A DNA stretch of 64,000 nt from Sphaerisporangium rufum (lineage in GTDB: Bacteria; Actinomycetota; Actinomycetes; Streptosporangiales; Streptosporangiaceae), in NCBI RefSeq assembly GCF_016863395.1, contig NZ_BOOU01000052.1, forward strand, positions 62,001 to 126,000, given 5' to 3'. Numbering within the stretch: position 1 is the first letter of the stretch; every line of letters begins with the position of its first letter. The position numbers and the translations under genes are program-made. Below are positions 1 through 64,000 of the stretch, in pieces. The notes beneath the pieces are model-generated. The model worked only from the letters and a program-made list of their open reading frames with translations, was not told the DNA's origin and did not search any database.

Positions 1-1779
1 CTCGCTCCGCCACCGGGTGAACTGGTCCTCGGGCTTGATGCTGGAGACCATGCCGAGGTAGTCGGCGCCCTTCTCGATGGTGGCGATGTCGATCTCCAGG
101 TGCCGCCGGGTGCGGTAGGCGGCCACCGCGTGGCAGGCCTCGTGTACCGCGACGGCGTGCCGCTCGCGCTCGATGTACTCCACGTCCTCGGGCGGGCCGA
201 GCTGCTTGAGGCGCTTGGCGACCATCACGTCCGCCCAGGTGATGACCTCGCGGCCGGCCCGGATCGCGGTGATCAGCGACTCGTTGACCAGGTCCTTGAT
301 GGTGGCGCCGGTGGCGTAGGGGGTGATGGTGGCGAGCTTGTCCAGCTGCTCGGCGGTCAGCTCATGGCGCACCTTTCCGAAGTAGCCCTGGTAGGTGCGC
401 ACCCGGCCGGCCTTGGAGGGGTAGCCGACCTTGTAGATGCGGTCGATCCGGCCGGGCCGCAGCAGCGCCTCGTCCAGCGAGTTCGGCATGTTGGTGGCCA
501 TCATGACCAGGATGCGGTACTTGGGCGGCGGCTTGGGGCGCATGCCGAACAGCCGGCGCACGTACCGGTTGACCAGGCCGCGCGGCTTCTTCAGCCCGGA
601 CAGCTCGGTGAGCAGGGCCTGCAGCGTGCCCATGTCGCCGCTGCCGCCCATCCCCATGCCGCCCATCATCACCCGGTCGCGCTGCTCGGCCGGGGCGTCC
701 GGCCCGGCGGTGCTCCGCAGCAGCGCCGACCGGGCGTCCGGCGACAGGTAGCCGAACCCGTGGCAGCCGGGCGCCTGGAAGGGGGTGGCGTGGCCGCCGC
801 CGGGCGGCCCCTGCTGGGCCAGCGCGCCGCGCCGGCCGAGCGAGTCGGCCTCGTCGAAGAAGACGATCACCCCGCCGTAGCGCAGCGCGAGCTTGCGCAG
901 CTTGCGGAACAGCGACTTCACCTTCAGGATGCCGATGCCCATGAACATGTTGATGAAGGCGCCGGGGTCCACGAAGACGTACGGCCGGCCGGTCTCGCCG
1001 GCGACCGCCTCGGCCATCAGTGTCTTGCCGGTGCCCGGCGGCCCCCACAGCAGCAGGCCGCTCGGCACGTAGCCGCCCTTGGCCTCGATCTCGTCCGGCT
1101 TCTCCAGGAAGACGATGTTCTCCTTGACCCGCTCCACCACGTGGTCCTGGCCCCACACATCGGTGAACCGGGTCTTGATGTCGTCGGGGAAGTAGGTCTC
1201 CACGCCGCCGCGGGACATGAACCAGAACAACCCGACGAACTGCACGATGACGAAGAAGAACCCGAAGGCCAGCTGCAGCCCGTACGGCAGCACCTGCCAG
1301 AGCAGCGCGGGCGCCTGGAACAGGGCGAGGGCCGGCGGGACGTCCAGGATCTGGCCGAGCACCAGGGCCAGCACCCCGATCCAGAACAGCCATTTCAGCG
1401 CCCGGGCGATCCGGTAGCGGTTCCAGTCGCTGAACCGGCGCCGGCTCCACCGGTCGAACCCGCCGAACACCCGGGCGGTCCAGAACCGGTGGTAGCGAGC
1501 GGACCGCTCGCTGACCAGGAAGTGGACCTGCCGCACCGCCTCGGCGGCCAGCAGGATGAGGATGATCGACCCGCCGCGGCCGGCGGCGGTGGTGCGCAGC
1601 GCGTCGCCGAACGGCATGATGCCCTCGAAGGACGCCATCTGGTGCCAGGCCAGCACCAGGAAGGCCAGGCCGAGCACCAGCAGGATCCTGGTCCGGTCCC
1701 ACAGCGGCAGCCGGCCGCGGCCGGCTTCGCTGGGGCCGGAGCCGGGCGGGCGCAGGCCCGCGGGTGCCTCCTGTGTCAT
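1..1779 (-). CDS. FtsH-like membrane AAA+ zinc metalloprotease (partial, C-terminus beyond window)
   Basis: 593 codons are present and the gene runs off the left edge. Four hydrophobic stretches lie near residues 32-48, 70-84, 128-146 and 168-188, followed by an AAA+ module: Walker A GPPGTGKT near 246-253, Walker B IVFFDEAD near 305-312, sensor-1 ATN near 428-430, and the arginine-finger stretch RPGRIDR. The M41 zinc site HEACH is at 546-550, so the protein should be an ATP-driven membrane protease. Classical FtsH has two N-terminal helices and about 50 residues between Walker B and sensor 1. Here there are four helices and about 120 residues in that gap, including a Gly/Met-rich run near 371-384. 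ATG at 1779 has a GAGGAG ribosome site. It lies 25 bp downstream of the lipoprotein gene, probably in one operon. Confidence 0.9.
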   Translation of the reverse strand, partial: MTQEAPAGLRPPGSGPSEAGRGRLPLWDRTRILLVLGLAFLVLAWHQMASFEGIMPFGDALRTTAAGRGGSIILILLAAEAVRQVHFLVSERSARYHRFWTARVFGGFDRWSRRRFSDWNRYRIARALKWLFWIGVLALVLGQILDVPPALALFQAPALLWQVLPYGLQLAFGFFFVIVQFVGLFWFMSRGGVETYFPDDIKTRFTDVWGQDHVVERVKENIVFLEKPDEIEAKGGYVPSGLLLWGPPGTGKTLMAEAVAGETGRPYVFVDPGAFINMFMGIGILKVKSLFRKLRKLALRYGGVIVFFDEADSLGRRGALAQQGPPGGGHATPFQAPGCHGFGYLSPDARSALLRSTAGPDAPAEQRDRVMMGGMGMGGSGDMGTLQALLTELSGLKKPRGLVNRYVRRLFGMRPKPPPKYRILVMMATNMPNSLDEALLRPGRIDRIYKVGYPSKAGRVRTYQGYFGKVRHELTAEQLDKLATITPYATGATIKDLVNESLITAIRAGREVITWADVMVAKRLKQLGPPEDVEYIERERHAVAVHEACHAVAAYRTRRHLEIDIATIEKGADYLGMVSSIKPEDQFTRWRSE

Positions 1780-1804
1780 GGGCTCTCCTCAAGACCCCGG
1801 CCGG

Positions 1805-2515
1805 TCAGCCGGGCAGCCGCTTGACCTTGAACGAACCGACCACCGTGCCGATCTCGGCCGCCCGCTCCCGGTAGCAGGCGGCCGAGCAGCGGACCAGCAG
1901 CACCGACACCGAGCCGCCGTCGGCGGCCAGGTAGGCGGTCTGGTCGAACGTCTGCACCGGCCCGCCCAGCACCCGCAGGTTGTAGACGACGTGCACGCCG
2001 CGCACCCCGTCGGCCGGCGGCAGCACCTCGTCCTCTACCAGCTCGAAGCCCTTGAAGGGGTAGCCGGGGGCCTCTTCCAGCTTCTGCCGGGTCTCCTCGG
2101 GCAGCACGACCGGCAGCAGCGCGGCGTTGCGCAGCCAGTCCAGCGAGACCTTGTCCCGCTCGGCCTCGGTCAGCCGGGACACCATGGCGAACGCGAACGG
2201 CCGGTCGGCGTCCCCGCCGGCGATGTACAGGTGGTCGGCGGACGGCGGGCCGAAGGCGTCGTAGCCGGCGGTCCAGCTGAGCCGCTTGCGCGCCTGGGCG
2301 GTGGCCGAGGTGAGGTCGCCGAACACATACCCTTCCAGCGAACGCTGGTCGACCTTGCGCCAGGACGCGGGCACCTTGAAGTAGCTCTGCCCGTCGCCGC
2401 CGGTGACGTAGGTGAAGGCGGCGCCGCCGCACCCGGCCGCCGCGATGGTCGCGCCCATGACCAGGGCCGCTGTCAGGGTCACGGCCGGCCGTGACCACAC
2501 CCGTGCTCGCTCCAC
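1805..2515 (-). CDS. Putative lipoprotein upstream of the FtsH-like protease
   Basis: 236 residues. The N-terminus is a basic stretch, then a hydrophobic helix ending in AAAGC, a plausible lipobox with lipidated Cys near residue 29. The rest looks like one soluble extracytoplasmic domain with a surface-exposed feel and two further Cys in SAACY near the C-terminus. I do not recognise a named family. The GTG start at 2515 is supported by GGAGGT eight bases upstream; the internal ATG at 2458 would leave no signal sequence. It is first in a two-gene unit with the membrane protease, so it may be a periplasmic substrate or adaptor of that enzyme (inference). Confidence 0.8.
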   Translation of the reverse strand: MERARVWSRPAVTLTAALVMGATIAAAGCGGAAFTYVTGGDGQSYFKVPASWRKVDQRSLEGYVFGDLTSATAQARKRLSWTAGYDAFGPPSADHLYIAGGDADRPFAFAMVSRLTEAERDKVSLDWLRNAALLPVVLPEETRQKLEEAPGYPFKGFELVEDEVLPPADGVRGVHVVYNLRVLGGPVQTFDQTAYLAADGGSVSVLLVRCSAACYRERAAEIGTVVGSFKVKRLPG

Positions 2516-2676
2516 CGGGCGTTACCTCCGCTTTGCGGGCCGACATCGGCTTTGTGCCCGGATTCCAACCATTCGACGCTCGAAGTCTTGACCAAATCTT
2601 TCCGGAACGTTGGCTCTACTTGTGACCCGAAGGGGGTTGCCTTCCCGGGACCGGGGTGGATCGCCGTCGCGGAATA

Positions 2677-2690
2677 GTTGAACCGTCAAC
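2677..2690. promoter_or_regulatory. Inverted repeat upstream of pirin gene
   Basis: GTTGA-ACCG-TCAAC, five-base arms, lies 61 bp before the pirin ATG. TTGA/TCAA half-sites of this kind are common in MarR-type operators; the regulator is not in the window. Confidence 0.35.
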
Positions 2691-2751
2691 TTCTGTTGTG
2701 CGGAGTAATGTTGGAGCGCGGCGCCCCGGCCGCGTCGAGAAGGAGAGCACC

Positions 2752-3744
2752 ATGCCTGCCGTCACCGCCGACACCCTCACCCTGCCCCGCCTCCCCCAGC
2801 TGCCCGAGGGCGCGACGGCCTGGCGGCGGGTGGGCCGGGTCGTCACCGCCAAGCGCCACCTGGAGGGCGAGGGCTTCGCGGTGCGCCGCCCCTTCCCCGG
2901 CGTGGACCTGTCGCTGGCCGACCCGTTCCTGCTGCTGGACCACATGGGCGCGGTGGAGTACGCGCCCGGCGAGGCCAAGGGCACCCCGTGGCACCCGCAC
3001 CGCGGTTTCGAGACCGTCACCTACATCATCGACGGCGCCTTCCGGCACCAGGACACCACCGGCGGCGGCGGGCTGATCTCCGACGGAGACACCCAGTGGA
3101 TGACGGCCGGCTCTGGACTGCAACATATAGAGCAGCCGCCGCCCGAGCTGGTCGCCTCCGGCGGCCTGTTCCACGGCGTCCAGCTGTGGGTCAACCTGCC
3201 GCGTGCGCAGAAGTGGGTCGCGCCGCGCTACCAGGACATCAGCCGGCGGGACGTGAAGCTGCTGTCCAGCGCGGACGGCTCCTCGCTGGTCCGGATCATC
3301 GCCGGCTCGCTGGACGGGCACGACGGGCCGGGCCTGACCTACACGCCGATCACCTACCTGCACGCGACGGTGGCGCCCGGTGCCCGGCTCGACCTGCCCT
3401 GGCCGGCCGGGTTCAACGCGCTGGTGTACGTGCTCAGCGGGCGCGGCACCGCCGGGCCGGACGGCGTGGCGCTGGATGAGGGGCAGCTCGCGGCGTTCGG
3501 GCCGAACGGCGACGCGCTGACCGTGCGGGCCGCGGACACCCAGCCGCAGGCCTCGGCGCAGGGCTGGGAGATCCTGGTGCTCGGCGGCCGGCCGATCCGC
3601 GAGCCGATCGCCCGCTACGGCCCGTTCGTGATGAACAACCGCGAGGAGATCGTGCAGGCCTTCGAGGACTTCCAGGCGGGCCGGATGGGCGTCGTCCCGG
3701 CCGAGAAGATTCCGCACCGGTCCAGCCAGGACGAAACCATCTGA
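2752..3744 (+). CDS. Pirin family protein
   Basis: 330 residues from ATG 2752, which has AAGGAG eight bases upstream; an in-frame ATG at 2656 adds 32 residues with no support. The bicupin metal site of pirins is visible: HPHRGFE in the first cupin, and a later His-x-Glu in GLQHIEQ, matching the His/His/His/Glu iron ligands. The second cupin and the conserved tail (PIARYGPFVMN) are complete. Pirins are iron proteins with quercetinase or redox-sensing, co-regulatory roles; which one applies here cannot be told from sequence. Monocistronic, followed by a hairpin. Confidence 0.93.
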   Translation: MPAVTADTLTLPRLPQLPEGATAWRRVGRVVTAKRHLEGEGFAVRRPFPGVDLSLADPFLLLDHMGAVEYAPGEAKGTPWHPHRGFETVTYIIDGAFRHQDTTGGGGLISDGDTQWMTAGSGLQHIEQPPPELVASGGLFHGVQLWVNLPRAQKWVAPRYQDISRRDVKLLSSADGSSLVRIIAGSLDGHDGPGLTYTPITYLHATVAPGARLDLPWPAGFNALVYVLSGRGTAGPDGVALDEGQLAAFGPNGDALTVRAADTQPQASAQGWEILVLGGRPIREPIARYGPFVMNNREEIVQAFEDFQAGRMGVVPAEKIPHRSSQDETI

Positions 3745-3808
3745 CCGGTCCGGCCCGAAGTGATGGGTGAGGCCGTTCCACGGGCTCGCACGTCACGCGG
3801 CCCCCGGC

Positions 3809-3832
3809 GGCGGGGATTCCCTGATCCCCGCC
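3809..3832 (+). terminator. Hairpin after pirin gene
   Basis: Perfect 9-bp stem GGCGGGGAT / ATCCCCGCC with a 6-base loop, 64 bp after the pirin stop. There is no T-tract, as is usual for actinobacterial intrinsic terminators. Confidence 0.6.
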
Positions 3833-3991
3833 ACCGGGGACCATCCCCGCGCGACCGCCATTCCCGCCGGCCCGCGATCCCGGCGGCCGCCATCCGCGAT
3901 CGGCCGGCATCCCCGTGCGGCCGGCGGCCCGGCGTGCGTGACGGCGGTCCGGGCCAGGCCGGGCCTGCTCGGCCGGCCTCCCGGCGGGCGT

Positions 3992-3997
3992 TAGGCT
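3992..3997 (+). promoter_or_regulatory. -10 hexamer TAGGCT, leaderless promoter
   Basis: TAGGCT ends seven bases before ATG 4005, and no Shine-Dalgarno is present, so transcription probably starts at the ATG. Confidence 0.55.
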
Positions 3998-4004
3998 GCC
4001 ACGC

Positions 4005-4754
4005 ATGCCTACCGCACTGATCACCGGAGCCACCGCCGGGCTGGGCGCCGCGTTCGCCCGCCGGCTGGCCGCCGACGGGTTCTCCCTGGTCCTGGTGGCC
4101 CGGGACGCCGGGCGCCTGGCCGAGTCGGCCGCCGAGCTGTACCGCCGCTACGGGGTGGCCGCCGAGGCGTTGCCCGCCGACCTGTCCGCCGAGGACGGCA
4201 TCGCGGCGGTGGCCGAGCAGGTGGGCCAGGGGGTGGATCTGCTGGTCAACAACGCGGGCTTCGGTCATCCCGGCGCGGCGCTGGAGGTGCCGGTGGCCGA
4301 CGAGGTGACCATGCTGCGCCTGCACTGCGAGGCGGTGCTGCGTCTCACCCTGGCCGCGCTGCCGGGCATGCGCGCCCGTGGCCGGGGCGCGGTGGTGAAC
4401 GTCGCCTCGGTGGCGGCGTTCTTCGCGCACGGCACCTACAGCGCGAGCAAGGCCTGGGTGGTGAACTTCAGCGAGTCGCTGGCCGGCCAGATCCCGGAGA
4501 AGAACGTGCGGGTCATGGCGCTGTGCCCGGGGTTCGTGCGCACCGAGTTCCACCGGCGCGCCGAGATCGACACCGCCGGCATCCCCGGCTACCTGTGGCT
4601 GGACGCCGGCCGGGTGGTGGACGCCGCGCTGCGCGACCTGGCCCGCGGCCGCACGGTCAGCGTCCCCGACCCGCGCTACAAGGTCATCTCCGCGGTCGGC
4701 CGCCACGTCCCGCACCGCGTCGTCGACCTCGTCGCCACCCGCCTCGGCCGCTGA
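4005..4754 (+). CDS. Short-chain dehydrogenase/reductase (SDR)
   Basis: 249 residues with all classical SDR landmarks: the dinucleotide loop TGATAGLG at the N-terminus, NNAG near residue 84, the catalytic Ser in VASVAAF and the YxxxK pair in YSASK. The PGFVRTEF segment after the active site is typical of NADP-dependent members acting on carbonyls or fatty acyl groups. The substrate is unknown. The gene is monocistronic, with a leaderless-type promoter in front and an 8-bp inverted repeat behind. Confidence 0.93.
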   Translation: MPTALITGATAGLGAAFARRLAADGFSLVLVARDAGRLAESAAELYRRYGVAAEALPADLSAEDGIAAVAEQVGQGVDLLVNNAGFGHPGAALEVPVADEVTMLRLHCEAVLRLTLAALPGMRARGRGAVVNVASVAAFFAHGTYSASKAWVVNFSESLAGQIPEKNVRVMALCPGFVRTEFHRRAEIDTAGIPGYLWLDAGRVVDAALRDLARGRTVSVPDPRYKVISAVGRHVPHRVVDLVATRLGR

Positions 4755-4773
4755 GCGCCGCACCCGTCTCCTC

Positions 4774-4794
4774 TTGCGAGCATGCGGCTCGCAA
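4774..4794. repeat. Perfect inverted repeat between SDR and antitoxin genes
   Basis: TTGCGAGC-ATGCG-GCTCGCAA, 8-bp arms with a 5-base spacer, 19 bp after the SDR stop and 38 bp before the antitoxin start. It could terminate the SDR transcript or be an operator for the toxin-antitoxin promoter. Confidence 0.5.
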
Positions 4795-4795
4795 T

Positions 4796-4826
4796 CGAGA
4801 CACAGCGAGACACGCGGAGCTACACT
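4796..4826 (+). promoter_or_regulatory. Toxin-antitoxin promoter with helical-phase direct repeat
   Basis: The 8-mer CGAGACAC occurs at 4796-4803 and 4806-4813, exactly one helical turn apart. The -10 TACACT at 4821-4826 ends six bases before ATG 4833. The repeat covers the -35/spacer region, where an autorepressing antitoxin would be expected to bind. Confidence 0.5.
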
Positions 4827-4832
4827 GGTTGC

Positions 4833-5114
4833 ATGAAGGTGATAACGCAGCGCGAGTTCCGCAACAACTCCGCAGCGGTCATGGACGCGGTCGAGGCCGG
4901 CGAGGTCTACCACATCACCCGTAACGGCGTGGAAGTGGCCGAGCTGCGGCCGCTCGCCCGGCGGCGCCGCCTGACCGCGGAAGAGCTGGTCGCCCGGCAC
5001 CGCCGGTTGCCGCGGGTCGACCATGGTCGCATGCGGCAGGAGGCGGACGAGTTCTTCGGCACCGACGACCGCGTCTCCGAGCATGACGACCCGTGGCGGC
5101 GTTCCGGTGGCTGA
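4833..5114 (+). CDS. Phd/YefM-family antitoxin
   Basis: 93 residues. The N-terminal half ([23 protein letters not shown], then the VxxLRP-type strand VAELRPL) is the Phd/YefM DNA-binding fold. The basic, then acidic, C-terminal tail is the expected toxin-neutralising segment. ATG 4833 follows a leaderless promoter; an upstream ATG at 4782 lies inside the inverted repeat and is unlikely. It overlaps the PIN-domain gene, so translation is coupled. Antitoxins of this type bind their toxin and jointly repress their own promoter. Confidence 0.88.
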
Positions 5115-5511
5115 CCCCGCCGGTTCAGGAGTGCTGGACACCTGCACATACATCGATCTGGATGTACTCGACCCGCGCCTGCTGCCCGATTATCCGGAGA
5201 TAACGACCATCACCCTCGCCGAACTCCATCAGGGGGTCGCCATGGCGAAGGATGCCGCGTCAAGAGCCGCGCGCATGGAGAAGCTGGGCGCGGCCGTCAC
5301 CGATTTCGCCGCGCTGCCGTTCGACGGTGACGCGGCGGCACGATACGGGACTCTGGTGGCACTCGCCATCGGGGCGGGCCGTGATCCTCGCCCCCGCCGG
5401 ATGGACCTCATGATCGCGGCAGTCGCGTCGACCCGGAACCTGCCGCTTTACACACGCAATGCCGCTGACTTCAAAGGGCTGGAATCGGTCGTCGACGTCA
5501 TCCCGCTATGA
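5083..5511 (+). CDS. VapC-like PIN-domain ribonuclease toxin
   Basis: 142 residues from ATG 5083. Acidic PIN residues are recognisable: Asp in [10 protein letters not shown], Glu in LAELHQG, Asp in RRMDLMIAA and Asp in NAADFKG, giving the Mg-dependent RNase site of VapC toxins. GTG 5107 would give an 8-bp rather than 32-bp overlap with the antitoxin and a more typical short N-terminus (MADPAGSG); neither start has a good ribosome site. Target RNA unknown. Confidence 0.87.
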
Positions 5512-5521
5512 CAAGGCGGTG

Positions 5522-5555
5522 CCCGCCGCCGGCCCTTGGGTGGGCCGGCGGCGGG
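5522..5555. terminator. Bidirectional terminator hairpin
   Basis: Perfect 14-bp stem CCCGCCGCCGGCCC / GGGCCGGCGGCGGG with a 6-base loop fills the 54-bp gap between the convergent toxin and secreted-protein genes. Confidence 0.75.
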
Positions 5556-5565
5556 TGAGGTGGGA

Positions 5566-7107
5566 TCAGCAGATGCTGGTGCCGTTCTCCGGGTGGATGC
5601 CGAAGATCCAGCCCTTGTGGCCCGAGCCGACCAGGCAGCCGGTGGGCTGGTAGAAGGCGTAGCCGTAGTCGAGGGTGAACCCGTTGTTGACCAGCGGGTG
5701 GCCGGACGGCTCCGGGAAGCCCTCGCAGGCCGCCCGGGTGGTCCAGTTGTAGCAGAGGGTGTCGCCCTTGTACTTCCCGTCCTCGGTGTAGAAGGGGAAG
5801 TACGACCGCTGCTGCTGGCTGTAGGCGATCTGGGTGGGCTGGAAGACCACGCTCTTGGCACCGTCCGCGGGGAAGATCTCCTGCAGGCCGGGCGGTGTGG
5901 GCCGGATCCCGCCGTTGAAGTCGTGACAGGTGACCACCGGGGCCTTCTTGGTCTTCTGTCCGGCCACGGTGCACACTCCCACCGCGTTGTTCTGCGCGTC
6001 CCGCTCGGTGAAGATCGCCAGGATGCGCATGGCGTCCGGCCCGCCGTCCGCCTGCGGCGTCCAGCCGGCGCACGGCGCCTTGGCGGCCGGGTCGAAGCAG
6101 GTGACGGTGGGCGGGTGCGGGGTGGTGCTGAACCCCGACTCGTTGTTCGACGAGATGTAAACCCGGCCGTTCACCGTCTCGGTGTTGCCGAGGAAGTCCT
6201 GCGGCCCGATGCCGGCCTTGTCGTTGTTGGGGATGATGCCGGTGTTCTTGTACGGCTGGCCGTCGCAGCGCAGCAGGTTGAGGGTGTTGTAGCAGAGCAC
6301 CTGGCCGTCGGTGCTGGCCCCGTAGATCTCATCTCCGACCTGGATGAAGCCGGTCAGTCCGTTGGTGTTGCTCTTGCCGGGGTTGTTGGTCAGCGGCGCC
6401 AGCGGCTGGTAGCCGCAGTTGTACTGGGTGGCCAGCAGCAGGCAGCCGACCCCCACCGAGCCCTTCGGGTATCCGGCGAACGGGGTCGAGGTGACCGCCG
6501 GGTACAGGATCAGCGAGGTGTCCAGCGGGTTGGTGATGTACTGCGGCACCTCGGTGGTCGAGATGTCACCGATCTTGGCGTCCAGCGCCGACGGCAGGGT
6601 GCCGAGCGCGGACGGCTGGGTGTTCAGCGTCTTGGGCCAGGCGGTCGGCTGGCCGGCCGGGTCGGTGCAGTGCGTGCCGTCCGCGATGTTCACGCAGGTG
6701 ATCTTGGCTGCGGCCGGCGGGGCGAACGCGTGGTGCGCGATCGACCAGGCCTGCAGGCCGGGGTTCGGGCCGCTCTGCATGAACAGCAGCGGCGCGAAGG
6801 AGTCGATGTTGGAGTGGATGCCCTGCGACGGCATGCCGCGCCGGAACTTCTTCGGCAGCTTGACCGGGGCCCGGGTGGGCTTGTGCCAGGCCGGGATCTG
6901 GATGCCCGGCGCCGGTCGCAGCCCGCCGCGGGCGGCCGGGACGTCGGCCCCGGGCACCGGGTCCCGGCCGGGGCCAGGCGTGGTGTCGGCGTGGACCGGG
7001 CTCGCCACCGGCGATGACAGCAGGATCGCGGCGGCCAGGGTAACGGCCGACCTGGTTCGCCGGAGTCCGCGGCCGGAGCGTCCGGCCGGTTGTCTGATCA
7101 GGCGCAC
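5566..7107 (-). CDS. Secreted protein with repeated C-x8-C cysteine pairs
   Basis: 513 residues. A Sec signal peptide (Arg-rich n-region, hydrophobic core near 21-35, likely cleavage after VHA-40) is followed by a Pro-rich linker and about 400 residues of extracellular repeats. Cys pairs with exactly eight residues between occur at 138/147, 222/231, 272/281, 337/346 and 452/461. Two looser pairs lie at 379/394 and 491/513, 14 Cys in all. Each pair sits in a strand-turn-strand setting like VTCFDPAAKAPC, suggesting a disulfide-stapled beta-propeller or repeat domain. GTG 7107 has GAGGT eight bases upstream. Function unknown; I do not recognise the family. Divergent from the nucleotide-sugar dehydrogenase. 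Confidence 0.85.
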   Translation of the reverse strand: MRLIRQPAGRSGRGLRRTRSAVTLAAAILLSSPVASPVHADTTPGPGRDPVPGADVPAARGGLRPAPGIQIPAWHKPTRAPVKLPKKFRRGMPSQGIHSNIDSFAPLLFMQSGPNPGLQAWSIAHHAFAPPAAAKITCVNIADGTHCTDPAGQPTAWPKTLNTQPSALGTLPSALDAKIGDISTTEVPQYITNPLDTSLILYPAVTSTPFAGYPKGSVGVGCLLLATQYNCGYQPLAPLTNNPGKSNTNGLTGFIQVGDEIYGASTDGQVLCYNTLNLLRCDGQPYKNTGIIPNNDKAGIGPQDFLGNTETVNGRVYISSNNESGFSTTPHPPTVTCFDPAAKAPCAGWTPQADGGPDAMRILAIFTERDAQNNAVGVCTVAGQKTKKAPVVTCHDFNGGIRPTPPGLQEIFPADGAKSVVFQPTQIAYSQQQRSYFPFYTEDGKYKGDTLCYNWTTRAACEGFPEPSGHPLVNNGFTLDYGYAFYQPTGCLVGSGHKGWIFGIHPENGTSIC

Positions 7108-7519
7108 TGCGCCACCTCGTTTCCTGGAATGGGACGTCCGGGGGTTCCGACCCCATTCCTATTCGAGCGACGTCCCGCCGTTCTCCCGGCGCGCCCGGCC
7201 CGGACCAGAGATTTACGCGAACGGTGCGATAAACCACGGACGGCCGTTTATCCCGCTGGGCCCCTCTAGGCCGAGTAAACGAACCGGACCGTACCCGGCC
7301 GGCGGCGCGAAGGCCGCCTTCCTGCGGAAGAGCATGATCGATGCGACGAATCATCGGAAATCCCCGCTTTTCTTCACCGCTACTCACGCCGTTAAATGCC
7401 CACCAATCAGCGCTTCGACTGATATTTCAGTGTGGCGACACGCTGGTCCCGCAGGCGGTGAAAGGCCGTTCGTCACGGGCGGTCTAAAGTCGGGCCTGTC
7501 GAAGACAGGGAGGCGCGAT
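7108..7519. other. 412-bp divergent intergenic region
   Basis: More AT-rich than its surroundings. It holds an inverted repeat GATAAAC/GTTTATC at 7228-7252 (11-base spacer), a weak -10 candidate TAAAGT at 7485-7490, and a small hairpin CTGTC-GAA-GACAG at 7496-7508 next to the ribosome site of the downstream gene. No convincing gene. Confidence 0.5.
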
Positions 7520-8776
7520 ATGGGCGAGAAACTGGTCGTGGTCGGGCAGGGATATGTCGGCCTGCCGCTGGCCATGCGGGCAATCGCCGCCGGGTTCGAC
7601 GTCGTGGGGGTCGACGTGGACGATTGGCGGGTCAAGCGGCTGGACGCCGCCGAGTCCTACGTGGAGGACGTCGCCGACACCGTGCTCGCCGCCGCGCACC
7701 GGTCCGGCCGGTACCGGGCCACCACCGACTACGCCGCCGCCCGCGACTTCGACCTGTGCGTGATCACCGTGCCGACCCCGCTGCGCGAGGGCGCGCCCGA
7801 CCTGCGGCACGTCGCCGACGCCGCCCGGCGGATCGCCCCGCTGATCCGCCCGGGCGGCACCGTGATCCTGGAGTCGACCACCTACCCGGGCACCACCGAG
7901 GAGTACCTGCGCCCGCTGCTGGAGGATGGTTCCGGGCTGCGCACCCCCGAGGACTTCTTCCTCGGCTACAGCCCCGAGCGCATCGACCCGGGCAACACCC
8001 GCTGGCGGCTGGACAACACCCCCAAGGTGGTCTCCGGCCTCGACCCCGCGTCGCTGGCCCGCGTCGAGGCGTTCTACCGGCGGATCGTCGAACGGACGGT
8101 GCCGGTGTCCTCCACCCAGGTCGCCGAGCTGTGCAAGCTGCTGGAGAACACCTTCCGGCACGTCAACGTCGCGCTGGTCAACGAGCTGTCGATCTTCGCC
8201 GGGCAGCTCGGCATCGACGTGTGGGAGGCCATCGACGCCGCCTCCACCAAGCCGTTCGGCTACCTGCGGTTCACCCCCGGCCCGGGGGTGGGCGGGCACT
8301 GCCTGCCGATCGACCCGTCCTACCTGTCGTGGAAGGTGAAGCGCAGCCTCGGGCACAACTTCCGCTTCGTGGAGCTGGCCAACGACATAAACGACCACAT
8401 GCCCGCGCACGTCGTGCACCGGCTGACCCTGGCGCTCAACCGGCGCGGCCGGCCGGTCAACGGCAGCACCGTGCTGCTGCTCGGCCTGGCCTACAAGAAG
8501 AACACCGGCGACGTCCGCGAATCACCCGCGGTCGAGGTGGCCAAGTCGCTGCGCAAGCTGGGCGCCGAGGTGCGCGCCGCCGACCCGCACCTGGCCGACC
8601 AGGTGCCGCTCGACGTCACCATGGTGGCCGCCACCGAACGCGAGCTGGCCGCCGCCGACATCACCGTCGTGCTGACCGACCACGACGCGTTCGACTACGG
8701 GCTCGTCCAGCGCGCGGCGGGTCTGGTCTTCGACACCCGCAACCGCTGCCGCGGCCCCAACGTCGAGCGGCTGTGA
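7520..8776 (+). CDS. Nucleotide-sugar dehydrogenase (WecC/WbpA-type, UDP-N-acetylhexosamine 6-dehydrogenase)
   Basis: 418 residues. The N-terminal NAD domain has VVGQGYVGLP, the central domain has the Lys-Asn pair in CKLLENTFRHVN, and the catalytic Cys lies in GVGGHCLPIDP. These enzymes oxidise C6 of a UDP-sugar twice to the uronic acid. The LENTFRHVNVALVNEL and KPFGYLRFTPGPGVGGHCL stretches resemble UDP-GlcNAc/ManNAc dehydrogenases more than UDP-glucose dehydrogenase, so UDP-ManNAcA or UDP-GlcNAcA is the likely product (inference). ATG 7520 has AGGGAGG seven bases upstream; longer in-frame starts reach into the neighbouring gene and are unlikely. It opens the polysaccharide locus. Confidence 0.92.
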   Translation: MGEKLVVVGQGYVGLPLAMRAIAAGFDVVGVDVDDWRVKRLDAAESYVEDVADTVLAAAHRSGRYRATTDYAAARDFDLCVITVPTPLREGAPDLRHVADAARRIAPLIRPGGTVILESTTYPGTTEEYLRPLLEDGSGLRTPEDFFLGYSPERIDPGNTRWRLDNTPKVVSGLDPASLARVEAFYRRIVERTVPVSSTQVAELCKLLENTFRHVNVALVNELSIFAGQLGIDVWEAIDAASTKPFGYLRFTPGPGVGGHCLPIDPSYLSWKVKRSLGHNFRFVELANDINDHMPAHVVHRLTLALNRRGRPVNGSTVLLLGLAYKKNTGDVRESPAVEVAKSLRKLGAEVRAADPHLADQVPLDVTMVAATERELAAADITVVLTDHDAFDYGLVQRAAGLVFDTRNRCRGPNVERL

Positions 8777-8874
8777 GCCGGCGGCCGAAGACCCGGTGAG
8801 GAACGGGTAAGGAGACCGTCACCCGGCCGGGCGGCGCCCGGACACCTGATGATCTCCCGGCGAGACTGGCCGGC

Positions 8875-11220
8875 ATGGCCAACACGCAGTCACAGTCCGG
8901 ATCCGGCGGCCCGGCCGCGACCGTTCCCGCCACCCGGCCGCCCATCACCGCCGCCCCGGCGGGCGGGGGGTGGCGGGCGGCGGCGCGGTGGCTGCCCCTG
9001 CTCTGCGCCGCGGGCGCCGCGGTCGCGGTGTTCCGCTGGACCGGCACCCCGGCCGGCGACATCGGGAAGTTCGCCGCCTACCTGGTGCTGTGCGTGGCCG
9101 CCCCCGGCACGCTGCTGGTGCGCGCCCTGTACCGCGGCCCGCGCACGTTCACCGAGGAGATCGCGCTGGGCACCGCCGCCGGGTACGCCGCCGAGGTGCT
9201 CGCCTACATCCCGGCCCGGGCGCTCGGCGCGCCGCTGGCCGTGCTGGCCTGGCCCGCGCTGACCTACCTCGCCTTCCTCGGCGTCCCCCGGCTGCGGCGG
9301 TACTGGCGGCACCAGGTCACCGCGCGCACGCCCGGGTGGTGCGCCTGGGCCATCGCCGCCACCGTCACCGGTCTGGTCGCCTACACCGGGGCCACCCACT
9401 TCCGCAACAACCCGCTGACCTGGCCGGCGGCCGGCGCGGGCGGGTACGACATGCCGTTCCACCTGGCACTGATCAGCGAGCTGCGCCACCACATGCCGCC
9501 GGCCATGCCCAGCGTGGCCGGCCAGCCGCTGCTCTATCACTGGTTCGTCTACGCGCACTCCGCCGCGGCCAGCTGGATCACCGGCGTGGAGCCGCTGGTG
9601 CTGCTGCTGCGCCTCGGGATGCTCCCGGTGAACGCCGCCTTCCTGGTCCTGATCGTGATGACCGCCCGGCGGCTGGCCGGTACCTGGGCGCTGACCGTGC
9701 CGGTGCTGGCCGGCAGCGTCCTGGTCAGCACCCCCAGCCTGTACGTGACCGCCAACATGGTGTTCGGCTGGGGCGGCGTGCAGTTCCTCGCCTGGCGCAG
9801 CCCCACCCAGATGTTCGCCGGGCTGCTGTTCGCCGCGCTCGTCATCCTGCTGGCCGACCTGCTCACCCGGCGCCGGGTGCCGGCCGGGCACTGGGTGCTG
9901 CTGGTGCTGTTCACCGTCACCGTCATGGGGGCAAAGGCGGTCTTCCTGCCGCTGCTGCTGGCCGGCCTGGCGGCCGTGGTCGCCGTGGGGCTGCTGCGCC
10001 GCCGCACGCCCGGCGCGCCGGTGCTCGCCCTGGCCGCGCTCACCGCCGGTTGCGTGGCGTTCGCCCAGTTGGTGCTGTTCGGCGGCGGCCGGCAGGGCAT
10101 GGTGCTCGCGCCGTTCGGCTTCGCGCCGAGCGCCTGGCACGACCTGGCCGGGCCCGGCCGCTCGGCCGCCGGAACCGCCGGCGTCGTCGCGCTGCACCTG
10201 CTGTGCTGGGCCATCCCCGCCTGCGGGCTGGTCGGGCTGCTGGCCGCGCCCCGGCTGGCGCTCCGGCCGCCGGTGGTGCTGATGCTCACCATGGTCGCCG
10301 CCGGACATGTGATGGTGGTGCTGTTCCAGCACCCCGGCCGCAGCCAGTTCTTCTTCCTGGACGCCGCCTACCCCTACCTGGTCATCCTGTCGGCGTACGG
10401 CGTCTGGATCCTGTGCCACCGGGCCGGGCTCGGTGGCCGGACGGCGCTCGCCGCCGGGGTCGCCGGGGTGGCGGTGGCCGGGGTGATCGCGCTGACCTGC
10501 GGGGTGCGGGTGCCGCTGGCGCTGGGACGGCCGGGCGCGCTGATCTTCCTGCCCTACGCGGTGCTGGTGGCCGTCACCGTCCTGGCCGCCGCGGTCCTCG
10601 CCCTTACCGCGGGCCGGCGCCGCGCGGTGGCGCTGACCACGGCCGCGGTGACCGGCATCGGCCTGGTGGCCTGCGCCTCGGCCATCGCACAGGCCCTGCC
10701 GGGCAAGATCGCCGCCAAGGGGGTGGACGGGGTCGGCAAGGCGTCGGTCGCGCAGGCCGCCGTGGTCCCGGTGGGTCTCATGGCGGCCGCCCGGTGGCTG
10801 CGCGACCACTCCGCCCCCGGCGACCTGGTCGCCACCAACTCCCACTGCCATTGGACGCAGGACGCGGACCCGTGCGACCCCCAGCAGTTCTGGGGCACCG
10901 GGCTGTCGGAGCGCCGCATGCTGGTCGAGGGCTGGTCCTACGCGCCGGCCGCCATCAAGCTGTGGCGCCCGGATTGGGCGGCCAACACCCCGGCGTTCTG
11001 GGACCCGGCGCTGCTGCGGCTGAACGACGCGGCCATCGAGCGGGCGGACGCCGCCTCGCTCGCCCGGCTGCGCGACCGGTACGGGGTGCGCTGGCTGCTG
11101 GCCGACACCCGGCGGGTCACCGCGCCGGACCGGCTCGCCCAGCTGGCCCCGCTCGCGTACCGCTCCGGGGTCTTCGCCGTCCACCGGGTGATCCCCGGTC
11201 CCGGGACAGGGTCGCGATAG
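8875..11220 (+). CDS. Polytopic membrane protein, GT-C-like, tandem paralogue 1 (type A)
   Basis: 781 residues. A Pro/Thr-rich cytoplasmic tail of about 35 residues precedes roughly a dozen hydrophobic helices and a soluble C-terminal domain of about 150 residues. The first large outer loop carries DMPFHLALISELRHH and YHWF, conserved in all four paralogues. The Asp and Glu ten residues apart recall the acidic catalytic loop of GT-C lipid-sugar-dependent glycosyltransferases (inference). Type A hallmarks are FGWGG followed by SPTQ, FGGGRQG, and HPGRSQFFF. The C-terminal domain has RWLRDHSAPGD, paired Cys, and ERRMLVEGW. No named family is recognised. No good ribosome site precedes ATG 8875. 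Confidence 0.85.
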   Translation: MANTQSQSGSGGPAATVPATRPPITAAPAGGGWRAAARWLPLLCAAGAAVAVFRWTGTPAGDIGKFAAYLVLCVAAPGTLLVRALYRGPRTFTEEIALGTAAGYAAEVLAYIPARALGAPLAVLAWPALTYLAFLGVPRLRRYWRHQVTARTPGWCAWAIAATVTGLVAYTGATHFRNNPLTWPAAGAGGYDMPFHLALISELRHHMPPAMPSVAGQPLLYHWFVYAHSAAASWITGVEPLVLLLRLGMLPVNAAFLVLIVMTARRLAGTWALTVPVLAGSVLVSTPSLYVTANMVFGWGGVQFLAWRSPTQMFAGLLFAALVILLADLLTRRRVPAGHWVLLVLFTVTVMGAKAVFLPLLLAGLAAVVAVGLLRRRTPGAPVLALAALTAGCVAFAQLVLFGGGRQGMVLAPFGFAPSAWHDLAGPGRSAAGTAGVVALHLLCWAIPACGLVGLLAAPRLALRPPVVLMLTMVAAGHVMVVLFQHPGRSQFFFLDAAYPYLVILSAYGVWILCHRAGLGGRTALAAGVAGVAVAGVIALTCGVRVPLALGRPGALIFLPYAVLVAVTVLAAAVLALTAGRRRAVALTTAAVTGIGLVACASAIAQALPGKIAAKGVDGVGKASVAQAAVVPVGLMAAARWLRDHSAPGDLVATNSHCHWTQDADPCDPQQFWGTGLSERRMLVEGWSYAPAAIKLWRPDWAANTPAFWDPALLRLNDAAIERADAASLARLRDRYGVRWLLADTRRVTAPDRLAQLAPLAYRSGVFAVHRVIPGPGTGSR

Positions 11221-11299
11221 GGACAAGGACCGGCAAGAAGATCATCGGGCCGCGGGCGTCCGGCCCGGCGGCCGGGAGGCCGGTCGCCAGACTACGGCC

Positions 11300-13633
11300 A
11301 TGACGACGACTCCACCCGCCGGTGATCCGGCACTGGCGGTCCGGGACGGCGCCGCGGGCCGGCCGGCCGGCCCGCGCCACCGGGCGCCGCGCGGCCTGCG
11401 CTCGGTGGCCCGCTCGCCCTGGCCGCCCGCCGTGCTGGTCGCCGCGCTCGCGGTGGCGGTGCTGCGGCACTACGGGACTCCGATCCGCGACCTGGCGGCG
11501 TTCGCCGGTTACCTGGCCGGGTGCGTGGCGGTGCCGGGCACGCTGCTGGTGCGGGCGCTGCATCCCGGCCGGCGCACCCGGCTGGAGGAGGTGGCGTTCG
11601 GCCTGGCGGTGGGGTACGCGATCGAGGTCCTCGCCTACCTGGCCGCCCGCGCCGCCGGCGCGCCGCTACTGGTCCTCGGCTGGCCGGCCGCCACCTACGC
11701 CGCGTTCCTGCTGATCCCCCGGCTGCGCCGGCACTGGCGCGGCACCCGCCCGCAGCGGGCGCCGCGGTGGTGGGCGTGGTTCCTGGCGCTGGTCGCCTGC
11801 TACGTGCTCGCCTCCAGCGCCGCCGAGTTCTTCCGCACCGCGCCGCTGCGCTGGCCGGCCGCCGGGACGATGCACTTCGACCTGCCGTACGCGCTCGGCA
11901 TGCTGGGCGAGCTGCGTCACCATCTGCCCCCGCAGCTGCCCATCGTGGCGGGTGAGCCGCTCTACTACCACTGGTTCGCCTTCGCGCACCTGGCCGCGGC
12001 GAGCTGGATCACCGGCGTGGAGCCGATGGTGCTGATGTTCCGGCTGGCCGCGTTGCCGCTGGTCGGAGTCTTCGTCGTCCTGCTCGCGGCGCTCGGCCGG
12101 CGGATCACCGGCTCGTTCGGCGGCGCGGCGCTGTGCGTGACGGCCACCTTCGCCATGGCGCTGCCCAGCCTGTACGCCAATGCCAACGGGCTGCTCATCT
12201 GGACGGGGGTCCAGCAACCGCCGTGGCGCGGCCCGACCACCACGTTCGCGATGATGCTGTTCGTGCCGTTCGTGCTGGTGCTGCTCGACCTGCTGGACGG
12301 CCGGCGCACCGGCCGGGCGACCTGGGCGCTGCTGGTCCTGCTCATCGTGGTGATCATGGGCGCCAAGGCCGTCTACCTGCCGCTGGCCCTGGCCGGGCTG
12401 GCGGCCGTCGCCGCCGCCCAGGCGGCCCGCCGCCGGCCGCCGTGGCGGGCGCTCGCGGCGTTCGCCCTGGCCGCCGCCTGCCTGTGCTACGCGCAGTTCG
12501 TGCTGCTGGGCGGGGCCCGGCTCGGGCTGTTCGTCCAGCCGCTGGCGGCGGCGCGCAAGACGTGGGCGGCGCTGGCCGGCGTCCCCGAACCCGAGGTCAC
12601 CACGGCGGCACTGCTGGCGTGCGCGGTGCTGTTCCTGCTGGGCTGGGCGGCCGGTTGGTGCGGCTCCCTCTGGCTGCTGCGCGGCACGCCCGGTACCCCG
12701 TTCACCGCCTTCACCGCCGGCACGGGGGTCGTCGCGGTGGGCGCGGCGCTGCTGCTCGGCAGCACCACCACCCTCAACCAGGGGTACTTCCTGATCTGTG
12801 CCGCGCCGCTGCTGTCGGTGCTCGCCGTACACGGGTTCCTCGTCCTGGCGCGGCGGCAGGGACTCGGCGCCAAGGCCTGCTGCGGCGCGCTGGCGGCCGG
12901 GGTGGTGGTGGCGGTGGCGGTGCGGGCGGCCTGCGGGGTGCGGGTGCCGCTGCCGCCCGGCACGCCGTGGCGGGCCCTGCTGCTGCCGTACGCCGTGGTG
13001 GCCGCCGTGGTGGCCCTGGCGGCCGCCGGGCTGTGGGCGGCGCGCCGGCGGCCGCGCCCGTGGGCTCTGCTGGTCGCGCTGGTGGTGGGGGTCGGGCCGG
13101 CCGGGGCCTGGCCGGCCCGGGCGATGCTGATGGTGCGGCCGGACGGCCGGGCCGGGCTGGAGAACGACCAGCGGGTCGCGCCGGCCGACGTGCCGCGCGG
13201 GCTGGCGGCCGCCGCGCGCTGGCTGCGGGACCACTCGGCGCCCGGCGATGTGCTGGCCACCAACGTGCACTGCCGCTGGGGCCACGAGTTGCCGTGCGAC
13301 ACCCGCCAGTACTGGCTGGCGGCGCTGGCCGAGCGCCGGGTGCTGGTGGAGGGCTGGGCGTTCACCCCGGTCAACCACGCCCGGTGGCGGCCGGGTGAGA
13401 TCCTGCAGCTGCGGCCGTTCTGGGATCCGGCCCGGCTGGCGGCCAACGACGCCGCCTTCACCGCGCCGAGCCCGGCCGCGGTGGCCCGGCTGCGCGACGG
13501 CTACGGCGTCCGCTGGCTGGTCGCCGACGAGCGCCGCCTGGCGCCGGGCACCCCGCCGGCCGGTGTCACCGGCCCGCTGTTCCGGGCCGGCGACATCGCC
13601 GTCTACCGGCTGCCCGCGGCTCCGGCCCGCTGA
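11300..13633 (+). CDS. Polytopic membrane protein, GT-C-like, tandem paralogue 2 (type B)
   Basis: 777 residues with the same plan as its neighbours: N-tail, about 12 helices, soluble C-terminal domain. The shared loop reads FDLPYALGMLGELRHH, then YYHWF. Type B hallmarks differ from type A: SLYANANGL followed by TGV in place of FGWGG/SPTQ, LLGGARLG, NQGYF, and C-terminal RQYWLAALAERRVLVEGW. C-terminal Cys residues in HCRWGHELPCD are probably disulfide-bonded outside the membrane. It starts 79 bp after paralogue 1 and ends 2 bp before paralogue 3, so types B and A are tightly coupled here. Confidence 0.85.
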   Translation: MTTTPPAGDPALAVRDGAAGRPAGPRHRAPRGLRSVARSPWPPAVLVAALAVAVLRHYGTPIRDLAAFAGYLAGCVAVPGTLLVRALHPGRRTRLEEVAFGLAVGYAIEVLAYLAARAAGAPLLVLGWPAATYAAFLLIPRLRRHWRGTRPQRAPRWWAWFLALVACYVLASSAAEFFRTAPLRWPAAGTMHFDLPYALGMLGELRHHLPPQLPIVAGEPLYYHWFAFAHLAAASWITGVEPMVLMFRLAALPLVGVFVVLLAALGRRITGSFGGAALCVTATFAMALPSLYANANGLLIWTGVQQPPWRGPTTTFAMMLFVPFVLVLLDLLDGRRTGRATWALLVLLIVVIMGAKAVYLPLALAGLAAVAAAQAARRRPPWRALAAFALAAACLCYAQFVLLGGARLGLFVQPLAAARKTWAALAGVPEPEVTTAALLACAVLFLLGWAAGWCGSLWLLRGTPGTPFTAFTAGTGVVAVGAALLLGSTTTLNQGYFLICAAPLLSVLAVHGFLVLARRQGLGAKACCGALAAGVVVAVAVRAACGVRVPLPPGTPWRALLLPYAVVAAVVALAAAGLWAARRRPRPWALLVALVVGVGPAGAWPARAMLMVRPDGRAGLENDQRVAPADVPRGLAAAARWLRDHSAPGDVLATNVHCRWGHELPCDTRQYWLAALAERRVLVEGWAFTPVNHARWRPGEILQLRPFWDPARLAANDAAFTAPSPAAVARLRDGYGVRWLVADERRLAPGTPPAGVTGPLFRAGDIAVYRLPAAPAR

Positions 13634-13635
13634 CC

Positions 13636-16014
13636 ATGGCCGACACTTCGCCCTCACCCGGGCTGCTGCCACCGGTCGCGCCGGTCCGCGGGCCGGTCCC
13701 GCCGCCCCGCCGCGCGGAACCCGCGCCCGCCCGGCGGCCTGCCCGGAGGTCCGCTCGGCGGCCCACCCGGCGGCTCACCCGGTGGCCGCCGCCGTGGGTG
13801 CCCGGGGTCACGGCGCTCGGCGGCACGGTGGCCGTCCTGCTGCGCCACGGCACTCCGGTGCACGACATGGCGCTGTTCTCCGGATATGTCGTCCTATACC
13901 TGGCGTTGCCCGGCACCCTGCTGGCCCGCGCGCTGTATCCGGGCCGGCGGACCCGGGCCGAGGACGCCGCGCTCGGCCTCGCCATCGGCCACGCCGCCGA
14001 GCTGCTGGTCTACCTCCCGGCCCGCGCCCTCGGCGCGCCGCGGCTGATCCTGATCTGGCCGGCCGCGACCGTACTGGCCTTCCTCGCCGTGCCCCGGCTG
14101 CGCCGGCACTGGCGGGGCGGGCCACGGCCCGCCGTCCCCGGATGGTGGCCGTACTGGCCGGCCGCGATCATGATCGTCTTGCTGCTGACCAGCGCCACGG
14201 GGTACTTCGGCGCCACGCCGCTCGCCTGGCCCGCGCTCGCGCGCATTCCCACCGACGTTCCCTTCCACCTCGCGCTGGCCGGCGAGCTGCGCCACCATCT
14301 GCCGCCCGGCATGCCCGGCGTCGCCGGCGAACCCCTCTCCTACCACTGGTTCGCCCACGCCCACCTGGCCGCGGCCTCCTGGGCGACCGGCGTCGAACCG
14401 CTGGTCCTGCTCACCCGCCTGGACGCGCTCCCCATGGTCGCCGCGCTGCTCGTGCTGCTCGCGGCCACCGCGCGGCGGATCGTCGGCACCTGGACCGGCG
14501 CGGGTGCCGCGCTGCTCGGCGCGGTCTTCATCGGCACGCCCGGCATGTACCTGACCACTCGAATGATCTTCGGTTGGGGCGGCATCCCCGGGGAGGCCTG
14601 GACCAGCCCCACCCAGACCTACGCCGCGCTGCTGTTCGCCCCGGCGTTCCTCATACTGCTGGACCTGCTGGACGGCCGCCGGTCCGGTGCCCGCCCGTGG
14701 CTGCTACTCGGCGCGCTGCTGGTGGCCGTGATGGGGGCGAAGTCCACCTTCCTGCCGGTGCTGCTGGCCGGGCTGCTCGCGGTGCTCGCGGCCGCCGCGC
14801 TCGCCGGACGCGGAACACATCGGCCGGCCCTGGTCGCGGCCGGCCTGTGCGCCGCCCTGCTGCTGTTCGCCCATCTGGTGCTCTTCGGCGGCGGCCGGCA
14901 AGGGATCGTGCCCGCGCTGTTCTCGTTCGTCACCGAGACACCGGAAAAGCTCGGCGGCCGGCCGCCACTGGCCGGCCTGGCGGCCAGTGGCGGCCTGGGC
15001 GCGCTGTTCCTGCTGTGCTGCGCCTTGACCTGCTGCGGGGCCGCGGGCCTGATCGGCGACCGGCGGGAACTCGCCCGGCCGGTGGTGCCGCTCGTCCTCG
15101 GCATGGCCGGCGCCGGGTACGCCTGCCTGCTGCTGGTCACCCATCCGGGAGCGAGCCAGTACTTCTTCCTGTTCTCCGCCTATCCCTACCTGGCCATCCT
15201 GTGCGTGCACGGCGTGCGGCGCCGGTGCCTGCGCTCGGGGACGCCGCGGCGGCAGGCCGGATGCGCCCTGGCCGCCGGGCCGCTGCTGGTCCTGGCCATC
15301 GCCGCCGCGTGCCGCGTGCGGGTACCGCTGCCGGCCGGCTCGTCCGGATACCTGGTGTTCCTGCCCTACCTGCTGCTCTGCCTGGCGATCGCCGCGGGCG
15401 GCCTGGCCGTGACCCTGGCCGCCGGCCCGCGGCGGGCGGCCGCGCTCACGCTGGCCTGCTGCGCCGGCGCCGGTCTGCTGGGCTGCCTGCCCGGCCGGCT
15501 GCTGACCTTCGCCGCCGGCCGGACGGCCGACCGCGCCCCGGCGGTACCGCCCGGCACCAGGCCGCCGGCCGACCCGGTCCCGCCGGGCGCGGCGCCGGCC
15601 GCCCGCTGGCTGCGCGACCACTCGGCGCCCGGCGACCTGGTCGCGACCAACACCCACTGCCGGTGGGGGCACGAAAACCCGTGCCAGAGCAACCAGTTCT
15701 GGCTGTCGGGGCTGGCCGAGCGCCGCATGCTGCTGGAGGGGTGGGCCTACTCCCCCACCGGCATCACCGGCTGGCGGCCCGGCCGGCCCTACAACGGCGA
15801 CCCGTTCTGGGACCGCCGGCTGCTGGCCGTCAACGACGCGGCGACCGTCGCCGGATCGGCCGCCGCGCTCGCCGAGCTTCGTGACCGGCACGGCGTGCGC
15901 TGGCTGCTGGTGGACGAGCGGCGGACCGCCCCCGGCGCGCCCCTCGCCGAGCACGCGCGGCTGTCGTTCCGCACCGGCGGGTACGCCGTCTACCGGCTCC
16001 GTCCGGCCCGCTGA
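13636..16014 (+). CDS. Polytopic membrane protein, GT-C-like, tandem paralogue 3 (type A)
   Basis: 792 residues, starting two bases after the stop of paralogue 2. The N-tail is Arg/Pro-rich. The outer loop reads TDVPFHLALAGELRHH, then SYHWF. It shares the type A set with paralogue 1: FGWGG followed by SPTQ, FGGGRQG, HPGASQYFF and ERRMLLEGW. The C-terminal domain has HCRWGHENPCQ and a closing beta-rich segment GVRWLLVDERR. A role in transferring or polymerising lipid-linked sugar outside the membrane fits the locus, but no activity can be read directly. Confidence 0.85.
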   Translation: MADTSPSPGLLPPVAPVRGPVPPPRRAEPAPARRPARRSARRPTRRLTRWPPPWVPGVTALGGTVAVLLRHGTPVHDMALFSGYVVLYLALPGTLLARALYPGRRTRAEDAALGLAIGHAAELLVYLPARALGAPRLILIWPAATVLAFLAVPRLRRHWRGGPRPAVPGWWPYWPAAIMIVLLLTSATGYFGATPLAWPALARIPTDVPFHLALAGELRHHLPPGMPGVAGEPLSYHWFAHAHLAAASWATGVEPLVLLTRLDALPMVAALLVLLAATARRIVGTWTGAGAALLGAVFIGTPGMYLTTRMIFGWGGIPGEAWTSPTQTYAALLFAPAFLILLDLLDGRRSGARPWLLLGALLVAVMGAKSTFLPVLLAGLLAVLAAAALAGRGTHRPALVAAGLCAALLLFAHLVLFGGGRQGIVPALFSFVTETPEKLGGRPPLAGLAASGGLGALFLLCCALTCCGAAGLIGDRRELARPVVPLVLGMAGAGYACLLLVTHPGASQYFFLFSAYPYLAILCVHGVRRRCLRSGTPRRQAGCALAAGPLLVLAIAAACRVRVPLPAGSSGYLVFLPYLLLCLAIAAGGLAVTLAAGPRRAAALTLACCAGAGLLGCLPGRLLTFAAGRTADRAPAVPPGTRPPADPVPPGAAPAARWLRDHSAPGDLVATNTHCRWGHENPCQSNQFWLSGLAERRMLLEGWAYSPTGITGWRPGRPYNGDPFWDRRLLAVNDAATVAGSAAALAELRDRHGVRWLLVDERRTAPGAPLAEHARLSFRTGGYAVYRLRPAR

Positions 16015-16269
16015 CCGGAGCCCGCCGGGGCGCGCGCCGGCAATCGCGGCCGCACCCTGCCGGCGGCTCGCCGGGTGGCGCGGACGGGAGCCGGCCGCAC
16101 TCGGGTGGCCGGCCGCCGGCCGGTCGCCCGGTGAGGGCCGGCACCCGGCGGGCGGAGGCCGCGCGTGCGCCGCGCCGCATCTTTGTGGCGGCACAAGGCC
16201 GGGTAAGGACCTGGCCTGCGGCGGAGCGGTGACCTGGGACGGCGGCGACCCGATGATCACACTACGCGC

Positions 16270-18693
16270 ATGGCCAGTACTCCGCCGATGGGCGAACCCA
16301 CCGCCGCCGCGACCGGCACCACCGCCGCACCCGACCGTCCGCCGGGCACCGCCGCGCCGGCACCCGGGACACGACGGCCGCCCGGGACATGGTGGCCGTT
16401 CGGAAGACGGTGGCCGTCCGGAAGACGGTGGCCGTCCGGGACCGGCCGGCGGATGCTCGGCTCGGGCTGGACACCGGCGGCGGTGGTGCTCGCCGCGACG
16501 GTCGCGGTGCTGCTCCGCTACGGCACCCCGCCCCGGGACATCGCGGCGTTCGCCGGGTACGCCATCCTCGGGCTGGCGCTGCCGGGCACGCTGCTGGTGC
16601 GCGCCCTGTACCGGGGCCGGCGCACCCTCGGCGAGGAGATCGCGCTCGGCACCGCGCTCGGCTACGCGGTCGAGCTGCCGGTCTACGCCGCCGCGCGGGC
16701 CGCCGGGGCGCCGATGCTGGTCGCCGGCTGGCCGCTGCTCACCTGCGCCGTGTTCCTGCTGGTGCCCGGGCTGCGCCGGCACTGGCGCGCCGCGCCGGCC
16801 CGCCGGGCCCCGGCCCGCTGGTCGTGGTTCCTGGCCGCGATCCTGCTCTACCTGCTGGCGAGCACCGCGCTGCTGTCCTTCCGGTCGACTCCGCTCACCT
16901 GGCCGGCGCTCGGCACCGCGCAGTTCGACCTGCCCTTCAACCTGGGGCTGGTCGCCGAACTGAAGCATCACCTGCCGCCGCAGACCCCGACGGTGGCCGG
17001 CGAGCCGCTGCTCTACCACTGGTTCTTCGCCGCGCACCTGGGCGCGGCGAGCTGGCTGACCGGGACCGAGCCGCTGGTGCTGCTGGCCCGGCTCGGCATG
17101 CTGCCGGTGGCGGCGGTGTACGTGCTGCTGCTCGGCCTGCTCGCCCGGCGGGTGACCGGCTCGCGGGCCGGCGGGGCGCTCGGCGTGCTCGGCGCGCTCT
17201 TCCTGGCGCTGCCCAGCCTGTACGCCAACGCCAACGGCCTGGTCATGTTCACCGGCGTTCCCTACCTGCCGTTCCCGAGCCCGAGCACGACGTTCGGCGC
17301 GATGCTGTTCGTCCCGGTCGTGCTCCTGGTGACCGACCTGCTCGCCGGCCGGTGCGCCGGCCGGGCCTGCTGGGTGCTGCTCGCGGCGTTCCTGGCCGCC
17401 GTCATGGGAGCCAAGGCGACCTACCTGCCGGTGCTGGCCGCCGGACTGGCCGCGGTGGCCGGATTGGACCTGCTCCGGCGCCGGCCGCCGTCCCGGGCGG
17501 TGCTCGGCGCGCTGGGCATGACCGCCGGCGGCCTGCTGTTCGCCCAGCTGGTGCTGTTCGGCGGCACGCGCAACGGGCTGGTGGTCGTCCCGCTGTCGGT
17601 GGCCCGGCGGACCTGGGGCATGCTCGCCGGGCTCGGCGGCCGGACCGACCTGCCGCTGTCGGCGCCGGTGCTCGGCGTCACGCTGATCTTCGCCGCCGGG
17701 TGCGCGATGGCCTGGTGCGGCGTCCTCGGCCTGCTGCGCCGGCCGGCCGTGGCCCGCCGGCCCGAGGTGGTGCTGCTGCTCGGCATGGGGGCCGCCGGGG
17801 TGGCGGCGACGCTGCTCCTCGGCACCGCGACCGGCGCGTTCAACCAGGCGTACTTCTACCACGCGGTGACCCCGTACCTGGCGATCATGACCGCGCTGGG
17901 GTTCGGCGTGCTGCTGCGCCGCGAGCGGATCCCGGCGGTCGCGGCGGCGTGCGCGGCGGCCGGCGGGCTGGCGGCGGCGGTGGGGATCCGGGTGATCTGC
18001 GGGGTGCGGGTGCCGGTGCCGCCCGGCCAGGGCGGCCTGGTGTTCCTGCCGTACCTGGTGCTGGCCGCCGTCGCGGCCCTCGCCGCCGGCGGGATGCTCG
18101 CGCTGCGCGAGCGGCCGCGCCCGTGGGCGCTGCTGGTGGCGGCGGCGGTCGGCGCGGGCTCGCTCGGCGCCTGGCAGGCCCGGGTGTGGCTGCTCGCCCA
18201 CCCCGGCGCCGAGCCGCGGATGTACCAGGACCACCGGCCGCCGCCCGAGCTGGTGCCGGGCGGCGCGCTCGCCGTGGCGCGCTGGCTGCGCGCCCATTCG
18301 GGTCCGGGCGATGTGGTGGCGACCAACGTGTACTGCCGGTGGGGGGTGGAGAACCCCTGCGACAGCCGGCAGTACTGGCTGTCGGCGCTGGCCGAGCGCC
18401 GGGTGCTGGTGGAGGGCTGGACGTACGCCACGCCGAACCTCGCCCGCTGGCGACCCGGGGAGATCCTGGAGCACCGGCCGCACTGGGACCGGCAGCGGAT
18501 CGCGCTGAACGACACGGTCTTCGCCGACCCCACCCCGGCCGCGGTGGACCGGCTGCGCCAGGAGTACCGGGTGCGCTGGCTGGTGGCCGACGAGCGCTAC
18601 CTGCCGCCCGGCGTCCACCTGGGCGACGTGGCCGGCTTCCGGCTCCGGGCCGGCGACTGGGCGGTCTACCAGGTACCCGGTCCGGCGTCCTGA
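16270..18693 (+). CDS. Polytopic membrane protein, GT-C-like, tandem paralogue 4 (type B)
   Basis: 807 residues, longest of the four because of an N-tail that contains a three-copy six-residue repeat (WPxGRR). The outer loop reads FDLPFNLGLVAELKHH, then YHWF. Type B features match paralogue 2: SLYANANGL, LFGGTRNG, NQAYFY and RQYWLSALAERRVLVEGW. It is 255 bp after paralogue 3, so it may have its own promoter. It is followed at once by a long hairpin, which ends this four-gene block before the convergent dTDP-sugar genes. Confidence 0.85.
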   Translation: MASTPPMGEPTAAATGTTAAPDRPPGTAAPAPGTRRPPGTWWPFGRRWPSGRRWPSGTGRRMLGSGWTPAAVVLAATVAVLLRYGTPPRDIAAFAGYAILGLALPGTLLVRALYRGRRTLGEEIALGTALGYAVELPVYAAARAAGAPMLVAGWPLLTCAVFLLVPGLRRHWRAAPARRAPARWSWFLAAILLYLLASTALLSFRSTPLTWPALGTAQFDLPFNLGLVAELKHHLPPQTPTVAGEPLLYHWFFAAHLGAASWLTGTEPLVLLARLGMLPVAAVYVLLLGLLARRVTGSRAGGALGVLGALFLALPSLYANANGLVMFTGVPYLPFPSPSTTFGAMLFVPVVLLVTDLLAGRCAGRACWVLLAAFLAAVMGAKATYLPVLAAGLAAVAGLDLLRRRPPSRAVLGALGMTAGGLLFAQLVLFGGTRNGLVVVPLSVARRTWGMLAGLGGRTDLPLSAPVLGVTLIFAAGCAMAWCGVLGLLRRPAVARRPEVVLLLGMGAAGVAATLLLGTATGAFNQAYFYHAVTPYLAIMTALGFGVLLRRERIPAVAAACAAAGGLAAAVGIRVICGVRVPVPPGQGGLVFLPYLVLAAVAALAAGGMLALRERPRPWALLVAAAVGAGSLGAWQARVWLLAHPGAEPRMYQDHRPPPELVPGGALAVARWLRAHSGPGDVVATNVYCRWGVENPCDSRQYWLSALAERRVLVEGWTYATPNLARWRPGEILEHRPHWDRQRIALNDTVFADPTPAAVDRLRQEYRVRWLVADERYLPPGVHLGDVAGFRLRAGDWAVYQVPGPAS
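16391..16444 (+). repeat. 18-bp coding tandem repeat, three copies
   Basis: The unit GGTGGCCGTYCGGAAGAC is repeated at 16391, 16409 and 16427 (the last copy diverges at its end), encoding a W-P-x-G-R-R repeat in the cytoplasmic N-tail of paralogue 4. Confidence 0.8.
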
Positions 18694-18694
18694 A

Positions 18695-18742
18695 GGTGGT
18701 CACCGGACCGGCCGCGCCGGCGGCCCGGTCCCGGTGACCACC
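18695..18742 (+). terminator. Long hairpin terminator after the four-paralogue block
   Basis: A perfect 12-bp stem GGTGGTCACCGG (18695-18706) / CCGGTGACCACC (18731-18742), continued past one bulged base by five more pairs. It begins one base after the stop of paralogue 4. The rest of the 253-bp convergent gap holds only GC-rich sequence. Confidence 0.75.
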
Positions 18743-18946
18743 GGACCGGGACCGCCGGGCCGCGATTACGGACCCGGACCCCAGGCCGGACACCGGCCCC
18801 GGGCCGGCGGGCGGGACGACCGGACCCGCGGGCGCCACGACCGGTCCGCCGGACCAGGGCCGCCGGAGTGTGGCCGGGACCGGGAGCCGGCCCTCGTCGG
18901 CCGGACCCCGGCGGCCGGGCCCAGCGGACGGACTCAGCGGACGGAC

Positions 18947-19921
18947 TCAGCGGCCGCGCTTAAGGGGCCGCCACCAGGCCTGGTGGTCGCGGTACCAGCC
19001 GACCACCTCGGCCAGTCCCCGGTCGAAGCCGACGGCGGGCAGGAACCCGATGGCGCGCAGCCGGCCGCTGTCCACCGCGTACCGGCGGTCGTGGCCGGGC
19101 CGGTCGGGCACCATGTCCACCCTGTCCCAGCCGGCGCCCACCGCGGCCAGCAGCCGATCGACCAGCTCCCGGTTGGTCAGCTCGACGCCGCCGCCGATGT
19201 TGTACACCTGCCCCGGCTCCCCCTTCTCCAGCACCAGCTGGATGCCCCGGCAGTGGTCGTCGACGTGAAGCCACTCGCGGACGTTCATCCCGTCGCCGTA
19301 CAGCGGGACCCGCTCGCCGTCCAGCAGCCGGGTGACGAACAGCGGGATCAGCTTCTCTGGGTACTGGTAGGGCCCGTAGTTGTTGGAGCAGCGGGTGATC
19401 CGCACGTCCAGGCCGTGGGTGCGGTGGTAGGCGCGGCACAGCAGGTCGGCGCCGGCCTTGGCCGCCGAGTAGGGCGAGTTCGGCAGCAGCGGCTCGTCCT
19501 CGGTCCAGGCGCCGGCCGCGATCGACCCGTACACCTCGTCGGTGGACACCTGGACGAAGGTGCGCACCCCGCCCTCCAGCGCGGCCTGCAGCAGCCGCTG
19601 GGTGCCGAGCACGTTGGTGGTGACGAAGTCGCCCGCGCCGGTGATCGACCGGTCGACGTGCGTCTCGGCGGCGAAGTTGACCACCACGTCGTGCCCGGGG
19701 ACGGTCTCGGCCAGCAGCGCGGCGTCGGTGACGTCGCCGTAGCGGAACGCGTAGCCGGGGTGGCGGGCCACCGGGGCGAGGTTGGCGAGGTTCCCGGCGT
19801 AGGTGAGGCGGTCCAGCACGGTGACGTGCGCGTTCTCGTACCCCGGGTAGGCGCCGCGCAGCAGCGAGCGCACGTAGTTGGACCCGATGAAACCGGCGCC
19901 GCCGGTGACCAGGACCTTCAC
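18947..19921 (-). CDS. rfbB: dTDP-glucose 4,6-dehydratase
   Basis: 324 residues. Extended SDR with GGAGFIGSNY for NAD, STDEVYG (the Asp-Glu pair typical of 4,6-dehydratases), YSAAKAGAD as the YxxxK motif, and NNYGPYQYPEKLIP for dTDP-sugar binding. It converts dTDP-glucose to dTDP-4-keto-6-deoxyglucose, the branch point for rhamnose, Fuc4N and other deoxysugars. GTG 19921 overlaps the upstream rfbA stop in a GTGA. No rmlC or rmlD is in the window, so rhamnose synthesis is not the obvious destination. Confidence 0.95.
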   Translation of the reverse strand: MKVLVTGGAGFIGSNYVRSLLRGAYPGYENAHVTVLDRLTYAGNLANLAPVARHPGYAFRYGDVTDAALLAETVPGHDVVVNFAAETHVDRSITGAGDFVTTNVLGTQRLLQAALEGGVRTFVQVSTDEVYGSIAAGAWTEDEPLLPNSPYSAAKAGADLLCRAYHRTHGLDVRITRCSNNYGPYQYPEKLIPLFVTRLLDGERVPLYGDGMNVREWLHVDDHCRGIQLVLEKGEPGQVYNIGGGVELTNRELVDRLLAAVGAGWDRVDMVPDRPGHDRRYAVDSGRLRAIGFLPAVGFDRGLAEVVGWYRDHQAWWRPLKRGR

Positions 19922-20985
19922 ACCTTCACCTGGATCCGGCTGTGGTCGCCGACCATGAGCTCGTGGGTGTTGCTCACGCCCGCCGCCCGGCTGACCTCGA
20001 CGTTGCGGCCGATGAGCGAGTGCGCGATGCGCGAGACGCCGTCGACCGACGAGCCGTCCAGCACGATGGAGTACTCGATCTCGGCGTTCTGCAGCACGCA
20101 GCCGGCGCCGATCGAGGTGAACGGCCCCACGTAGGAGGAGATGATCTTGGCGTCCGCGCCGACCACGACCGGGCCGCGCAGCACCGAGTTCTCCACCACG
20201 GCGCCCGGTTCGACCACCACCCGCCCGGTGATCTCGCTGAGCCGGTCGACGGTGCCGGCCACCCCCGGCTCGACGCGTTCCAGCACCATGCGGTTGCACT
20301 CCAGGATGTCCTGGAGGCGGCCGGTGTCCTTCCAGTAGCCGCTCACCATGTGCGAGCGCACGGTGTGCCCGTTCTCGATGAGCCACTGGATGGCGTCGGT
20401 GATCTCCAGCTCGCCGCGCGCGGACGGGCGGATCTCGCGGACCGCGCGGTGCACGGCCGGGGAGAAGGCGTAGACGCCGACGATCGCCAGGTCGCTGCGC
20501 GGGTGCTCGGGCTTCTCCTGCAGCGCGCGGATCTCGCCGCCCGGCCCGAGCTCGGCGATCCCGTAGTACTGCGGCTCGGCCACCCGGGTCAACAGGATGC
20601 GCGCGTCGCAGGCCTCGCGGGTGAACGCCTCCACCAGGCCGCCGATGCCGCCCACCAGGAAATTGTCGCCCAGATACATGACGAAGGGGTCGCCGGCCAG
20701 GAAGTCGCCGGCGATGAGCACGCAGTGCGCCAGGCCGAGCGGGGCCGGTTGCTCGATGTAGGTCACCTCCAGGCCGAAGCGGGCGCCGTCCCCCACCGCG
20801 GCGCGGATCTCGGCGCCGGTGTCGCCGACGACGATGCCGCATTCGCGGATGCCGGCGTCCCGGATCGCCTCCAGCCCGTAGTAGAGCACCGGTTTGTTGG
20901 CGACCGGGACCAGTTGCTTGGCGGAGGTGTGCGTCAGGGGCCGCAGCCGCGTGCCCTTGCCGCCCGCCAGGACGAGTGCCTTCAC
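19918..20985 (-). CDS. rfbA: Glucose-1-phosphate thymidylyltransferase, long form
   Basis: 355 residues. The nucleotidyltransferase signature LAGGKGTRLRPLT and PVANKPVLYY lie at the N-terminus, with YLGDNF and the sugar-binding VEKP-like segment (LQEKPEHP) further on. The C-terminal 110 residues form left-handed beta-helix hexapeptide repeats (VVEPGAVVENSVLRGPVVVG), absent from the common form of about 290 aa. This long form is the StrD-like type known from actinobacterial deoxysugar clusters. It makes dTDP-glucose for rfbB. GTG 20985 has AAAGGA upstream and overlaps the gtrA-like stop by four bases. Confidence 0.94.
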   Translation of the reverse strand: MKALVLAGGKGTRLRPLTHTSAKQLVPVANKPVLYYGLEAIRDAGIRECGIVVGDTGAEIRAAVGDGARFGLEVTYIEQPAPLGLAHCVLIAGDFLAGDPFVMYLGDNFLVGGIGGLVEAFTREACDARILLTRVAEPQYYGIAELGPGGEIRALQEKPEHPRSDLAIVGVYAFSPAVHRAVREIRPSARGELEITDAIQWLIENGHTVRSHMVSGYWKDTGRLQDILECNRMVLERVEPGVAGTVDRLSEITGRVVVEPGAVVENSVLRGPVVVGADAKIISSYVGPFTSIGAGCVLQNAEIEYSIVLDGSSVDGVSRIAHSLIGRNVEVSRAAGVSNTHELMVGDHSRIQVKV

Positions 20986-21464
20986 GTCATGTCCTTTCCA
21001 GGGTCTCGCCGCCGGTCACGGAAGGTCCAGAACCGGTGGGTGAGGTAGTTCAGCGGGACGAACCCGACGAGCACCACCGCCTGGGCGGCCAGCACCGGCA
21101 GGTGGGCGGCCCCGACGAGCGGCGGCAGCCCGGCGAGCGAGCAGGCCAGGAAGCCCAGCCCCACCGCGTAGAAACGCAGATATCCGGCGATCCATGATTT
21201 CCGGCCGCCACGGAACACCACCAGGCGATACCAGGGATACACGGCCACCAATGTGATGAAATGACTGGCAACGACTACGCAAAGATAGGAAACCGAATCC
21301 CGAAAAATATGCAATCCGGCGGCCAGGATGGCGTAGTAGAGCAGCGCGGTCACCCCGCCGCTCACCAGGTATGTGATGAGGTGGCCGCCGAGCGCCGGGG
21401 TCAGGTGCCGCACTCGCGAATACGTCTTCCGGCCGCGACCGGTCCGACTACCGGTTTCGACCAT
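20982..21464 (-). CDS. GtrA family membrane protein
   Basis: 160 residues with four transmembrane helices, ending in the family motif NYLTHRFWTF. GtrA-like proteins are thought to flip or assist polyprenyl-phosphate sugars for extracytoplasmic glycosylation. ATG 21464 has GGGGGA six bases upstream and is preferred over the in-frame ATG at 21497, which has none. The gene is translationally coupled to rfbA (GTGA overlap) and faces a GT2 transferase across an 89-bp promoter region; GtrA and GT2/GtrB proteins commonly work together. Confidence 0.88.
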   Translation of the reverse strand: MVETGSRTGRGRKTYSRVRHLTPALGGHLITYLVSGGVTALLYYAILAAGLHIFRDSVSYLCVVVASHFITLVAVYPWYRLVVFRGGRKSWIAGYLRFYAVGLGFLACSLAGLPPLVGAAHLPVLAAQAVVLVGFVPLNYLTHRFWTFRDRRRDPGKDMT

Positions 21465-21553
21465 ACGAATTCCCCCGAATCGCGGTCGGACAGTCATCTC
21501 ACGAATAGCTTAATGGGCCAATGCCGGATGAACGGCGAACAGCGGGGGAACTG

Positions 21554-22489
21554 ATGTCGGTGTCGGTCGTCATTCCGTGTTACCGGTCCGCGCGGACCCT
21601 GGACGAGCTGGTGACCAGATCGGTGGCGGTGCTGCGCTCGCTGGCCGTGCCGCACGAGGTGATCCTGGTGGTGGACGGCAGTCCGGACGACACCTGGAGC
21701 GTGGCCGCGGCGCTGGCCCGCCGGTTCCCCGCGGTCCGCGCCGTGCACCTGTCCCGCAACTACGGCCAGCACAACGCGCTGGTGGCCGGCATCCGGGAGG
21801 CCGAGCACGACGTCATCGTCACGATGGACGACGACCTGCAGCACCCGCCCGAGCAGATCCCGCTGCTGCTGGCCGCGCTGGCCGGCGACCGGCTGGACCT
21901 GGTCTACGGGCTGCCGCACGAGGAGGAGCACGGCGCGGTGCGCAGCCTCGTCTCCCGGACCGTGAAGGCCGGCATGTCCGGCATGCTGGGCATCCGGTCC
22001 GCCCGGATGATCAGCGCGTTCCGCGCCTTCCGCACCCACCTGCGGCACGGCTTCGACCGGTTCGCCGGGCCGCACGCCTCGGTGGACGTGGCACTGTCCT
22101 GGGCCACCACCCGGGTCGGCTCGGTCGGCGTGCACATGGACCGCCGCCGCGACGGGCGGTCCACCTACACGCTGCGCATGCTGGTCCGGCACACCGCCAA
22201 CATGCTGTTCGGCTACAGCACGATCCCGCTGCGGGTGGCCAGCTACCTGGGCTTCATGGTCGGGGTGTTCGGGCTGGTGATGGGCGCGGTGGTGCTGTGG
22301 AGCTTCGCGGTCGGCAACACCACCGTGGTCGGCTTCACCAGCCTGGCCTCGATGATCACCCTGTTCTCCTCGGCCCAGCTGATGGCGGTCGGCCTGCTCG
22401 GCGAGTACGTCGGCCGCATCCACGCCAGCGGCATGGGCCGCCCCACCTACGTCATCCGCGAACGCATCGGCTCCTCGGTATCGGTCTGA
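21554..22489 (+). CDS. GT2 polyprenyl-phosphate sugar transferase (GtrB/ArnC/DPM1-like)
   Basis: 311 residues. The GT-A domain begins SVVIPCYRSARTLDEL, has VDGSPDDT, and the metal-binding DDDLQHPPE. Two C-terminal hydrophobic helices (about 235-260 and 270-295) are typical of transferases that load a sugar onto undecaprenyl phosphate. ATG 21554 has CGGGGGAA upstream; an ATG 33 bp earlier lacks one. With GtrA it would supply an external sugar for side-branch glycosylation. Its stop codon lies inside the mirror-image terminator shared with the next, convergent gene. Confidence 0.92.
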   Translation: MSVSVVIPCYRSARTLDELVTRSVAVLRSLAVPHEVILVVDGSPDDTWSVAAALARRFPAVRAVHLSRNYGQHNALVAGIREAEHDVIVTMDDDLQHPPEQIPLLLAALAGDRLDLVYGLPHEEEHGAVRSLVSRTVKAGMSGMLGIRSARMISAFRAFRTHLRHGFDRFAGPHASVDVALSWATTRVGSVGVHMDRRRDGRSTYTLRMLVRHTANMLFGYSTIPLRVASYLGFMVGVFGLVMGAVVLWSFAVGNTTVVGFTSLASMITLFSSAQLMAVGLLGEYVGRIHASGMGRPTYVIRERIGSSVSV

Positions 22490-22539
22490 CCCGGCCGGGC
22501 CGGGATCGGCCGGGCGCCGGTCCCGGCCCGGCCGGGTCA
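22487..22539. terminator. Mirror-symmetric bidirectional terminator containing both stop codons
   Basis: A perfect 19-bp inverted repeat (22487-22505 and 22521-22539, 15-base loop). It begins with the TGA of the GT2 gene and ends with the complement of the TGA of the acetyltransferase gene, so the two stop codons pair with each other. Confidence 0.8.
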
Positions 22540-23307
22540 GGTCGCGGGCAGGAGGCCGGGGCGGACCAGGTGGAGGGTGTAGAAGGTGCTCACCGGCTCG
22601 AAGCCGTAGCGGGCCCAGGCCCGCTGCACCCGGGTGTGGTGGCCCTGGGTGGAGATCACCACCTCGGTGCCGCCGCCGGCGAGCGCGCGCTCCTCCACCG
22701 CGCGCAGCACGTGGGCGTACAGCCCTTGGGCCTGCCGGCCGGGCACCACTCCGGCCAGCAGGATCTCGGTGCGCGGCCCGTCTTCGGCCACGGTGGCGAG
22801 CCCGAACGTCCCGGAGCGGTCGACGGCGGTCAGGCAGTCGCCGGCCGCGGCCGACCGGCCGGCCCACTCGGCATAGCCGGCCTCGGCGCCGGCCGGGTCG
22901 AACAGCGGGTTCGCCAGGTAGTGACCGGCGTAGCCGGCGAAGATCTCCGCGGCCAGCCGCTCGGCGGTCGCGGGGTCGCGGGGCTCGGCGACCCGCAGGC
23001 CGGGCAGCGGATCGGGCGCGCGGCCGCGGCCGGCGGGCAGCCGCCAGTAGACCAGCGAGTCGGCCAGCAGGACGGTACGGCCGAGCGCGGCCAGCCCGGC
23101 GGCCCAGCCGGCCAGGTCCGCCGGGTAGCGCAGGATGATCACGTCCGCGGCGGAGTCCAGCACGGCCGCCCGCACCTGGGCGAACGCCTCCGGGGCGCTG
23201 CCGTCCGGCACGGTGAGCCGCTCGACCGGCCGGCCGAACCTGGCGGTGTCGTGCGGGGACGGGCAGGCGCGCACCTCCGGCGCGGCCATCACCTCCTGCC
23301 AGGCCAT
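22537..23307 (-). CDS. GNAT acetyltransferase, probably acts on dTDP-4-amino sugar (WecD-like)
   Basis: 256 residues. The N-terminal third has no clear homology by eye; the C-terminal half has GNAT features: LLAGVVPGRQAQGLY (CoA-binding loop) and a final strand-helix ending WARYGFEPVSTFYTLHL, the usual 'GF...' close. Its ATG overlaps the stop of the RffA-like aminotransferase by one base (TGATG), so the two enzymes are made together. WecD/RffC N-acetylates dTDP-Fuc4N after RffA. By context this is the likely role, but substrate assignment is inference. Confidence 0.82.
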   Translation of the reverse strand: MAWQEVMAAPEVRACPSPHDTARFGRPVERLTVPDGSAPEAFAQVRAAVLDSAADVIILRYPADLAGWAAGLAALGRTVLLADSLVYWRLPAGRGRAPDPLPGLRVAEPRDPATAERLAAEIFAGYAGHYLANPLFDPAGAEAGYAEWAGRSAAAGDCLTAVDRSGTFGLATVAEDGPRTEILLAGVVPGRQAQGLYAHVLRAVEERALAGGGTEVVISTQGHHTRVQRAWARYGFEPVSTFYTLHLVRPGLLPAT

Positions 23308-24446
23308 CAGGTCACCCGGAAGGTCTTGACCGCCTCGATCACCCGGCTCTGGGCGTCGTCCTCCAGCCCCGCGTACAGCGGCAGCCGGATCAGCCGGTCG
23401 GCGGCGCTCTCGGCGACCGGGCAGCCGCCGGGCGCGGTGCGGCCGAACCGCTGGCCGGCCGGGGAGCTGTGCAGCGGTGAGTAGTGGAAGATCGCCTGGA
23501 TGCCGCGGGCCCGCAGGTGGGCGATCAGCTCCTGCCGGTTGGCCAGGTCGGGCAGCAGCAGGTAGTAGATGTGCGCCGGATGCTCGCACCCGTCGGGCAC
23601 CCCCGGCCGGGCCACGCCCTGGGCGGCGGCCCAGTCGGCCAGCTCCTCGTGGTATCGCAGCCACAGCGACCGGCGCTGCGACTGGATCAGGTCGTAGGAC
23701 TCCAGCTGGGCGACCAGCTGCGCGGCGAGGATCTCCGACGGCGCGAACGCGGTCCCGAGGTCCACCCAGCGGTACATGTCCACCTGGCCGCGGAAGAACT
23801 GGCGGCGGTTGGTCCCCTTGTCGTGCAGGATCTCGGCCCGCTCGGCGAGCCCGGCGTCGGCGGTGAGCACCGCGCCGCCCTCGCCGCACTGGATGTTCTT
23901 GGTGGCGTGGAAGCTCTGCGCGGCCAGCAGGCCGTACGAGCCGAGCGCCCGGCCGTGGTAGGTGCCGCCGAGGCCGTGCGCGTTGTCCTCGATGACCGCC
24001 AGATCGTGCCGCTCGGCGATCTTCATGATCCGGTCCATCTCGCAGGCCACCCCGGCGTAGTGCACGACCGCGATGGCCCGGGTGCGGCCGGTGATCGCCG
24101 CCTCGATCCGGTCCTCGTCCATGTTGAGGGTGTCCGGCCGGGAGTCGACGAACACCGGCACCGCGCCGCGCAGCACAAAGGCGTTGGCCGTCGCCACGAA
24201 GGTGAACGACGGCACGATCACCTCGTCGCCCGGCCGCGGGTCGAACGCCAGCGCGGCCAGGTCCATCGCGGTGGTGCCCGAGGTGGTCAACACGATGTGC
24301 GGCGCGCCGGTCACCTCGCGCAGCAGGTGGACGGCGCGTTCCCCGTAGTGGCCGTACCCGGAGGTCCACGGCCGGTGCATGGCGTCGGTGACGTAGGCGA
24401 GCTGGTCGCGGGCCACGTACGGGCGATGGAAGGGGATCTGGGTCAT
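23307..24446 (-). CDS. rffA: DegT/DnrJ/EryC1 aminotransferase, RffA/WecE-like
   Basis: 379 residues. PLP enzyme of the sugar aminotransferase family: TSGTTAMDLAAL, EDNAHGLGG, the Schiff-base Lys in SFHATKNI followed by CGEGGAV, and substrate-closing FHYSPLHSSPAGQ. The IPFHRPYVA start and SFH-TKN-CGEGG pattern match dTDP-4-amino-4,6-dideoxygalactose transaminase (RffA/WecE), which aminates the 4-keto product of rfbB using glutamate. ATG 24446 is chosen; GTG 24461 is an alternative. The partner acetyltransferase overlaps its stop. Confidence 0.9.
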   Translation of the reverse strand: MTQIPFHRPYVARDQLAYVTDAMHRPWTSGYGHYGERAVHLLREVTGAPHIVLTTSGTTAMDLAALAFDPRPGDEVIVPSFTFVATANAFVLRGAVPVFVDSRPDTLNMDEDRIEAAITGRTRAIAVVHYAGVACEMDRIMKIAERHDLAVIEDNAHGLGGTYHGRALGSYGLLAAQSFHATKNIQCGEGGAVLTADAGLAERAEILHDKGTNRRQFFRGQVDMYRWVDLGTAFAPSEILAAQLVAQLESYDLIQSQRRSLWLRYHEELADWAAAQGVARPGVPDGCEHPAHIYYLLLPDLANRQELIAHLRARGIQAIFHYSPLHSSPAGQRFGRTAPGGCPVAESAADRLIRLPLYAGLEDDAQSRVIEAVKTFRVT

Positions 24447-24797
24447 GTTCGAAGAGGTCACAGCGTCAATGAACACCAGCCGCCGCGGCACGACGGGGCG
24501 CGACGGCCGTGCTTGGACAAGTTCTTGCGCAACGCAGGCGCCGCCCAGATACCCGCGCCGCGCGCCATCTCGCGGCCCTCCGGTGGGATGGCGGCGGCCC
24601 GCGGGACAGGCCGCCCGCGCGGCAGGCGGCGCCGCGGCGGTTCCGGGCGATCCGGGAGCGGCGGGGGCGGCCCGATGCGCGGCCCGATGGGCGGTAAAGG
24701 TGCGGTCAGCGACCGGCCCCGGTTCGGCAGCGGCCCGGGTGCCGGACTCCGGGCGGTGCCCGGCCCGTGTACCTGTGTTCTTTCGGAGGTGGGGCCC
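24447..24797. other. 351-bp divergent intergenic region
   Basis: It contains two adjacent short palindromes, CTTG-GA-CAAG (24512-24521) and TTGCGCAA (24525-24532), which may be operators. The methyltransferase ribosome site GGAGG is at the right end. No credible small gene. Confidence 0.45.
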
Positions 24798-25496
24798 ATG
24801 GAGGCGACGCTGATCGAGCGGACCGTCGAGCTGGAGGACCGGCACTGGTGGTTCCAGGAGCGGCGCGCGATCATCGCGCGCGAGCTGCGCCGGCTGGACC
24901 GTCCCGGCCGGGCGCTGGATCTCGGCGGCGCCGGCGGCGGCAACGCGCGCGTATTCGTGCGGCACGGCTGGGACCCGCTGGTCGTCGACGCCTCGGAGAC
25001 CGCGGTCCAGCTGGCCAAGGAGCGCGGCCTGCGGGCGATCCACGCCGACGCCTGCGACCTGCCGCTACCGGACGGGCACTTCGACCTGGCGCTGGCGTTC
25101 GACGTGCTGGAGCACATCGAGGACGACGCGGCCGCCGCCGCCGAGCTGGTCCGGGTGCTGCGGCCGGGCGGGCGGCTGCTGCTGGCGGTGCCGTGTGACA
25201 TGGCGCTGTGGTCGGAGCACGACGTGGTGAGCGGGCACTTCCGCCGCTACACCCGGCCGTCGCTGCGGCAGGTGCTCACCGGCGCCGAGCTGGTGATCGA
25301 CCGGATGTGGAGCTGGAACGTGCTGATGAAGCCGGTGGTCGCCTGGCGCCGGCGGCGGTGCTCGGGCAACGACGTCGGCGAGGTGCCGCCGCTGCTGAAC
25401 GCCGCGCTGCGCACGGTGATCGCCGCCGAGCGGTACCTGCCGGTCTCCGCGCTGCCCGGCGTGTCGATCATGGTCCGCGCGCACCGCCCGGACTGA
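24798..25496 (+). CDS. Class I SAM-dependent methyltransferase
   Basis: 232 residues. Rossmann motif I is LDLGGAGGGNARVF, an unusual Gly-rich variant of the usual DxGxGxG loop; the acidic ribose-binding residue follows in VVDASE. Motif II/III is seen in FDLALAFDVLEHIEDD and VLRPGGRLLLAVPC. The WWFQERR start and the SGHFRRYTRPSL segment are typical of methyltransferases in glycan clusters. Probably O-methylates a sugar or lipid-linked intermediate. It has GGAGG before ATG 24798 and leads a run of co-directional genes with short gaps. Confidence 0.9.
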   Translation: MEATLIERTVELEDRHWWFQERRAIIARELRRLDRPGRALDLGGAGGGNARVFVRHGWDPLVVDASETAVQLAKERGLRAIHADACDLPLPDGHFDLALAFDVLEHIEDDAAAAAELVRVLRPGGRLLLAVPCDMALWSEHDVVSGHFRRYTRPSLRQVLTGAELVIDRMWSWNVLMKPVVAWRRRRCSGNDVGEVPPLLNAALRTVIAAERYLPVSALPGVSIMVRAHRPD

Positions 25497-25519
25497 CCGT
25501 CCTTTCGAGGGGGACCGCC

Positions 25520-26434
25520 ATGCACCACCCGCCACCGCCCGCGCCCGGCACGCCGGGCGGGCCCGGCCTCGGCTTCGTGCTGGGCACCGGGCGCTGCGGC
25601 TCCACGCTGCTGTTCGACGTGCTGGCCCGCCACCCGGACGCGGGGTTCCCCACCAATCTGGACGACCACCTGCGCCGGGTGCCCGCGCCGCTACGCCGGC
25701 TCGGCACCGCCGCCCACCGCCGGCTGCCGCCGGGCTTCCCGCCGCGGCGGGTGCGGCCGGCCGAGGCGCAGGCCGCGATGGCCCGGGAGATCTCCCCGAT
25801 GATCTCAGACCCGTTCCGCGACCTGCTCGCCGAGGACGTCACCCCCTGGCTGGCCCGGCGGGCGCGCGAGTTCTTCGCCGGGCGGGCCGCCGCGGAGGGC
25901 GTCCGGCACTACCTGCACAAGTTCACCGGCTGGCCCCGGGCCGGGTTCCTGCACGAGGTGTTCCCCGAGGCGCGGTTCGTGCACATCGTCCGGGACGGCC
26001 GGGCGGTGGCCAACTCCTGGCTGCAGATGTCCTGGTGGCGCGGCCATCTGGGCCCGGCGTCCTGGGACTACGGGCCGCTGCCCCGTTCCTATGCCGAGGA
26101 GTGGCACGAAGGCGGCCGGTGCCTGGTGCACCTGGCCGGCATCGGATGGAAGATCCTGATGGACGCCTTCGAGATGAGCCGGGCCGGCGTCCCGGCGCGG
26201 CTGTGGCTGGAGGTCCGCTACGAGGACCTGCTCGCCGACCCGCGCAAGCAGGTGGACGTGATCACCGAGTTCCTCGGCCTGCCCTGGACCACCGATTTCG
26301 AGCGGCGCTTCGCCCGCCAGCCCATCTCCGCCGGCCGCGCCGAGGCCTTCCGCCGGGATCTCACCCCGCGCCAGCTCGCGGTGCTGGACCGGTCGCTCGG
26401 CCACCGGCTGCGCCAGCTCGGCTACCCGGCCTGA
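25520..26434 (+). CDS. PAPS-dependent sulfotransferase
   Basis: 304 residues. The 5'-phosphosulfate loop is GTGRCGSTLL near residues 22-31, and the 3'-phosphate site is HIVRDGRAVANS. The tail has EVRYEDLLADP, the common third conserved block. These enzymes move sulfate from PAPS to hydroxyls or amines of carbohydrates. ATG 25520 has GAGGGGGA seven bases upstream. It lies 23 bp after the methyltransferase and 27 bp before the AsnB-like gene, so a sulfated glycan is likely (inference). Confidence 0.9.
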   Translation: MHHPPPPAPGTPGGPGLGFVLGTGRCGSTLLFDVLARHPDAGFPTNLDDHLRRVPAPLRRLGTAAHRRLPPGFPPRRVRPAEAQAAMAREISPMISDPFRDLLAEDVTPWLARRAREFFAGRAAAEGVRHYLHKFTGWPRAGFLHEVFPEARFVHIVRDGRAVANSWLQMSWWRGHLGPASWDYGPLPRSYAEEWHEGGRCLVHLAGIGWKILMDAFEMSRAGVPARLWLEVRYEDLLADPRKQVDVITEFLGLPWTTDFERRFARQPISAGRAEAFRRDLTPRQLAVLDRSLGHRLRQLGYPA

Positions 26435-26461
26435 CCGCCGGCCCGGCACGAGGGGGAAGCG

Positions 26462-28411
26462 ATGTGCGGGATCGCGGGGATCGTGGGCGCTGGCCCGCCG
26501 GACCCGGAGCTGGTGCGGCGGATGTGCGCGGTGATCAGGCATCGCGGCCCGGACGGCGAGGGCTTCCACACCGACGGGCGGGCCGCGCTCGGCATGCGCC
26601 GGCTGGCGGTGCTGGACCTGGTGGCCGGCGACCAGCCGGTGTACAGCGAGGACGGCCAGGTCGTGGCGGTGTTCAACGGCGAGCTGTACAACTTCGCCGA
26701 GCTGCGCGCCGACCTGGCCCGCCGCGGCCACCGGCTGCGCGGCACCGGCGACTCCGAATGCCTGGTGCACCTGTACGAGGAGCACGGCCCGGACCTGGTG
26801 CACCGGCTGCGCGGCATGTTCGCCTTCGCCGTGTGGGACCGCGGCCGGGGCCGGCTGCTGCTGGCCCGCGACCGGGTCGGCAAGAAGCCGCTCTACTGGC
26901 GGGCCGGCGGCGGCTCGATCGCGTTCGCCTCGGAGCTGAAGTCGCTGGCCTGCGACCCGGAGCTGCGGCGGGAGATCGACCCGGTCGCGCTGCACCACTA
27001 CCTCACCCTGCAGTACGTCCCGGCGCCGCTGTCGATCTACCGGGGGGTGCGCAAACTGCCGCCCGGCCACCTGCTGGTCTGGCAGGACGGCGCGGTGTCG
27101 GTGCGCCGCTACTGGGAACTGGACCGCACCCCGCGCCCGCCGGGCGACCCGCGGGAGGCGGCGGCGCGGCTGCGGGAGCTGCTGCTGGAGTCCACCCGGA
27201 TCCGGCTGGTCAGCGACCGGCCGGTCGGCGCCTTCCTGTCGGGGGGGATCGACTCCTCGGCGGTGGTCGCCGCGATGGCCCGGCAGGTCTCCGGCCCGGT
27301 CCGCACCTTCTGCATCGGTTTCGAGGACGGCCGCTACGACGAGCGGCACAAGGCCCGCCTGGTGGCCCGCCGGTACGGCACCGACCACCACGAGCTGGTG
27401 GTCACCACCGACCTGCTGGACGTGGTGCCCCGGCTGGCCTGGCACTTCGACGAGCCGTTCGCCGACTCCTCGGCGATCCCGAGCTTCTACGTGGCCCGGC
27501 TCGGCCGCGAGCACGTCACCGTGGTGCTCAACGGCGACGGCGGCGACGAGTCGTTCGGCGGCTACCAGCGCTACGTGCTGATGGGGAAGGCCGGCCTGCT
27601 GCCCGCGCTGCCCGGACCGCTGGCCGCGCTGGCCGGCCGGGCCGGTGACGCGATCACTGCGCGCGGCGAGCGCACCTCCCGGTCCCGGCGGATCGGCCGG
27701 CTTGCCCAGTTCGCCGCCGAGCCGCCGCCGCGCCGCTACGCGCGGCTGATGGCCGCCTTCACCCAGGCGCAGAAGATGGAGCTGTACACCGGTCCGCTGC
27801 GTGCCGCGCTGGCCGGCGTCGACAGCTACCGGCTGCTGGAGGACGCCGCGCACCGCTCGGGCGCCCGCACCGCGCTGGACCGGACGCTGAGCGTGGACCT
27901 GGCCACCTACCTGCCGGGTGATCTGCTGGTCAAGGTGGACATCACCTCGATGGCCAACTCCCTGGAGGCGCGGTCCCCGTTCCTGGACCACCGGCTGATG
28001 GAGTGGGCCGCCGCGCTGCCGCCCCGGTGGAAGATCCGCGGCGGTACCACCAAGGCGCTGCTGCGGCACGCGCTCGCGCCCTGGCTGCCGGCCGAGGTGC
28101 TCCGGCTGCCCAAGCAGGGGTTCGGCGTGCCGCTGGCCGACTGGCTGCGCGGCCCGCTGCGCGAGCCGGCCTTCGACCTGCTCACCGACGCGACCGCGCG
28201 CGAGCGGGGCCTGTTCCGACCGGAGGTGGTGCGCGGCATGCTGCACGCGCACGCCGCCGGCGCCGACCACGCGGTACGGCTGTGGACGCTGCTGCAGTTC
28301 GAGCTCTGGCACCGGGCGCACGCGGGCCGCCCGGCCCCCGGTGACGTCCCGCCCGGATTCCCCGCGCCACCGGACCCGGGAGCCGGCACGCCGTGCACGT
28401 CTGCGAAGTGA
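26462..28411 (+). CDS. asnB: Glutamine-hydrolysing asparagine synthase-like amidotransferase
   Basis: 649 residues. Cys2 of MCGIAGI is the class II glutaminase nucleophile; FNGELYNF and the ATP pyrophosphatase loop SGGIDSSAV follow, with GDGGDESFGGY and the synthetase C-terminal half complete. Members embedded in exopolysaccharide loci often amidate uronic-acid carboxyls or make other amides rather than free Asn; the upstream UDP-sugar dehydrogenase could supply such a substrate (inference). ATG 26462 has GAGGGGGA upstream. The GT4 gene starts inside its 3' end. Confidence 0.92.
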   Translation: MCGIAGIVGAGPPDPELVRRMCAVIRHRGPDGEGFHTDGRAALGMRRLAVLDLVAGDQPVYSEDGQVVAVFNGELYNFAELRADLARRGHRLRGTGDSECLVHLYEEHGPDLVHRLRGMFAFAVWDRGRGRLLLARDRVGKKPLYWRAGGGSIAFASELKSLACDPELRREIDPVALHHYLTLQYVPAPLSIYRGVRKLPPGHLLVWQDGAVSVRRYWELDRTPRPPGDPREAAARLRELLLESTRIRLVSDRPVGAFLSGGIDSSAVVAAMARQVSGPVRTFCIGFEDGRYDERHKARLVARRYGTDHHELVVTTDLLDVVPRLAWHFDEPFADSSAIPSFYVARLGREHVTVVLNGDGGDESFGGYQRYVLMGKAGLLPALPGPLAALAGRAGDAITARGERTSRSRRIGRLAQFAAEPPPRRYARLMAAFTQAQKMELYTGPLRAALAGVDSYRLLEDAAHRSGARTALDRTLSVDLATYLPGDLLVKVDITSMANSLEARSPFLDHRLMEWAAALPPRWKIRGGTTKALLRHALAPWLPAEVLRLPKQGFGVPLADWLRGPLREPAFDLLTDATARERGLFRPEVVRGMLHAHAAGADHAVRLWTLLQFELWHRAHAGRPAPGDVPPGFPAPPDPGAGTPCTSAK

Positions 28412-29490
28412 TCAAAACCCTGGACATCGGCGGCGCCGAGACGCTGCTGGTCGCCCGGCTGCGCGCCGCCCCGCCCGGCAAGCGCTACACCGTGGTCTGC
28501 CTCCAGGCGGCCACCCCGGTACTGATCGACCGGCTGCGCGCGGCCGGGGTGGCCGTCGTCGACCTCACCGCCCGTCCGCGGGCGCTGCGCCTGGCGCTGC
28601 TGCCCGGCGTGGTGCGGCGGCTGCGACCCGACGTGGTGAACTGCCACTCCCCGCTGCCGGCGGTGGTACTGCGGCTGGGCCTGCCGCCGGGACGGCGCCG
28701 GCCGCCGCTGGTGTCCACGGTGCACCTGGTGACCCACCGGCGGTCCGTCCTGCTGGCCGACCGGGCCACCCGCCGGCTGGACGACCACACCGTCGCGGTG
28801 TCGGAGGAGATCGCCCGGTGCGCGACGGCCCGGCGCCGGCGCGGCGTCTCGGTCCGCCGGCACGGGGTGGACCTGGCCGCGCAGCGGCGGCACGCGGCCG
28901 AGGCCGCGGTGATCCGCAAGGAGCTGGACGTGCCGGACGGCGCGTGCCTCGTCGCGCACGTCGCCAACTTCCACCCGGTCAAGGATCATGCGACGCTGGT
29001 CGAGGCGGCGGCGCGGGTGACGGCGGCCGACCCGCGGGCGCTGTTCCTGCTGGCCGGCACCGGGCCGCTGCTGCCCCGGATCAGCGGCCGGGTCGCCGCG
29101 CTCGGGCTGGACCGGGTGCGGCTGCTCGGCCTGGTCCCGGACGCCGCCCGGCTGGTGGCGGCCGCGGACCTGCTGGTCCTCAGCTCCTGCTCCGAGGGAC
29201 TGCCGGTGGTGGTGATGGAGGCGTTCGCCGCGGGCGTGCCGGTGGTGGCGACCCGGGTCGGCGGGCTGCCCGACCTGGTCACCGACGGCGAGAACGGTCT
29301 GCTGGTGCCACCGGGCGACCCGGGGGCACTGGCCGGGGCGGTGCTGCGCGCGATGCGGCCCGCGGTGCGCGACCGGCTGGCCGCGGCGGCGCGCCGCAGC
29401 GGAGAAGGGCTGGACATCGCCGACACCGCGCGGTGGTTCGACCGCCTGTACGACGAGCTGGCCGGGGCGCGGCGGGCACGGGGCCGGTGA
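28393..29490 (+). CDS. Glycosyltransferase family 4
   Basis: 365 residues, GT-B fold. N-terminal VIKTLDIGGAETLL is the classic GT4 start; the C-terminal donor-site block is SSCSEGLPVVVMEAFAAGVPVVATRVGGLPDLV, containing the E-x7-E motif. GTG 28393 has GGGAG upstream and lies 19 bp inside the preceding gene, indicating translational coupling. It ends 16 bp before the convergent flippase. Sugar specificity is unknown. Confidence 0.92.
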   Translation: MHVCEVIKTLDIGGAETLLVARLRAAPPGKRYTVVCLQAATPVLIDRLRAAGVAVVDLTARPRALRLALLPGVVRRLRPDVVNCHSPLPAVVLRLGLPPGRRRPPLVSTVHLVTHRRSVLLADRATRRLDDHTVAVSEEIARCATARRRRGVSVRRHGVDLAAQRRHAAEAAVIRKELDVPDGACLVAHVANFHPVKDHATLVEAAARVTAADPRALFLLAGTGPLLPRISGRVAALGLDRVRLLGLVPDAARLVAAADLLVLSSCSEGLPVVVMEAFAAGVPVVATRVGGLPDLVTDGENGLLVPPGDPGALAGAVLRAMRPAVRDRLAAAARRSGEGLDIADTARWFDRLYDELAGARRARGR

Positions 29491-29491
29491 T

Positions 29492-29506
29492 CCGGCGGCC
29501 CGCCGG
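29492..29506. terminator. Short inverted repeat between convergent genes
   Basis: CCGGCGG-C-CCGCCGG fills the 16-bp gap between the GT4 and flippase stops. The loop is too tight for a full stem, so its terminator strength is uncertain. Confidence 0.4.
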
Positions 29507-30838
29507 TCAGCGCACCGGGTCGCGTTCGGCGGCCGCCCGCCGGGGGACGCGCCGCTCTGCGGCACGGCGCAGGCCGGCGCGCACCGCCCGGCCGGCGAAG
29601 GCCAGGTCGGCGCGGCGGGGCAGCAACTCCCGGGCGGCCAGCCCGGTGGCCCCGAGGAACCAGGCGGCCTCCGCCACCGCCATGCAGATGTAGGTCGCGC
29701 AGGACACCAGCGCCGCGCCGGTCGCGCCGAGCGGCGGGATCAGCGCCAGGTTGAGCAGCACGTTGGCGGCCAGCGCGGCCAGCGCGATCGAGGTCATCAG
29801 CACCGGCCGTCCGAGCCGCACCAGGTGCTGCTCCAGCGGGCGCATCGCGATCAGCGCGACCATGCCCGGAGCCAGTACGGCCAGCGGTGCGACCGCGCCG
29901 GCGAACGCCCGGCCGTACACCAGCGGGATCAGCAGCGGGGAGGCCAGGGCCAGCAGCCCGGCCGAGCAGCAGGACAGCACCACGCCGAGCCGCACCGCCC
30001 GCGCGGTGAGCAGCGCGGCGGCAGGCAGGTCGTCGGCGGCCTGGCGGGCCAGCGCGACCTGGGCCACCGACTCGCCGGGGATCCGGGTCAGCTCCAGCAA
30101 CCCGACGGCGATGGCGTACACGCCGGCCGCGGCGGGCGAGTGGCGGGCGTGCAGCAGCAGCACGTCGATGATCAGCAGCAGGTGGAAGGCGACCAGCCCG
30201 GGGTGGTAGCGGGCCGCGACCCGGAGCTGGTGGCGGGCCAGCCGCGGGTCGAAGGCCCGCGGCGGGAGCGGGCGCAGCGCCCGGGCCAGCAACGGCGCGG
30301 GCACGATCATGGCCACGGTCCAGCACAGGATCGCGGCGGGCAGGGTCAGCCGCCCGGTGGCGGCCAGCACCGCGGCCGACCCGCACTGGACGGCCCCGGC
30401 CGCGATGGCGCTGCGGTTGACCAGCTCGACCCGCGCCCGCAGCAGGGCGATGGCGGTGAGGTTGACGGTGACCGCGCCGAACGGCACGGCCAGCAACGCC
30501 ACCAGTAGCAGCGCCGGGCGGGCGGGCAGCGCGCCGAGCAGGGCGAGCACCCCGCCGAGCACGGCGGCGGCGGTGCCGGCGGCCAGCCCCAGGGCCGGCG
30601 CGTTGACGCTGAGGGCCTGCCGCCGCTCCGCGCGCTCCCACAGCGATATCTGGGTGCGTTCCACCGAGAAGTGGCCGATCACGATCCCGGTGAAGGCGAC
30701 GGTGGTGATGACCGCGTAGTGCCCGCGCCCGTCCGGGCGCAGGGCGTGCGCGATCAGGACGTTGGCCGCCGAGGCGAGCACGACCCGCAGCGCGCGGCGC
30801 GCGACGGTGCGCGCGACGCCGCGGGCCGGGATCGTCAC
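29507..30838 (-). CDS. Wzx-like oligosaccharide flippase (MOP/MATE superfamily)
   Basis: 443 residues with about 12 hydrophobic helices and few charged residues in the membrane, matching polysaccharide flippases. Landmarks are the N-terminal ARTVARRALRVVLASAANVLIAHALRPDGRGHYA and the second-half repeat LALIPPLGATGAALVS. It would flip undecaprenyl-PP-linked repeat units. GTG 30838 overlaps the stop of the upstream polymerase-like gene by four bases (GTGA), so flippase and polymerase are coupled. The C-terminal tail is Arg-rich. Confidence 0.87.
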   Translation of the reverse strand: MTIPARGVARTVARRALRVVLASAANVLIAHALRPDGRGHYAVITTVAFTGIVIGHFSVERTQISLWERAERRQALSVNAPALGLAAGTAAAVLGGVLALLGALPARPALLLVALLAVPFGAVTVNLTAIALLRARVELVNRSAIAAGAVQCGSAAVLAATGRLTLPAAILCWTVAMIVPAPLLARALRPLPPRAFDPRLARHQLRVAARYHPGLVAFHLLLIIDVLLLHARHSPAAAGVYAIAVGLLELTRIPGESVAQVALARQAADDLPAAALLTARAVRLGVVLSCCSAGLLALASPLLIPLVYGRAFAGAVAPLAVLAPGMVALIAMRPLEQHLVRLGRPVLMTSIALAALAANVLLNLALIPPLGATGAALVSCATYICMAVAEAAWFLGATGLAARELLPRRADLAFAGRAVRAGLRRAAERRVPRRAAAERDPVR

Positions 30839-32106
30839 CGGGCCGCCGCCTGGCGGGGCACGAACGGCCGCGCCTGCCCGCCGGGCGGCGCCTGCGGGCC
30901 GGCCGGCGGCACCGGGTGCCCGTCCCGTTCTCTGGTCCAGGCGACGGCGGCCAGCAGGCTGGCGACCATCACGATCGGCATTCGCTGGCGGAAGGTCAGC
31001 CCGATGTTGGCCATGCCGGTGGCGAAGGCCACGGTGGTGGGCACCAGGAACAGCAGCAGGACCAGCAGCACCGCCCGGTCGCGGCGCCACAGCCGGCGGG
31101 CCCCGGCCACCGCGTAGGCCAACAGCACGTACCACACGCAGGTGTCGATCTTCCCGAGTTGCAGCACCCGGCTGCCCGGGGTCCACGGGAACGGGGACAG
31201 CAACGTGTACAGCACCTTGGTGTGCAGCTCGCCCCACGCCCGGCCGCCGTCGTCGAAGCGGACACCCGACCCCTTGGCCTGGTGGTTGTGGCGCACGATG
31301 TCCGACTGCCCGGTGTCGAGCTGCGCCTCCATGCTCTGCACCGCCGGGCCCGGTACGGCGCTCCCGGCCAGCAGGAGCGCGCCGAGCAGGGCCGTGACGG
31401 CCAGCACCGTCGTGCGCAGCGAGACCAGGCGCCGCAGCCCGCTGACGCCGAGCGCGAGCGGCAGCACGCAGGTGAACACCATGTACGGGCGCACGTACCA
31501 CAGCGCCCACAGCAGCGGCGCGATGGCCAGCGGCTTCCACAGCGCGAAGCGCCGGGTCATCGAGACACCGAGCGCCAGCGCGCCCACGGTGAACAGCGCG
31601 TTGAAGCCGTCCTTGTAGGTGTCGGCGGTGTGCAGCAGGAAGGACGGCATGAACGCGGTGACCGCCAGCAGCCGGAAGGCGGCCGGCGCGTCCGCGCCGA
31701 CCAGCCGGGCGAAGCGGTAGACGACCACGCACAGCACGCAGGCGAGCGCGGCGACCACCGCGGTGCACCCCAGGGTGGCCAGGCCGCCGTTCAGCGTGAT
31801 GACCAGCGCGAACACGTTGGCCGGCACCGCCACCGACAGCACCTCCGGCATGTCGTCGGCGCTGACGAAGGAGAGGCCCTCCCGCTGCCAGCGGTCGGCG
31901 ACCATCATGCCGAGGCGCTCGTAGCCCAGGTTGTCGCCGCCGTAGCCGAGGAGCTGGTTGCGCTGCAGCAGGTACAGGGCGGCCAGCCGGGCGAGGTAGG
32001 CGGCCAGGATCACCGGCACCACCCTGGGGGCCTGGGACGCGTCCACGCCACGTCGCGCCACCGTCACCACGACGATCGCCAGCACGATGACGATCAGCAC
32101 TTCCAT
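30835..32106 (-). CDS. Wzy-like polysaccharide polymerase candidate
   Basis: 423 residues, roughly ten transmembrane helices with one large outer loop (about residues 225-300) rich in polar residues and ending FSPFPWTPGSR-like sequence. This layout and the partnership with the flippase suggest a Wzy O-unit polymerase, a family with little sequence conservation. ATG 32106 has GGGAGG nine bases upstream and is chosen over GTG 32142, which adds 12 polar residues. Confidence in function is moderate. Confidence 0.72.
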   Translation of the reverse strand: MEVLIVIVLAIVVVTVARRGVDASQAPRVVPVILAAYLARLAALYLLQRNQLLGYGGDNLGYERLGMMVADRWQREGLSFVSADDMPEVLSVAVPANVFALVITLNGGLATLGCTAVVAALACVLCVVVYRFARLVGADAPAAFRLLAVTAFMPSFLLHTADTYKDGFNALFTVGALALGVSMTRRFALWKPLAIAPLLWALWYVRPYMVFTCVLPLALGVSGLRRLVSLRTTVLAVTALLGALLLAGSAVPGPAVQSMEAQLDTGQSDIVRHNHQAKGSGVRFDDGGRAWGELHTKVLYTLLSPFPWTPGSRVLQLGKIDTCVWYVLLAYAVAGARRLWRRDRAVLLVLLLFLVPTTVAFATGMANIGLTFRQRMPIVMVASLLAAVAWTRERDGHPVPPAGPQAPPGGQARPFVPRQAAAR

Positions 32107-32527
32107 GGGGTTCGGCCTCCCGCCGGCTCGCCAATTCGGCACGACCGGCCGGGGGCCGGATTCCGGCCAGGCCGAGCACCTCGCCAGACGCTAACCTCCG
32201 CGCATTCCGCCCGGGCCGCGGGACCACACCTGGCTGACGCGACGATGACCCGGGCCTGGTCTTTCTTTCCCCGCCGCTCCCCCGGACTCGGCCGACCGGC
32301 GGCGCGCCGACGGTATCGCATCCGTGACCTCGGTCGATATATCCGGCGCACAATTCCGCTTATATCGGGATCGCCTCCCCGGAAAAGCCGCCACGCGCTC
32401 CGGTCCGCCCACCCGTCCGGGAAATGGCACCGGGAAGCTCATGACCAAGTACCGAATAAGGAAACACTTTCACGCCGCTCGCGGCGGAACCGGGGAATAC
32501 GAGAATCCGGCGGCTAGGTTCGAGGGC
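32107..32527. other. 421-bp divergent intergenic region
   Basis: Relatively AT-rich. It contains an inverted repeat CGATATA (32335-32341) / TATATCG (32361-32367) with a 19-base spacer. The start of the GT4 gene here is set by a leaderless promoter, not by the longer reading frame that crosses this region. No separate gene is seen. Confidence 0.5.
32515..32520 (+). promoter_or_regulatory. -10 hexamer TAGGTT, leaderless promoter for second GT4 gene
   Basis: TAGGTT ends seven bases before GTG 32528; there is no Shine-Dalgarno at that start. Confidence 0.55.
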
Positions 32528-33760
32528 GTGACCAGGCACAATGCCCGAGAAGCCGCCGCGCCGCCGGACGGCCGCATTCGGGTCATGGAGATAATCGCGC
32601 GCCTCAACGTGGGGGGCCCGGCGACACAGATCTCCGGCATCCTGCGCGGCCTGAACCGCGAGGAGTTCGACCACCGGCTCTACACCGGCCAGGTCGACGG
32701 CGAGGAGTTCGACGACCTCCTGCTGCGCCGCGCCCCGGCCGGTCCGGGCGCGCCCGGCGTCCACCACGTCCCGGGCCTCGGCCGGTCCATCCGGCCTACC
32801 GACGACCTGCGCGCGCTCGCCCACCTGACCGCGGCCATCCGCCGCTTCCGCCCGCACGTCGTGCACACCCGCACCGCCAAGGCCGGCGCGCTCGGCCGGA
32901 TCGCTGCGCTGCTGTCCGGCGTGCGCCCTGCCCGGGTGCACACCTTCCACGGGCACCTGCTGCACGGTCACTTCACCGGGCACCGGCTACGCGCCTACGT
33001 CTGGACCGAGCGGCGGCTCGCCTCGGTCACCGACCGGCTGGTCAGCGTCGGCGAGCGGGTCCGCGACGAGCTGCTGGCGGCCGGCGTCGGCCGGCCGGAG
33101 CAGTACGTGGTGATCCCGCCCGGCGTGCGATGCGACCGGACCGCCACCCGGTCGGCCGCCCGCGCCACGCTCGGCCTCCCTCAGGAAGGGCCGGTCGTGG
33201 CGTTCGTCGGCCGGCTGACCAGGATCAAGCGCCCGGACCGGCTGATCGCCACCGCACGCGCCGTGCTGCCCGAGGTGCCCGGCTGCCGCTTCGTCGTCTG
33301 CGGCGGCGGCGAGCTGGCCGGCCTGGTGGCCCAAGCCGCCGCCGCGCTGCCCGGCGCCTTTCTCCCCCTCGGCTGGCGGGCCGACACCCACACCGTCTAT
33401 GCCGCCGCCGACGTGGTACTGCTCACCTCCGACAGCGAGGGCACCCCGCTGACCTTGATCGAGGCGGGGATGGCCGGCGTCCCGGTCGTCGCCACCCGGG
33501 TGGGCAGCGTGGCCGAGGTCGTGCTGGACGGCCGGACCGGGCTGCTGGCCGGCACGGACGCCGGCGAGCTGGCCCGGCAGGTGGTCCGGCTGCTCGCCGA
33601 CCCGGCCCTGGCCCACCGGCTCGGCGAGGAGGGCCGCCGCTTCACGACCGGGCGGTTCTCCACCAGGCGCCTGGTCGCCGACACCGAGGCCCTCTACCGG
33701 GCCGTCGCGGCCGTCGACGGCCGCCGTGGGACCGGGCGGCGGGCGGAGGTGAAGGCATGA
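32528..33760 (+). CDS. Glycosyltransferase family 4
   Basis: 410 residues from GTG 32528. GT-B fold with MEIIARLNVGGPATQISGIL at the N-terminus, HTRTAKAGALGRIAA in the acceptor domain, VAFVGRLTRIKRPDRLI, and SDSEGTPLTLIEAGMAGVPVVATRVGSVAEVV as the donor-binding E-x7-E block. The same frame is open to 32324 but that extension is unlike the family. It leads an operon of five genes (GT4, two epimerases, WecA-like, Wzc-like) joined by ATGA/GTGA overlaps or very short gaps. Confidence 0.9.
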   Translation: MTRHNAREAAAPPDGRIRVMEIIARLNVGGPATQISGILRGLNREEFDHRLYTGQVDGEEFDDLLLRRAPAGPGAPGVHHVPGLGRSIRPTDDLRALAHLTAAIRRFRPHVVHTRTAKAGALGRIAALLSGVRPARVHTFHGHLLHGHFTGHRLRAYVWTERRLASVTDRLVSVGERVRDELLAAGVGRPEQYVVIPPGVRCDRTATRSAARATLGLPQEGPVVAFVGRLTRIKRPDRLIATARAVLPEVPGCRFVVCGGGELAGLVAQAAAALPGAFLPLGWRADTHTVYAAADVVLLTSDSEGTPLTLIEAGMAGVPVVATRVGSVAEVVLDGRTGLLAGTDAGELARQVVRLLADPALAHRLGEEGRRFTTGRFSTRRLVADTEALYRAVAAVDGRRGTGRRAEVKA

Positions 33761-34722
33761 GGGTACTGGTGACCGGTGGCGCCGGTTTCATCGGCGCCAA
33801 CCTGTGCCGCGCGCTCGCCGCCCGGCCCGAGGTCGAGCGGGTCACCGTGCTGGACGACCTCAGCAGCGGCGACCTGGTCAACCTGGCCGGTGTGGACGCC
33901 GACTTCGTGTTCGGCAGCGTGCTGGACGCCGGGCCGCTCGCCGAGCTGGTCGCCGGCGCCACCACCGTGGTGCACCTGGCGGCCCGGCCCTCGGTGCCGC
34001 GCTCGATCGCCGACCCGCTGGCGTCACACGCCGCCAACGCCACCGGGACGCTGCACGTGCTGGAGGCGTGCCGGACGACCATGCCGCACCTGATCGTCGC
34101 GTCCTCCTCCTCGGTGTACGGCGACAGCGCGGCGGAGTACAAGCACGAGGACCTGCCCACCCGGCCGTTGAGCCCGTACGGCGCCGCCAAGCTCGCCGCG
34201 GAGTGCTACGCGCTCGCCTACGCCGCGACCTTCGGGCTGCCGGTGCTGGCCTTCCGGTTCTTCAACGTCTACGGCCCGCTGCAACCGGCCGACCACGCCT
34301 ACGCGGCGGTGGTGCCGGCGTTCGTGGCCGCCGCGCTGCGAGGCGAGCCGGTGCCGGTGCACGGCGACGGCTCCCAGTCGCGTGACTTCACCTACGTCTC
34401 GTCGGTCACCGACGTGATCACCGACGCGGTGCTCCGCCGGGTCACTTCGCCGATCCCGGTGAACCTGGCCTTCGGCACCCGGGCCCGGCTGCTGGACGTC
34501 CGCGACGCGCTCGCCGCCGTCCTCGGCCGGCCGGTGGCGGCGGAGTTCGGGCCGCCCCGGCCGGGCGACATCCGCGAGTCGAGGTCCTCGCCCCGGCGGC
34601 TGGGCGAGCTCTTCCCGAAGGTGCGGGCCGTCCCGCTGGAGGAGGGGCTGCGCCGCACGGTCGCCTGGTTCGAGACCTTCACCCGGCCGTTGCCGGACCG
34701 GCGGCTCAACGCCGGCCGGTGA
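33757..34722 (+). CDS. NAD-dependent nucleotide-sugar epimerase (GalE/WbpP-like)
   Basis: 321 residues. Extended SDR with GGAGFIGANL, SSSSVYGDS, the catalytic YGAAK, and FFNVYGP. The layout fits UDP-glucose or UDP-GlcNAc 4-epimerases. ATG 33757 has GGAGG six bases upstream and overlaps the GT4 stop (ATGA). It could supply a UDP-Gal or UDP-GalNAc type donor; substrate not determinable by eye. Confidence 0.9.
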   Translation: MRVLVTGGAGFIGANLCRALAARPEVERVTVLDDLSSGDLVNLAGVDADFVFGSVLDAGPLAELVAGATTVVHLAARPSVPRSIADPLASHAANATGTLHVLEACRTTMPHLIVASSSSVYGDSAAEYKHEDLPTRPLSPYGAAKLAAECYALAYAATFGLPVLAFRFFNVYGPLQPADHAYAAVVPAFVAAALRGEPVPVHGDGSQSRDFTYVSSVTDVITDAVLRRVTSPIPVNLAFGTRARLLDVRDALAAVLGRPVAAEFGPPRPGDIRESRSSPRRLGELFPKVRAVPLEEGLRRTVAWFETFTRPLPDRRLNAGR

Positions 34723-34769
34723 CCGCGCCTACCGTCCCGCATCCGCCTTCGCACGCCATAGGAGTAGCC

Positions 34770-35768
34770 GTGAACGCAACGGCCGGGAAGACCTATCTCA
34801 TCACCGGCGGCAGCGGATTCGTCGGGTCGCATCTGACCGACGCGCTGCTCGCCCGCGGTGACTCGGTGGTGGTCCTGGACAACCTGTCGACCGGACGGCT
34901 GGAGAACATCGACCACGTCGCGGCACATCCGCTGCTGCGGTTCGTGCACGGGTCGGTGCTGGACGAGCTCATGGTCGACGAGCTGGTGCACCGCTGCGAC
35001 GTCGTGGTGCACCTGGCCGCCGCGGTCGGGGTGAAGCTGATCGTCGAGCAGCCGCTGCGCTCGCTGACCACCAACATCCGCGGCTCGGAGATCGTCATCG
35101 AGGCGGCGCACCGCTACCGGCGCAAGATCCTCATCACCAGCACCAGCGAGATCTACGGCAAGAACTCCACCGGCCCGCTGCCGGAGACCGCCGACCGCAT
35201 CCTCGGCAGCCCGGCGGTGGCCCGCTGGGCGTACAGCACCTCCAAGGCGGTGGACGAGATCCTCGCCAACGCCTACCACAAGGAGCGCGGCCTGCCGACG
35301 GTCATCGTGCGGTTGTTCAACACCGTGGGCCCGCGGCAGAGTCCGGCCTACGGGATGGTGATCCCGCGCCTGGTCCGCCAGGCGCTGCGCGGCGAGCCGC
35401 TGACGGTGTTCGGCGACGGCACCCAGACCCGCTGCTTCGCCCACGTGGCCGACGTGGTGGACGCCCTGCTGCGCCTGCTGGACCACCCGGACGCGGTCGG
35501 CGAGACCTTCAACGTGGGGTCCTCGCACGAGGTCAGCATCATGGAGCTGGCCAAGTGCATCATCGACCGCACCGGCACCACGGCGGGCATCGAGCAGATC
35601 CCTTACGCCGAGGCCTACGAGGCCGGCTTCGAGGACATGCTGCGCAGGGTGCCCGACACCGCCAAACTGCGCGCGCTCACCGGGTGGATGCCGCGGCGCA
35701 CCCTGCCCGACATCCTCACCGAGACCCTGGCCGAGGCCCGCGACGAGCTGAAGGCGCCGGCCCGGTGA
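34770..35768 (+). CDS. NAD-dependent epimerase/dehydratase
   Basis: 332 residues. Extended SDR with GGSGFVGSHL, TSTSEIYGKN and the YSTSK catalytic pair; RLFNTVGPRQSPAYGMVIP resembles the UDP-glucuronate decarboxylase/4-epimerase branch. GTG 34770 has AGGAG six bases upstream. The frame is open to a GTG at 34719 that overlaps the previous stop, an alternative start. Two adjacent epimerases suggest at least two modified nucleotide sugars feed the glycan. Which reaction each performs is not resolved. Confidence 0.88.
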   Translation: MNATAGKTYLITGGSGFVGSHLTDALLARGDSVVVLDNLSTGRLENIDHVAAHPLLRFVHGSVLDELMVDELVHRCDVVVHLAAAVGVKLIVEQPLRSLTTNIRGSEIVIEAAHRYRRKILITSTSEIYGKNSTGPLPETADRILGSPAVARWAYSTSKAVDEILANAYHKERGLPTVIVRLFNTVGPRQSPAYGMVIPRLVRQALRGEPLTVFGDGTQTRCFAHVADVVDALLRLLDHPDAVGETFNVGSSHEVSIMELAKCIIDRTGTTAGIEQIPYAEAYEAGFEDMLRRVPDTAKLRALTGWMPRRTLPDILTETLAEARDELKAPAR

Positions 35769-36805
35769 ACACCGCGAGCCTTCTGGCGGCCGCCCTCGCG
35801 GCGCTGGCGCTCAGCGCGGCGGCGGTCCGGCCGCTCGGCCGGCTGGCCTGGCGCCTCGGCATGATCGACCGGCCGACCGGCGGCCACAAGCGGCACCCGC
35901 GGCCGGTGCCCTACCTCGGCGGCGTGGCCCTCGCGCTCGGCGCCCTGGTCCCGCTGCCGCTGGTCGCCGGCCTGCCCGAGCGCCGCATCGCCGCGGTGGT
36001 GTGCGGCGCGCTGATCGTCGGGCTGGTGGGCCTGATCGACGACGCGCGCCCGCTGTCCCCGGTGACCAAGCTGGCGGTGCAGGGCGCCGCGGCCACCGGC
36101 GTCGTGCTCAACGGGGTGAGCGTCCCGCTGACCGGTGGCTGGGCCGACGGCCCGGTCACCCTGCTGTGGGTGGTGCTGCTCACCAACTCGTTCAACTTCC
36201 TCGACAACATGGACGGCGCCCTGGCCTCGGTGCTCACGGTGAGCGCGGCCCTGCTGGCCGCCGCCGCCTTCGCCACCGGCCGGCCCGGGCCCGGCCTGCT
36301 TCTCACCGCGCTGTGCTACGCCTGCCTGGGCTTCCTGCTGCACAACTGGCCGCCGGCGAAGATCTTCCTCGGGGACTGCGGGTCGCTGTTCGCCGGTTTC
36401 CTGTTCAGTTGTTCGGCCGTGCTGCTCACCGACGGGCAGCCGCCCGTCGCGGCGCTCGGCGGGCTGCTGCTGCCCACCTTCGTGGCCACGGTGGACACCG
36501 TCATGGTCGTCTGGCACCGGGCCCGGATCGGCCAGTCGCAGCTGCAGGGCGGTCACGACCACCTCTCCCACCGGCTGCGCGCGGCCGGGTTCGGCGAGCG
36601 GCAGGTCGCGCTCGCCCTGGCCGGGACGGCCGCGATCGCGGGGACGGCGCACTTCGCGATGGTCACCGGCCGGCTGTCCCCGCCGGTCACCACGGCGGCG
36701 GGCATCGGCGTCGCGGCGGTGCTCGTCGTCCTGGCGCGGCGGCTGCGCGCCCCGGATCCGGACCTCTCCCACACCCCTACGTTCGACATCAGCGAAAGGC
36801 GATGA
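35765..36805 (+). CDS. WecA/TagO-like polyprenyl-phosphate HexNAc-1-phosphate transferase
   Basis: 346 residues, about ten helices. Family motifs are all present: the cytoplasmic DD in GLIDDARPLSP, NFLDNMDG, the third-loop IFLGDCGSLF, and the fifth-loop His motif HDHLSHRL that binds the UDP-HexNAc. It moves a HexNAc-1-phosphate from UDP to undecaprenyl phosphate, the committed step for lipid-linked repeat units. GTG 35765 overlaps the epimerase stop (GTGA). It marks this as a Wzx/Wzy-type pathway starting on an undecaprenyl-PP-sugar. Confidence 0.92.
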   Translation: MNTASLLAAALAALALSAAAVRPLGRLAWRLGMIDRPTGGHKRHPRPVPYLGGVALALGALVPLPLVAGLPERRIAAVVCGALIVGLVGLIDDARPLSPVTKLAVQGAAATGVVLNGVSVPLTGGWADGPVTLLWVVLLTNSFNFLDNMDGALASVLTVSAALLAAAAFATGRPGPGLLLTALCYACLGFLLHNWPPAKIFLGDCGSLFAGFLFSCSAVLLTDGQPPVAALGGLLLPTFVATVDTVMVVWHRARIGQSQLQGGHDHLSHRLRAAGFGERQVALALAGTAAIAGTAHFAMVTGRLSPPVTTAAGIGVAAVLVVLARRLRAPDPDLSHTPTFDISERR

Positions 36806-36808
36806 TCA

Positions 36809-38206
36809 GTGGACCTGATCTCTCACGTGAGGCTGGCGCGCAGGTACTGGTTCCTGCTGCTGCCCGCCCTGCTCATCGGCGCGGTCGCCGCGATGGTCGT
36901 GACCGCCAACACCCCGCCCAGCTATCAGGCATCGCTCACGCTGCTGATAACGGGGAAGGAGGAGAGCAAGGGGAACGTCTACAGCGAGTTGCAGGCGATC
37001 GGGCTGTCCCAGCAGAAGGTGCAGTCCTACGCCAACCTGCTGATGAGCCGCCGGGTGGTCGGCCAGGTCCTCGCCAAGGACGGCCCGGGGCACGGCGTGG
37101 CCGGCGTCAAGGCCGAGGCGATCCCGCTGACCTCGCTACTGCGGGTCACCGTGGTGGACGGCGACCCGGCCCGGGCGGCCCGGCTGGCCAACGACCTGGC
37201 GACCACGTTCATCCACACCGTCGGGGAGATCGAGCATCCCGACCGTAAGGGTCGCTCAGGGGTGCGGGTCACCGTGGTGGACTCCGCCCAGCCGCCGGCG
37301 GCGCCGATCAGCCCCCGTCCGGTGCGCAACCTGGTGGTAGGGATGCTGCTCGCCCTGATCGGGGCGTACGGCACGCTGCTGCTCCGCGAGCGGCTGGACA
37401 CCCGGATCCGCTCGCTTGAGCAGTTGCACGCCGTCGCCGGAGCGCCGGTGCTCGGGGTGATCCCGCGCGAGCGCGACGCCGAGCGCAACCCGCTGGTCGT
37501 GCGGCAGGAGGGCGCCTCGTCCCGGGCCGAGGCGTTCCGCGCGCTGCGCACCAACCTGCAGTTCCTCGGCGTGGACCGCCGGCCGCGGGCCCTGGTGGTC
37601 ACCAGCTGCCTGCCCGAGGAGGGCAAGACCTCCACGGCCACCAACCTGGCGATCGTCTTCGCGCAGGCCGGCTGGCGGGTGCTGCTGGTGGACGCCGACC
37701 TGCGCAGGCCGCGGGTGCCCGCCTATCTGGGCATCGAGGGGGCGGCCGGGCTCACCGACGTGCTGATCGGCGAGGCCGCCCTGGAGGACGTGGTCCAGCC
37801 GTGGGGCGAGGGGGAGCCGCCGGTGGCGGTGCTGCCGAGCGGCCAGGTGCCGGCCAACCCCAGCGAGTTGCTCGGCTCGGAGGCGATGCGAAAGCTCGTC
37901 ACCCGGCTGACCGCGCAGTACGACATGGTCATCTTCGACAGCTCGCCGCTGCTGCCGGTCACCGACGCCGCCGCCCTGTCGGCCATCTGCGACGAGGTGC
38001 TGCTGGTCTGCCGGATGGGCATGACCCGGCGCGGGCACCTGACCCGCGCCCGCGAGCTGCTCGACCCGGTGCACGCCCGGACCGTCGGGACGGTGCTGAA
38101 CTTCGTGCCGCCCAAGGCCGACGAGCGGTACGGCTACAGCGCGGGCGCCCGTTACGGGTACGAGTCCGACCTCAGCAAGGAGCCGATGCCGGCCGCCGGC
38201 GGGTGA
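36809..38206 (+). CDS. Wzc/CpsCD-type chain-length regulator and tyrosine autokinase
   Basis: 465 residues. The N-terminal Wzz domain has helices near 13-33 and 170-190 enclosing an outer loop; the second helix is preceded by a Pro-rich PPAAPISPRP motif. The C-terminal BY-kinase has Walker A SCLPEEGKTST, Walker A' VLLVDADLRRP and Walker B MVIFDSSPLL. A Tyr cluster (YGYSAGARYGYES) near the end is the likely autophosphorylation site. It controls polymer length and export by phosphorylation cycles. GTG 36809 lies three bases after the WecA-like stop. Its last 35 bp overlap the opposing phosphatase gene. Confidence 0.92.
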   Translation: MDLISHVRLARRYWFLLLPALLIGAVAAMVVTANTPPSYQASLTLLITGKEESKGNVYSELQAIGLSQQKVQSYANLLMSRRVVGQVLAKDGPGHGVAGVKAEAIPLTSLLRVTVVDGDPARAARLANDLATTFIHTVGEIEHPDRKGRSGVRVTVVDSAQPPAAPISPRPVRNLVVGMLLALIGAYGTLLLRERLDTRIRSLEQLHAVAGAPVLGVIPRERDAERNPLVVRQEGASSRAEAFRALRTNLQFLGVDRRPRALVVTSCLPEEGKTSTATNLAIVFAQAGWRVLLVDADLRRPRVPAYLGIEGAAGLTDVLIGEAALEDVVQPWGEGEPPVAVLPSGQVPANPSELLGSEAMRKLVTRLTAQYDMVIFDSSPLLPVTDAAALSAICDEVLLVCRMGMTRRGHLTRARELLDPVHARTVGTVLNFVPPKADERYGYSAGARYGYESDLSKEPMPAAGG

Positions 38207-38942
38207 CCGGCGCGGTGAGCAGGGCCAGCGGCACCCGCAGCGCGTCGGTCAGCCGGCGGGCGGTCAGCCGGTAGGCGAAGGCGGGCGCCCCGTAGGGGTC
38301 CGGGATGTCGGGCTGCTCCACCTGGACCAGCCCGCGCCGGGCCCGCACGGCCGCCAGCAGCGCGCCGGCCCGGGCCACCGGGTCGGCGTGACAGGTGATC
38401 GTCGAGGCGTCCACCGCGGCGGCCAGCGTGCCGAACTCCACGATGGTGAACATGCGGCCGGCGCCACGCGGATGCAGCCGGGCCACCCGGGCCCGGTGCG
38501 ACTGGGCGGCCGTCAGCACCAGGTCGGCCTCGCGCACGATGCCGGCGGTGAGCCGCCGCGCGGCGAAGCCGTCGCTGTCCGCGCCGGCCTGCCGCAGCAC
38601 GTGGACCGCGGGTGTGCTCATCGGCGCCCCGTCCACCGCGTCGGTGCCCGCGCTGGCCGCGACGATGGGCGAGTCCGGGCCGAGCGCGGCCCGGGTGAGG
38701 CGCTCGGCGATCGGCGACCGGCACAGGTTGCCGGTGCAGACGAACAGGATGCCGAACCGGGCGGGCCCGTCGCCGTCCGATGGGGCCGGACCTGCCGGAC
38801 CTGCCGGACCGCCCGCCGCGCGGCCGCCCGGCGGCGGCCCGCCGGGCTCGCCTGGCAGCGGAGCACGGTCCATGAGGTCACGGTAACCGGGACCGGGCCG
38901 GGGGCCGGGGCGCGACGCGCGCCGTTTACTCTCTCCGCACAT
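38172..38942 (-). CDS. Low-molecular-weight protein-tyrosine phosphatase
   Basis: 256 residues from ATG 38942. The catalytic loop CTGNLCRSP (C-x5-R) lies after an unusually long Pro/Gly-rich N-tail, and the general-acid Asp is in DIPDPYG. This is the Wzb/EtP type that removes phosphate from Wzc-like kinases. ATG 38873 is an alternative start that would shorten the tail by 23 residues; neither start has a convincing ribosome site. It is tail-to-tail with the kinase and overlaps it by 35 bp, fitting a kinase/phosphatase pair. Confidence 0.87.
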   Translation of the reverse strand: MCGESKRRASRPGPRPGPGYRDLMDRAPLPGEPGGPPPGGRAAGGPAGPAGPAPSDGDGPARFGILFVCTGNLCRSPIAERLTRAALGPDSPIVAASAGTDAVDGAPMSTPAVHVLRQAGADSDGFAARRLTAGIVREADLVLTAAQSHRARVARLHPRGAGRMFTIVEFGTLAAAVDASTITCHADPVARAGALLAAVRARRGLVQVEQPDIPDPYGAPAFAYRLTARRLTDALRVPLALLTAPVTRRRPASAPC

Positions 38943-38943
38943 A

Positions 38944-38958
38944 CTCCGGATTCCGGAG
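38944..38958. promoter_or_regulatory. Palindrome upstream of the phosphatase
   Basis: CTCCGGA-T-TCCGGAG, a perfect 15-base palindrome in the 54-bp gap before the phosphatase start. The spacer is too small for a strong hairpin, so a protein-binding site is more likely. Confidence 0.4.
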
Positions 38959-38996
38959 ATGACAGATATGACGCCATTGAGCGGCCTGCTGGGGTT

Positions 38997-40862
38997 TCAG
39001 CGCGGGCAGCCGGACCGGTCGTCGGCGATCCGGGTGAGCTGCGGCCGGGCCAGCGGCTGCACCGGCACCGCGGGGGCCGCCGCCGAATACGGCTCGACCA
39101 GGTCGAGCTCCAGGATGCGCGCCCGCCGCGGCGCCATCTCCAGCACCGCCGAGAACACCGGATGCGACCGCTCGGTCTCGGCGATGAGATTCACCGGCAC
39201 GCCGTCCAGCCGGGCCGCCCGCAGCCGGGCCCCCACCGCCGCGTACAGCGACACCCACAGCTTGTTGGCGCCCGGGACGTGCGCCCGGCCCGGCGCGTCC
39301 AGCCGGCCGGCGACATAGCCGGGCAGCGGCCCGGCCGGCACGTCGTTGACCAGCCGGGCCCGCACGGTCGTGCGCCGCTCGGCGCCCGCGCAGCGGCGCA
39401 GCCGGTAGTGGAGCGTGCGGCCCAGGTAGAAGTCCAGCTTGCCGCCGGCGGAGTTGTTCACCACCAGTTGCGCGTACGGCCCCGGGGTCTCCGGCAGCAC
39501 CCCGCCCAGCGGGGTCGGCGACAGCCGCCGCTCCTCGGCGTCGTGCCGGCTCCAGACCTGCAGGCGGCGCTCCCCCGCCAGCCGTGCCAGCACCGGCACC
39601 ATCCGGAACGGCCGGGCGAACGTCCGGGGCAGCCGGCCGGCGACGGCCTCGGCGATGGTGAGCAGGAACCGCTTGCGCGCCCGCTGGTCGGGATAGCGCT
39701 CGTAGGCCACCCGCTCGGTGAGGTCCACCACCCCGCCCGCGGTCACCTTCTCCCCGCCGGGCAGCGTCACCGGGCCGGTGACCTCCAGCAGGTAGGACAG
39801 TCCGACCGGGTCGATGGCCACCGCGCCGTCCAGCCGGCGGCCGGTGGTGCGCTCCCACAGTCCCGTCCAGGTCCGCGCCGCGTACGGCAGGTGCGGCGAC
39901 AGGTTGGAGATGGACATCAGCCGGGTCGCGTCCGCCCCGTAGCGGGCCTGGAAGGCGGGGCCGTGGTCGACGACCGGCACCGGGCTGCCGGCCAGCCGGT
40001 CGTCGGCGGCCAGGCCGCGCACGGTGACCCGCCCCCGGTCGGCGGCCAGGATGCCGTAGGCGCCCACCAGCCCGCCGGTGCCGCGAGCCTCGGCGTTGGT
40101 CTGGAACGCCAGGAAGTACCCGCGCGGGCCGGCGTGCCCGAGCATCGGCGGCAGCAGCGCCGCGGCGGTGGCGGCGTCGCCGAGCCGGTCGCGCAGCCCG
40201 GCCACCTCGCGGCGCACCGAGGCCAGCGCCCGGTCCACCGAGTCCACGCCGGTGCGGGCGGGCAGTTCCGACAGGTCGGCGCCGGTGCGGGCCAGCCGGG
40301 CGGTGCCGGCGTCCAGCACCGGGGCGGCGGCGGCGAGCTGGGCCAGCAGCTGGCGAACGTCGCCGAGCGAGTGCCTGCGGGTGGTGAGGAACACCGCGCC
40401 GGCCCGCCGCACGTCGGCGAGCACGCCGGTCAGCTCCGCCGAGCCCACCGCGAGCCCGCGCACCGTCGTCGCCGCGTCGCCGGCCACCGGCGCCCGCGCG
40501 AGCAGCCACCACGTCGGCCCGCCGGTGAGCCGGCGCGCCTCGGTGGCGTGCGCGCGGGCGCTCGCCAGCGCGGCGCCCATCCGCTCGGTGTCGCCGGCCG
40601 CCATCGCGACGCGCATCCGCATCAGGTCGCTGCGGGCCGCCTCCAGGTGGTCGCGGGTGTCCACCGCCAGGTGCGCCGCCCGGCCCGCGCCGAGTGCCGC
40701 CAGGCCGGCCGCGGCGAGCCCGCCGAGCACCACCCGCCGCCACCGGCCGCCGGTGCGGGCCCGGGTCCCGATCCCGGGCGGGACCGGCGCGCCGGGCAGG
40801 GTGTCGTCCGCGGCCGGCGGGTGCGCGCCCGCCGCGGTGTGCTCCCGGCCCGGCCCGGTCAC
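38997..40862 (-). CDS. DUF4012 protein
   Basis: 621 residues. A cytoplasmic Pro-rich N-tail is followed by one membrane helix near 45-60 and a large extracytoplasmic region. The DUF4012 core is marked by FQTNAEARGTGGLVGAYG and later VVNNSAGGKLDFYLGRTL. Family function is unestablished; members occur near surface-polysaccharide genes in Gram-positive bacteria. GTG 40862 overlaps the LPxTG gene stop by four bases (GTGA), so the two are co-translated. Confidence 0.88.
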   Translation of the reverse strand: MTGPGREHTAAGAHPPAADDTLPGAPVPPGIGTRARTGGRWRRVVLGGLAAAGLAALGAGRAAHLAVDTRDHLEAARSDLMRMRVAMAAGDTERMGAALASARAHATEARRLTGGPTWWLLARAPVAGDAATTVRGLAVGSAELTGVLADVRRAGAVFLTTRRHSLGDVRQLLAQLAAAAPVLDAGTARLARTGADLSELPARTGVDSVDRALASVRREVAGLRDRLGDAATAAALLPPMLGHAGPRGYFLAFQTNAEARGTGGLVGAYGILAADRGRVTVRGLAADDRLAGSPVPVVDHGPAFQARYGADATRLMSISNLSPHLPYAARTWTGLWERTTGRRLDGAVAIDPVGLSYLLEVTGPVTLPGGEKVTAGGVVDLTERVAYERYPDQRARKRFLLTIAEAVAGRLPRTFARPFRMVPVLARLAGERRLQVWSRHDAEERRLSPTPLGGVLPETPGPYAQLVVNNSAGGKLDFYLGRTLHYRLRRCAGAERRTTVRARLVNDVPAGPLPGYVAGRLDAPGRAHVPGANKLWVSLYAAVGARLRAARLDGVPVNLIAETERSHPVFSAVLEMAPRRARILELDLVEPYSAAAPAVPVQPLARPQLTRIADDRSGCPR

Positions 40863-42019
40863 CGGAACAGCCGGCCGCGGGACGGGCGGCGCAGGGTGGA
40901 GGCCAAGGCGACGCCGCCCGCGATGAGCAGCGTGCCGCCGAGAACGGCCAGCGCCGCCAGCGGGGCGCCGGTCACCGGCAGCCGCGCGCCGGGCGTGCTC
41001 CGCGCGGCCGGGGACGTCCCCGCAGGCCCGCCGGGCGCCTGCGCACCGGATCCGCCTCCGGGCGCCCGCTCACCGGCCCGGCCGCCGCCACCGCTCGCCT
41101 GCTCCTCTTGCCCGAGCAGCCGGTCGGCCTGGATCACTTCCTGGTCGCCGGCCGCCGCATCGCCGGTGAAGGCGGCGGGGCTGCCGTCCAGCCGGTGAAC
41201 GACCCTCCCGGGGAGCCTTGCGGTCGAACCGCCGGCCGCGGCGGCGGCACCCGTGGCCGGGACACCGGCCATTCCGGTTCCCGGCACGCTCGCCGCCGGC
41301 AGGGTGCCGGCGGCCGTCGAGGTCGACGCCGCCGCGCCGGACCCGCCGGCCGCCGGAGCGGAGGCGCCAGGCGCGGTCGCGCCTGGAACGGCCGTACCCG
41401 AGCCGGTGGTGCCGGTGGCCGCCGGGCCCGCCTGGGCGCCGGCACGCGCGGCTCCGCCCGGTCCGGGTGTCCCGGCCGCGCCGGTTGCCGGCCGCTGCGG
41501 GACGGCCGAGGCGGCCGGTGCGGCCTGCGCTCCGGGCGCCCCGGCCGGAGTGGTCCGGCCGGGCGTCGCCGTCCCGGCGGCGTTCCCCCGCCCCGCCGCG
41601 CCCACCGGCGGCACCGAGCACGGGCCGGTCCAGGTCGAGGTCTCGCCGCCGGTGTACCGCGACTGCACGAAGTAGGTGTAGCCGGTGGCCGGGTCCACGG
41701 TGTCGATGTAGGACGTCACGTTGCCGAGCGTGATCAGCAGCGACTCGCCCGGCCACAGGCGGGTGATGTTGTACCCGGCCAGCCCGGCGGTCTCCAGCGG
41801 CGCGAGCCAGGCCACCGTCACCGTGGTCGGCGAGGTGCGGGTGCAGGTCAGATTCCGCGGCGCCCGCACCGTGGGCGGCACCGGCGGGTAGGGCTGCGCC
41901 GGGACCGCCATCGGCCGGCCCGCCGCGGCGGCCGCGGCCGCCGGCCCGGCGGTGCCGAGCGCCGGCAGGGCCGCGAGCGCCACCGCGAGCGCCAGCGGAA
42001 CGCCGCGCAAGACCATCAT
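40859..42019 (-). CDS. LPxTG-anchored protein with fibronectin type III domain (1)
   Basis: 386 residues. A signal peptide (cleavage near AAAA) precedes a PYPPVPP stretch, one FnIII-like domain (about 55-135, with TVTVAWLAPLETAGLAGYNI), a long Ala/Gly/Pro/Thr-rich stalk, and the sorting signal LPVTG, hydrophobic helix and Arg-rich tail. Sortase should link it to peptidoglycan. ATG 42019 has GGGGGGAG seven bases upstream; an adjacent ATG (42016) would serve too. The DUF4012 gene follows with a GTGA overlap. Confidence 0.9.
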   Translation of the reverse strand: MMVLRGVPLALAVALAALPALGTAGPAAAAAAAGRPMAVPAQPYPPVPPTVRAPRNLTCTRTSPTTVTVAWLAPLETAGLAGYNITRLWPGESLLITLGNVTSYIDTVDPATGYTYFVQSRYTGGETSTWTGPCSVPPVGAAGRGNAAGTATPGRTTPAGAPGAQAAPAASAVPQRPATGAAGTPGPGGAARAGAQAGPAATGTTGSGTAVPGATAPGASAPAAGGSGAAASTSTAAGTLPAASVPGTGMAGVPATGAAAAAGGSTARLPGRVVHRLDGSPAAFTGDAAAGDQEVIQADRLLGQEEQASGGGGRAGERAPGGGSGAQAPGGPAGTSPAARSTPGARLPVTGAPLAALAVLGGTLLIAGGVALASTLRRPSRGRLFR

Positions 42020-42136
42020 GACGAATCTCCCCCCGCGAGCCGGCCCGTGCAGGTCCGGTGCGCGCCGGCCGGCGCGCCCGTGACATCCGGTTCTATGCCC
42101 GCGAGCCGCCGGGCGCCCCGGCAGGTGTCCAGCCCT

Positions 42137-42154
42137 TACCAAAAGATCACCGGC
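42137..42154 (-). promoter_or_regulatory. Shared 18-bp element upstream of LPxTG gene 1
   Basis: On the plus strand TACCAAAAGATCACCGGC, 118 bp from ATG 42019. It matches 17 of 18 positions with the element before LPxTG gene 2. Confidence 0.55.
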
Positions 42155-42212
42155 AGATCACCCGCCCGGCAGGCGAGCCGGCATGGGATGTGCGGAATGG
42201 GAGATATGCCGG

Positions 42213-42956
42213 TCAGCGGGCGCGGGCGGCCCGGCGGCGGCGGGCGACGACGACGGCGGCACCGCCGGTGAGCACCAGCACCCCGCCCAGGCCCGCGTAC
42301 ATCGCGATCGGCGCGCCGGTGAACGGCAGGCCACCCTCGGCGCGGTACCGGCCCGGGCCGCCGAAGTCGCCACCGCCGTAGCCGTAGCCGTCCCGGCCAT
42401 AGGCGTCCCGGCCGTAGCCGCCGCCACCGCGCCGGTCGACCTCCCCGGTCTCGAACCAGACCTTGTGGCCGGACTCGACGATCACGAACGTCCGGTTCGG
42501 CTTGGTCAGCTCGGCGACGTTGCTGCGGCCCAGCGGCTCGCCGGCCGCGTCCCTGGCCAGGATGTAGTAGTGGTACCTGATCCGCGGCGCGAGGCCGCTG
42601 TCGAGGTAGCTCAATACCCGGCCGGGCACGGTGGCGATCAGGGTGAACGGCGAGGCGGCGCGGTAGATGTCGTAGGAGTCGGTGCCGGGCGGGCCGGGCG
42701 TCCATTCCAGGTTCGCCGTCGTCGTCGCCTCGCCATCGTCGTCGTCGGCGACCGAGGCCGCCGTCCCACCGCCACCACCACCGGAGCTGGCGCTGAGGGT
42801 CATCACCACCGGCACCGGCACCGGCGGGTACGGCTGGACCGGGGCCCGCTCCGGCGCGCCGGCCGGCGGCACCGTGGCGGCGGCCGCGGCGCCGGTCAGC
42901 GCGGCGCCGCCGACGGCCGCCGCGAGGACGGCCGGAATCACGATCTTGACGTTCAT
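42213..42956 (-). CDS. LPxTG-anchored protein with fibronectin type III-like domain (2)
   Basis: 247 residues. Signal peptide, a PYPPVP motif like the one in the neighbouring protein, a Gly/Asp-rich segment, and a FnIII-like domain (NLEWTPGPPGTDSYDIYR and following strands), then a YGRDGYGYGG-type Gly/Tyr linker. The sorting signal is LPFTG with hydrophobic helix and RRRR tail. ATG 42956 starts the mature-looking signal peptide; the longer in-frame extension is not credible. It is 193 bp upstream of LPxTG gene 1. Confidence 0.9.
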   Translation of the reverse strand: MNVKIVIPAVLAAAVGGAALTGAAAAATVPPAGAPERAPVQPYPPVPVPVVMTLSASSGGGGGGTAASVADDDDGEATTTANLEWTPGPPGTDSYDIYRAASPFTLIATVPGRVLSYLDSGLAPRIRYHYYILARDAAGEPLGRSNVAELTKPNRTFVIVESGHKVWFETGEVDRRGGGGYGRDAYGRDGYGYGGGDFGGPGRYRAEGGLPFTGAPIAMYAGLGGVLVLTGGAAVVVARRRRAARAR

Positions 42957-43052
42957 TGTCCAAACCCCCGGTGACGTGACGCGGTCTCCGCGCCGGCCAC
43001 GGGTGAGGGCCGGCGGCTTATCCGCCAGGCCGTTGTACCGCAACCGGGGTTT

Positions 43053-43064
43053 GGAAGATCTTCC
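43053..43064. promoter_or_regulatory. Palindrome GGAAGATCTTCC
   Basis: Perfect 12-base palindrome 97 bp upstream of LPxTG gene 2, next to the shared 18-bp element; a possible operator. Confidence 0.4.
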
Positions 43065-43077
43065 GGCGGCGCCGACG

Positions 43078-43095
43078 TACCGAAAGATCACCGGC
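43078..43095 (-). promoter_or_regulatory. Shared 18-bp element upstream of LPxTG gene 2
   Basis: TACCGAAAGATCACCGGC on the plus strand, 122 bp from ATG 42956, almost the same distance as the copy before LPxTG gene 1. Confidence 0.55.
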
Positions 43096-43116
43096 GCTTG
43101 GCCGGAAGAAGGCCGA

Positions 43117-43152
43117 AGCCCCCGCCGCGGGACGGATCGCGCGGCGGGGGCT
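43117..43152 (-). terminator. Terminator after sugar-ABC ATPase gene
   Basis: Perfect 13-bp stem AGCCCCCGCCGCG / CGCGGCGGGGGCT with a 10-base loop, 21 bp after the stop. Confidence 0.75.
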
Positions 43153-43172
43153 CCGGGGGCCGGGAGCGCGGG

Positions 43173-44393
<1,221 letters not shown>

Positions 44394-44426
44394 GCCAGTC
44401 CTTCGTGGATCCGGATGCCACCGGGG

Positions 44427-44442
44427 ATGGATACGTTTTCAT
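44427..44442 (-). promoter_or_regulatory. LacI-type operator before ugpC
   Basis: ATGGATACGTTTTCAT, a 16-base near-palindrome around a central CG, 34 bp from ugpC ATG. It matches most positions of the operator at the lacI-like start. Confidence 0.6.
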
Positions 44443-44546
44443 GAATCTCAGCGGAACCGGACAAGTCTGTCAAGTGCTGGCGGAATATTGCCTTCTCACC
44501 AGCGGTAGATCTGCGAGACCCGCGTGGACTTCCGGTGGAATCCATG

Positions 44547-44562
44547 ATGGAATCGTTTCCAT
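44547..44562 (+). promoter_or_regulatory. LacI-type operator overlapping the regulator start
   Basis: ATGGAA-TCGT-TTCCAT, perfect 6-bp arms with a central CG. It overlaps the first two bases of the regulator start codon, so binding would block its own expression. Confidence 0.6.
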
Positions 44563-45556
44563 GAAGGCGAGCGAGCAGCGGCGCGTCACCGTGAAGGACG
44601 TGGCGGAGGCGGCGGGCGTCGGGGTGGCCACCGTCTCCCGGGTGCTCACCGGCACCGGGTCGGCCAGTGCGGCCACCCGCGAGCGGGTGCTGGCCGCCGC
44701 CGCGCGGCTGGACTACCGGCCGAGCGCACTCGGGCGCAACCTGCGCCGGCGGCACACCGGCGGCATCGGGCTGCTGGTGCCCGACATCACCGACACCTTC
44801 TACGCCCGGCTGGCGGACGGCGTGCTGGCCTGCGCGAAGTCCGCCGGCGAGCCGGTGATCCTCGGGACCACCGGGGACGACCCGGAGCGGGAGGCGGAGC
44901 TGATCGGCTCGCTGCTCGAAGAGAGCGTGGAGCGGGTGATCGCGGTCCCGTGCGGGGACGGCGAGATGTGGGGGCCGGCCTTCCGCGCCGGGCTCGGGGT
45001 GGTGTTCGCCGAGCGGGAGGTGCCCGGGCGGAACCTGCCCTCGGTGCGGGCCGACGACCGCGCGGGAGTGCGCACGGCGGTCGAGTACCTGGCCGGGCTC
45101 GGCCACCGGCGCATCGCGCTGCTGGCCCGGCACGGGCAGGAGCAGCGGGTCCGCGCCTTCCGCGAGGCGCTGGCCGAGCTGGGCGTGCCGGTGGACGAGG
45201 AGCTGATCGTGCTGGCCCGCGGCACCCGCGACTCGGCGTACGCCGCGGCGGCCGGGCTGCTCCAGCGCCGGCCGGACGTCACCGCCGTGCTGGCCGGCGG
45301 CAACATGCTCGGCGAGGCCACCGTGCTGGCCGCCCGCGAGCTGGTGATCCGGATCCCCCGGGACGTCTCGCTGGTGATGTTCGACGACGTGCCGTGGGCC
45401 GAGCTGTGCTCGCCGCCGCTCACGGTGATCTCCCAGCCCGCCCACGACATCGGCTACCGCGCCGCCGAGCTGGTGCTGCGCGAGCGCGGCCGGCCGCGCA
45501 CGGTCACGCTGCCCACCGAACTCATCGTGCGCGCCAGCTGCGGGCCGCGCCGCTGA
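44561..45556 (+). CDS. LacI family transcriptional regulator
   Basis: 331 residues from ATG 44561. The helix-turn-helix VTVKDVAEAAGVGVATVSRVLTG and hinge are clear, followed by a periplasmic-binding-type ligand domain (GIGLLVPDITDTFYA, GHRRIALLA, SLVMFDDVPWAELCSPPLT). The divergent ugpC and two matching operators suggest it represses both itself and the sugar ATPase. The frame is open upstream to 44405 but that extension crosses the operators. Inducer unknown. Confidence 0.92.
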   Translation: MKASEQRRVTVKDVAEAAGVGVATVSRVLTGTGSASAATRERVLAAAARLDYRPSALGRNLRRRHTGGIGLLVPDITDTFYARLADGVLACAKSAGEPVILGTTGDDPEREAELIGSLLEESVERVIAVPCGDGEMWGPAFRAGLGVVFAEREVPGRNLPSVRADDRAGVRTAVEYLAGLGHRRIALLARHGQEQRVRAFREALAELGVPVDEELIVLARGTRDSAYAAAAGLLQRRPDVTAVLAGGNMLGEATVLAARELVIRIPRDVSLVMFDDVPWAELCSPPLTVISQPAHDIGYRAAELVLRERGRPRTVTLPTELIVRASCGPRR

Positions 45557-45641
45557 TCGGCAGGCCGCACCGCCGAGCCGAGCGGCTGGCCCGCCGGTCG
45601 GCGGGCTCGCCCCCGGACCGGCCTGCCGGCCGCCACCTCGC

Positions 45642-45688
45642 CGGCACTCGCCTTTCCACCTCGCGCGGCACTCGCCTTTCCACCTCGC
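45642..45688. repeat. Direct repeat, 23 bp twice with 24-bp period
   Basis: Two identical 23-bp copies at 45642-45664 and 45666-45688, with partial copies on each side, in the 165-bp gap between the convergent LacI and glutathione peroxidase genes. No hairpin of note here. Confidence 0.75.
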
Positions 45689-45721
45689 CCGGCACCCTGG
45701 CCGGCGGGGATGCGGGCCCGG

Positions 45722-46210
45722 TCAGGCCACCGCCTTCTCGATGGCCTCGGTCACGGCCGGGTCCTCCGGCTCGGTGCGCGGGCGGAACCGCGCGACGACC
45801 TCACCGTCCCGGCCGATGAGGAACTTCTCGAAGTTCCACTGCACGTCCCCGGCCTCGCCCTCGGCGTCCGGCACCGCGGTCAGCTCCTGGTAGAGCGGAT
45901 GGCGACCGGCGCCGTTCACCTCCGCCTTCTCCAGCAGCGGGAAGTCCACCCCGTAGGTCGCCGCGCAGAACTGCTGGATCTGTTCGGCCGACCCGGGCTC
46001 CTGTCCCGCGAACTGGTTGCACGGCACGCCGACCACGGTGAACCCGCGCTCGCCGTAGCGTTCCTGCAGCCGGACCAGACCGGCGTACTGCGGGGTGAGC
46101 CCGCACCGGGAGGCGACGTTGACCACCAGGACGGCCCGGTCGCCGGCCAACTCGCCGAGGGTGGCCGACTCGCCGGACAGGGTGCGCAGCTGAATTTCGC
46201 GAAGACTCAT
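45722..46210 (-). CDS. Glutathione peroxidase-family thiol peroxidase
   Basis: 162 residues. Peroxidatic Cys in NVASRCGLTPQY, the Gln of GVPCNQFAGQEPG and the Trp-Asn of VQWNFEKFLIG complete the catalytic site. A second Cys in the GVPCNQF loop is typical of family members. Actinobacterial members usually use thioredoxin or mycothiol rather than glutathione (family knowledge). ATG 46210 is preceded by a leaderless promoter. Confidence 0.93.
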   Translation of the reverse strand: MSLREIQLRTLSGESATLGELAGDRAVLVVNVASRCGLTPQYAGLVRLQERYGERGFTVVGVPCNQFAGQEPGSAEQIQQFCAATYGVDFPLLEKAEVNGAGRHPLYQELTAVPDAEGEAGDVQWNFEKFLIGRDGEVVARFRPRTEPEDPAVTEAIEKAVA

Positions 46211-46621
46211 GAAGACACCCTAACCAGGCATCATCCGGCACCGCCCGTCCGGCCAGTTTGTGCGTTTCGCCACAAATGCGGAGGTGGTTGCCGGTCGGTC
46301 GTCAAATCTCCGGCATCTCCGGTCCGGCCGCACCTCAAGGCGCACCCGGGGCGGGTCGGCCCGGGGTCGCGAAACGGGAGAGATGTAACAGCCGACCGGT
46401 AAACACCTGTCCGAGGCGTGTCGCGGTAGGCCGGAGCGGCCCCCACCGGCCACTAGAAACCGCCCTAGAGCACGTCGCGGCGCCGTCCGGAGGACCCTCG
46501 GGTCCCGAACAGAATCCGGTACGGCCACGCGGACCTCCCGCGCCCGAGCCACGGGCGCGGAAGTGCGGCGGCCGCCCTCGGGCGGCCGCGTTCCGCACGC
46601 GGCCCGAAGAATAGGACCGAT
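46211..46621. other. 411-bp divergent leader region before the transglycosylase gene
   Basis: It holds GC hairpins: GGACCC-TC-GGGTCC near 46492-46505, and a strong 10-bp stem at 46568-46577 / 46580-46589 with outer pairing GTGCGG/CCGCAC, ending 24 bases before the start codon. A long structured leader before a cell-wall hydrolase gene is where actinobacterial riboswitches occur, but I could not match a known class. The left end carries the peroxidase promoter. Confidence 0.45.
46217..46222 (-). promoter_or_regulatory. -10 hexamer TAGGGT, leaderless promoter for glutathione peroxidase
   Basis: On the minus strand TAGGGT ends six bases before ATG 46210. Confidence 0.55.
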
Positions 46622-47731
46622 TTGGACAGTAACCGCGCTTTTCGTGGCGCAGTCGCGGCCCTGATCGCCTCGGTCGCCCTCAACGGGACGGCCGAGGCGG
46701 CCGAGGCCATCAACGGGTCGGAGGCCACGGCCGACGCCCGCAGCACCGGCCTCGCGCGCCCGGCGGACCGGCGGACCGGTCCGGTGGGGACGATCGTGAA
46801 CGGAGCGGCCGCCGGTCTGACGGCCACCGTGGCCGGCACTACCGCCGGCACGACCGCCGGCACCACCATGCGTACCGCCCGGACCCGCGCGTCCGCGCGC
46901 CGGCAGCGGCGGGGCGCGATCCGCCCGCCCGCCGGACCGGCGGTCCCGCACCGCACCGTTCGCCCGGCGCGGACCGCCGGGTTGATCGGCCTGGCCGGTT
47001 CGCTACCACCGGCCCAGGCCGGGGAGCCGGAAGCGCCGCGCGCGCCGCGGCGCACCGGGGCCCGCCATCTCACCGCGCACCGTGTCACCGCGCACCGCGC
47101 GGCGCGCGGCACCCGGACCGGGCGCACCGCCCGCCGGGCGGAGGGCCTCGCCTCGAGCCGGGCCGGCCGGACGGCCCGTACCGCGGCCCGCTCGGCCAAG
47201 GCCCACACGGCGGCCCGCACGGCCAACGCCCACACGGTCGAGGCCCACACGGCCAAGGCACGCACGGCGGCCCGCAAGGCCGAGGCGCGCACGGCCGTCC
47301 GCCGGGCCGGCTCGGCCGGCGCCGTCCGGGCGAGGGGGGCGTCCGCGCTGCGCGGCGCCCGGGTGCACCTGCGGGTCTGGCGGACCTCCGCCCGGCCCAC
47401 GGTGCGCACCTGGCTGCCGACCACTCCGAAAGGCAGGAACAAGGCGATCGCGTATCGCCTGGTCACCCAGCGATCCTGGCCGGTGCACCAGTTCCGCTGC
47501 CTGGACAGCCTGTGGACCAGGGAGAGCAACTGGAACCACCGGGCGCAGAACCCGTCCTCCGGCGCCTACGGCATCCCGCAGGCGCTGCCCGGACGCAAGA
47601 TGACCGGCATCGGCCATGACTGGCGGGTCAACCCCGCGACCCAGATCCGCTGGGGGCTCAAGTACATCAAGGTCCGCTACGGTTCGCCGTGCGGCGCCTG
47701 GGGCCATTTCCGGTCGCACAACTGGTACTGA
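46622..47731 (+). CDS. Secreted lytic transglycosylase-like protein with basic low-complexity middle
   Basis: 369 residues. A signal peptide (cleavage near AEA) is followed by about 200 residues of Ala/Arg/Thr/His-rich low-complexity sequence, including runs such as HTAARTANAHTVEAHTAKAR, strongly basic overall. The C-terminal 100 residues are a transglycosylase-SLT-like domain: FRCLDSLWTRESNWNHRAQNPSSGAYGIPQALPG, with the catalytic Glu in ESNW and the family Gly-Ile-Pro-Gln motif, ending in a Cys-stapled tail. It should cut peptidoglycan glycan strands. The start is a TTG with AGGA six bases upstream; confidence in that exact start is moderate. Confidence 0.85.
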   Translation: MDSNRAFRGAVAALIASVALNGTAEAAEAINGSEATADARSTGLARPADRRTGPVGTIVNGAAAGLTATVAGTTAGTTAGTTMRTARTRASARRQRRGAIRPPAGPAVPHRTVRPARTAGLIGLAGSLPPAQAGEPEAPRAPRRTGARHLTAHRVTAHRAARGTRTGRTARRAEGLASSRAGRTARTAARSAKAHTAARTANAHTVEAHTAKARTAARKAEARTAVRRAGSAGAVRARGASALRGARVHLRVWRTSARPTVRTWLPTTPKGRNKAIAYRLVTQRSWPVHQFRCLDSLWTRESNWNHRAQNPSSGAYGIPQALPGRKMTGIGHDWRVNPATQIRWGLKYIKVRYGSPCGAWGHFRSHNWY

Positions 47732-47763
47732 CCCGGCGGACCGCGCCGGCCCGGCCGGCGGCG

Positions 47764-47820
47764 GGAGTGCCCAGGGGAAGGGCGCACTCCGGCGCCCGGG
47801 GGACATCACCCCCGGGCGCC
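47764..47820. terminator. Two consecutive terminator hairpins between convergent genes
   Basis: Hairpin 1 is GGAGTGC/GCACTCC (47764-47790). Hairpin 2 is a perfect 12-bp stem GGCGCCCGGGGG / CCCCCGGGCGCC (47791-47820), whose loop contains the TetR stop codon. Confidence 0.75.
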
Positions 47821-48474
47821 TCCGCGTTCGGCGCCGCGGGCGGCGCACGTCCCGGCCAGCCGCACCTCGATCGCCTTGATCATCATGTCCAGGCCGAACT
47901 CGAAGGCCTTCTCGTGGTCGACCTCCTCCAGCAGCGGCGCCAGCTCGGCGACCTGGGGGAACAGCGTGGGGTCCGCGGCCGCCGGATGGACGTCGGCGCG
48001 CTGCGGCGGCGCGAACGACGGTGCCACCCCCACCTCGCGCAGCAGCGAGCCGACGATGTAGGCGATGAACGTCCGCAGGATCTGCACCGCCTCGGCGCCG
48101 CCGAACCCGGCCTCGCGCAGCGTCGCCAGCGCGCGTTCGACCGGCGGCAGCCCGGCCGGCGAGCGGAGCTGGCGCGACACCACGAGCATGGTGGAGCGGG
48201 GATAGTGGTGGGCGATCTGCCGGAAGGCCCGGGCCTGGATGCGCACCCGCTCGGTCCATTCGGCCGCCGGGTCGTCGGTGAAGGCGATCTGCGACAGCAC
48301 GCCCTCGGCCACCGCGTCCAGCAGCGCCGCCTTGCTCGGTACATGGTTGTACAGGGACATCACCCCGACCCCGAGGTCGGCGGCGATCCGCCGCATGGAG
48401 ATCGCGTCGGCGCCCTCGCGTTCGATCAGCTCGATGGCGGCGGCGACGATGCGGGCGCGGGTCAGAGGCGGCAT
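47806..48474 (-). CDS. TetR family regulator
   Basis: 222 residues. N-terminal helix-turn-helix ISMRRIAADLGVGVMSLYNHVPSKAALLDAV is a typical TetR recognition unit; the C-terminal helices resemble the tetracycline-repressor ligand domain. ATG 48474 is divergent from the diiron oxidase-like gene, and two TetR-type boxes lie between the two genes. The likely target is that neighbour and itself. Ligand unknown. Confidence 0.91.
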   Translation of the reverse strand: MPPLTRARIVAAAIELIEREGADAISMRRIAADLGVGVMSLYNHVPSKAALLDAVAEGVLSQIAFTDDPAAEWTERVRIQARAFRQIAHHYPRSTMLVVSRQLRSPAGLPPVERALATLREAGFGGAEAVQILRTFIAYIVGSLLREVGVAPSFAPPQRADVHPAAADPTLFPQVAELAPLLEEVDHEKAFEFGLDMMIKAIEVRLAGTCAARGAERGGARG

Positions 48475-48503
48475 GCGGTCATTCTCTCCTGGCCGGTTGA
48501 CGT

Positions 48504-48549
48504 ACGTACAGTGTACGTGTCACTCTCCAAAGGTACGTACGGTGTACGC
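48504..48549. promoter_or_regulatory. Paired TetR operator boxes
   Basis: Box 1 ACGTAC-AGT-GTACGT (48504-48518) is a perfect palindrome with a 3-base centre; box 2 ACGTAC-GGT-GTACGC (48535-48549) matches but for the last base. They start 31 bp apart, three helical turns, in the 94-bp divergent region. Confidence 0.7.
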
Positions 48550-48568
48550 CCCCCTGCTGGAGGCCCAC

Positions 48569-49684
48569 ATGTCGACCCACGAGCTCTATACGATCCCCGC
48601 CGAGCTATCCACCTGGGATGTGGACATGGCGGGATCCGCACGGTTCACCTGGGAGTACGACGAGGGCCGCGACCGGATGCTCGCGCTGTACCAGAAGGGT
48701 AAGGACAAGCAGTGGGACTCGGTCAAGCGCATCGACTGGGGCCTGGAGGTGGACCCCTACGACGTGCTCGGCATCCCCGACCAGTCGATCGCCATCTATG
48801 ACACCCCGCTGTGGCACCGGATGGACGAGCAGCGCCGCAAGGAGGTCCGCCGGCACGGCGCCGCCTGGCAGTTCTCCCAGTTCCTGCACGGCGAGCAGGG
48901 CGCGATGATCTGCTCGGCCCGGATCGTCGAGTCGGTCCCCGACCTGGACTCCAAGTTCTACGCGGCCACCCAGACGATGGACGAGGCCCGGCACGCCGAG
49001 ACCTACGCGCGCTTCCTGCAGGAGAAGGTCGGCATCGCCTACCCGATCAACCGGTACCTGAAGTCCCTGCTGGACGACACCCTCAGCGACTCGCGCTGGG
49101 ACATGCCCTACCTGGGAATGCAGGTGCTGATCGAGGGCCTGGCGCTGGCGGCGTTCGGCGTGCTGCGCGACATCACCACCAAGCCGCTGCCCAAGCAGAT
49201 CCTCGCCTACGTGATGCAGGACGAGGCCCGGCACGTCGCCTTCGGCCGGATGGCGCTGCGCGACTACTACCAGAACCTCACCGACGCCGAGCGGCGCGAG
49301 CGCGAGGACTTCGTCATCGAGGGCTGCTACCTCATGCGCGACCGGCTGCGCGGCATCGAGCAGTGGGAGGCCCAGGGGCTGTCCAAGCAGGAGGTCAAGG
49401 AGGCCACCGAGGCGGTCGACCGCTCGGAGTACCTGCGGCTGTTCCGCTCGCTGCTGTTCAGCCGGATCGTGCCGTGCGTCAAGGACATCGGCCTGTGGAG
49501 CGAGCGCCTGCAGAAGGCCTACGCCGACATGGGCGTGCTGGAGATGGCCGGGCAGAACCTCGACGCGCTGATGCGGCAGGACGAGGAGATCGCCGAGAAG
49601 CTGGACACCCGGCGGTTCGCCGCCGAGGAGGCCGAACGGGCCGAGGAGGTCGCCTCGACCGTCGACCTCGGCCGAGACGCCTGA
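48569..49684 (+). CDS. Ferritin-like diiron oxidase (R2-like)
   Basis: 371 residues, mostly helical. Two DEARH motifs (MDEARHAE and QDEARHVAFG) supply Glu-x-x-His metal ligands, with further Glu in HGEQGAM and LIEGLAL, the four-helix diiron pattern of R2-like oxidases. It is not a normal ribonucleotide reductase subunit in this context, since no large subunit is nearby. Possible roles include N- or C-oxidation of a small molecule or lipid. ATG 48569 has GGAGG seven bases upstream and faces the TetR gene across paired operators, so it is probably repressed until a ligand appears. Confidence 0.88.
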   Translation: MSTHELYTIPAELSTWDVDMAGSARFTWEYDEGRDRMLALYQKGKDKQWDSVKRIDWGLEVDPYDVLGIPDQSIAIYDTPLWHRMDEQRRKEVRRHGAAWQFSQFLHGEQGAMICSARIVESVPDLDSKFYAATQTMDEARHAETYARFLQEKVGIAYPINRYLKSLLDDTLSDSRWDMPYLGMQVLIEGLALAAFGVLRDITTKPLPKQILAYVMQDEARHVAFGRMALRDYYQNLTDAERREREDFVIEGCYLMRDRLRGIEQWEAQGLSKQEVKEATEAVDRSEYLRLFRSLLFSRIVPCVKDIGLWSERLQKAYADMGVLEMAGQNLDALMRQDEEIAEKLDTRRFAAEEAERAEEVASTVDLGRDA

Positions 49685-49744
49685 CCGCGTCCGGTCCCCC
49701 CGGCGGGCGCCAACCCGGCTTCCCGCCAGGGAATATCGCTGATT

Positions 49745-49750
49745 TAGCCT
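49745..49750 (+). promoter_or_regulatory. -10 hexamer TAGCCT, leaderless promoter
   Basis: TAGCCT ends six bases before ATG 49757. Confidence 0.55.
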
Positions 49751-49756
49751 CGCCTC

Positions 49757-50098
49757 ATGGACACCGACGGGAGGGAACCGGATCCCCGGTTCACCCTGGC
49801 CAACGAACGCACCTTCCTGACCTGGCTCAGCACCTCGCTCGCGCTCAGCGCGGGCGGCGTCGCGATGGCCGCGGTCCCGCGCGGCATCTTCGAGCCCTGG
49901 GTGCGCACCCTGCTGGCCGTGGTGCTGGTGCTGCTGTCGGCGCTGGCCGCCGCGCTCTCCTACCCGCGCTGGCGGGAGGTGCAGCGCGCCCTGCGCCGCG
50001 AGGCGCCGATCCCGCCGCTCGCGCTGGCCCCGCTGTTCGGGTACGGCGTCGCGCTGGTCGCCGTGCTGGCCCTGGTCGCCATCCTGCTGGCCGGCTGA
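49757..50098 (+). CDS. DUF202/YidH family membrane protein (1)
   Basis: 113 residues with three helices. The DUF202 core ANERTFLTWLSTSLALSAGGVA is at the N-terminus. Family function is unknown. It is followed four bases later by a second DUF202 gene, so the pair may form one membrane complex. Confidence 0.87.
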   Translation: MDTDGREPDPRFTLANERTFLTWLSTSLALSAGGVAMAAVPRGIFEPWVRTLLAVVLVLLSALAAALSYPRWREVQRALRREAPIPPLALAPLFGYGVALVAVLALVAILLAG

Positions 50099-50102
50099 CC
50101 GG

Positions 50103-50459
50103 ATGGCCGGGCAGGACGGCGTGGCCGGGACGGGCGGCGAGCCCGGGGAACGGCCAGGGCTGCACAACGAGCGCACGCTGCTGGCCTGGATCCGCACCGC
50201 CACCGCGCTGGCCGCCGGCGGGCTGGGCGCCGCCGGGATCGCCGGGCGGATGTCCGGGGACGGCCGGGCGGCCGTCCCGTTCGTCATCGCCGCGCTGTGC
50301 GGCGCGATCCTGCTGGCCCGCAGCCGGCTGCGCCACCGGCGGGCCGAAGGGGCGCTGCGGGCGGGCCGGCCGCTGGACGACCACGTCGACGCCCTGATCG
50401 CCTGGCTCGGCGTGCTCGCCGTCTCAGCCGGCGCCCTGGTCTTCGCCGCCACCGCCTGA
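50103..50459 (+). CDS. DUF202 family membrane protein (2)
   Basis: 118 residues, three helices. The family signature HNERTLLAWIRTATALAAGGLG is clear after a short Gly-rich N-tail. It lies in tandem with the previous DUF202 gene. ATG 50103 is close to the preceding stop and has no strong ribosome site. Function unknown. Confidence 0.86.
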   Translation: MAGQDGVAGTGGEPGERPGLHNERTLLAWIRTATALAAGGLGAAGIAGRMSGDGRAAVPFVIAALCGAILLARSRLRHRRAEGALRAGRPLDDHVDALIAWLGVLAVSAGALVFAATA

Positions 50460-50461
50460 GG

Positions 50462-50481
50462 CCGACCGCCCGGGCGGTCGG
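50462..50481. terminator. Palindromic terminator between convergent genes
   Basis: CCGACCGCCC-GGGCGGTCGG, a perfect 20-base palindrome in the 27-bp gap between the DUF202 and lipoprotein stops. Confidence 0.55.
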
Positions 50482-50486
50482 TCAGC

Positions 50487-50852
50487 TCAGGTGCACTCCT
50501 TGGCGATCGCGGTGACCGCCTCGGTCATGTCCTGCGCCGCCTGCTGCCCCGCCTTCACCGCGTCCTCGGCGTTCTTTACGTCCAGCGACTCCCAGCCATT
50601 GGCGAGCTTGGTCAGCGCCTCGTTGAGCGAGGTGTCGCCGACCTCCTTGCCGACATCCTTGAGCTTGGCCGCGCCGTCGTTCAGGGCCTTCTCGAGCGCC
50701 TTCGGGTCGTCCAGCGTCTGGGTGATCTTGGTGCCGGTCTCGCTGATCGCGTTGTTGGCCTCGATGCAGGCCTGCGCCTTGTCGGCGGTACTGCAGCCGG
50801 TCAGGGAGATGAGGCCGAGCACGCCGGCCGCGGCCAGAGGGAGAAATCGCAT
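50487..50852 (-). CDS. Small putative lipoprotein
   Basis: 121 residues. A clear lipobox LTGC (Cys near residue 20) ends the signal peptide; the mature part is helical with two further Cys and a regular spacing of Lys/Ala, resembling small helical-bundle lipoproteins. Function unknown. ATG 50852 follows a leaderless promoter. Confidence 0.85.
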   Translation of the reverse strand: MRFLPLAAAGVLGLISLTGCSTADKAQACIEANNAISETGTKITQTLDDPKALEKALNDGAAKLKDVGKEVGDTSLNEALTKLANGWESLDVKNAEDAVKAGQQAAQDMTEAVTAIAKECT

Positions 50853-50858
50853 GCCCAG

Positions 50859-50864
50859 ACCCTA
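50859..50864 (-). promoter_or_regulatory. -10 hexamer TAGGGT, leaderless promoter
   Basis: On the minus strand TAGGGT ends six bases before ATG 50852. Confidence 0.55.
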
Positions 50865-51010
50865 GCCAAGATTTTCCGCTCCCGGTCCCGGCCAAGGTCT
50901 CGGCCCAGATTCCTGTCCAGGTCCAGGTCCCGGTCCCGGCGCGGGCATCCGCGCCCGTCCCCCACCCGCGGCCCTCGCGTCCGCGGCCGGCCGCCGCGGG
51001 GCGCCGGCGG

Positions 51011-52609
51011 TCAGTCCCGGGCCAGGGTGGCCTCCTCGAAGTCCAGCTCGCGGGTGACCCGGCGCAGCACCTCGTCGTCGATGCGCCGCTCGTCGCGCAT
51101 GCGCACCAGCACCTCGCGCTCGGCCGCCAGCATCTCGCGGCGCAGCCGCCGGTACAGCGCGCTCGGCGTCTCCTCGCCCTGGGGACCCACCCCGCCGCCG
51201 AGCCGCTCCCAGGCGCCCATGGCCCGGCGCTCGGCGTTGTCGCGCAGCCGGTCCACCACCTCGGCGTGCGTCTCGATGACCCCGTCGCCGGTGAGCTCGT
51301 CCAGCCGGGCCAGCGCGGCGGTGGCCGCCGCCTGCTGGGCCGCCGCCTCGGCCAGGTTGTCCCCGTACACCTCCTGGTCGCCGGAGACCCGCAACCGGCG
51401 GATCAGCATCGGGAACGACAGCCCCTGCACCAGCAGGGTGCCGATGACGACGACGAAGGTCAGGAACAGCAGCAGATCGCGGGCCGGGAAGTCGTCGGGC
51501 AGGCCGAAGGCCGCCGCCAGCGACACCACCCCGCGCATCCCCGCCCAGCCGAGCACCGCCACGTGCGCCGCGGGCGGGCGCGGCTCGCGCTCGCGGATCC
51601 GCCGGGACAGCAGGCGGGGCAGGTAGGCGCCCGGCACCAGCCACACCGCGCGGGCCACCACCACCGCCACGAGCACCGCCACGGCGTACCCGGCCACCCG
51701 CCAGGGGTCCTGGCCGGACAGCCCGCGCAGGATGAGCGGCAGCTGCAGGCCGATCAGCCCGAAGACGACGATCTCCAGGCAGAAGTCGACCACCTTCCAC
51801 ACCGAGTGGGACACCACCCGCATGCCGTACCCGGTGCGGTTCATCCGGTGGCCGAGGAAGACGCCGACCACCACGACCGAGAGCACCCCGGAGGCGTGCA
51901 CCGCCTCGGCGGCCAGGTAGGAGACGAACGGGATCAGCAGCGAGATCGCGCTGCCGACCAGCACGTCGGTCAGCCGGTCCAGCAGCCACCCGCAGGCGTA
52001 CGCCAGGGCCAGGCCGATCGCCAGCCCGGCGCCCGCGGCGTAGGCGAACTGCCCGGCCGCGCCGAGCAGGCTGACGCCCTCCCCCACCATGGCCGCCACC
52101 GCGACCCGGTAGGCGGTCAGCGCGGTGGCGTCGTTGAACAGGCTCTCCCCCACCAGGATGGTGATCACCCGGCGCGGCAGGCCCAGCCGGCGGGCGACCG
52201 CCACCGCCGCCACCGCGTCCGGCGGCGCGACGATGGCGCCGAGGGCGAACGCGGCGGCCAGCGGCAGGTCCGGCACCATGGCGTGCACGAGCAGGCCCAC
52301 CACCGCGGTGCTGAACAGCACCAGGCCGACCGACATCAGCCCCACCGGGCGGCGCACCTCGCGCAGCCGCAGGTAGGAGCTGTCCAGCGCCGCCGAGTAG
52401 AGCAGCGGGGGCAGGAAGACGAGCAGGACCAGCTCGGGGTCCAGCTCGTAGGAGGGCATGCCGGGCATCCGGGCGGACACCAGCCCGATGGCGAGCCCGG
52501 CCACCACCAGCAGCAGCGGCGCCGGCCAGCCCCGCGCGCGGGCGAGCGCGGCGATCGCCAGCGCGACGGCGGGCAGCAGGACGAACTGGATGACGGTGGT
52601 CAGGTGCAT
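51011..52609 (-). CDS. Na+/H+ antiporter, CPA1 family
   Basis: 532 residues: about 12 helices, then a soluble C-terminal helical domain of about 120 residues. The ion-binding region has FALGAIVAPPDAVAAVAV and ESLFNDATALTAYRV (Asn-Asp). The arginine segment GMRGVVSLAAAFGLP is typical of NhaP/NHE-like exchangers. It exchanges Na+ or K+ for H+. ATG 52609 is chosen; a longer frame overlaps the next gene and lacks support. Confidence 0.92.
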   Translation of the reverse strand: MHLTTVIQFVLLPAVALAIAALARARGWPAPLLLVVAGLAIGLVSARMPGMPSYELDPELVLLVFLPPLLYSAALDSSYLRLREVRRPVGLMSVGLVLFSTAVVGLLVHAMVPDLPLAAAFALGAIVAPPDAVAAVAVARRLGLPRRVITILVGESLFNDATALTAYRVAVAAMVGEGVSLLGAAGQFAYAAGAGLAIGLALAYACGWLLDRLTDVLVGSAISLLIPFVSYLAAEAVHASGVLSVVVVGVFLGHRMNRTGYGMRVVSHSVWKVVDFCLEIVVFGLIGLQLPLILRGLSGQDPWRVAGYAVAVLVAVVVARAVWLVPGAYLPRLLSRRIREREPRPPAAHVAVLGWAGMRGVVSLAAAFGLPDDFPARDLLLFLTFVVVIGTLLVQGLSFPMLIRRLRVSGDQEVYGDNLAEAAAQQAAATAALARLDELTGDGVIETHAEVVDRLRDNAERRAMGAWERLGGGVGPQGEETPSALYRRLRREMLAAEREVLVRMRDERRIDDEVLRRVTRELDFEEATLARD

Positions 52610-52756
52610 CTAACCCCGAACGTGGGCGGCGGGCCGGCCGGCGGCCCGGGCGGGCGGAACGACACGAGGATACGTCCCGGCCGAACGCCATCGGCAATCA
52701 CCGGCCCTGCCTGACCATCGGCCCCGCTCACCACCGGCGGCGGAACCCCGGAGGGG

Positions 52757-54307
52757 TCACCAGTCGGGGTCGTCGGACCTCCGGCGCGGGCGGGCACGAC
52801 GGCCGCCGCCCTCCGGGCGCACCCGCTCGCCGGTGCTGTACATCGGGTCGGGCGCGCCGGGCTGCGGCGCGCGGGCACCCAGGCCGAGCGGGTCGGCCGG
52901 GTCGACCCCCGACGGCGGGGCGGTGCGGGCCGCCCAGTCGTAGGTGTCGGACTCGCGGTAGCCGGTGTCGGGCTGCTGGCCGTAGGGCAGGGAGTCGTTC
53001 ACGATGAGGTTCTCCCGGGGCACCGCGTCCCGGTGGCCGTTGCCGTACCCGTCGCCCGCGCCGTACCCGCCGGCCGGCGGGTAGTCCTGCCCGGCGCCGT
53101 AGGCCGGCTGGGCGGAGTAGTCAAGCGGCGGGGTGCCGTAGTCGCCGGCGGCGTACCGGTCGTCCGGCCGCCGCAGGCTCGGATCGGTGTCGGCCCGCCC
53201 GTAGGATTCGCGGCCGGGTCCGGCGGGCCCGTAGCCGGCCGGCGCGGTGTAGTCGGCGGTGACGCCGTGGTCCCCGCCGGAGGCGTAGTCCGCGCCCCCG
53301 AGACCCGCGCCGCCGCGGCCGTACTCGGCGGTGACCCCGTAGTCGGCGGGGACCCGGTAGTCGCCGGTCGCGCCGTAGTCGGGCGCGGGATGCTCGCCGG
53401 TCGCGCCGTGGTCACCGCCGTGGCCCCGCCCGCCCCGGTGCTCGCGGGCCGGCGGGTAGGCGGCGGCCGGCACGCCTTCGCCGGGGAAGGCGTAGCCGGT
53501 GGGCGGCGTGCTCTCGAAGTTGGTGTGGTCGGCGAGCGGCGCGGCCTGCTGCGCGCCGGTCTCCGGCATCTGGTGCGACACCTGCGGGGGGACCAGGCCG
53601 AGGGCCGGCTCGGGCCGGGCCGGGTGGCCGTGGTGGGCCGCCGCCAGGCCGGGATGGCCGGGGACGCCGGCGTCCGGCCGCTCCTGCGGCCCGCGCTCGC
53701 GGCGCCCGGCACGGCCGGGCTCGCCGCGCGCCGGCCGCGGGCCGGAGGCGACCAGCTTGTCGGCCACCGGCGCGGTGCCCCGCGCGACCAGCACGTCGTT
53801 GGGCCCGAGCGCCGCGGCGGGCACCTGCTCCTCCCGGCCGTAGGGCTCGTCCTGGTCGTAAGGCTCATCCTGGTCGTAGGGGCCGGGCCGGCCGTAGTGC
53901 TCGTGGCCGGCGGGCTCGTCCTCGTCGTAGGGGTCGTCGGGATAGGCGAGCGCCTGGGTGTACTCGCCCTCGTCCTCCTCGCCGGTCTCGCCGCCCGGGC
54001 GGGCGTACTGGCCGGTGCCCGGGTAGTCGGAGTAGCCGTCCTCGGCGCCGGCCTCCTCGGCGTAGTCCTCCTCGCCCTCGGCGTACTCGCCGCCGGCCTC
54101 CGCGTACCCCTCGTCGAGGGTGTCGAGGAGCCGGCCGACGTCGTCCATGGGCATCCGGAAACTGGCGGTGCACATCTCGCCTCGCCACAGGCTGAGCACG
54201 AGGGTGCCGTCGTGCCAGGTGACCCTGAGCACGCGCTCCTGGCCCCGGGCGTCGAAGAACACCTCACCGAACGATGGCAGTGGGACAACTTCCGACATGG
54301 CAGACAT
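52757..54307 (-). CDS. Tyrosine- and glycine-rich disordered protein with small N-terminal domain
   Basis: 516 residues. Residues 1-68 look folded (beta-rich, EVFFDARGQERVLRVTWHDGTLVLSLWRGE, then a helix). The rest is disordered: an acidic, Tyr-rich stretch to about 150 (EGYAEAGGEYAEGEEDYAE), a Pro/Arg stretch, and about 200 residues of DYG/GYG-type repeats, ending in a basic tail. No named family is recognised. Two adjacent ATG starts (54307, 54298) are possible. It is divergent from the DinG gene across 281 bp, which holds nothing else I can support. Confidence 0.8.
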   Translation of the reverse strand: MSAMSEVVPLPSFGEVFFDARGQERVLRVTWHDGTLVLSLWRGEMCTASFRMPMDDVGRLLDTLDEGYAEAGGEYAEGEEDYAEEAGAEDGYSDYPGTGQYARPGGETGEEDEGEYTQALAYPDDPYDEDEPAGHEHYGRPGPYDQDEPYDQDEPYGREEQVPAAALGPNDVLVARGTAPVADKLVASGPRPARGEPGRAGRRERGPQERPDAGVPGHPGLAAAHHGHPARPEPALGLVPPQVSHQMPETGAQQAAPLADHTNFESTPPTGYAFPGEGVPAAAYPPAREHRGGRGHGGDHGATGEHPAPDYGATGDYRVPADYGVTAEYGRGGAGLGGADYASGGDHGVTADYTAPAGYGPAGPGRESYGRADTDPSLRRPDDRYAAGDYGTPPLDYSAQPAYGAGQDYPPAGGYGAGDGYGNGHRDAVPRENLIVNDSLPYGQQPDTGYRESDTYDWAARTAPPSGVDPADPLGLGARAPQPGAPDPMYSTGERVRPEGGGRRARPRRRSDDPDW

Positions 54308-54574
54308 CGTCGCTTCAACCAGCCTTATTCGTCCACTCGACCAAGGAACCCTACCGAACCATGCTCGTCGCCATCATCACGATCCCGCAGGCCACCCGCG
54401 CGGGCGGCCCGTGGAACGGACGGCCGACCGGCAGGTCATCGTTGACCCCCCTGGACCCGATCCCCGCAAGTCTGCCATGGGAACCACCGCCCGGGATCCG
54501 GAATGCCGAGATCAACCCGTAACGCACCGCGGGTCGGCCCGCCGCTCCGGGCCCGACGACCCCGCCGCGGCCGG

Positions 54575-54580
54575 TAGCGT
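54575..54580 (+). promoter_or_regulatory. -10 hexamer TAGCGT, leaderless promoter for DinG-type helicase
   Basis: TAGCGT ends eight bases before GTG 54589; there is no Shine-Dalgarno. Confidence 0.5.
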
Positions 54581-54588
54581 TGCATGCC

Positions 54589-56994
54589 GTGCTCGACGAC
54601 TCTCCCAGCGCCACCGGCGACGCCCTCGACGAGATCCTCGACGACACCGGGGAGGGCCCCGGCGCGCGCGGCCGGGGGTCCGGCCACGACGGTTCCGCCG
54701 TGACGGAGGCCCACCGGTCCCCGGAGCCCGCCGGCTCCGGCGAATCGGCCGAGTCCGCCGAGTCCCCGGCCACCGGCGACACCGAAGACTTCGACGACAC
54801 CGACGACTTCGAGGCCGAGGACGCCGAGGAGGACGACCTGCCGCCGCTCGAGCGGCTGCTGGCCGCCGCGGTCGCCGCGGTGGGCGGCACCGAGCGGCCC
54901 GGCCAGGTCACCATGGCCCGGGCGGTGCGCGACGCCATCGAGCACGACGAGCATGTGGCGGTCCAGGCCGGCACCGGCACCGGCAAGTCGCTGGCCTACC
55001 TGGTGCCCGCGCTCCGGCACGCCATCGAGTCCGACAGCGCGGTGGTGGTCTCCACCGCGACCATCGCCCTGCAGCGCCAGCTGGTCGACCGTGACCTGCC
55101 GCGGCTGGCCGGGGCGCTGGGCGACCTGCTCCCGCATGAGCCGCAGTTCGCCATCCTCAAGGGAAGGCGAAACTATCTTTGCCGCTACAAGGCGAGCGCC
55201 GGCTGGCCCGAGGAGGAGGACGCCCAGCTGTTCGATCCGCGCGAGGTCGGCGCGACCGGCCGGATGGTGCAGCGCATCCAGGAGTGGGCCGAGACCACCG
55301 AGACCGGCGACCGCGACGAGCTGGTGCCGGGGGTGAGCGAGCAGGCGTGGCGGCAGTTCTCGGTCAGCGCCAGGGAGTGCCTGGGCGCCTCGCGCTGCCC
55401 GAGCGGCGCGGAGTGCTTCGCCGAGCAGGCCAGGGAGCGGGCCGGCAACGTCGACGTGGTGGTCACCAACCACGCGCTGCTCGCCATCGACGCGATGGAG
55501 GAGTTCGCCGTGCTGCCCGAGCACGACGTCGTGGTGGTGGACGAGGCGCACGAGCTGGTGGACCGGGTCACCGGGGTGGTGACCGCCGAGCTGTCCGACA
55601 CCGCCGTCTCGGTCGCGGTGCGCCGGGTCGGCCGGCTGATCGAACAGGCGGTCGCCGACCGGCTGCAGGAGGCCGGCGAGGACCTCAAGGCGCTGCTGTC
55701 GGCCGCCCCCGCCGGGCGGCTCGACCAGCTTCCCCAGGTGCTCGGCGTCACACTGACCGTGCTGCGCGACGCGGCGGCCGCCTGCCTGACCGCGATGGGC
55801 CCGCGCGACTCCCGCGGCGGCCGGGACGACCCGGAGCAGGCCGGGCAGCGCAAGGCCGCGTTCACCGCCCTGGACGAGGTGCACGACACCGCGCAGCGCA
55901 TCCTCGAGGCCTTCGGCGGCGACTCCGAGGTCGACCGGGCCGAGGTGGTGTGGCTGGAGGCGGCGACCGACCGCCGGCCCGCGACGTTGAAGGTGGCGCC
56001 GCTCAGCGTGGGCGGCATGCTGCGCGACCGGTTGTTCGCCGACCGCACGGTCATCCTGACCAGCGCCACCCTCGCCCTCGGCGGCACCTTCGAGGGCATG
56101 GCCCGCCAGTGGGGCCTCGGCCCGCCCGCCCCGGACGCCCCCGGCGGCACGGAGCCGGCACCGGGCGGCACCGGTCCGGCGGATTCCGCCGCCGCGAAGG
56201 ACGCCGCGAACAACGGCACGGACGACGGCGCGGACGACGGCGCGGACGACGGCGCGGACGACGGCGCGGACGACGGCGGCGACGATGAAGGGGACGGCGC
56301 ACGGGGGGCGGCGGCGCGCGGCGCCAAGGCCTGGCGCGGGCTGGACGTCGGCTCGCCCTTCGACCACGCGCGCAGCGGCATCCTGTACGTCGCGGCGCAC
56401 CTGCCGCAGCCCGGCCGCGACGGCCTGCCCAAGGAGTACCTGGACGAGATCGCCGAGCTGATCGAGGCGGCCGGCGGCCGCACCCTGGGCCTGTTCTCCT
56501 CGATGCGCGCCGCCCGGGCCGCCACCGACGCGCTGCGCGACCGGCTGTCGGCCCCGCTGCTGTGCCAGGGCGACGACTCCACCTCGCAGCTGGTCAAGCA
56601 GTTCGCCGAGGACCCGGCCACCTGCCTGTTCGGCACCCTGTCGCTCTGGCAGGGCGTGGACGTGCCCGGGCCGTCGCTCAGCCTGGTGATCATCGATCGC
56701 ATCCCGTTCCCCCGGCCGGACGACCCGCTGGCCTCGGCCCGGCAGCGGCACGTCGCGGCGCGCGGCGGCAACGGCTTCATGTCGGTGGCCGCCACCCATG
56801 CCGCGCTGCTGCTGGCGCAGGGCGCCGGCCGGCTGCTGCGCTCCCAGCACGACCGGGGCGTGGTGGCCGTGCTGGACCCGCGCTTCGCCACCGCCCGGTA
56901 CGGCTCGTTCCTGCGCGCCTCGCTGCCGCCGTTCTGGGCGACGACCGACCCCGCGAAGGTCCGCGCCGCGCTGCGCCGCCTCACCGCGTCCTGA
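54589..56994 (+). CDS. DinG/XPD-type ATP-dependent DNA helicase with Fe-S cluster
   Basis: 801 residues. An acidic N-tail of about 85 residues precedes Walker A AGTGTGKS, four Cys for a [4Fe-4S] cluster (NYLC near 196; ECLG, SRCP, AEC near 263-275), DEAH box VVDEAHELVD, and the C-terminal helicase motifs (FGTLSLWQGVDVPGPSL, QGAGRLLRSQ). It unwinds DNA 5' to 3' and is expected to aid repair or R-loop removal. An insertion near 545 carries the 12-bp tandem repeat coding for GADD. GTG 54589 is chosen from promoter spacing; TTG 54580 is the alternative. Confidence 0.92.
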   Translation: MLDDSPSATGDALDEILDDTGEGPGARGRGSGHDGSAVTEAHRSPEPAGSGESAESAESPATGDTEDFDDTDDFEAEDAEEDDLPPLERLLAAAVAAVGGTERPGQVTMARAVRDAIEHDEHVAVQAGTGTGKSLAYLVPALRHAIESDSAVVVSTATIALQRQLVDRDLPRLAGALGDLLPHEPQFAILKGRRNYLCRYKASAGWPEEEDAQLFDPREVGATGRMVQRIQEWAETTETGDRDELVPGVSEQAWRQFSVSARECLGASRCPSGAECFAEQARERAGNVDVVVTNHALLAIDAMEEFAVLPEHDVVVVDEAHELVDRVTGVVTAELSDTAVSVAVRRVGRLIEQAVADRLQEAGEDLKALLSAAPAGRLDQLPQVLGVTLTVLRDAAAACLTAMGPRDSRGGRDDPEQAGQRKAAFTALDEVHDTAQRILEAFGGDSEVDRAEVVWLEAATDRRPATLKVAPLSVGGMLRDRLFADRTVILTSATLALGGTFEGMARQWGLGPPAPDAPGGTEPAPGGTGPADSAAAKDAANNGTDDGADDGADDGADDGADDGGDDEGDGARGAAARGAKAWRGLDVGSPFDHARSGILYVAAHLPQPGRDGLPKEYLDEIAELIEAAGGRTLGLFSSMRAARAATDALRDRLSAPLLCQGDDSTSQLVKQFAEDPATCLFGTLSLWQGVDVPGPSLSLVIIDRIPFPRPDDPLASARQRHVAARGGNGFMSVAATHAALLLAQGAGRLLRSQHDRGVVAVLDPRFATARYGSFLRASLPPFWATTDPAKVRAALRRLTAS
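56221..56280 (+). repeat. 12-bp coding tandem repeat, five copies
   Basis: Unit GACGACGGCGCG four times plus one diverged copy, encoding Asp-Asp-Gly-Ala repeats in an acidic loop of the helicase. Copy number may vary by slippage. Confidence 0.9.
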
Positions 56995-57208
56995 CCCGCG
57001 CGGCCGCCGTACCCGGCGACGCCATCCGGCTGGGGCAGGCAGGGCCGGCGGTCTCCGAGATCAGGTCGCCGTCCGCGTCGACGCCATCCGGACCCGCGGT
57101 CCGACCGGACGGCGTGACGGGACGGCTCGGGCCGGGCGCAACAAAGCGCCGGCGGGTCGCAACGTTCGCCGGTACCGGCGGGCGGGCCCGGCGCGCGAGC
57201 CTGGCCGC

Positions 57209-58870
57209 ATGTTCGCACCCAGACCCCTTGCCCGGCTGCTGGCACTGCTCGCCGCCGGCTGCCTGACCACCGCCGCCGGCGTCCCGCCGGCCACCGCCGC
57301 CCCGACCGGCGCCCCGACCGGCGCCCCGACCGGCGCCCCGACCGGCGCCCCGAGCGCTTCCCTGGACGGGCCGGTCGTCCGGCTGGACGCGGGCCGGATC
57401 CGCGGCCTGGACGACGGCACGGTCCGCACCTTCGCCGGGATCCCGTTCGCGCGGCCGCCGGTGGGCGCGCTGCGCTGGACCGACCCGGTGCCGCCCGCGC
57501 CTTGGACCGGCGTGGCCGGCGCGACCAGGCCCGGCGCGCAGTGCCCGCAGCTGGCGTCGGGCAAGCCGGCCGGCGCCGAGGACTGCCTCTATCTCAACGT
57601 CACCGCACCGTCCCGGCCGGCGCGCGGGCCGCGGCCGGTGATGGTGTGGCTGCACGGCGGCGGCTACACCACCGGCGGCGGCGACCTGTACGGCGCCCGC
57701 CGGCTGGCCGGCCAGGGCGACGTCGTCGTCGTGACGCCCAACTACCGGCTCGGCGCGTTCGGCTACCTGGCGCTGCCCGGGCTCGCCGGCTCGGGCACGT
57801 TCGGGCTGGCCGACCAGGTCGAGGCGCTGCGCTGGGTGCGCCGCAACGCGGCCGCCTTCGGCGGCGACCCGGGCAACGTGACGCTGTTCGGAGAGTCGGC
57901 CGGCGGGATGAGCACCTGCGCGCTGCTCACCTCGCCCGCGCTGCGCGGGCTGGCCGCCAAGGCGATCATCCAGTCCGGGTCGTGCCTGCTGGACTGGGTG
58001 AGCGGCACCTACGTCCCGATCCCCGGCATCCCGCCGATCCGGCCCTACAGCCCGCTCGCCGGCAGCGAGGAGACCGGGCTGTCGGCGGCCGGACAACTCG
58101 GCTGCGCCAAGGGCGCGGAGCTGGCGTGCCTGCGGGCCAAGCCGGTCGCCGAGCTGATGAAGGTCAACGACGGCTTCGCCTCCAACCTCGCCTACGGCAC
58201 GCCGCTGCTCCCGCTCGACCCGGCCCGGGCGCTGCGCGCCGGGCGATTCGCCCGGATACCGGTGATATCGGGCGGCAACCGCGACGAGGCCACCGGCTTC
58301 GTCGCCGGCGTCGCCCAGGCCGGGTACCCGGTGACGGCGGAGAACTACCCGAAGCTGATCGAGGGGGCGTTCGGGGAGCACGCGGACGCCGTGGCCCGGG
58401 AGTATCCGCTGCGGGACTTCGCCTCGCCCGGCCAGGCGTGGGCGGCGATCAGCACCGACCGGGCCTGGGCCTGCCCGACCCTGGCCGGTGACCGGGCGCT
58501 GGCCGCCCGGACCACCGTGTACGCCTACGAGTTCGCCGACGAGCACGCGCCGAACGTCAGCGGGGTGACCGCCGATTTCCCGCTGGGCGCCCAGCACGCG
58601 AGCGAGCTGCCGTACCTGTTCGACCTGGGCGGGCGGCCGTGGCACGCCATGACGGCCGGGCAGTGGCGGCTGGCCGGGCAGATGATCGGCTACTGGACGT
58701 CGTTCGCCCGCACCGGCCGGCCGCGGGCCGCGGGGGCGCCCGCCTGGCCGGCCTTCACCGGGCCGGGCGGGCCGCTGCTGAGCATGCGCCCGGCCGACCA
58801 GGGCGGAATCGGGCCGGCCCGCTACCGCCAGGAGCACCGCTGCGGCTTCTGGGCCGGGCTGGGCGGCTGA
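57209..58870 (+). CDS. Secreted carboxylesterase, type B
   Basis: 553 residues. Signal peptide, then a four-copy TGAP linker and the esterase domain. Catalytic Ser in FGESAGGMS, Glu in GGNRDEATGF, and His in QHASELPYLF; oxyanion-hole HGGGY. The Cys pattern (CPQL...EDCLYLN) is typical of family B esterases. It should hydrolyse carboxyl esters outside the cell. The ATG at 57209 begins the signal peptide; the frame is open further upstream but that part overlaps the helicase tail. Confidence 0.92.
   Translation: MFAPRPLARLLALLAAGCLTTAAGVPPATAAPTGAPTGAPTGAPTGAPSASLDGPVVRLDAGRIRGLDDGTVRTFAGIPFARPPVGALRWTDPVPPAPWTGVAGATRPGAQCPQLASGKPAGAEDCLYLNVTAPSRPARGPRPVMVWLHGGGYTTGGGDLYGARRLAGQGDVVVVTPNYRLGAFGYLALPGLAGSGTFGLADQVEALRWVRRNAAAFGGDPGNVTLFGESAGGMSTCALLTSPALRGLAAKAIIQSGSCLLDWVSGTYVPIPGIPPIRPYSPLAGSEETGLSAAGQLGCAKGAELACLRAKPVAELMKVNDGFASNLAYGTPLLPLDPARALRAGRFARIPVISGGNRDEATGFVAGVAQAGYPVTAENYPKLIEGAFGEHADAVAREYPLRDFASPGQAWAAISTDRAWACPTLAGDRALAARTTVYAYEFADEHAPNVSGVTADFPLGAQHASELPYLFDLGGRPWHAMTAGQWRLAGQMIGYWTSFARTGRPRAAGAPAWPAFTGPGGPLLSMRPADQGGIGPARYRQEHRCGFWAGLGG
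57305..57352 (+). repeat. 12-bp coding tandem repeat, four copies
   Basis: Unit ACCGGCGCCCCG repeated exactly four times, encoding a Thr-Gly-Ala-Pro linker just after the esterase signal peptide. Confidence 0.9.
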
Positions 58871-58895
58871 CCGTGCGGCCGTACCTGCCGGCGGC

Positions 58896-58901
58896 TACCG
58901 T
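58896..58901 (+). promoter_or_regulatory. -10 hexamer TACCGT, leaderless promoter
   Basis: TACCGT ends six bases before GTG 58908. Confidence 0.5.
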
Positions 58902-58907
58902 GCAAGC

Positions 58908-59576
58908 GTGATCCGCGTGCTGCTCGCCGACGACGATCCGATGGTCCGCCGCCATCTGCGCGCGATCCTGGGTTCCGGCCCGGGGATCGAGGTCGCCGGC
59001 GAGGCCCGGGACGGGGCCGAGGCGGTCGAGGAGGTCCTGCGCCACCGGCCGGACGTGGTGCTGATGGACCTGCGGATGCCCGGCGTGGACGGCATCACCG
59101 CCACCCGCGAGATCATGGCCCTCGCCGGCCCGCCCGCGGTCATCGCGCTCACCACGTTCGACTCCGGCGAACACGTGCTCGGCGCGCTGGAGGCGGGGGC
59201 GGCGGGCTTCCTGGTGAAGACCACCCCCGCCGAGGACCTGCTCGACCTGGTCCGGGTCGCCGCCGCCGGGCACGTGGTGATGTCGCCGGGCGTGACGCGC
59301 CGGCTGCTCGCCCGGTCCGCCCAGGGCGACCTGCGGCGGGAGACCGCGCGGACACGGGTCGCCGGGCTGGCCGAACGCGAGCGGGAGGTGCTCGCCTGCC
59401 TCGGCGAGGGGCTGACCAACGCCGAGATCGCGCGGCGGCTGTTCCTGTCGGAGACCACCGTGCGCAGCTACGTCTCCCGCCTGCTCGTCAAGCTCGATCT
59501 GGCGCACCGCACGCAGGCCGCCCTGCTCGCCCACCAGGCCGGGCTCCTCGGCGAGCCCGGCGGACCGGAGAGATGA
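58908..59576 (+). CDS. Two-component response regulator, NarL/FixJ type
   Basis: 222 residues. Receiver domain with the acidic pocket DDD near residues 8-10, the phospho-acceptor Asp in VVLMDLRMPG, conserved Thr in ALTTF and Lys in FLVKTT. The C-terminal LuxR-type helix-turn-helix reads LAEREREVLACLGEGLTNAEIARRLFLSETTVRSYVS. The kinase starts three bases after its stop. Target genes unknown. Confidence 0.93.
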   Translation: MIRVLLADDDPMVRRHLRAILGSGPGIEVAGEARDGAEAVEEVLRHRPDVVLMDLRMPGVDGITATREIMALAGPPAVIALTTFDSGEHVLGALEAGAAGFLVKTTPAEDLLDLVRVAAAGHVVMSPGVTRRLLARSAQGDLRRETARTRVAGLAEREREVLACLGEGLTNAEIARRLFLSETTVRSYVSRLLVKLDLAHRTQAALLAHQAGLLGEPGGPER

Positions 59577-59579
59577 TCC

Positions 59580-60761
59580 GTGCGATTCCGGGGGATCCGG
59601 CCGGGCCGGCCACTGCTGACCGGCCGCGACCGCCGGGTGACGCTGCTGGCCGCCACCGGCGTGGCCGTCTCGTGCGCCGCCGTGCAGATCATCGTGTTCG
59701 CCGGCGACGGCCCGCTGCCGGAACTGGCGCTGAACCTGCTGCTGGACGCCTGCCTGCCGCTGGTCGTCCGCCTGCCGCGCACGGTCGGGACGCTGGCGGT
59801 CGCGGTCACCGCGCTGCTCGCGCTCGCCGGCGGCCCGGCACCGCCGGCCGCGGCCTCGCTGGTGGTGTCGTTTCTGGTGTACGTGCTGCCGTGGCGGCAG
59901 GCGTTCGCGTTCGCGGCCGTGCTGGCGATCCCGGCGATCCCGCTGTGGGCGCCGAGCTGGCCCCGCGTGTACGTCGCACTGTCGGCCACCGCGCTGCCCG
60001 CGCTGGTCGCGCTCTACCTGCGGACCAGGGTCGAGCTGCTGCGCGCGCTGCACCGCCGGGCCGAGCTGGCCGACGCCGAGCGCCGGCTGCTCGCCGAGCG
60101 CGCCGAGACCGCCGAGCGCCGGCGGCTGGCGGCCGAGCTGCACGACATCGTCACCCACCACGTCACCGAGATCGTGCTGCACGCCGACGCGCTGCGCGTT
60201 ACCACCGCCGACGCCGAAGCCCGCGCCGCCGCCGAGCACATCCGGCGGGCCGGCACCCGCACCCTCACCGAGCTGGGCGATCTCATGCGGGTGGTCACCA
60301 CCGGGGCCCGGCCGGTGCCGGCGCCGCGCGCCGGATATCACACCGACGACGACACCGGCGGCGACCTGTCCGCGCTGGCCGCGGCCGACGGGGCGGAGCT
60401 GGCGGTGCGCGGCGACCCGGCGACGGTGCCCGCGGTGGTGGCGCGCGCGGTGTACCGGGTCGTGCAGGAGTCGCTCACCAACGCCCGCAAGCACGCCCCC
60501 GGCGCGCCGGTCACCGTCGCGGTGGCCTACCCGGGCGGGCGGGCCGAGGTCGAGGTGCGCAACGACCGGCCGGCCCGCGGCCCGGACCCGGCGCTGGCCG
60601 GGTCGGGCTCGGGGATGGGGCTGGCCGGGCTGCACCGGCGGGTGACCCTGCTCGGCGGCACCTTCCACGCCGGGCCGGACGGCACCGGCGGCTTCGCGGT
60701 CCGCGCCACCGTCCCCGCCGGCGGCGCCGCTCAGGACGGGGGCGGGCCCGGCGCGGGGTAG
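59580..60761 (+). CDS. Sensor histidine kinase (DesK-like)
   Basis: 393 residues. Four to five N-terminal membrane helices with little exposed loop, then a coiled-coil and HisKA_3 box RRRLAAELHDIVTHHVTEI (phospho-accepting His), and an HATPase with N-box QESLTNARKHA and Gly-rich GSGSGMGLAGL. Short outer loops suggest it senses the membrane itself. GTG 59580 has GGAGAG seven bases upstream, coupled to the regulator. Its last 31 bp overlap the opposing SGNH gene. Confidence 0.92.
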   Translation: MRFRGIRPGRPLLTGRDRRVTLLAATGVAVSCAAVQIIVFAGDGPLPELALNLLLDACLPLVVRLPRTVGTLAVAVTALLALAGGPAPPAAASLVVSFLVYVLPWRQAFAFAAVLAIPAIPLWAPSWPRVYVALSATALPALVALYLRTRVELLRALHRRAELADAERRLLAERAETAERRRLAAELHDIVTHHVTEIVLHADALRVTTADAEARAAAEHIRRAGTRTLTELGDLMRVVTTGARPVPAPRAGYHTDDDTGGDLSALAAADGAELAVRGDPATVPAVVARAVYRVVQESLTNARKHAPGAPVTVAVAYPGGRAEVEVRNDRPARGPDPALAGSGSGMGLAGLHRRVTLLGGTFHAGPDGTGGFAVRATVPAGGAAQDGGGPGAG

Positions 60762-61513
60762 GGGTCCAGCGTGGGGCGTTTGGCGTCCACCAGGTCACCG
60801 GAGGAGGTGCCGCGCAGCCGGCGGCCTATCCAGGGCAGCAGGTACCGGCGCAGCCACAGCCGGTCCTCGCGCAGCTTGACCCGCCGGTCCACCAGCTCGC
60901 GCGGCGGCCAGTCGTATCGCCAGTCGTCGTCGCACGGCACGCCGAGCGCCCGGCACACCTTCGCCGCGACCAGGCGATGACCCTCGGCGTTCATGTGCAG
61001 CCGGTCGTCGCTCCAGGCCCGCCAGTCGCGGATCGACTGCATCGACCACAGGTCCACCAGGTGGCAGCCGTACAGGTCGGCGATGGACCGGACATGCAGG
61101 TAGAAGACGGCGAACCGGCCGCGCCCCTGGCGCATCAGCGGGAGGTCGCGCGGGTCCACCCCGGTGAACAGCACCACCTCCGCGCCGGAGGCCCGCAGGT
61201 CGCGGACCGCGCGGGCGAAGGTCTTGGCGAGCCGGTCGGGATCGGAGCCCGGCCGCAGCAGGTCGTTGGCGCCCGCGCTGAAGGTGACCAGGTCGGGCTT
61301 CAGCTCGATGGCGGCCGGCACCTGGAGCTCGGCGACCTGGGCCAGCACCTTGCCGCGCACCGCCAGGTTGGCGTACCGGAACTCCGGCGACAGGGCGGCC
61401 AGCCGCTCGGCGACCCGGTCGGCCCAGCCGCGGAAGTGGCCGTTCTCCCCCGGGTCGTTCAGCCCTTCGGTGAAGCTGTCGCCGATCGCGACGAACGAGG
61501 TGTACGCGCTCAT
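60731..61513 (-). CDS. SGNH/GDSL hydrolase
   Basis: 260 residues. Catalytic Ser in [11 protein letters not shown], oxyanion Gly and Asn in LAVRGK and GANDLL, and the terminal Asp-x-x-His in [10 protein letters not shown]. No signal peptide, so likely cytoplasmic, an esterase or deacylase. ATG 61513 overlaps the aroQ stop (ATGA), so it is translated with the shikimate operon. An unusual partner for aro genes; substrate unknown. A tail-to-tail 31-bp overlap with the kinase gene ends the operon. Confidence 0.9.
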
Positions 61514-61956
61514 GCCCCCTCCATACCGTCCGCCAGCGCCCGCAGCGCCAGCTCGTAGGACCGCAGCCCGAACCCGGCGATCGTACCGGAGGCCACTCCG
61601 GCCACCACCGAGGTGTGCCGGAACTCCTCGCGGGCCGCGGGATTGGTGATGTGCACCTCGACCAGCGGCGCGGTGCGCTGGGCGATGGCGTCGCGCAGCG
61701 CGTAGGAGTAGTGGGTGAAGGCCGCCGGGTTGAGCACCACCGGGATGGCCTGGTCGGCGGCGTCGTGCAGCCAGGACACCAGCTCGGCCTCGTCGTCGGT
61801 CTGCCGGACCTCGACCGACATGCCGAGCTCGCGGCCGGTGGCCCGGCACAGCGCCGCGAGGTCGGCGAAGGTGGCCGCGCCGTACTTCTCCGGCTCGCGG
61901 CTGCCCAGCCGGCCCAGGTTCGGCCCGTTCAGCACGAAGACCGTCCGCATCGTCAT
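61510..61956 (-). CDS. aroQ: 3-dehydroquinate dehydratase, type II
   Basis: 148 residues. [17 protein letters not shown] carries the catalytic Arg and Tyr of the type II enzyme, with the His in [18 protein letters not shown]. It catalyses the third shikimate step. Two ATGs six bases apart (61956, 61950) follow a GGAGGGG; either is possible. It sits 40 bp after aroB. Confidence 0.93.
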
Positions 61957-61996
61957 CCCCTCCGCCGGGTCTTCCAGGTGTCCCCGCCGGCGACCC

Positions 61997-63073
61997 TCAT
62001 CGGGCGATCCGCCGGAAGGCCGCCTCCAGCAGCTCCTCCGGCGGGTCCTCCAGCCGGGCGACCGCGGCCACGCCGTCCAGCACGACGAACCGCCGCACCG
62101 CGCCGCGGTTCTTCTTGTCGACCCGCATGTGGTCGCGCAGCTCGGCCCAGGCCTCCCGCCGGTAGGCGGTCGGCAGGCCGACCGAGGCCAGGATCTCCCG
62201 GGTGCGCGCGGCCAGGCCGGCGGCGGCGTGGCCGGACAGCTCCGACAGCTCGGCGGCGTAGACCATGCCGATGGCGACCGCCTCGCCGTGCCGCATGCGG
62301 TAGTCCTCGGCCCGCTCGATGGCGTGCGCGAGGGTGTGGCCGTAGTTGAGGATCTCCCGGACGCCCGACTCGCGCAGGTCGGCGCCCACCACCTCGGCCT
62401 TGACCCTGATCTTGCGCTCGACGAGCTCGCGGGTGTGCGGGCCGCCGGGCTCCCGGGCGCCCTCGGGGTCGGCCTCGACCAGGCGCAGGATCTCCGGGTC
62501 GGCGATGAACCCGCCCTTGATCACCTCGGCCAGCCCGGCGACGTAGTCGTCCCGGGGCACCGTGACCAGGGTGGCCAGGTCGCACAGCACGCCGGCCGGC
62601 GGGTGAAAGGACCCGACCAGGTTCTTGCCCTCAGGGGTGTTGATGCCGGTCTTGCCGCCGACCGCGGCGTCGACCATGCCGAGCAGCGTGGTCGGCACCT
62701 GCACCACGGTGACGCCGCGCAGCCAGGTGGCGGCGACGAAGCCGGCCAGGTCGGTGGTGGCCCCGCCGCCGACGCCGACGACCGCGTCCGAGCGGGTCAT
62801 GCCGTGCCGGCCGAGCGCCGACCACAGCCCGGCGGCCACCTCGGCCGTCTTGGCCCGCTCGCCGTCCGGCACCGGCAGCGGCAGCACCGCGTACCCGGCG
62901 GCCTCCAGGGCGCCGCAGGCCGGCCGGGCGATCTCCGGCAGGGTCTCGGGGTGGATCACCGCGACGGTGCCGGCCCGCGGGCCGACCAGGCCGGGCAGCT
63001 CGCCGAGCACGCCGGCGCCGACGACCACGTCGTAGGGGCGCTCGCCTCCTACGGTGATGCGGGTGACGCTCAC
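61997..63073 (-). CDS. aroB: 3-dehydroquinate synthase
   Basis: 358 residues. NAD-binding [21 protein letters not shown], the Lys in GGKTGIN and the metal ligands in [11 protein letters not shown] and HGEAVAIGM are all in place. It makes 3-dehydroquinate from DAHP, the second shikimate step. GTG 63073 overlaps the aroK stop by four bases, so the genes are coupled. Confidence 0.95.
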
Positions 63074-63576
63074 GCCGGGAGCCCCTTGGCGATCTCGGCG
63101 GCCACCTCGTCGGGCGTGCGGCCGCCGGTCTCCACCGTGAGGGTGGCCAGCCGCTCGTAGACCGGGCGGCGCTCCTCCATGAGCGCCTTGAGCCGGCTGC
63201 GCGGGTTGAGCACCAGCAGCGGGCGGGCCGAGCCCAGGCCGACCCGGGCCACCGCGTCGGCCAGGCCGACCCGCAGGTAGGCCACCGGGTGGCCGGCCAG
63301 CAGCTCCTGGGTGCGCGGGTCCAGCACCGCGCCGCCGCCCAGGGCCAGCACCCCGCCGTGCCCGGCGAGCGCGCCGCGCACGGCATCGGCCTCCAGCTCG
63401 CGGAACCGCTCCTCGCCGTCCTCGACGAAGATGTCGGCGACGGCCTTGCCGGCCGCCGCCTCCACGTCGGCGTCGGTGTCGCGGAAGCCGGTGCCGAGCA
63501 GGCCGGCCAGCAGCCGGCCCACGGTCGACTTGCCCGAGCCCGGCGGGCCGATGAGCACGACTCTGGGAGAGGTCAC
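63070..63576 (-). CDS. aroK: Shikimate kinase
   Basis: 168 residues. P-loop GPPGSGKST, shikimate-binding DTDADVE and FRELE, and the LID Arg in GSARPLL are present. GTG 63576 overlaps the aroC stop (GTGA); the upstream extension of the frame runs into aroC. ATP-dependent phosphorylation of shikimate. Confidence 0.94.
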
Positions 63577-64000
63577 TTGATCACCATCGAAGACAGGTAG
63601 CCGGACAGGTTGCGGGCGACCTCCTCCACCGAGTCGCCGCCGAGCTTCTCGACGGCCACGTCGGCGAGCACCAGCGCGACCATCGCCTCGGCGACGATAC
63701 CGGCGGCGGGCACCGCGCACACGTCGGACCGCTGGTTGATCGCCTTGGCGGGCTCGCCGGTGGCGACGTCGACGGTGGACAGCGCGCGCGGCACGGTGGA
63801 GATCGGCTTCATCGCGGCGCGGACCCGCAGCGGCTCGCCGTTGGTCATGCCGCCCTCGACGCCGCCGGCCCGGTTGGTGACCCGCCGCACGCCGTCCGGG
63901 GTGTTCTCGATCTCGTCGTGCGCCTGCGAGCCGCGCCGCCGGGCGGTGGCGAACCCGTCGCCCACCGCGACGCCCTTGATCGCCTGGATGCCCATCAGCG
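63573..64000 (-). CDS. aroC: Chorismate synthase (partial, N-terminus beyond window)
   Basis: The last 142 codons are present. [29 protein letters not shown] and the [31 protein letters not shown] stretch are diagnostic of chorismate synthase, the last common-pathway enzyme, which uses reduced FMN. It leads the operon aroC-aroK-aroB-aroQ-SGNH. The 5' end lies past the right edge. Confidence 0.95.

Follow-up and report, generated by a model that had tools for sequence, protein, structure and literature searches.

Four paralogous membrane proteins of predicted GT-C fold in an A-B-A-B array beside a GT2/GtrA set in Sphaerisporangium rufum, with a lipid-linked 4-amino-6-deoxy sugar as their likely donor

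Four co-directional paralogous genes in the order A-B-A-B, whose products belong to two types with a multi-span GT-C fold in predicted models, stand in a window of 64,000 nucleotides from Sphaerisporangium rufum (contig NZ_BOOU01000052.1; the window is the whole stretch of DNA that was analysed) beside the genes for a GT2 glycosyltransferase, a GtrA-family flippase and the sugar enzymes RmlA, RmlB and WecE. We consider it likely, if some way from assured, that the four are extracytoplasmic GT-C transferases fed by a lipid-linked 4-amino-6-deoxy sugar. The joint presence of GT2, GtrA and GT-C genes in the window and in relatives matches a multi-component transmembrane glycosylation system. An earlier note on this DNA had put the array forward as an undescribed system; the neighbourhood is of the known GT-A/GtrA/GT-C kind, and therefore an undescribed principle is not indicated. 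The features concerned are as follows.

7520-8776, plus strand: nucleotide-sugar dehydrogenase, UDP-GlcNAc/ManNAc 6-dehydrogenase-like (TIGR03026, 402.7 bits, cut-off 189.8)
8875-11220, plus strand: protein 1, type A, 781 aa, predicted GT-C fold (AlphaFold2 pLDDT 91.4, pTM 0.92; top Foldseek matches GT-C)
Within protein 1, conserved residues: loop D192, E202, Y221-H222-W223 and R246; Cys658/Cys667
11300-13633, plus strand: protein 2, type B, 777 aa (AlphaFold2 pLDDT 90.2, pTM 0.91)
13636-16014, plus strand: protein 3, type A, 792 aa
16270-18693, plus strand: protein 4, type B, 807 aa
18947-19921, minus strand: RmlB, dTDP-glucose 4,6-dehydratase (TIGR01181, 413.3 bits, cut-off 365.1)
19918-20985, minus strand: RmlA, glucose-1-phosphate thymidylyltransferase, long form (TIGR01208, 443.1 bits, cut-off 320.25)
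20982-21464, minus strand: GtrA-family flippase (PF04138, 45.6 bits, cut-off 26.1)
21521-22489, plus strand: GT2, ArnC/PgfS-like polyprenyl-phosphate glycosyltransferase (PF00535, 91.8 bits)
22537-23307, minus strand: GNAT-like protein at the expected WecD position (PF00583, E 0.0053, a weak match of 17.5 bits, below the cut-off of 20.7)
23307-24503, minus strand, start codon not fixed: WecE, dTDP-4-amino-4,6-dideoxygalactose transaminase (NF008687, 489.6 bits, cut-off 375; TIGR02379, 444.5 bits, cut-off 434.85)
35765-36805, plus strand: WecA/TagO-like polyprenyl-phosphate sugar-1-phosphate transferase (PF00953, 104.9 bits)
36809-38206, plus strand: Wzz/BY-kinase-like chain length regulator (PF02706, 29.0 bits; PF13614, 43.6 bits)

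The four reading frames are separated by spacers of 79, 2 and 255 bp, and their products align over nearly the full length. Pairwise identity is 49.5% between proteins 1 and 3, 54.3% between proteins 2 and 4, and 44.3-46.2% across types, and the loop D[LMV]P..L....EL[RK]HH...YHWF is common to all four. The frames, lengths and shared loop that the earlier note had described were all verified. A whole-genome search with protein 1 as query returned these four places only and no fifth copy.

Neither the four proteins nor 10 divergent relatives passed any Pfam or NCBIfam cut-off, that of YfhO (PF09586) included, and the earlier statement that they belong to no named family holds for these two databases and these proteins. 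WsfD (NF051875), a glycan hexose transferase, scored 21-22 bits in two of the 10 divergent relatives against a cut-off of 80 and gave no match in the four. No relative turned up when solved structures were searched by sequence (two designed proteins appeared at E 0.54 and 2), and the family was not evident in the literature searched by title and abstract beginnings. It is a GT-C family uncurated in Pfam and NCBIfam, with a known underlying principle. In a collection scan, the best 80 of 98 encoded relatives fell into 67 distinct loci of 58 organisms, namely Streptosporangiaceae, Thermomonosporaceae, Micromonosporaceae and one Streptomyces. Searches with one query protein each, at E ≤ 1e-10, matched 75 of the 150 genomes in the family to which Planosporangium (L056) belongs, 17 of the 59 in a second actinomycete family, and nine of the 296 in a class sample, one of these nine being the own genome.

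Models of proteins 1 and 2 were predicted with AlphaFold2 from 72 sequences and compared with the PDB by Foldseek. All matches at E ≤ 1e-3 are GT-C proteins: two for the type A model, both DPY19 (best 2.1e-4), and eight for the type B model (DPY19, STT3/OST and AftA, followed by noise). Ranks 3-8 for protein 1 were DPY19, ArnT (1.5e-3), translocon-bound STT3 and AglB, again followed by noise, and the probability of its top eight matches was 0.92-1.00; chain I of 9n9j and of 8b6l we take to be STT3. The structural scores over the eight top matches per model were modest (TMq 0.21-0.41, TMt 0.23-0.50, rmsd 10.9-18.0), as is usual for remote matches. The GT-C likeness suspected earlier is borne out by the models of both types, which point to a multi-span GT-C fold for A and B alike.

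In the model of protein 1, whose helices were inspected, the acidic loop (residues 177-222) comes after the fifth long helix, and the arginine-rich stretch preceding that helix suggests that this large loop faces outward. The chain is predicted to end in an outer alpha/beta domain, which contains a cysteine pair (658, kept in 93 of 97 members, and 667, kept in 95) and ERR.L.EGW. The C-terminal part of the proteins resembles the C-terminal globular domain of AglB (3vu0) with a probability of 0.94-0.99 but an E-value of 0.30-0.40. Among the 97 members, D192 is conserved in 95, E202 in 93, and W223 and R246 in all, and K354 is kept in 99% of the 97-row alignment; position 217 is Q in protein 1 versus E in 93 of the 97. 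A strict DXD or DXE motif is absent from the loop, which has D-[MLV]-P plus a glutamate ten residues on instead, and DE occurs in the loop of three of 22 members of the genus. YfhO homologues are reported to be likewise devoid of a conserved DXD. On sequence grounds, D192 in the large loop is likely the catalytic residue.

The genes around the array give it a biosynthetic setting. The dehydrogenase directly upstream of protein 1, which scores below the cut-offs of the specific equivalogs, occupies the same position in two relatives (L005 and L024). RmlA, RmlB and WecE, of the ECA-type dTDP-Fuc4NAc pathway, all exceed their NCBIfam cut-offs; the GNAT-like protein has no NCBIfam match. The GT2 scores 159 bits against ArnC (NF007986) and 125 bits against PgfS (NF047588), both below the cut-offs of these models, and one of the two PF04138 matches in the whole own genome is the GtrA gene of this locus. 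WecE is followed by a methyltransferase, a sulfotransferase and an asparagine-synthase-like protein, and then by GT4 genes, epimerases and DUF4012 genes; the Wzx/Wzy candidates of the locus were named by reading, with no Pfam match over cut-off.

As to activity, sugar, acceptor and the division of labour between types A and B, we infer the following route. In the cytoplasm, RmlA, RmlB and WecE, together with the GNAT-like acetyltransferase, would produce a dTDP-4-amino-4,6-dideoxy sugar. This is probably dTDP-Fuc4N or Fuc4NAc, and the ArnC-like GT2 would move it onto undecaprenyl phosphate to give undecaprenyl-P-Fuc4N or -Fuc4NAc. GtrA would let this lipid-linked sugar reach the outer face, where each GT-C protein would transfer the sugar to a glycan outside the cell. 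The acceptor would probably be the polysaccharide of the same locus, with its WecA- and Wzz-like genes and Wzx/Wzy candidates, and the WecA/TagO-like protein possibly primes this glycan.

Gene linkage was followed through the 58 organisms from the best 80 of the 98 relatives, a locus being the family gene with flanks of up to 10 kb. By strict scores, WecE, GT2 and GtrA were all in the locus in 22 of the 58 organisms and none of the three was there in 30. By profile scores, with GT2 and GtrA profiles whose seeds and iterations both came from these same loci, which favours finding the two genes, the flanks held GT2 in 44 of the 58 (41 above 200 bits, the other three at only 88-183 bits), GtrA in 36, and both in 36. 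Twenty stretches of the own genome taken as controls, about 339 kb in all, yielded no GtrA and one GT2, at 170.6 bits. Neither gene was in the flanks of 14 of the 58 organisms, but in 11 of these 14 both genes accompany WecE in a region elsewhere; L041 and L067, covered by the flank search, had neither in their flanks.

A genome-wide search for WecE covered 29 of the 30 organisms with none of the three genes by strict score (all but L022) and found it in 17. Thirteen of these WecE regions lie on a contig equal in length to that of the family locus, at coordinates that adjoin it, three more contain a family gene, and L020/L174 has no linkage; GT2 is present in all 17 regions and GtrA in 15. WecE lies inside the family locus in 25 organisms. 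Over the 54 organisms covered (these 25 and the 29 searched genome-wide), WecE is present in 42, linked to the family gene in 41 of the 42, and absent from 12; because of this absence, the donor sugar is not the same everywhere. L006, L012 and L032, which have GT2/GtrA in a locus without WecE, stand outside this count, as does L022. In 41 genomes searched for both, the family and WecE occur together in 12, the family only in three, WecE only in one and neither in 25, a count that is not independent evidence since 11 of the 12 genomes are from one genus.

Across the family, the GT2 seems to be a steadier partner than the pathway that makes the sugar. Two organisms without WecE (L007 and L021) have another DegT-type aminotransferase beside GT2, GtrA, RmlA and RmlB, and the GT2 of L007 is PgfS/ArnC-like by NCBIfam. 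A fused GT2-GtrA frame lies directly behind the family gene, or overlaps its end, in eight organisms of Nonomuraea, Spongiactinospora and Streptosporangium (its start is called at 12226 for L040 and at 12210 for L058; both Pfam domains pass in L058 and the GT2 domain alone in L040). Five of the eight are without WecE (L044, L051, L052, L058 and L059), and three have WecE with other family copies. Within the Planosporangium family, GT2 is directly upstream of the family gene in nine of nine genomes, which were chosen from the 75 and not drawn at random; for L204 the GT2 was recognised by reading the translation and carries no score, and no GT2 adjoins the additional family copy of G546 (L207).

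These counts bear on a different assignment of the donor, which we regard as rather unlikely: the same GT-C enzymes would use another polyprenyl-linked donor, and the WecE pathway would serve only a cytoplasmic Wzx/Wzy repeat unit, as the Fuc4NAc pathway does for enterobacterial common antigen. Such a division would fit the GT4, WecA-like and Wzz-like genes within the locus, the 12 of 54 organisms without WecE and the different aminotransferase of L007 and L021, and the dehydrogenase adjoining protein 1 suggests a uronic acid too; yet WecE travels with GT2 and GtrA in the WecE regions as counted above, and such GT2/GtrA pairs handle single-sugar polyprenyl phosphates (PMC8035078).

The history of the array was addressed with two trees. 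A quick tree of 97 rows comprised the four proteins and 93 relatives from the collection-scan loci (best 80 of 98 relatives), after the removal of duplicates, of second copies from the window itself and of family reading frames with fewer than 560 matched residues. In it, proteins 1 and 3 fell within a single eight-row clade of Sphaerisporangium (support 98), and proteins 2 and 4 were joined (99) inside a clade of 12 rows (100). A careful tree of 28 rows grouped the 10 A proteins at 100/100 and the 12 B proteins at 80/86, with 99/95 for proteins 2 and 4 and 86/74 for proteins 1 and 3. The clades 1+2 and 3+4 were rejected (AU p = 6e-41 and 6e-7), which excludes the tree at odds with A/B alternation; the sister relation of 1 and 3 is favoured by the sequences without being decisive. 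Duplication of a two-gene unit, one of the two explanations offered by the earlier note, is thereby upheld. In the four proteins the motif sets listed there for the two types are present as described, but they fail as A/B markers outside the own genome: even with slightly loosened patterns, none of the 93 other rows contains the full set of five for A or of four for B, and only four columns tell the 10 A proteins of the genus from its 12 B proteins (when a column must be at least 90% uniform in either type and the types may share no residue), so that these sets were dropped.

Type A is confined to this genus in these trees, and the clade around type B includes a few Nonomuraea and Microtetraspora. 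All 10 same-genus genomes searched have family matches; by tree placement, eight carry one A and one B (G001, G002, G004, G005, G006, G007, G008 and G010), and two carry B or B-like copies only (G003 and G009). Twelve family copies in same-genus genomes are identical, over a stretch of 300 residues, to copies in the named Sphaerisporangium loci. The A and B genes are direct neighbours in two of the eight, G002 (= L024) and G007 (= L005). The order in L005 is dehydrogenase-A-B-RmlB-RmlA-GtrA-GT2-GNAT-WecE-methyltransferase-sulfotransferase, that of the window but with a single A-B pair, and L024 is similar, with GtrA lacking a score and the methyltransferase and sulfotransferase listed in reverse. 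Because two relatives show the window's gene order with one A-B pair, the A-B unit has most likely doubled in place here, which would be the simplest history, and one donor line would then feed four transferases that may differ in acceptor or linkage.

We hold it quite improbable that A and B form obligate heteromeric pairs, of which yeast Pmt1/Pmt2 would be a parallel. Exactly one A and one B in eight of 10 relatives, and the probable duplication of the pair as one, are what such pairing would produce, but two relatives have B only, the genes adjoin in just two of eight, and type A is seen in this genus only. The co-occurrence of the two types elsewhere, to which the earlier note had tied its pairing, accordingly holds for the eight genomes and breaks down in the two, and obligate pairing was rejected as a rule. 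Very improbable, finally, is that the four are Wzy- or WaaL-like polymerases or ligases of the surface glycan and not single-sugar transferases: they are large multi-span proteins within a polysaccharide locus in which no Wzx/Wzy candidate passes a Pfam cut-off, but they themselves likewise pass none that would support that identity, their fold differs, with GT-C transferases as the top matches, and several genomes have GT2 or a GT2-GtrA fusion alone as neighbour. The locus already has WecA- and Wzz-like genes and a Wzy-like candidate (by reading, with no Pfam match), so a polymerase role, which the earlier note had also entertained, is neither shown nor needed. Its interpretation is supported in part, for the two-gene duplication and the predicted GT-C fold.

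For a family of about 780 residues that half of the 150 genomes sampled in one actinomycete family encode (75), and of which none of 14 members tested passes a Pfam or NCBIfam cut-off, these results supply a fold class, a set of partners and a reaction open to testing. They point to lipid carriers that bear one sugar of the Fuc4N type, and to the decoration of glycans on the outer side in actinomycetes that form sporangia. With the GT2-GtrA fusion behind it, the family gene would be a two-gene system of a size suited to reconstruction in a laboratory host. A bolder extension, which we rate as a long shot, is that the family founds its own GT family, using undecaprenyl-P-linked 4-amino-6-deoxy sugars in many actinomycetes, and that the duplicated A-B set builds an alternating side chain from one lipid-linked sugar with two linkage specificities, outside the membrane and without a Wzy polymerase.

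Among GT-C proteins of known structure, DPY19 (7zli), ArnT (5f15), AftA (8if8) and STT3/AglB (3wak) are alike in fold by Foldseek at 9-14% identity; the present proteins differ in their acidic loop, which follows the fifth long helix of the model, and in their length of about 780 aa. ArnT also uses a polyprenyl-linked 4-amino sugar. To our knowledge, the probable donor is unusual. The three-component pentofuranose systems of GT136 likewise combine a lipid-linked single sugar, a flippase and a GT-C protein with a proposed loop aspartate, but their donor is polyprenyl-P-ribose from a UbiA-type enzyme and their flippase is of the MATE type (PMC11127046).

The nearest biological parallel is a 2026 study of sporangium glycans in Actinoplanes missouriensis, whose gsf cluster likewise belongs to a sporangium-forming actinomycete, depends on GtrA and includes an NDP-sugar dehydrogenase (PMC13390465). 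The multi-span protein encoded there (AMIS_70420 equivalent, L208:15468-17048) was considered as a family member and rejected, since the family profile, run with filters off, did not match it at any E-value up to 10. The G546 genome, which has a gsf-like gene order and is presumably A. missouriensis, carries two family genes at other places.

A GT2 together with GtrA is characteristic of systems that produce a polyprenyl-phosphate monosaccharide, flip it and then use it (PMC8035078, PMC5836110, PMC11127046), and one flippase can serve several GT-C enzymes, as CflA does with three GT-A/GT-C pairs (PMC8035078). GtrA/GtrB/Gtr, CsbB-GtcA-YfhO and GtlA-GtcA-GtlB are likewise composed of a GT-A (GT2) polyprenyl-phosphate transferase, a GtrA flippase and a GT-C gene (PMC8035078, PMC5836110). 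Compared with these multi-component systems, the locus described here has a GT-C protein from another sequence family (no PF09586 match), a probable donor that is a 4-amino-6-deoxy sugar, and four GT-C genes beside one GT2/GtrA set.

Fused GT2-GtrA frames, joining a GT2 glycosyltransferase to a GtrA-type flippase, were observed immediately after the GT-C gene, at about 12.1-13.6 kb, in the relatives' loci L040, L042, L044, L051, L052, L055, L058 and L059. The GT-C gene and the fusion could possibly constitute a minimal two-gene transmembrane glycosylation system. In two further loci, L007 (12.4-18 kb) and L021 (0-5.9 kb), the transaminase gene WecE is replaced by a different amino-sugar cassette with another DegT-type aminotransferase, which in L021 includes an acetyltransferase of NeuD type scoring below the cut-off, and GT2, GtrA, RmlA and RmlB are retained alongside. 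These cassettes may represent donor swapping.

In four Actinoplanes-like genomes (L198-L201), a GT2-GT-C pair adjoins dihydrofolate reductase-like and thymidylate synthase-like genes, names that come from sequence reading and not from a family call. Conservation of this position may point to a general role. Three small actinomycete genomes of family f35 (G366, G373 and G342) hold 5-6 matches each to the GT-C protein family, some being fragments of a single gene. One membrane protein considered as a relative was found not to belong to the array's GT-C family:

L208, 15468-17048, multi-span protein of 526 aa in a GtrA cluster of gsf-like type

Other features were noted in the window itself:

5566-7107, minus strand, secreted-looking 513-aa protein
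25520-26434, sulfotransferase (PF13469, 90.7 bits)
29507-32142, Wzx-like and Wzy-like membrane proteins side by side, named by reading only

The Pfam search returned no match for the 513-aa protein, a relative of which adjoins the locus in L004, and none over the cut-off for the Wzx-like or Wzy-like candidate. The sulfotransferase lies within the polysaccharide locus, which hints that the glycan of this locus is sulfated, as has been proposed for wps-1 of A. missouriensis.
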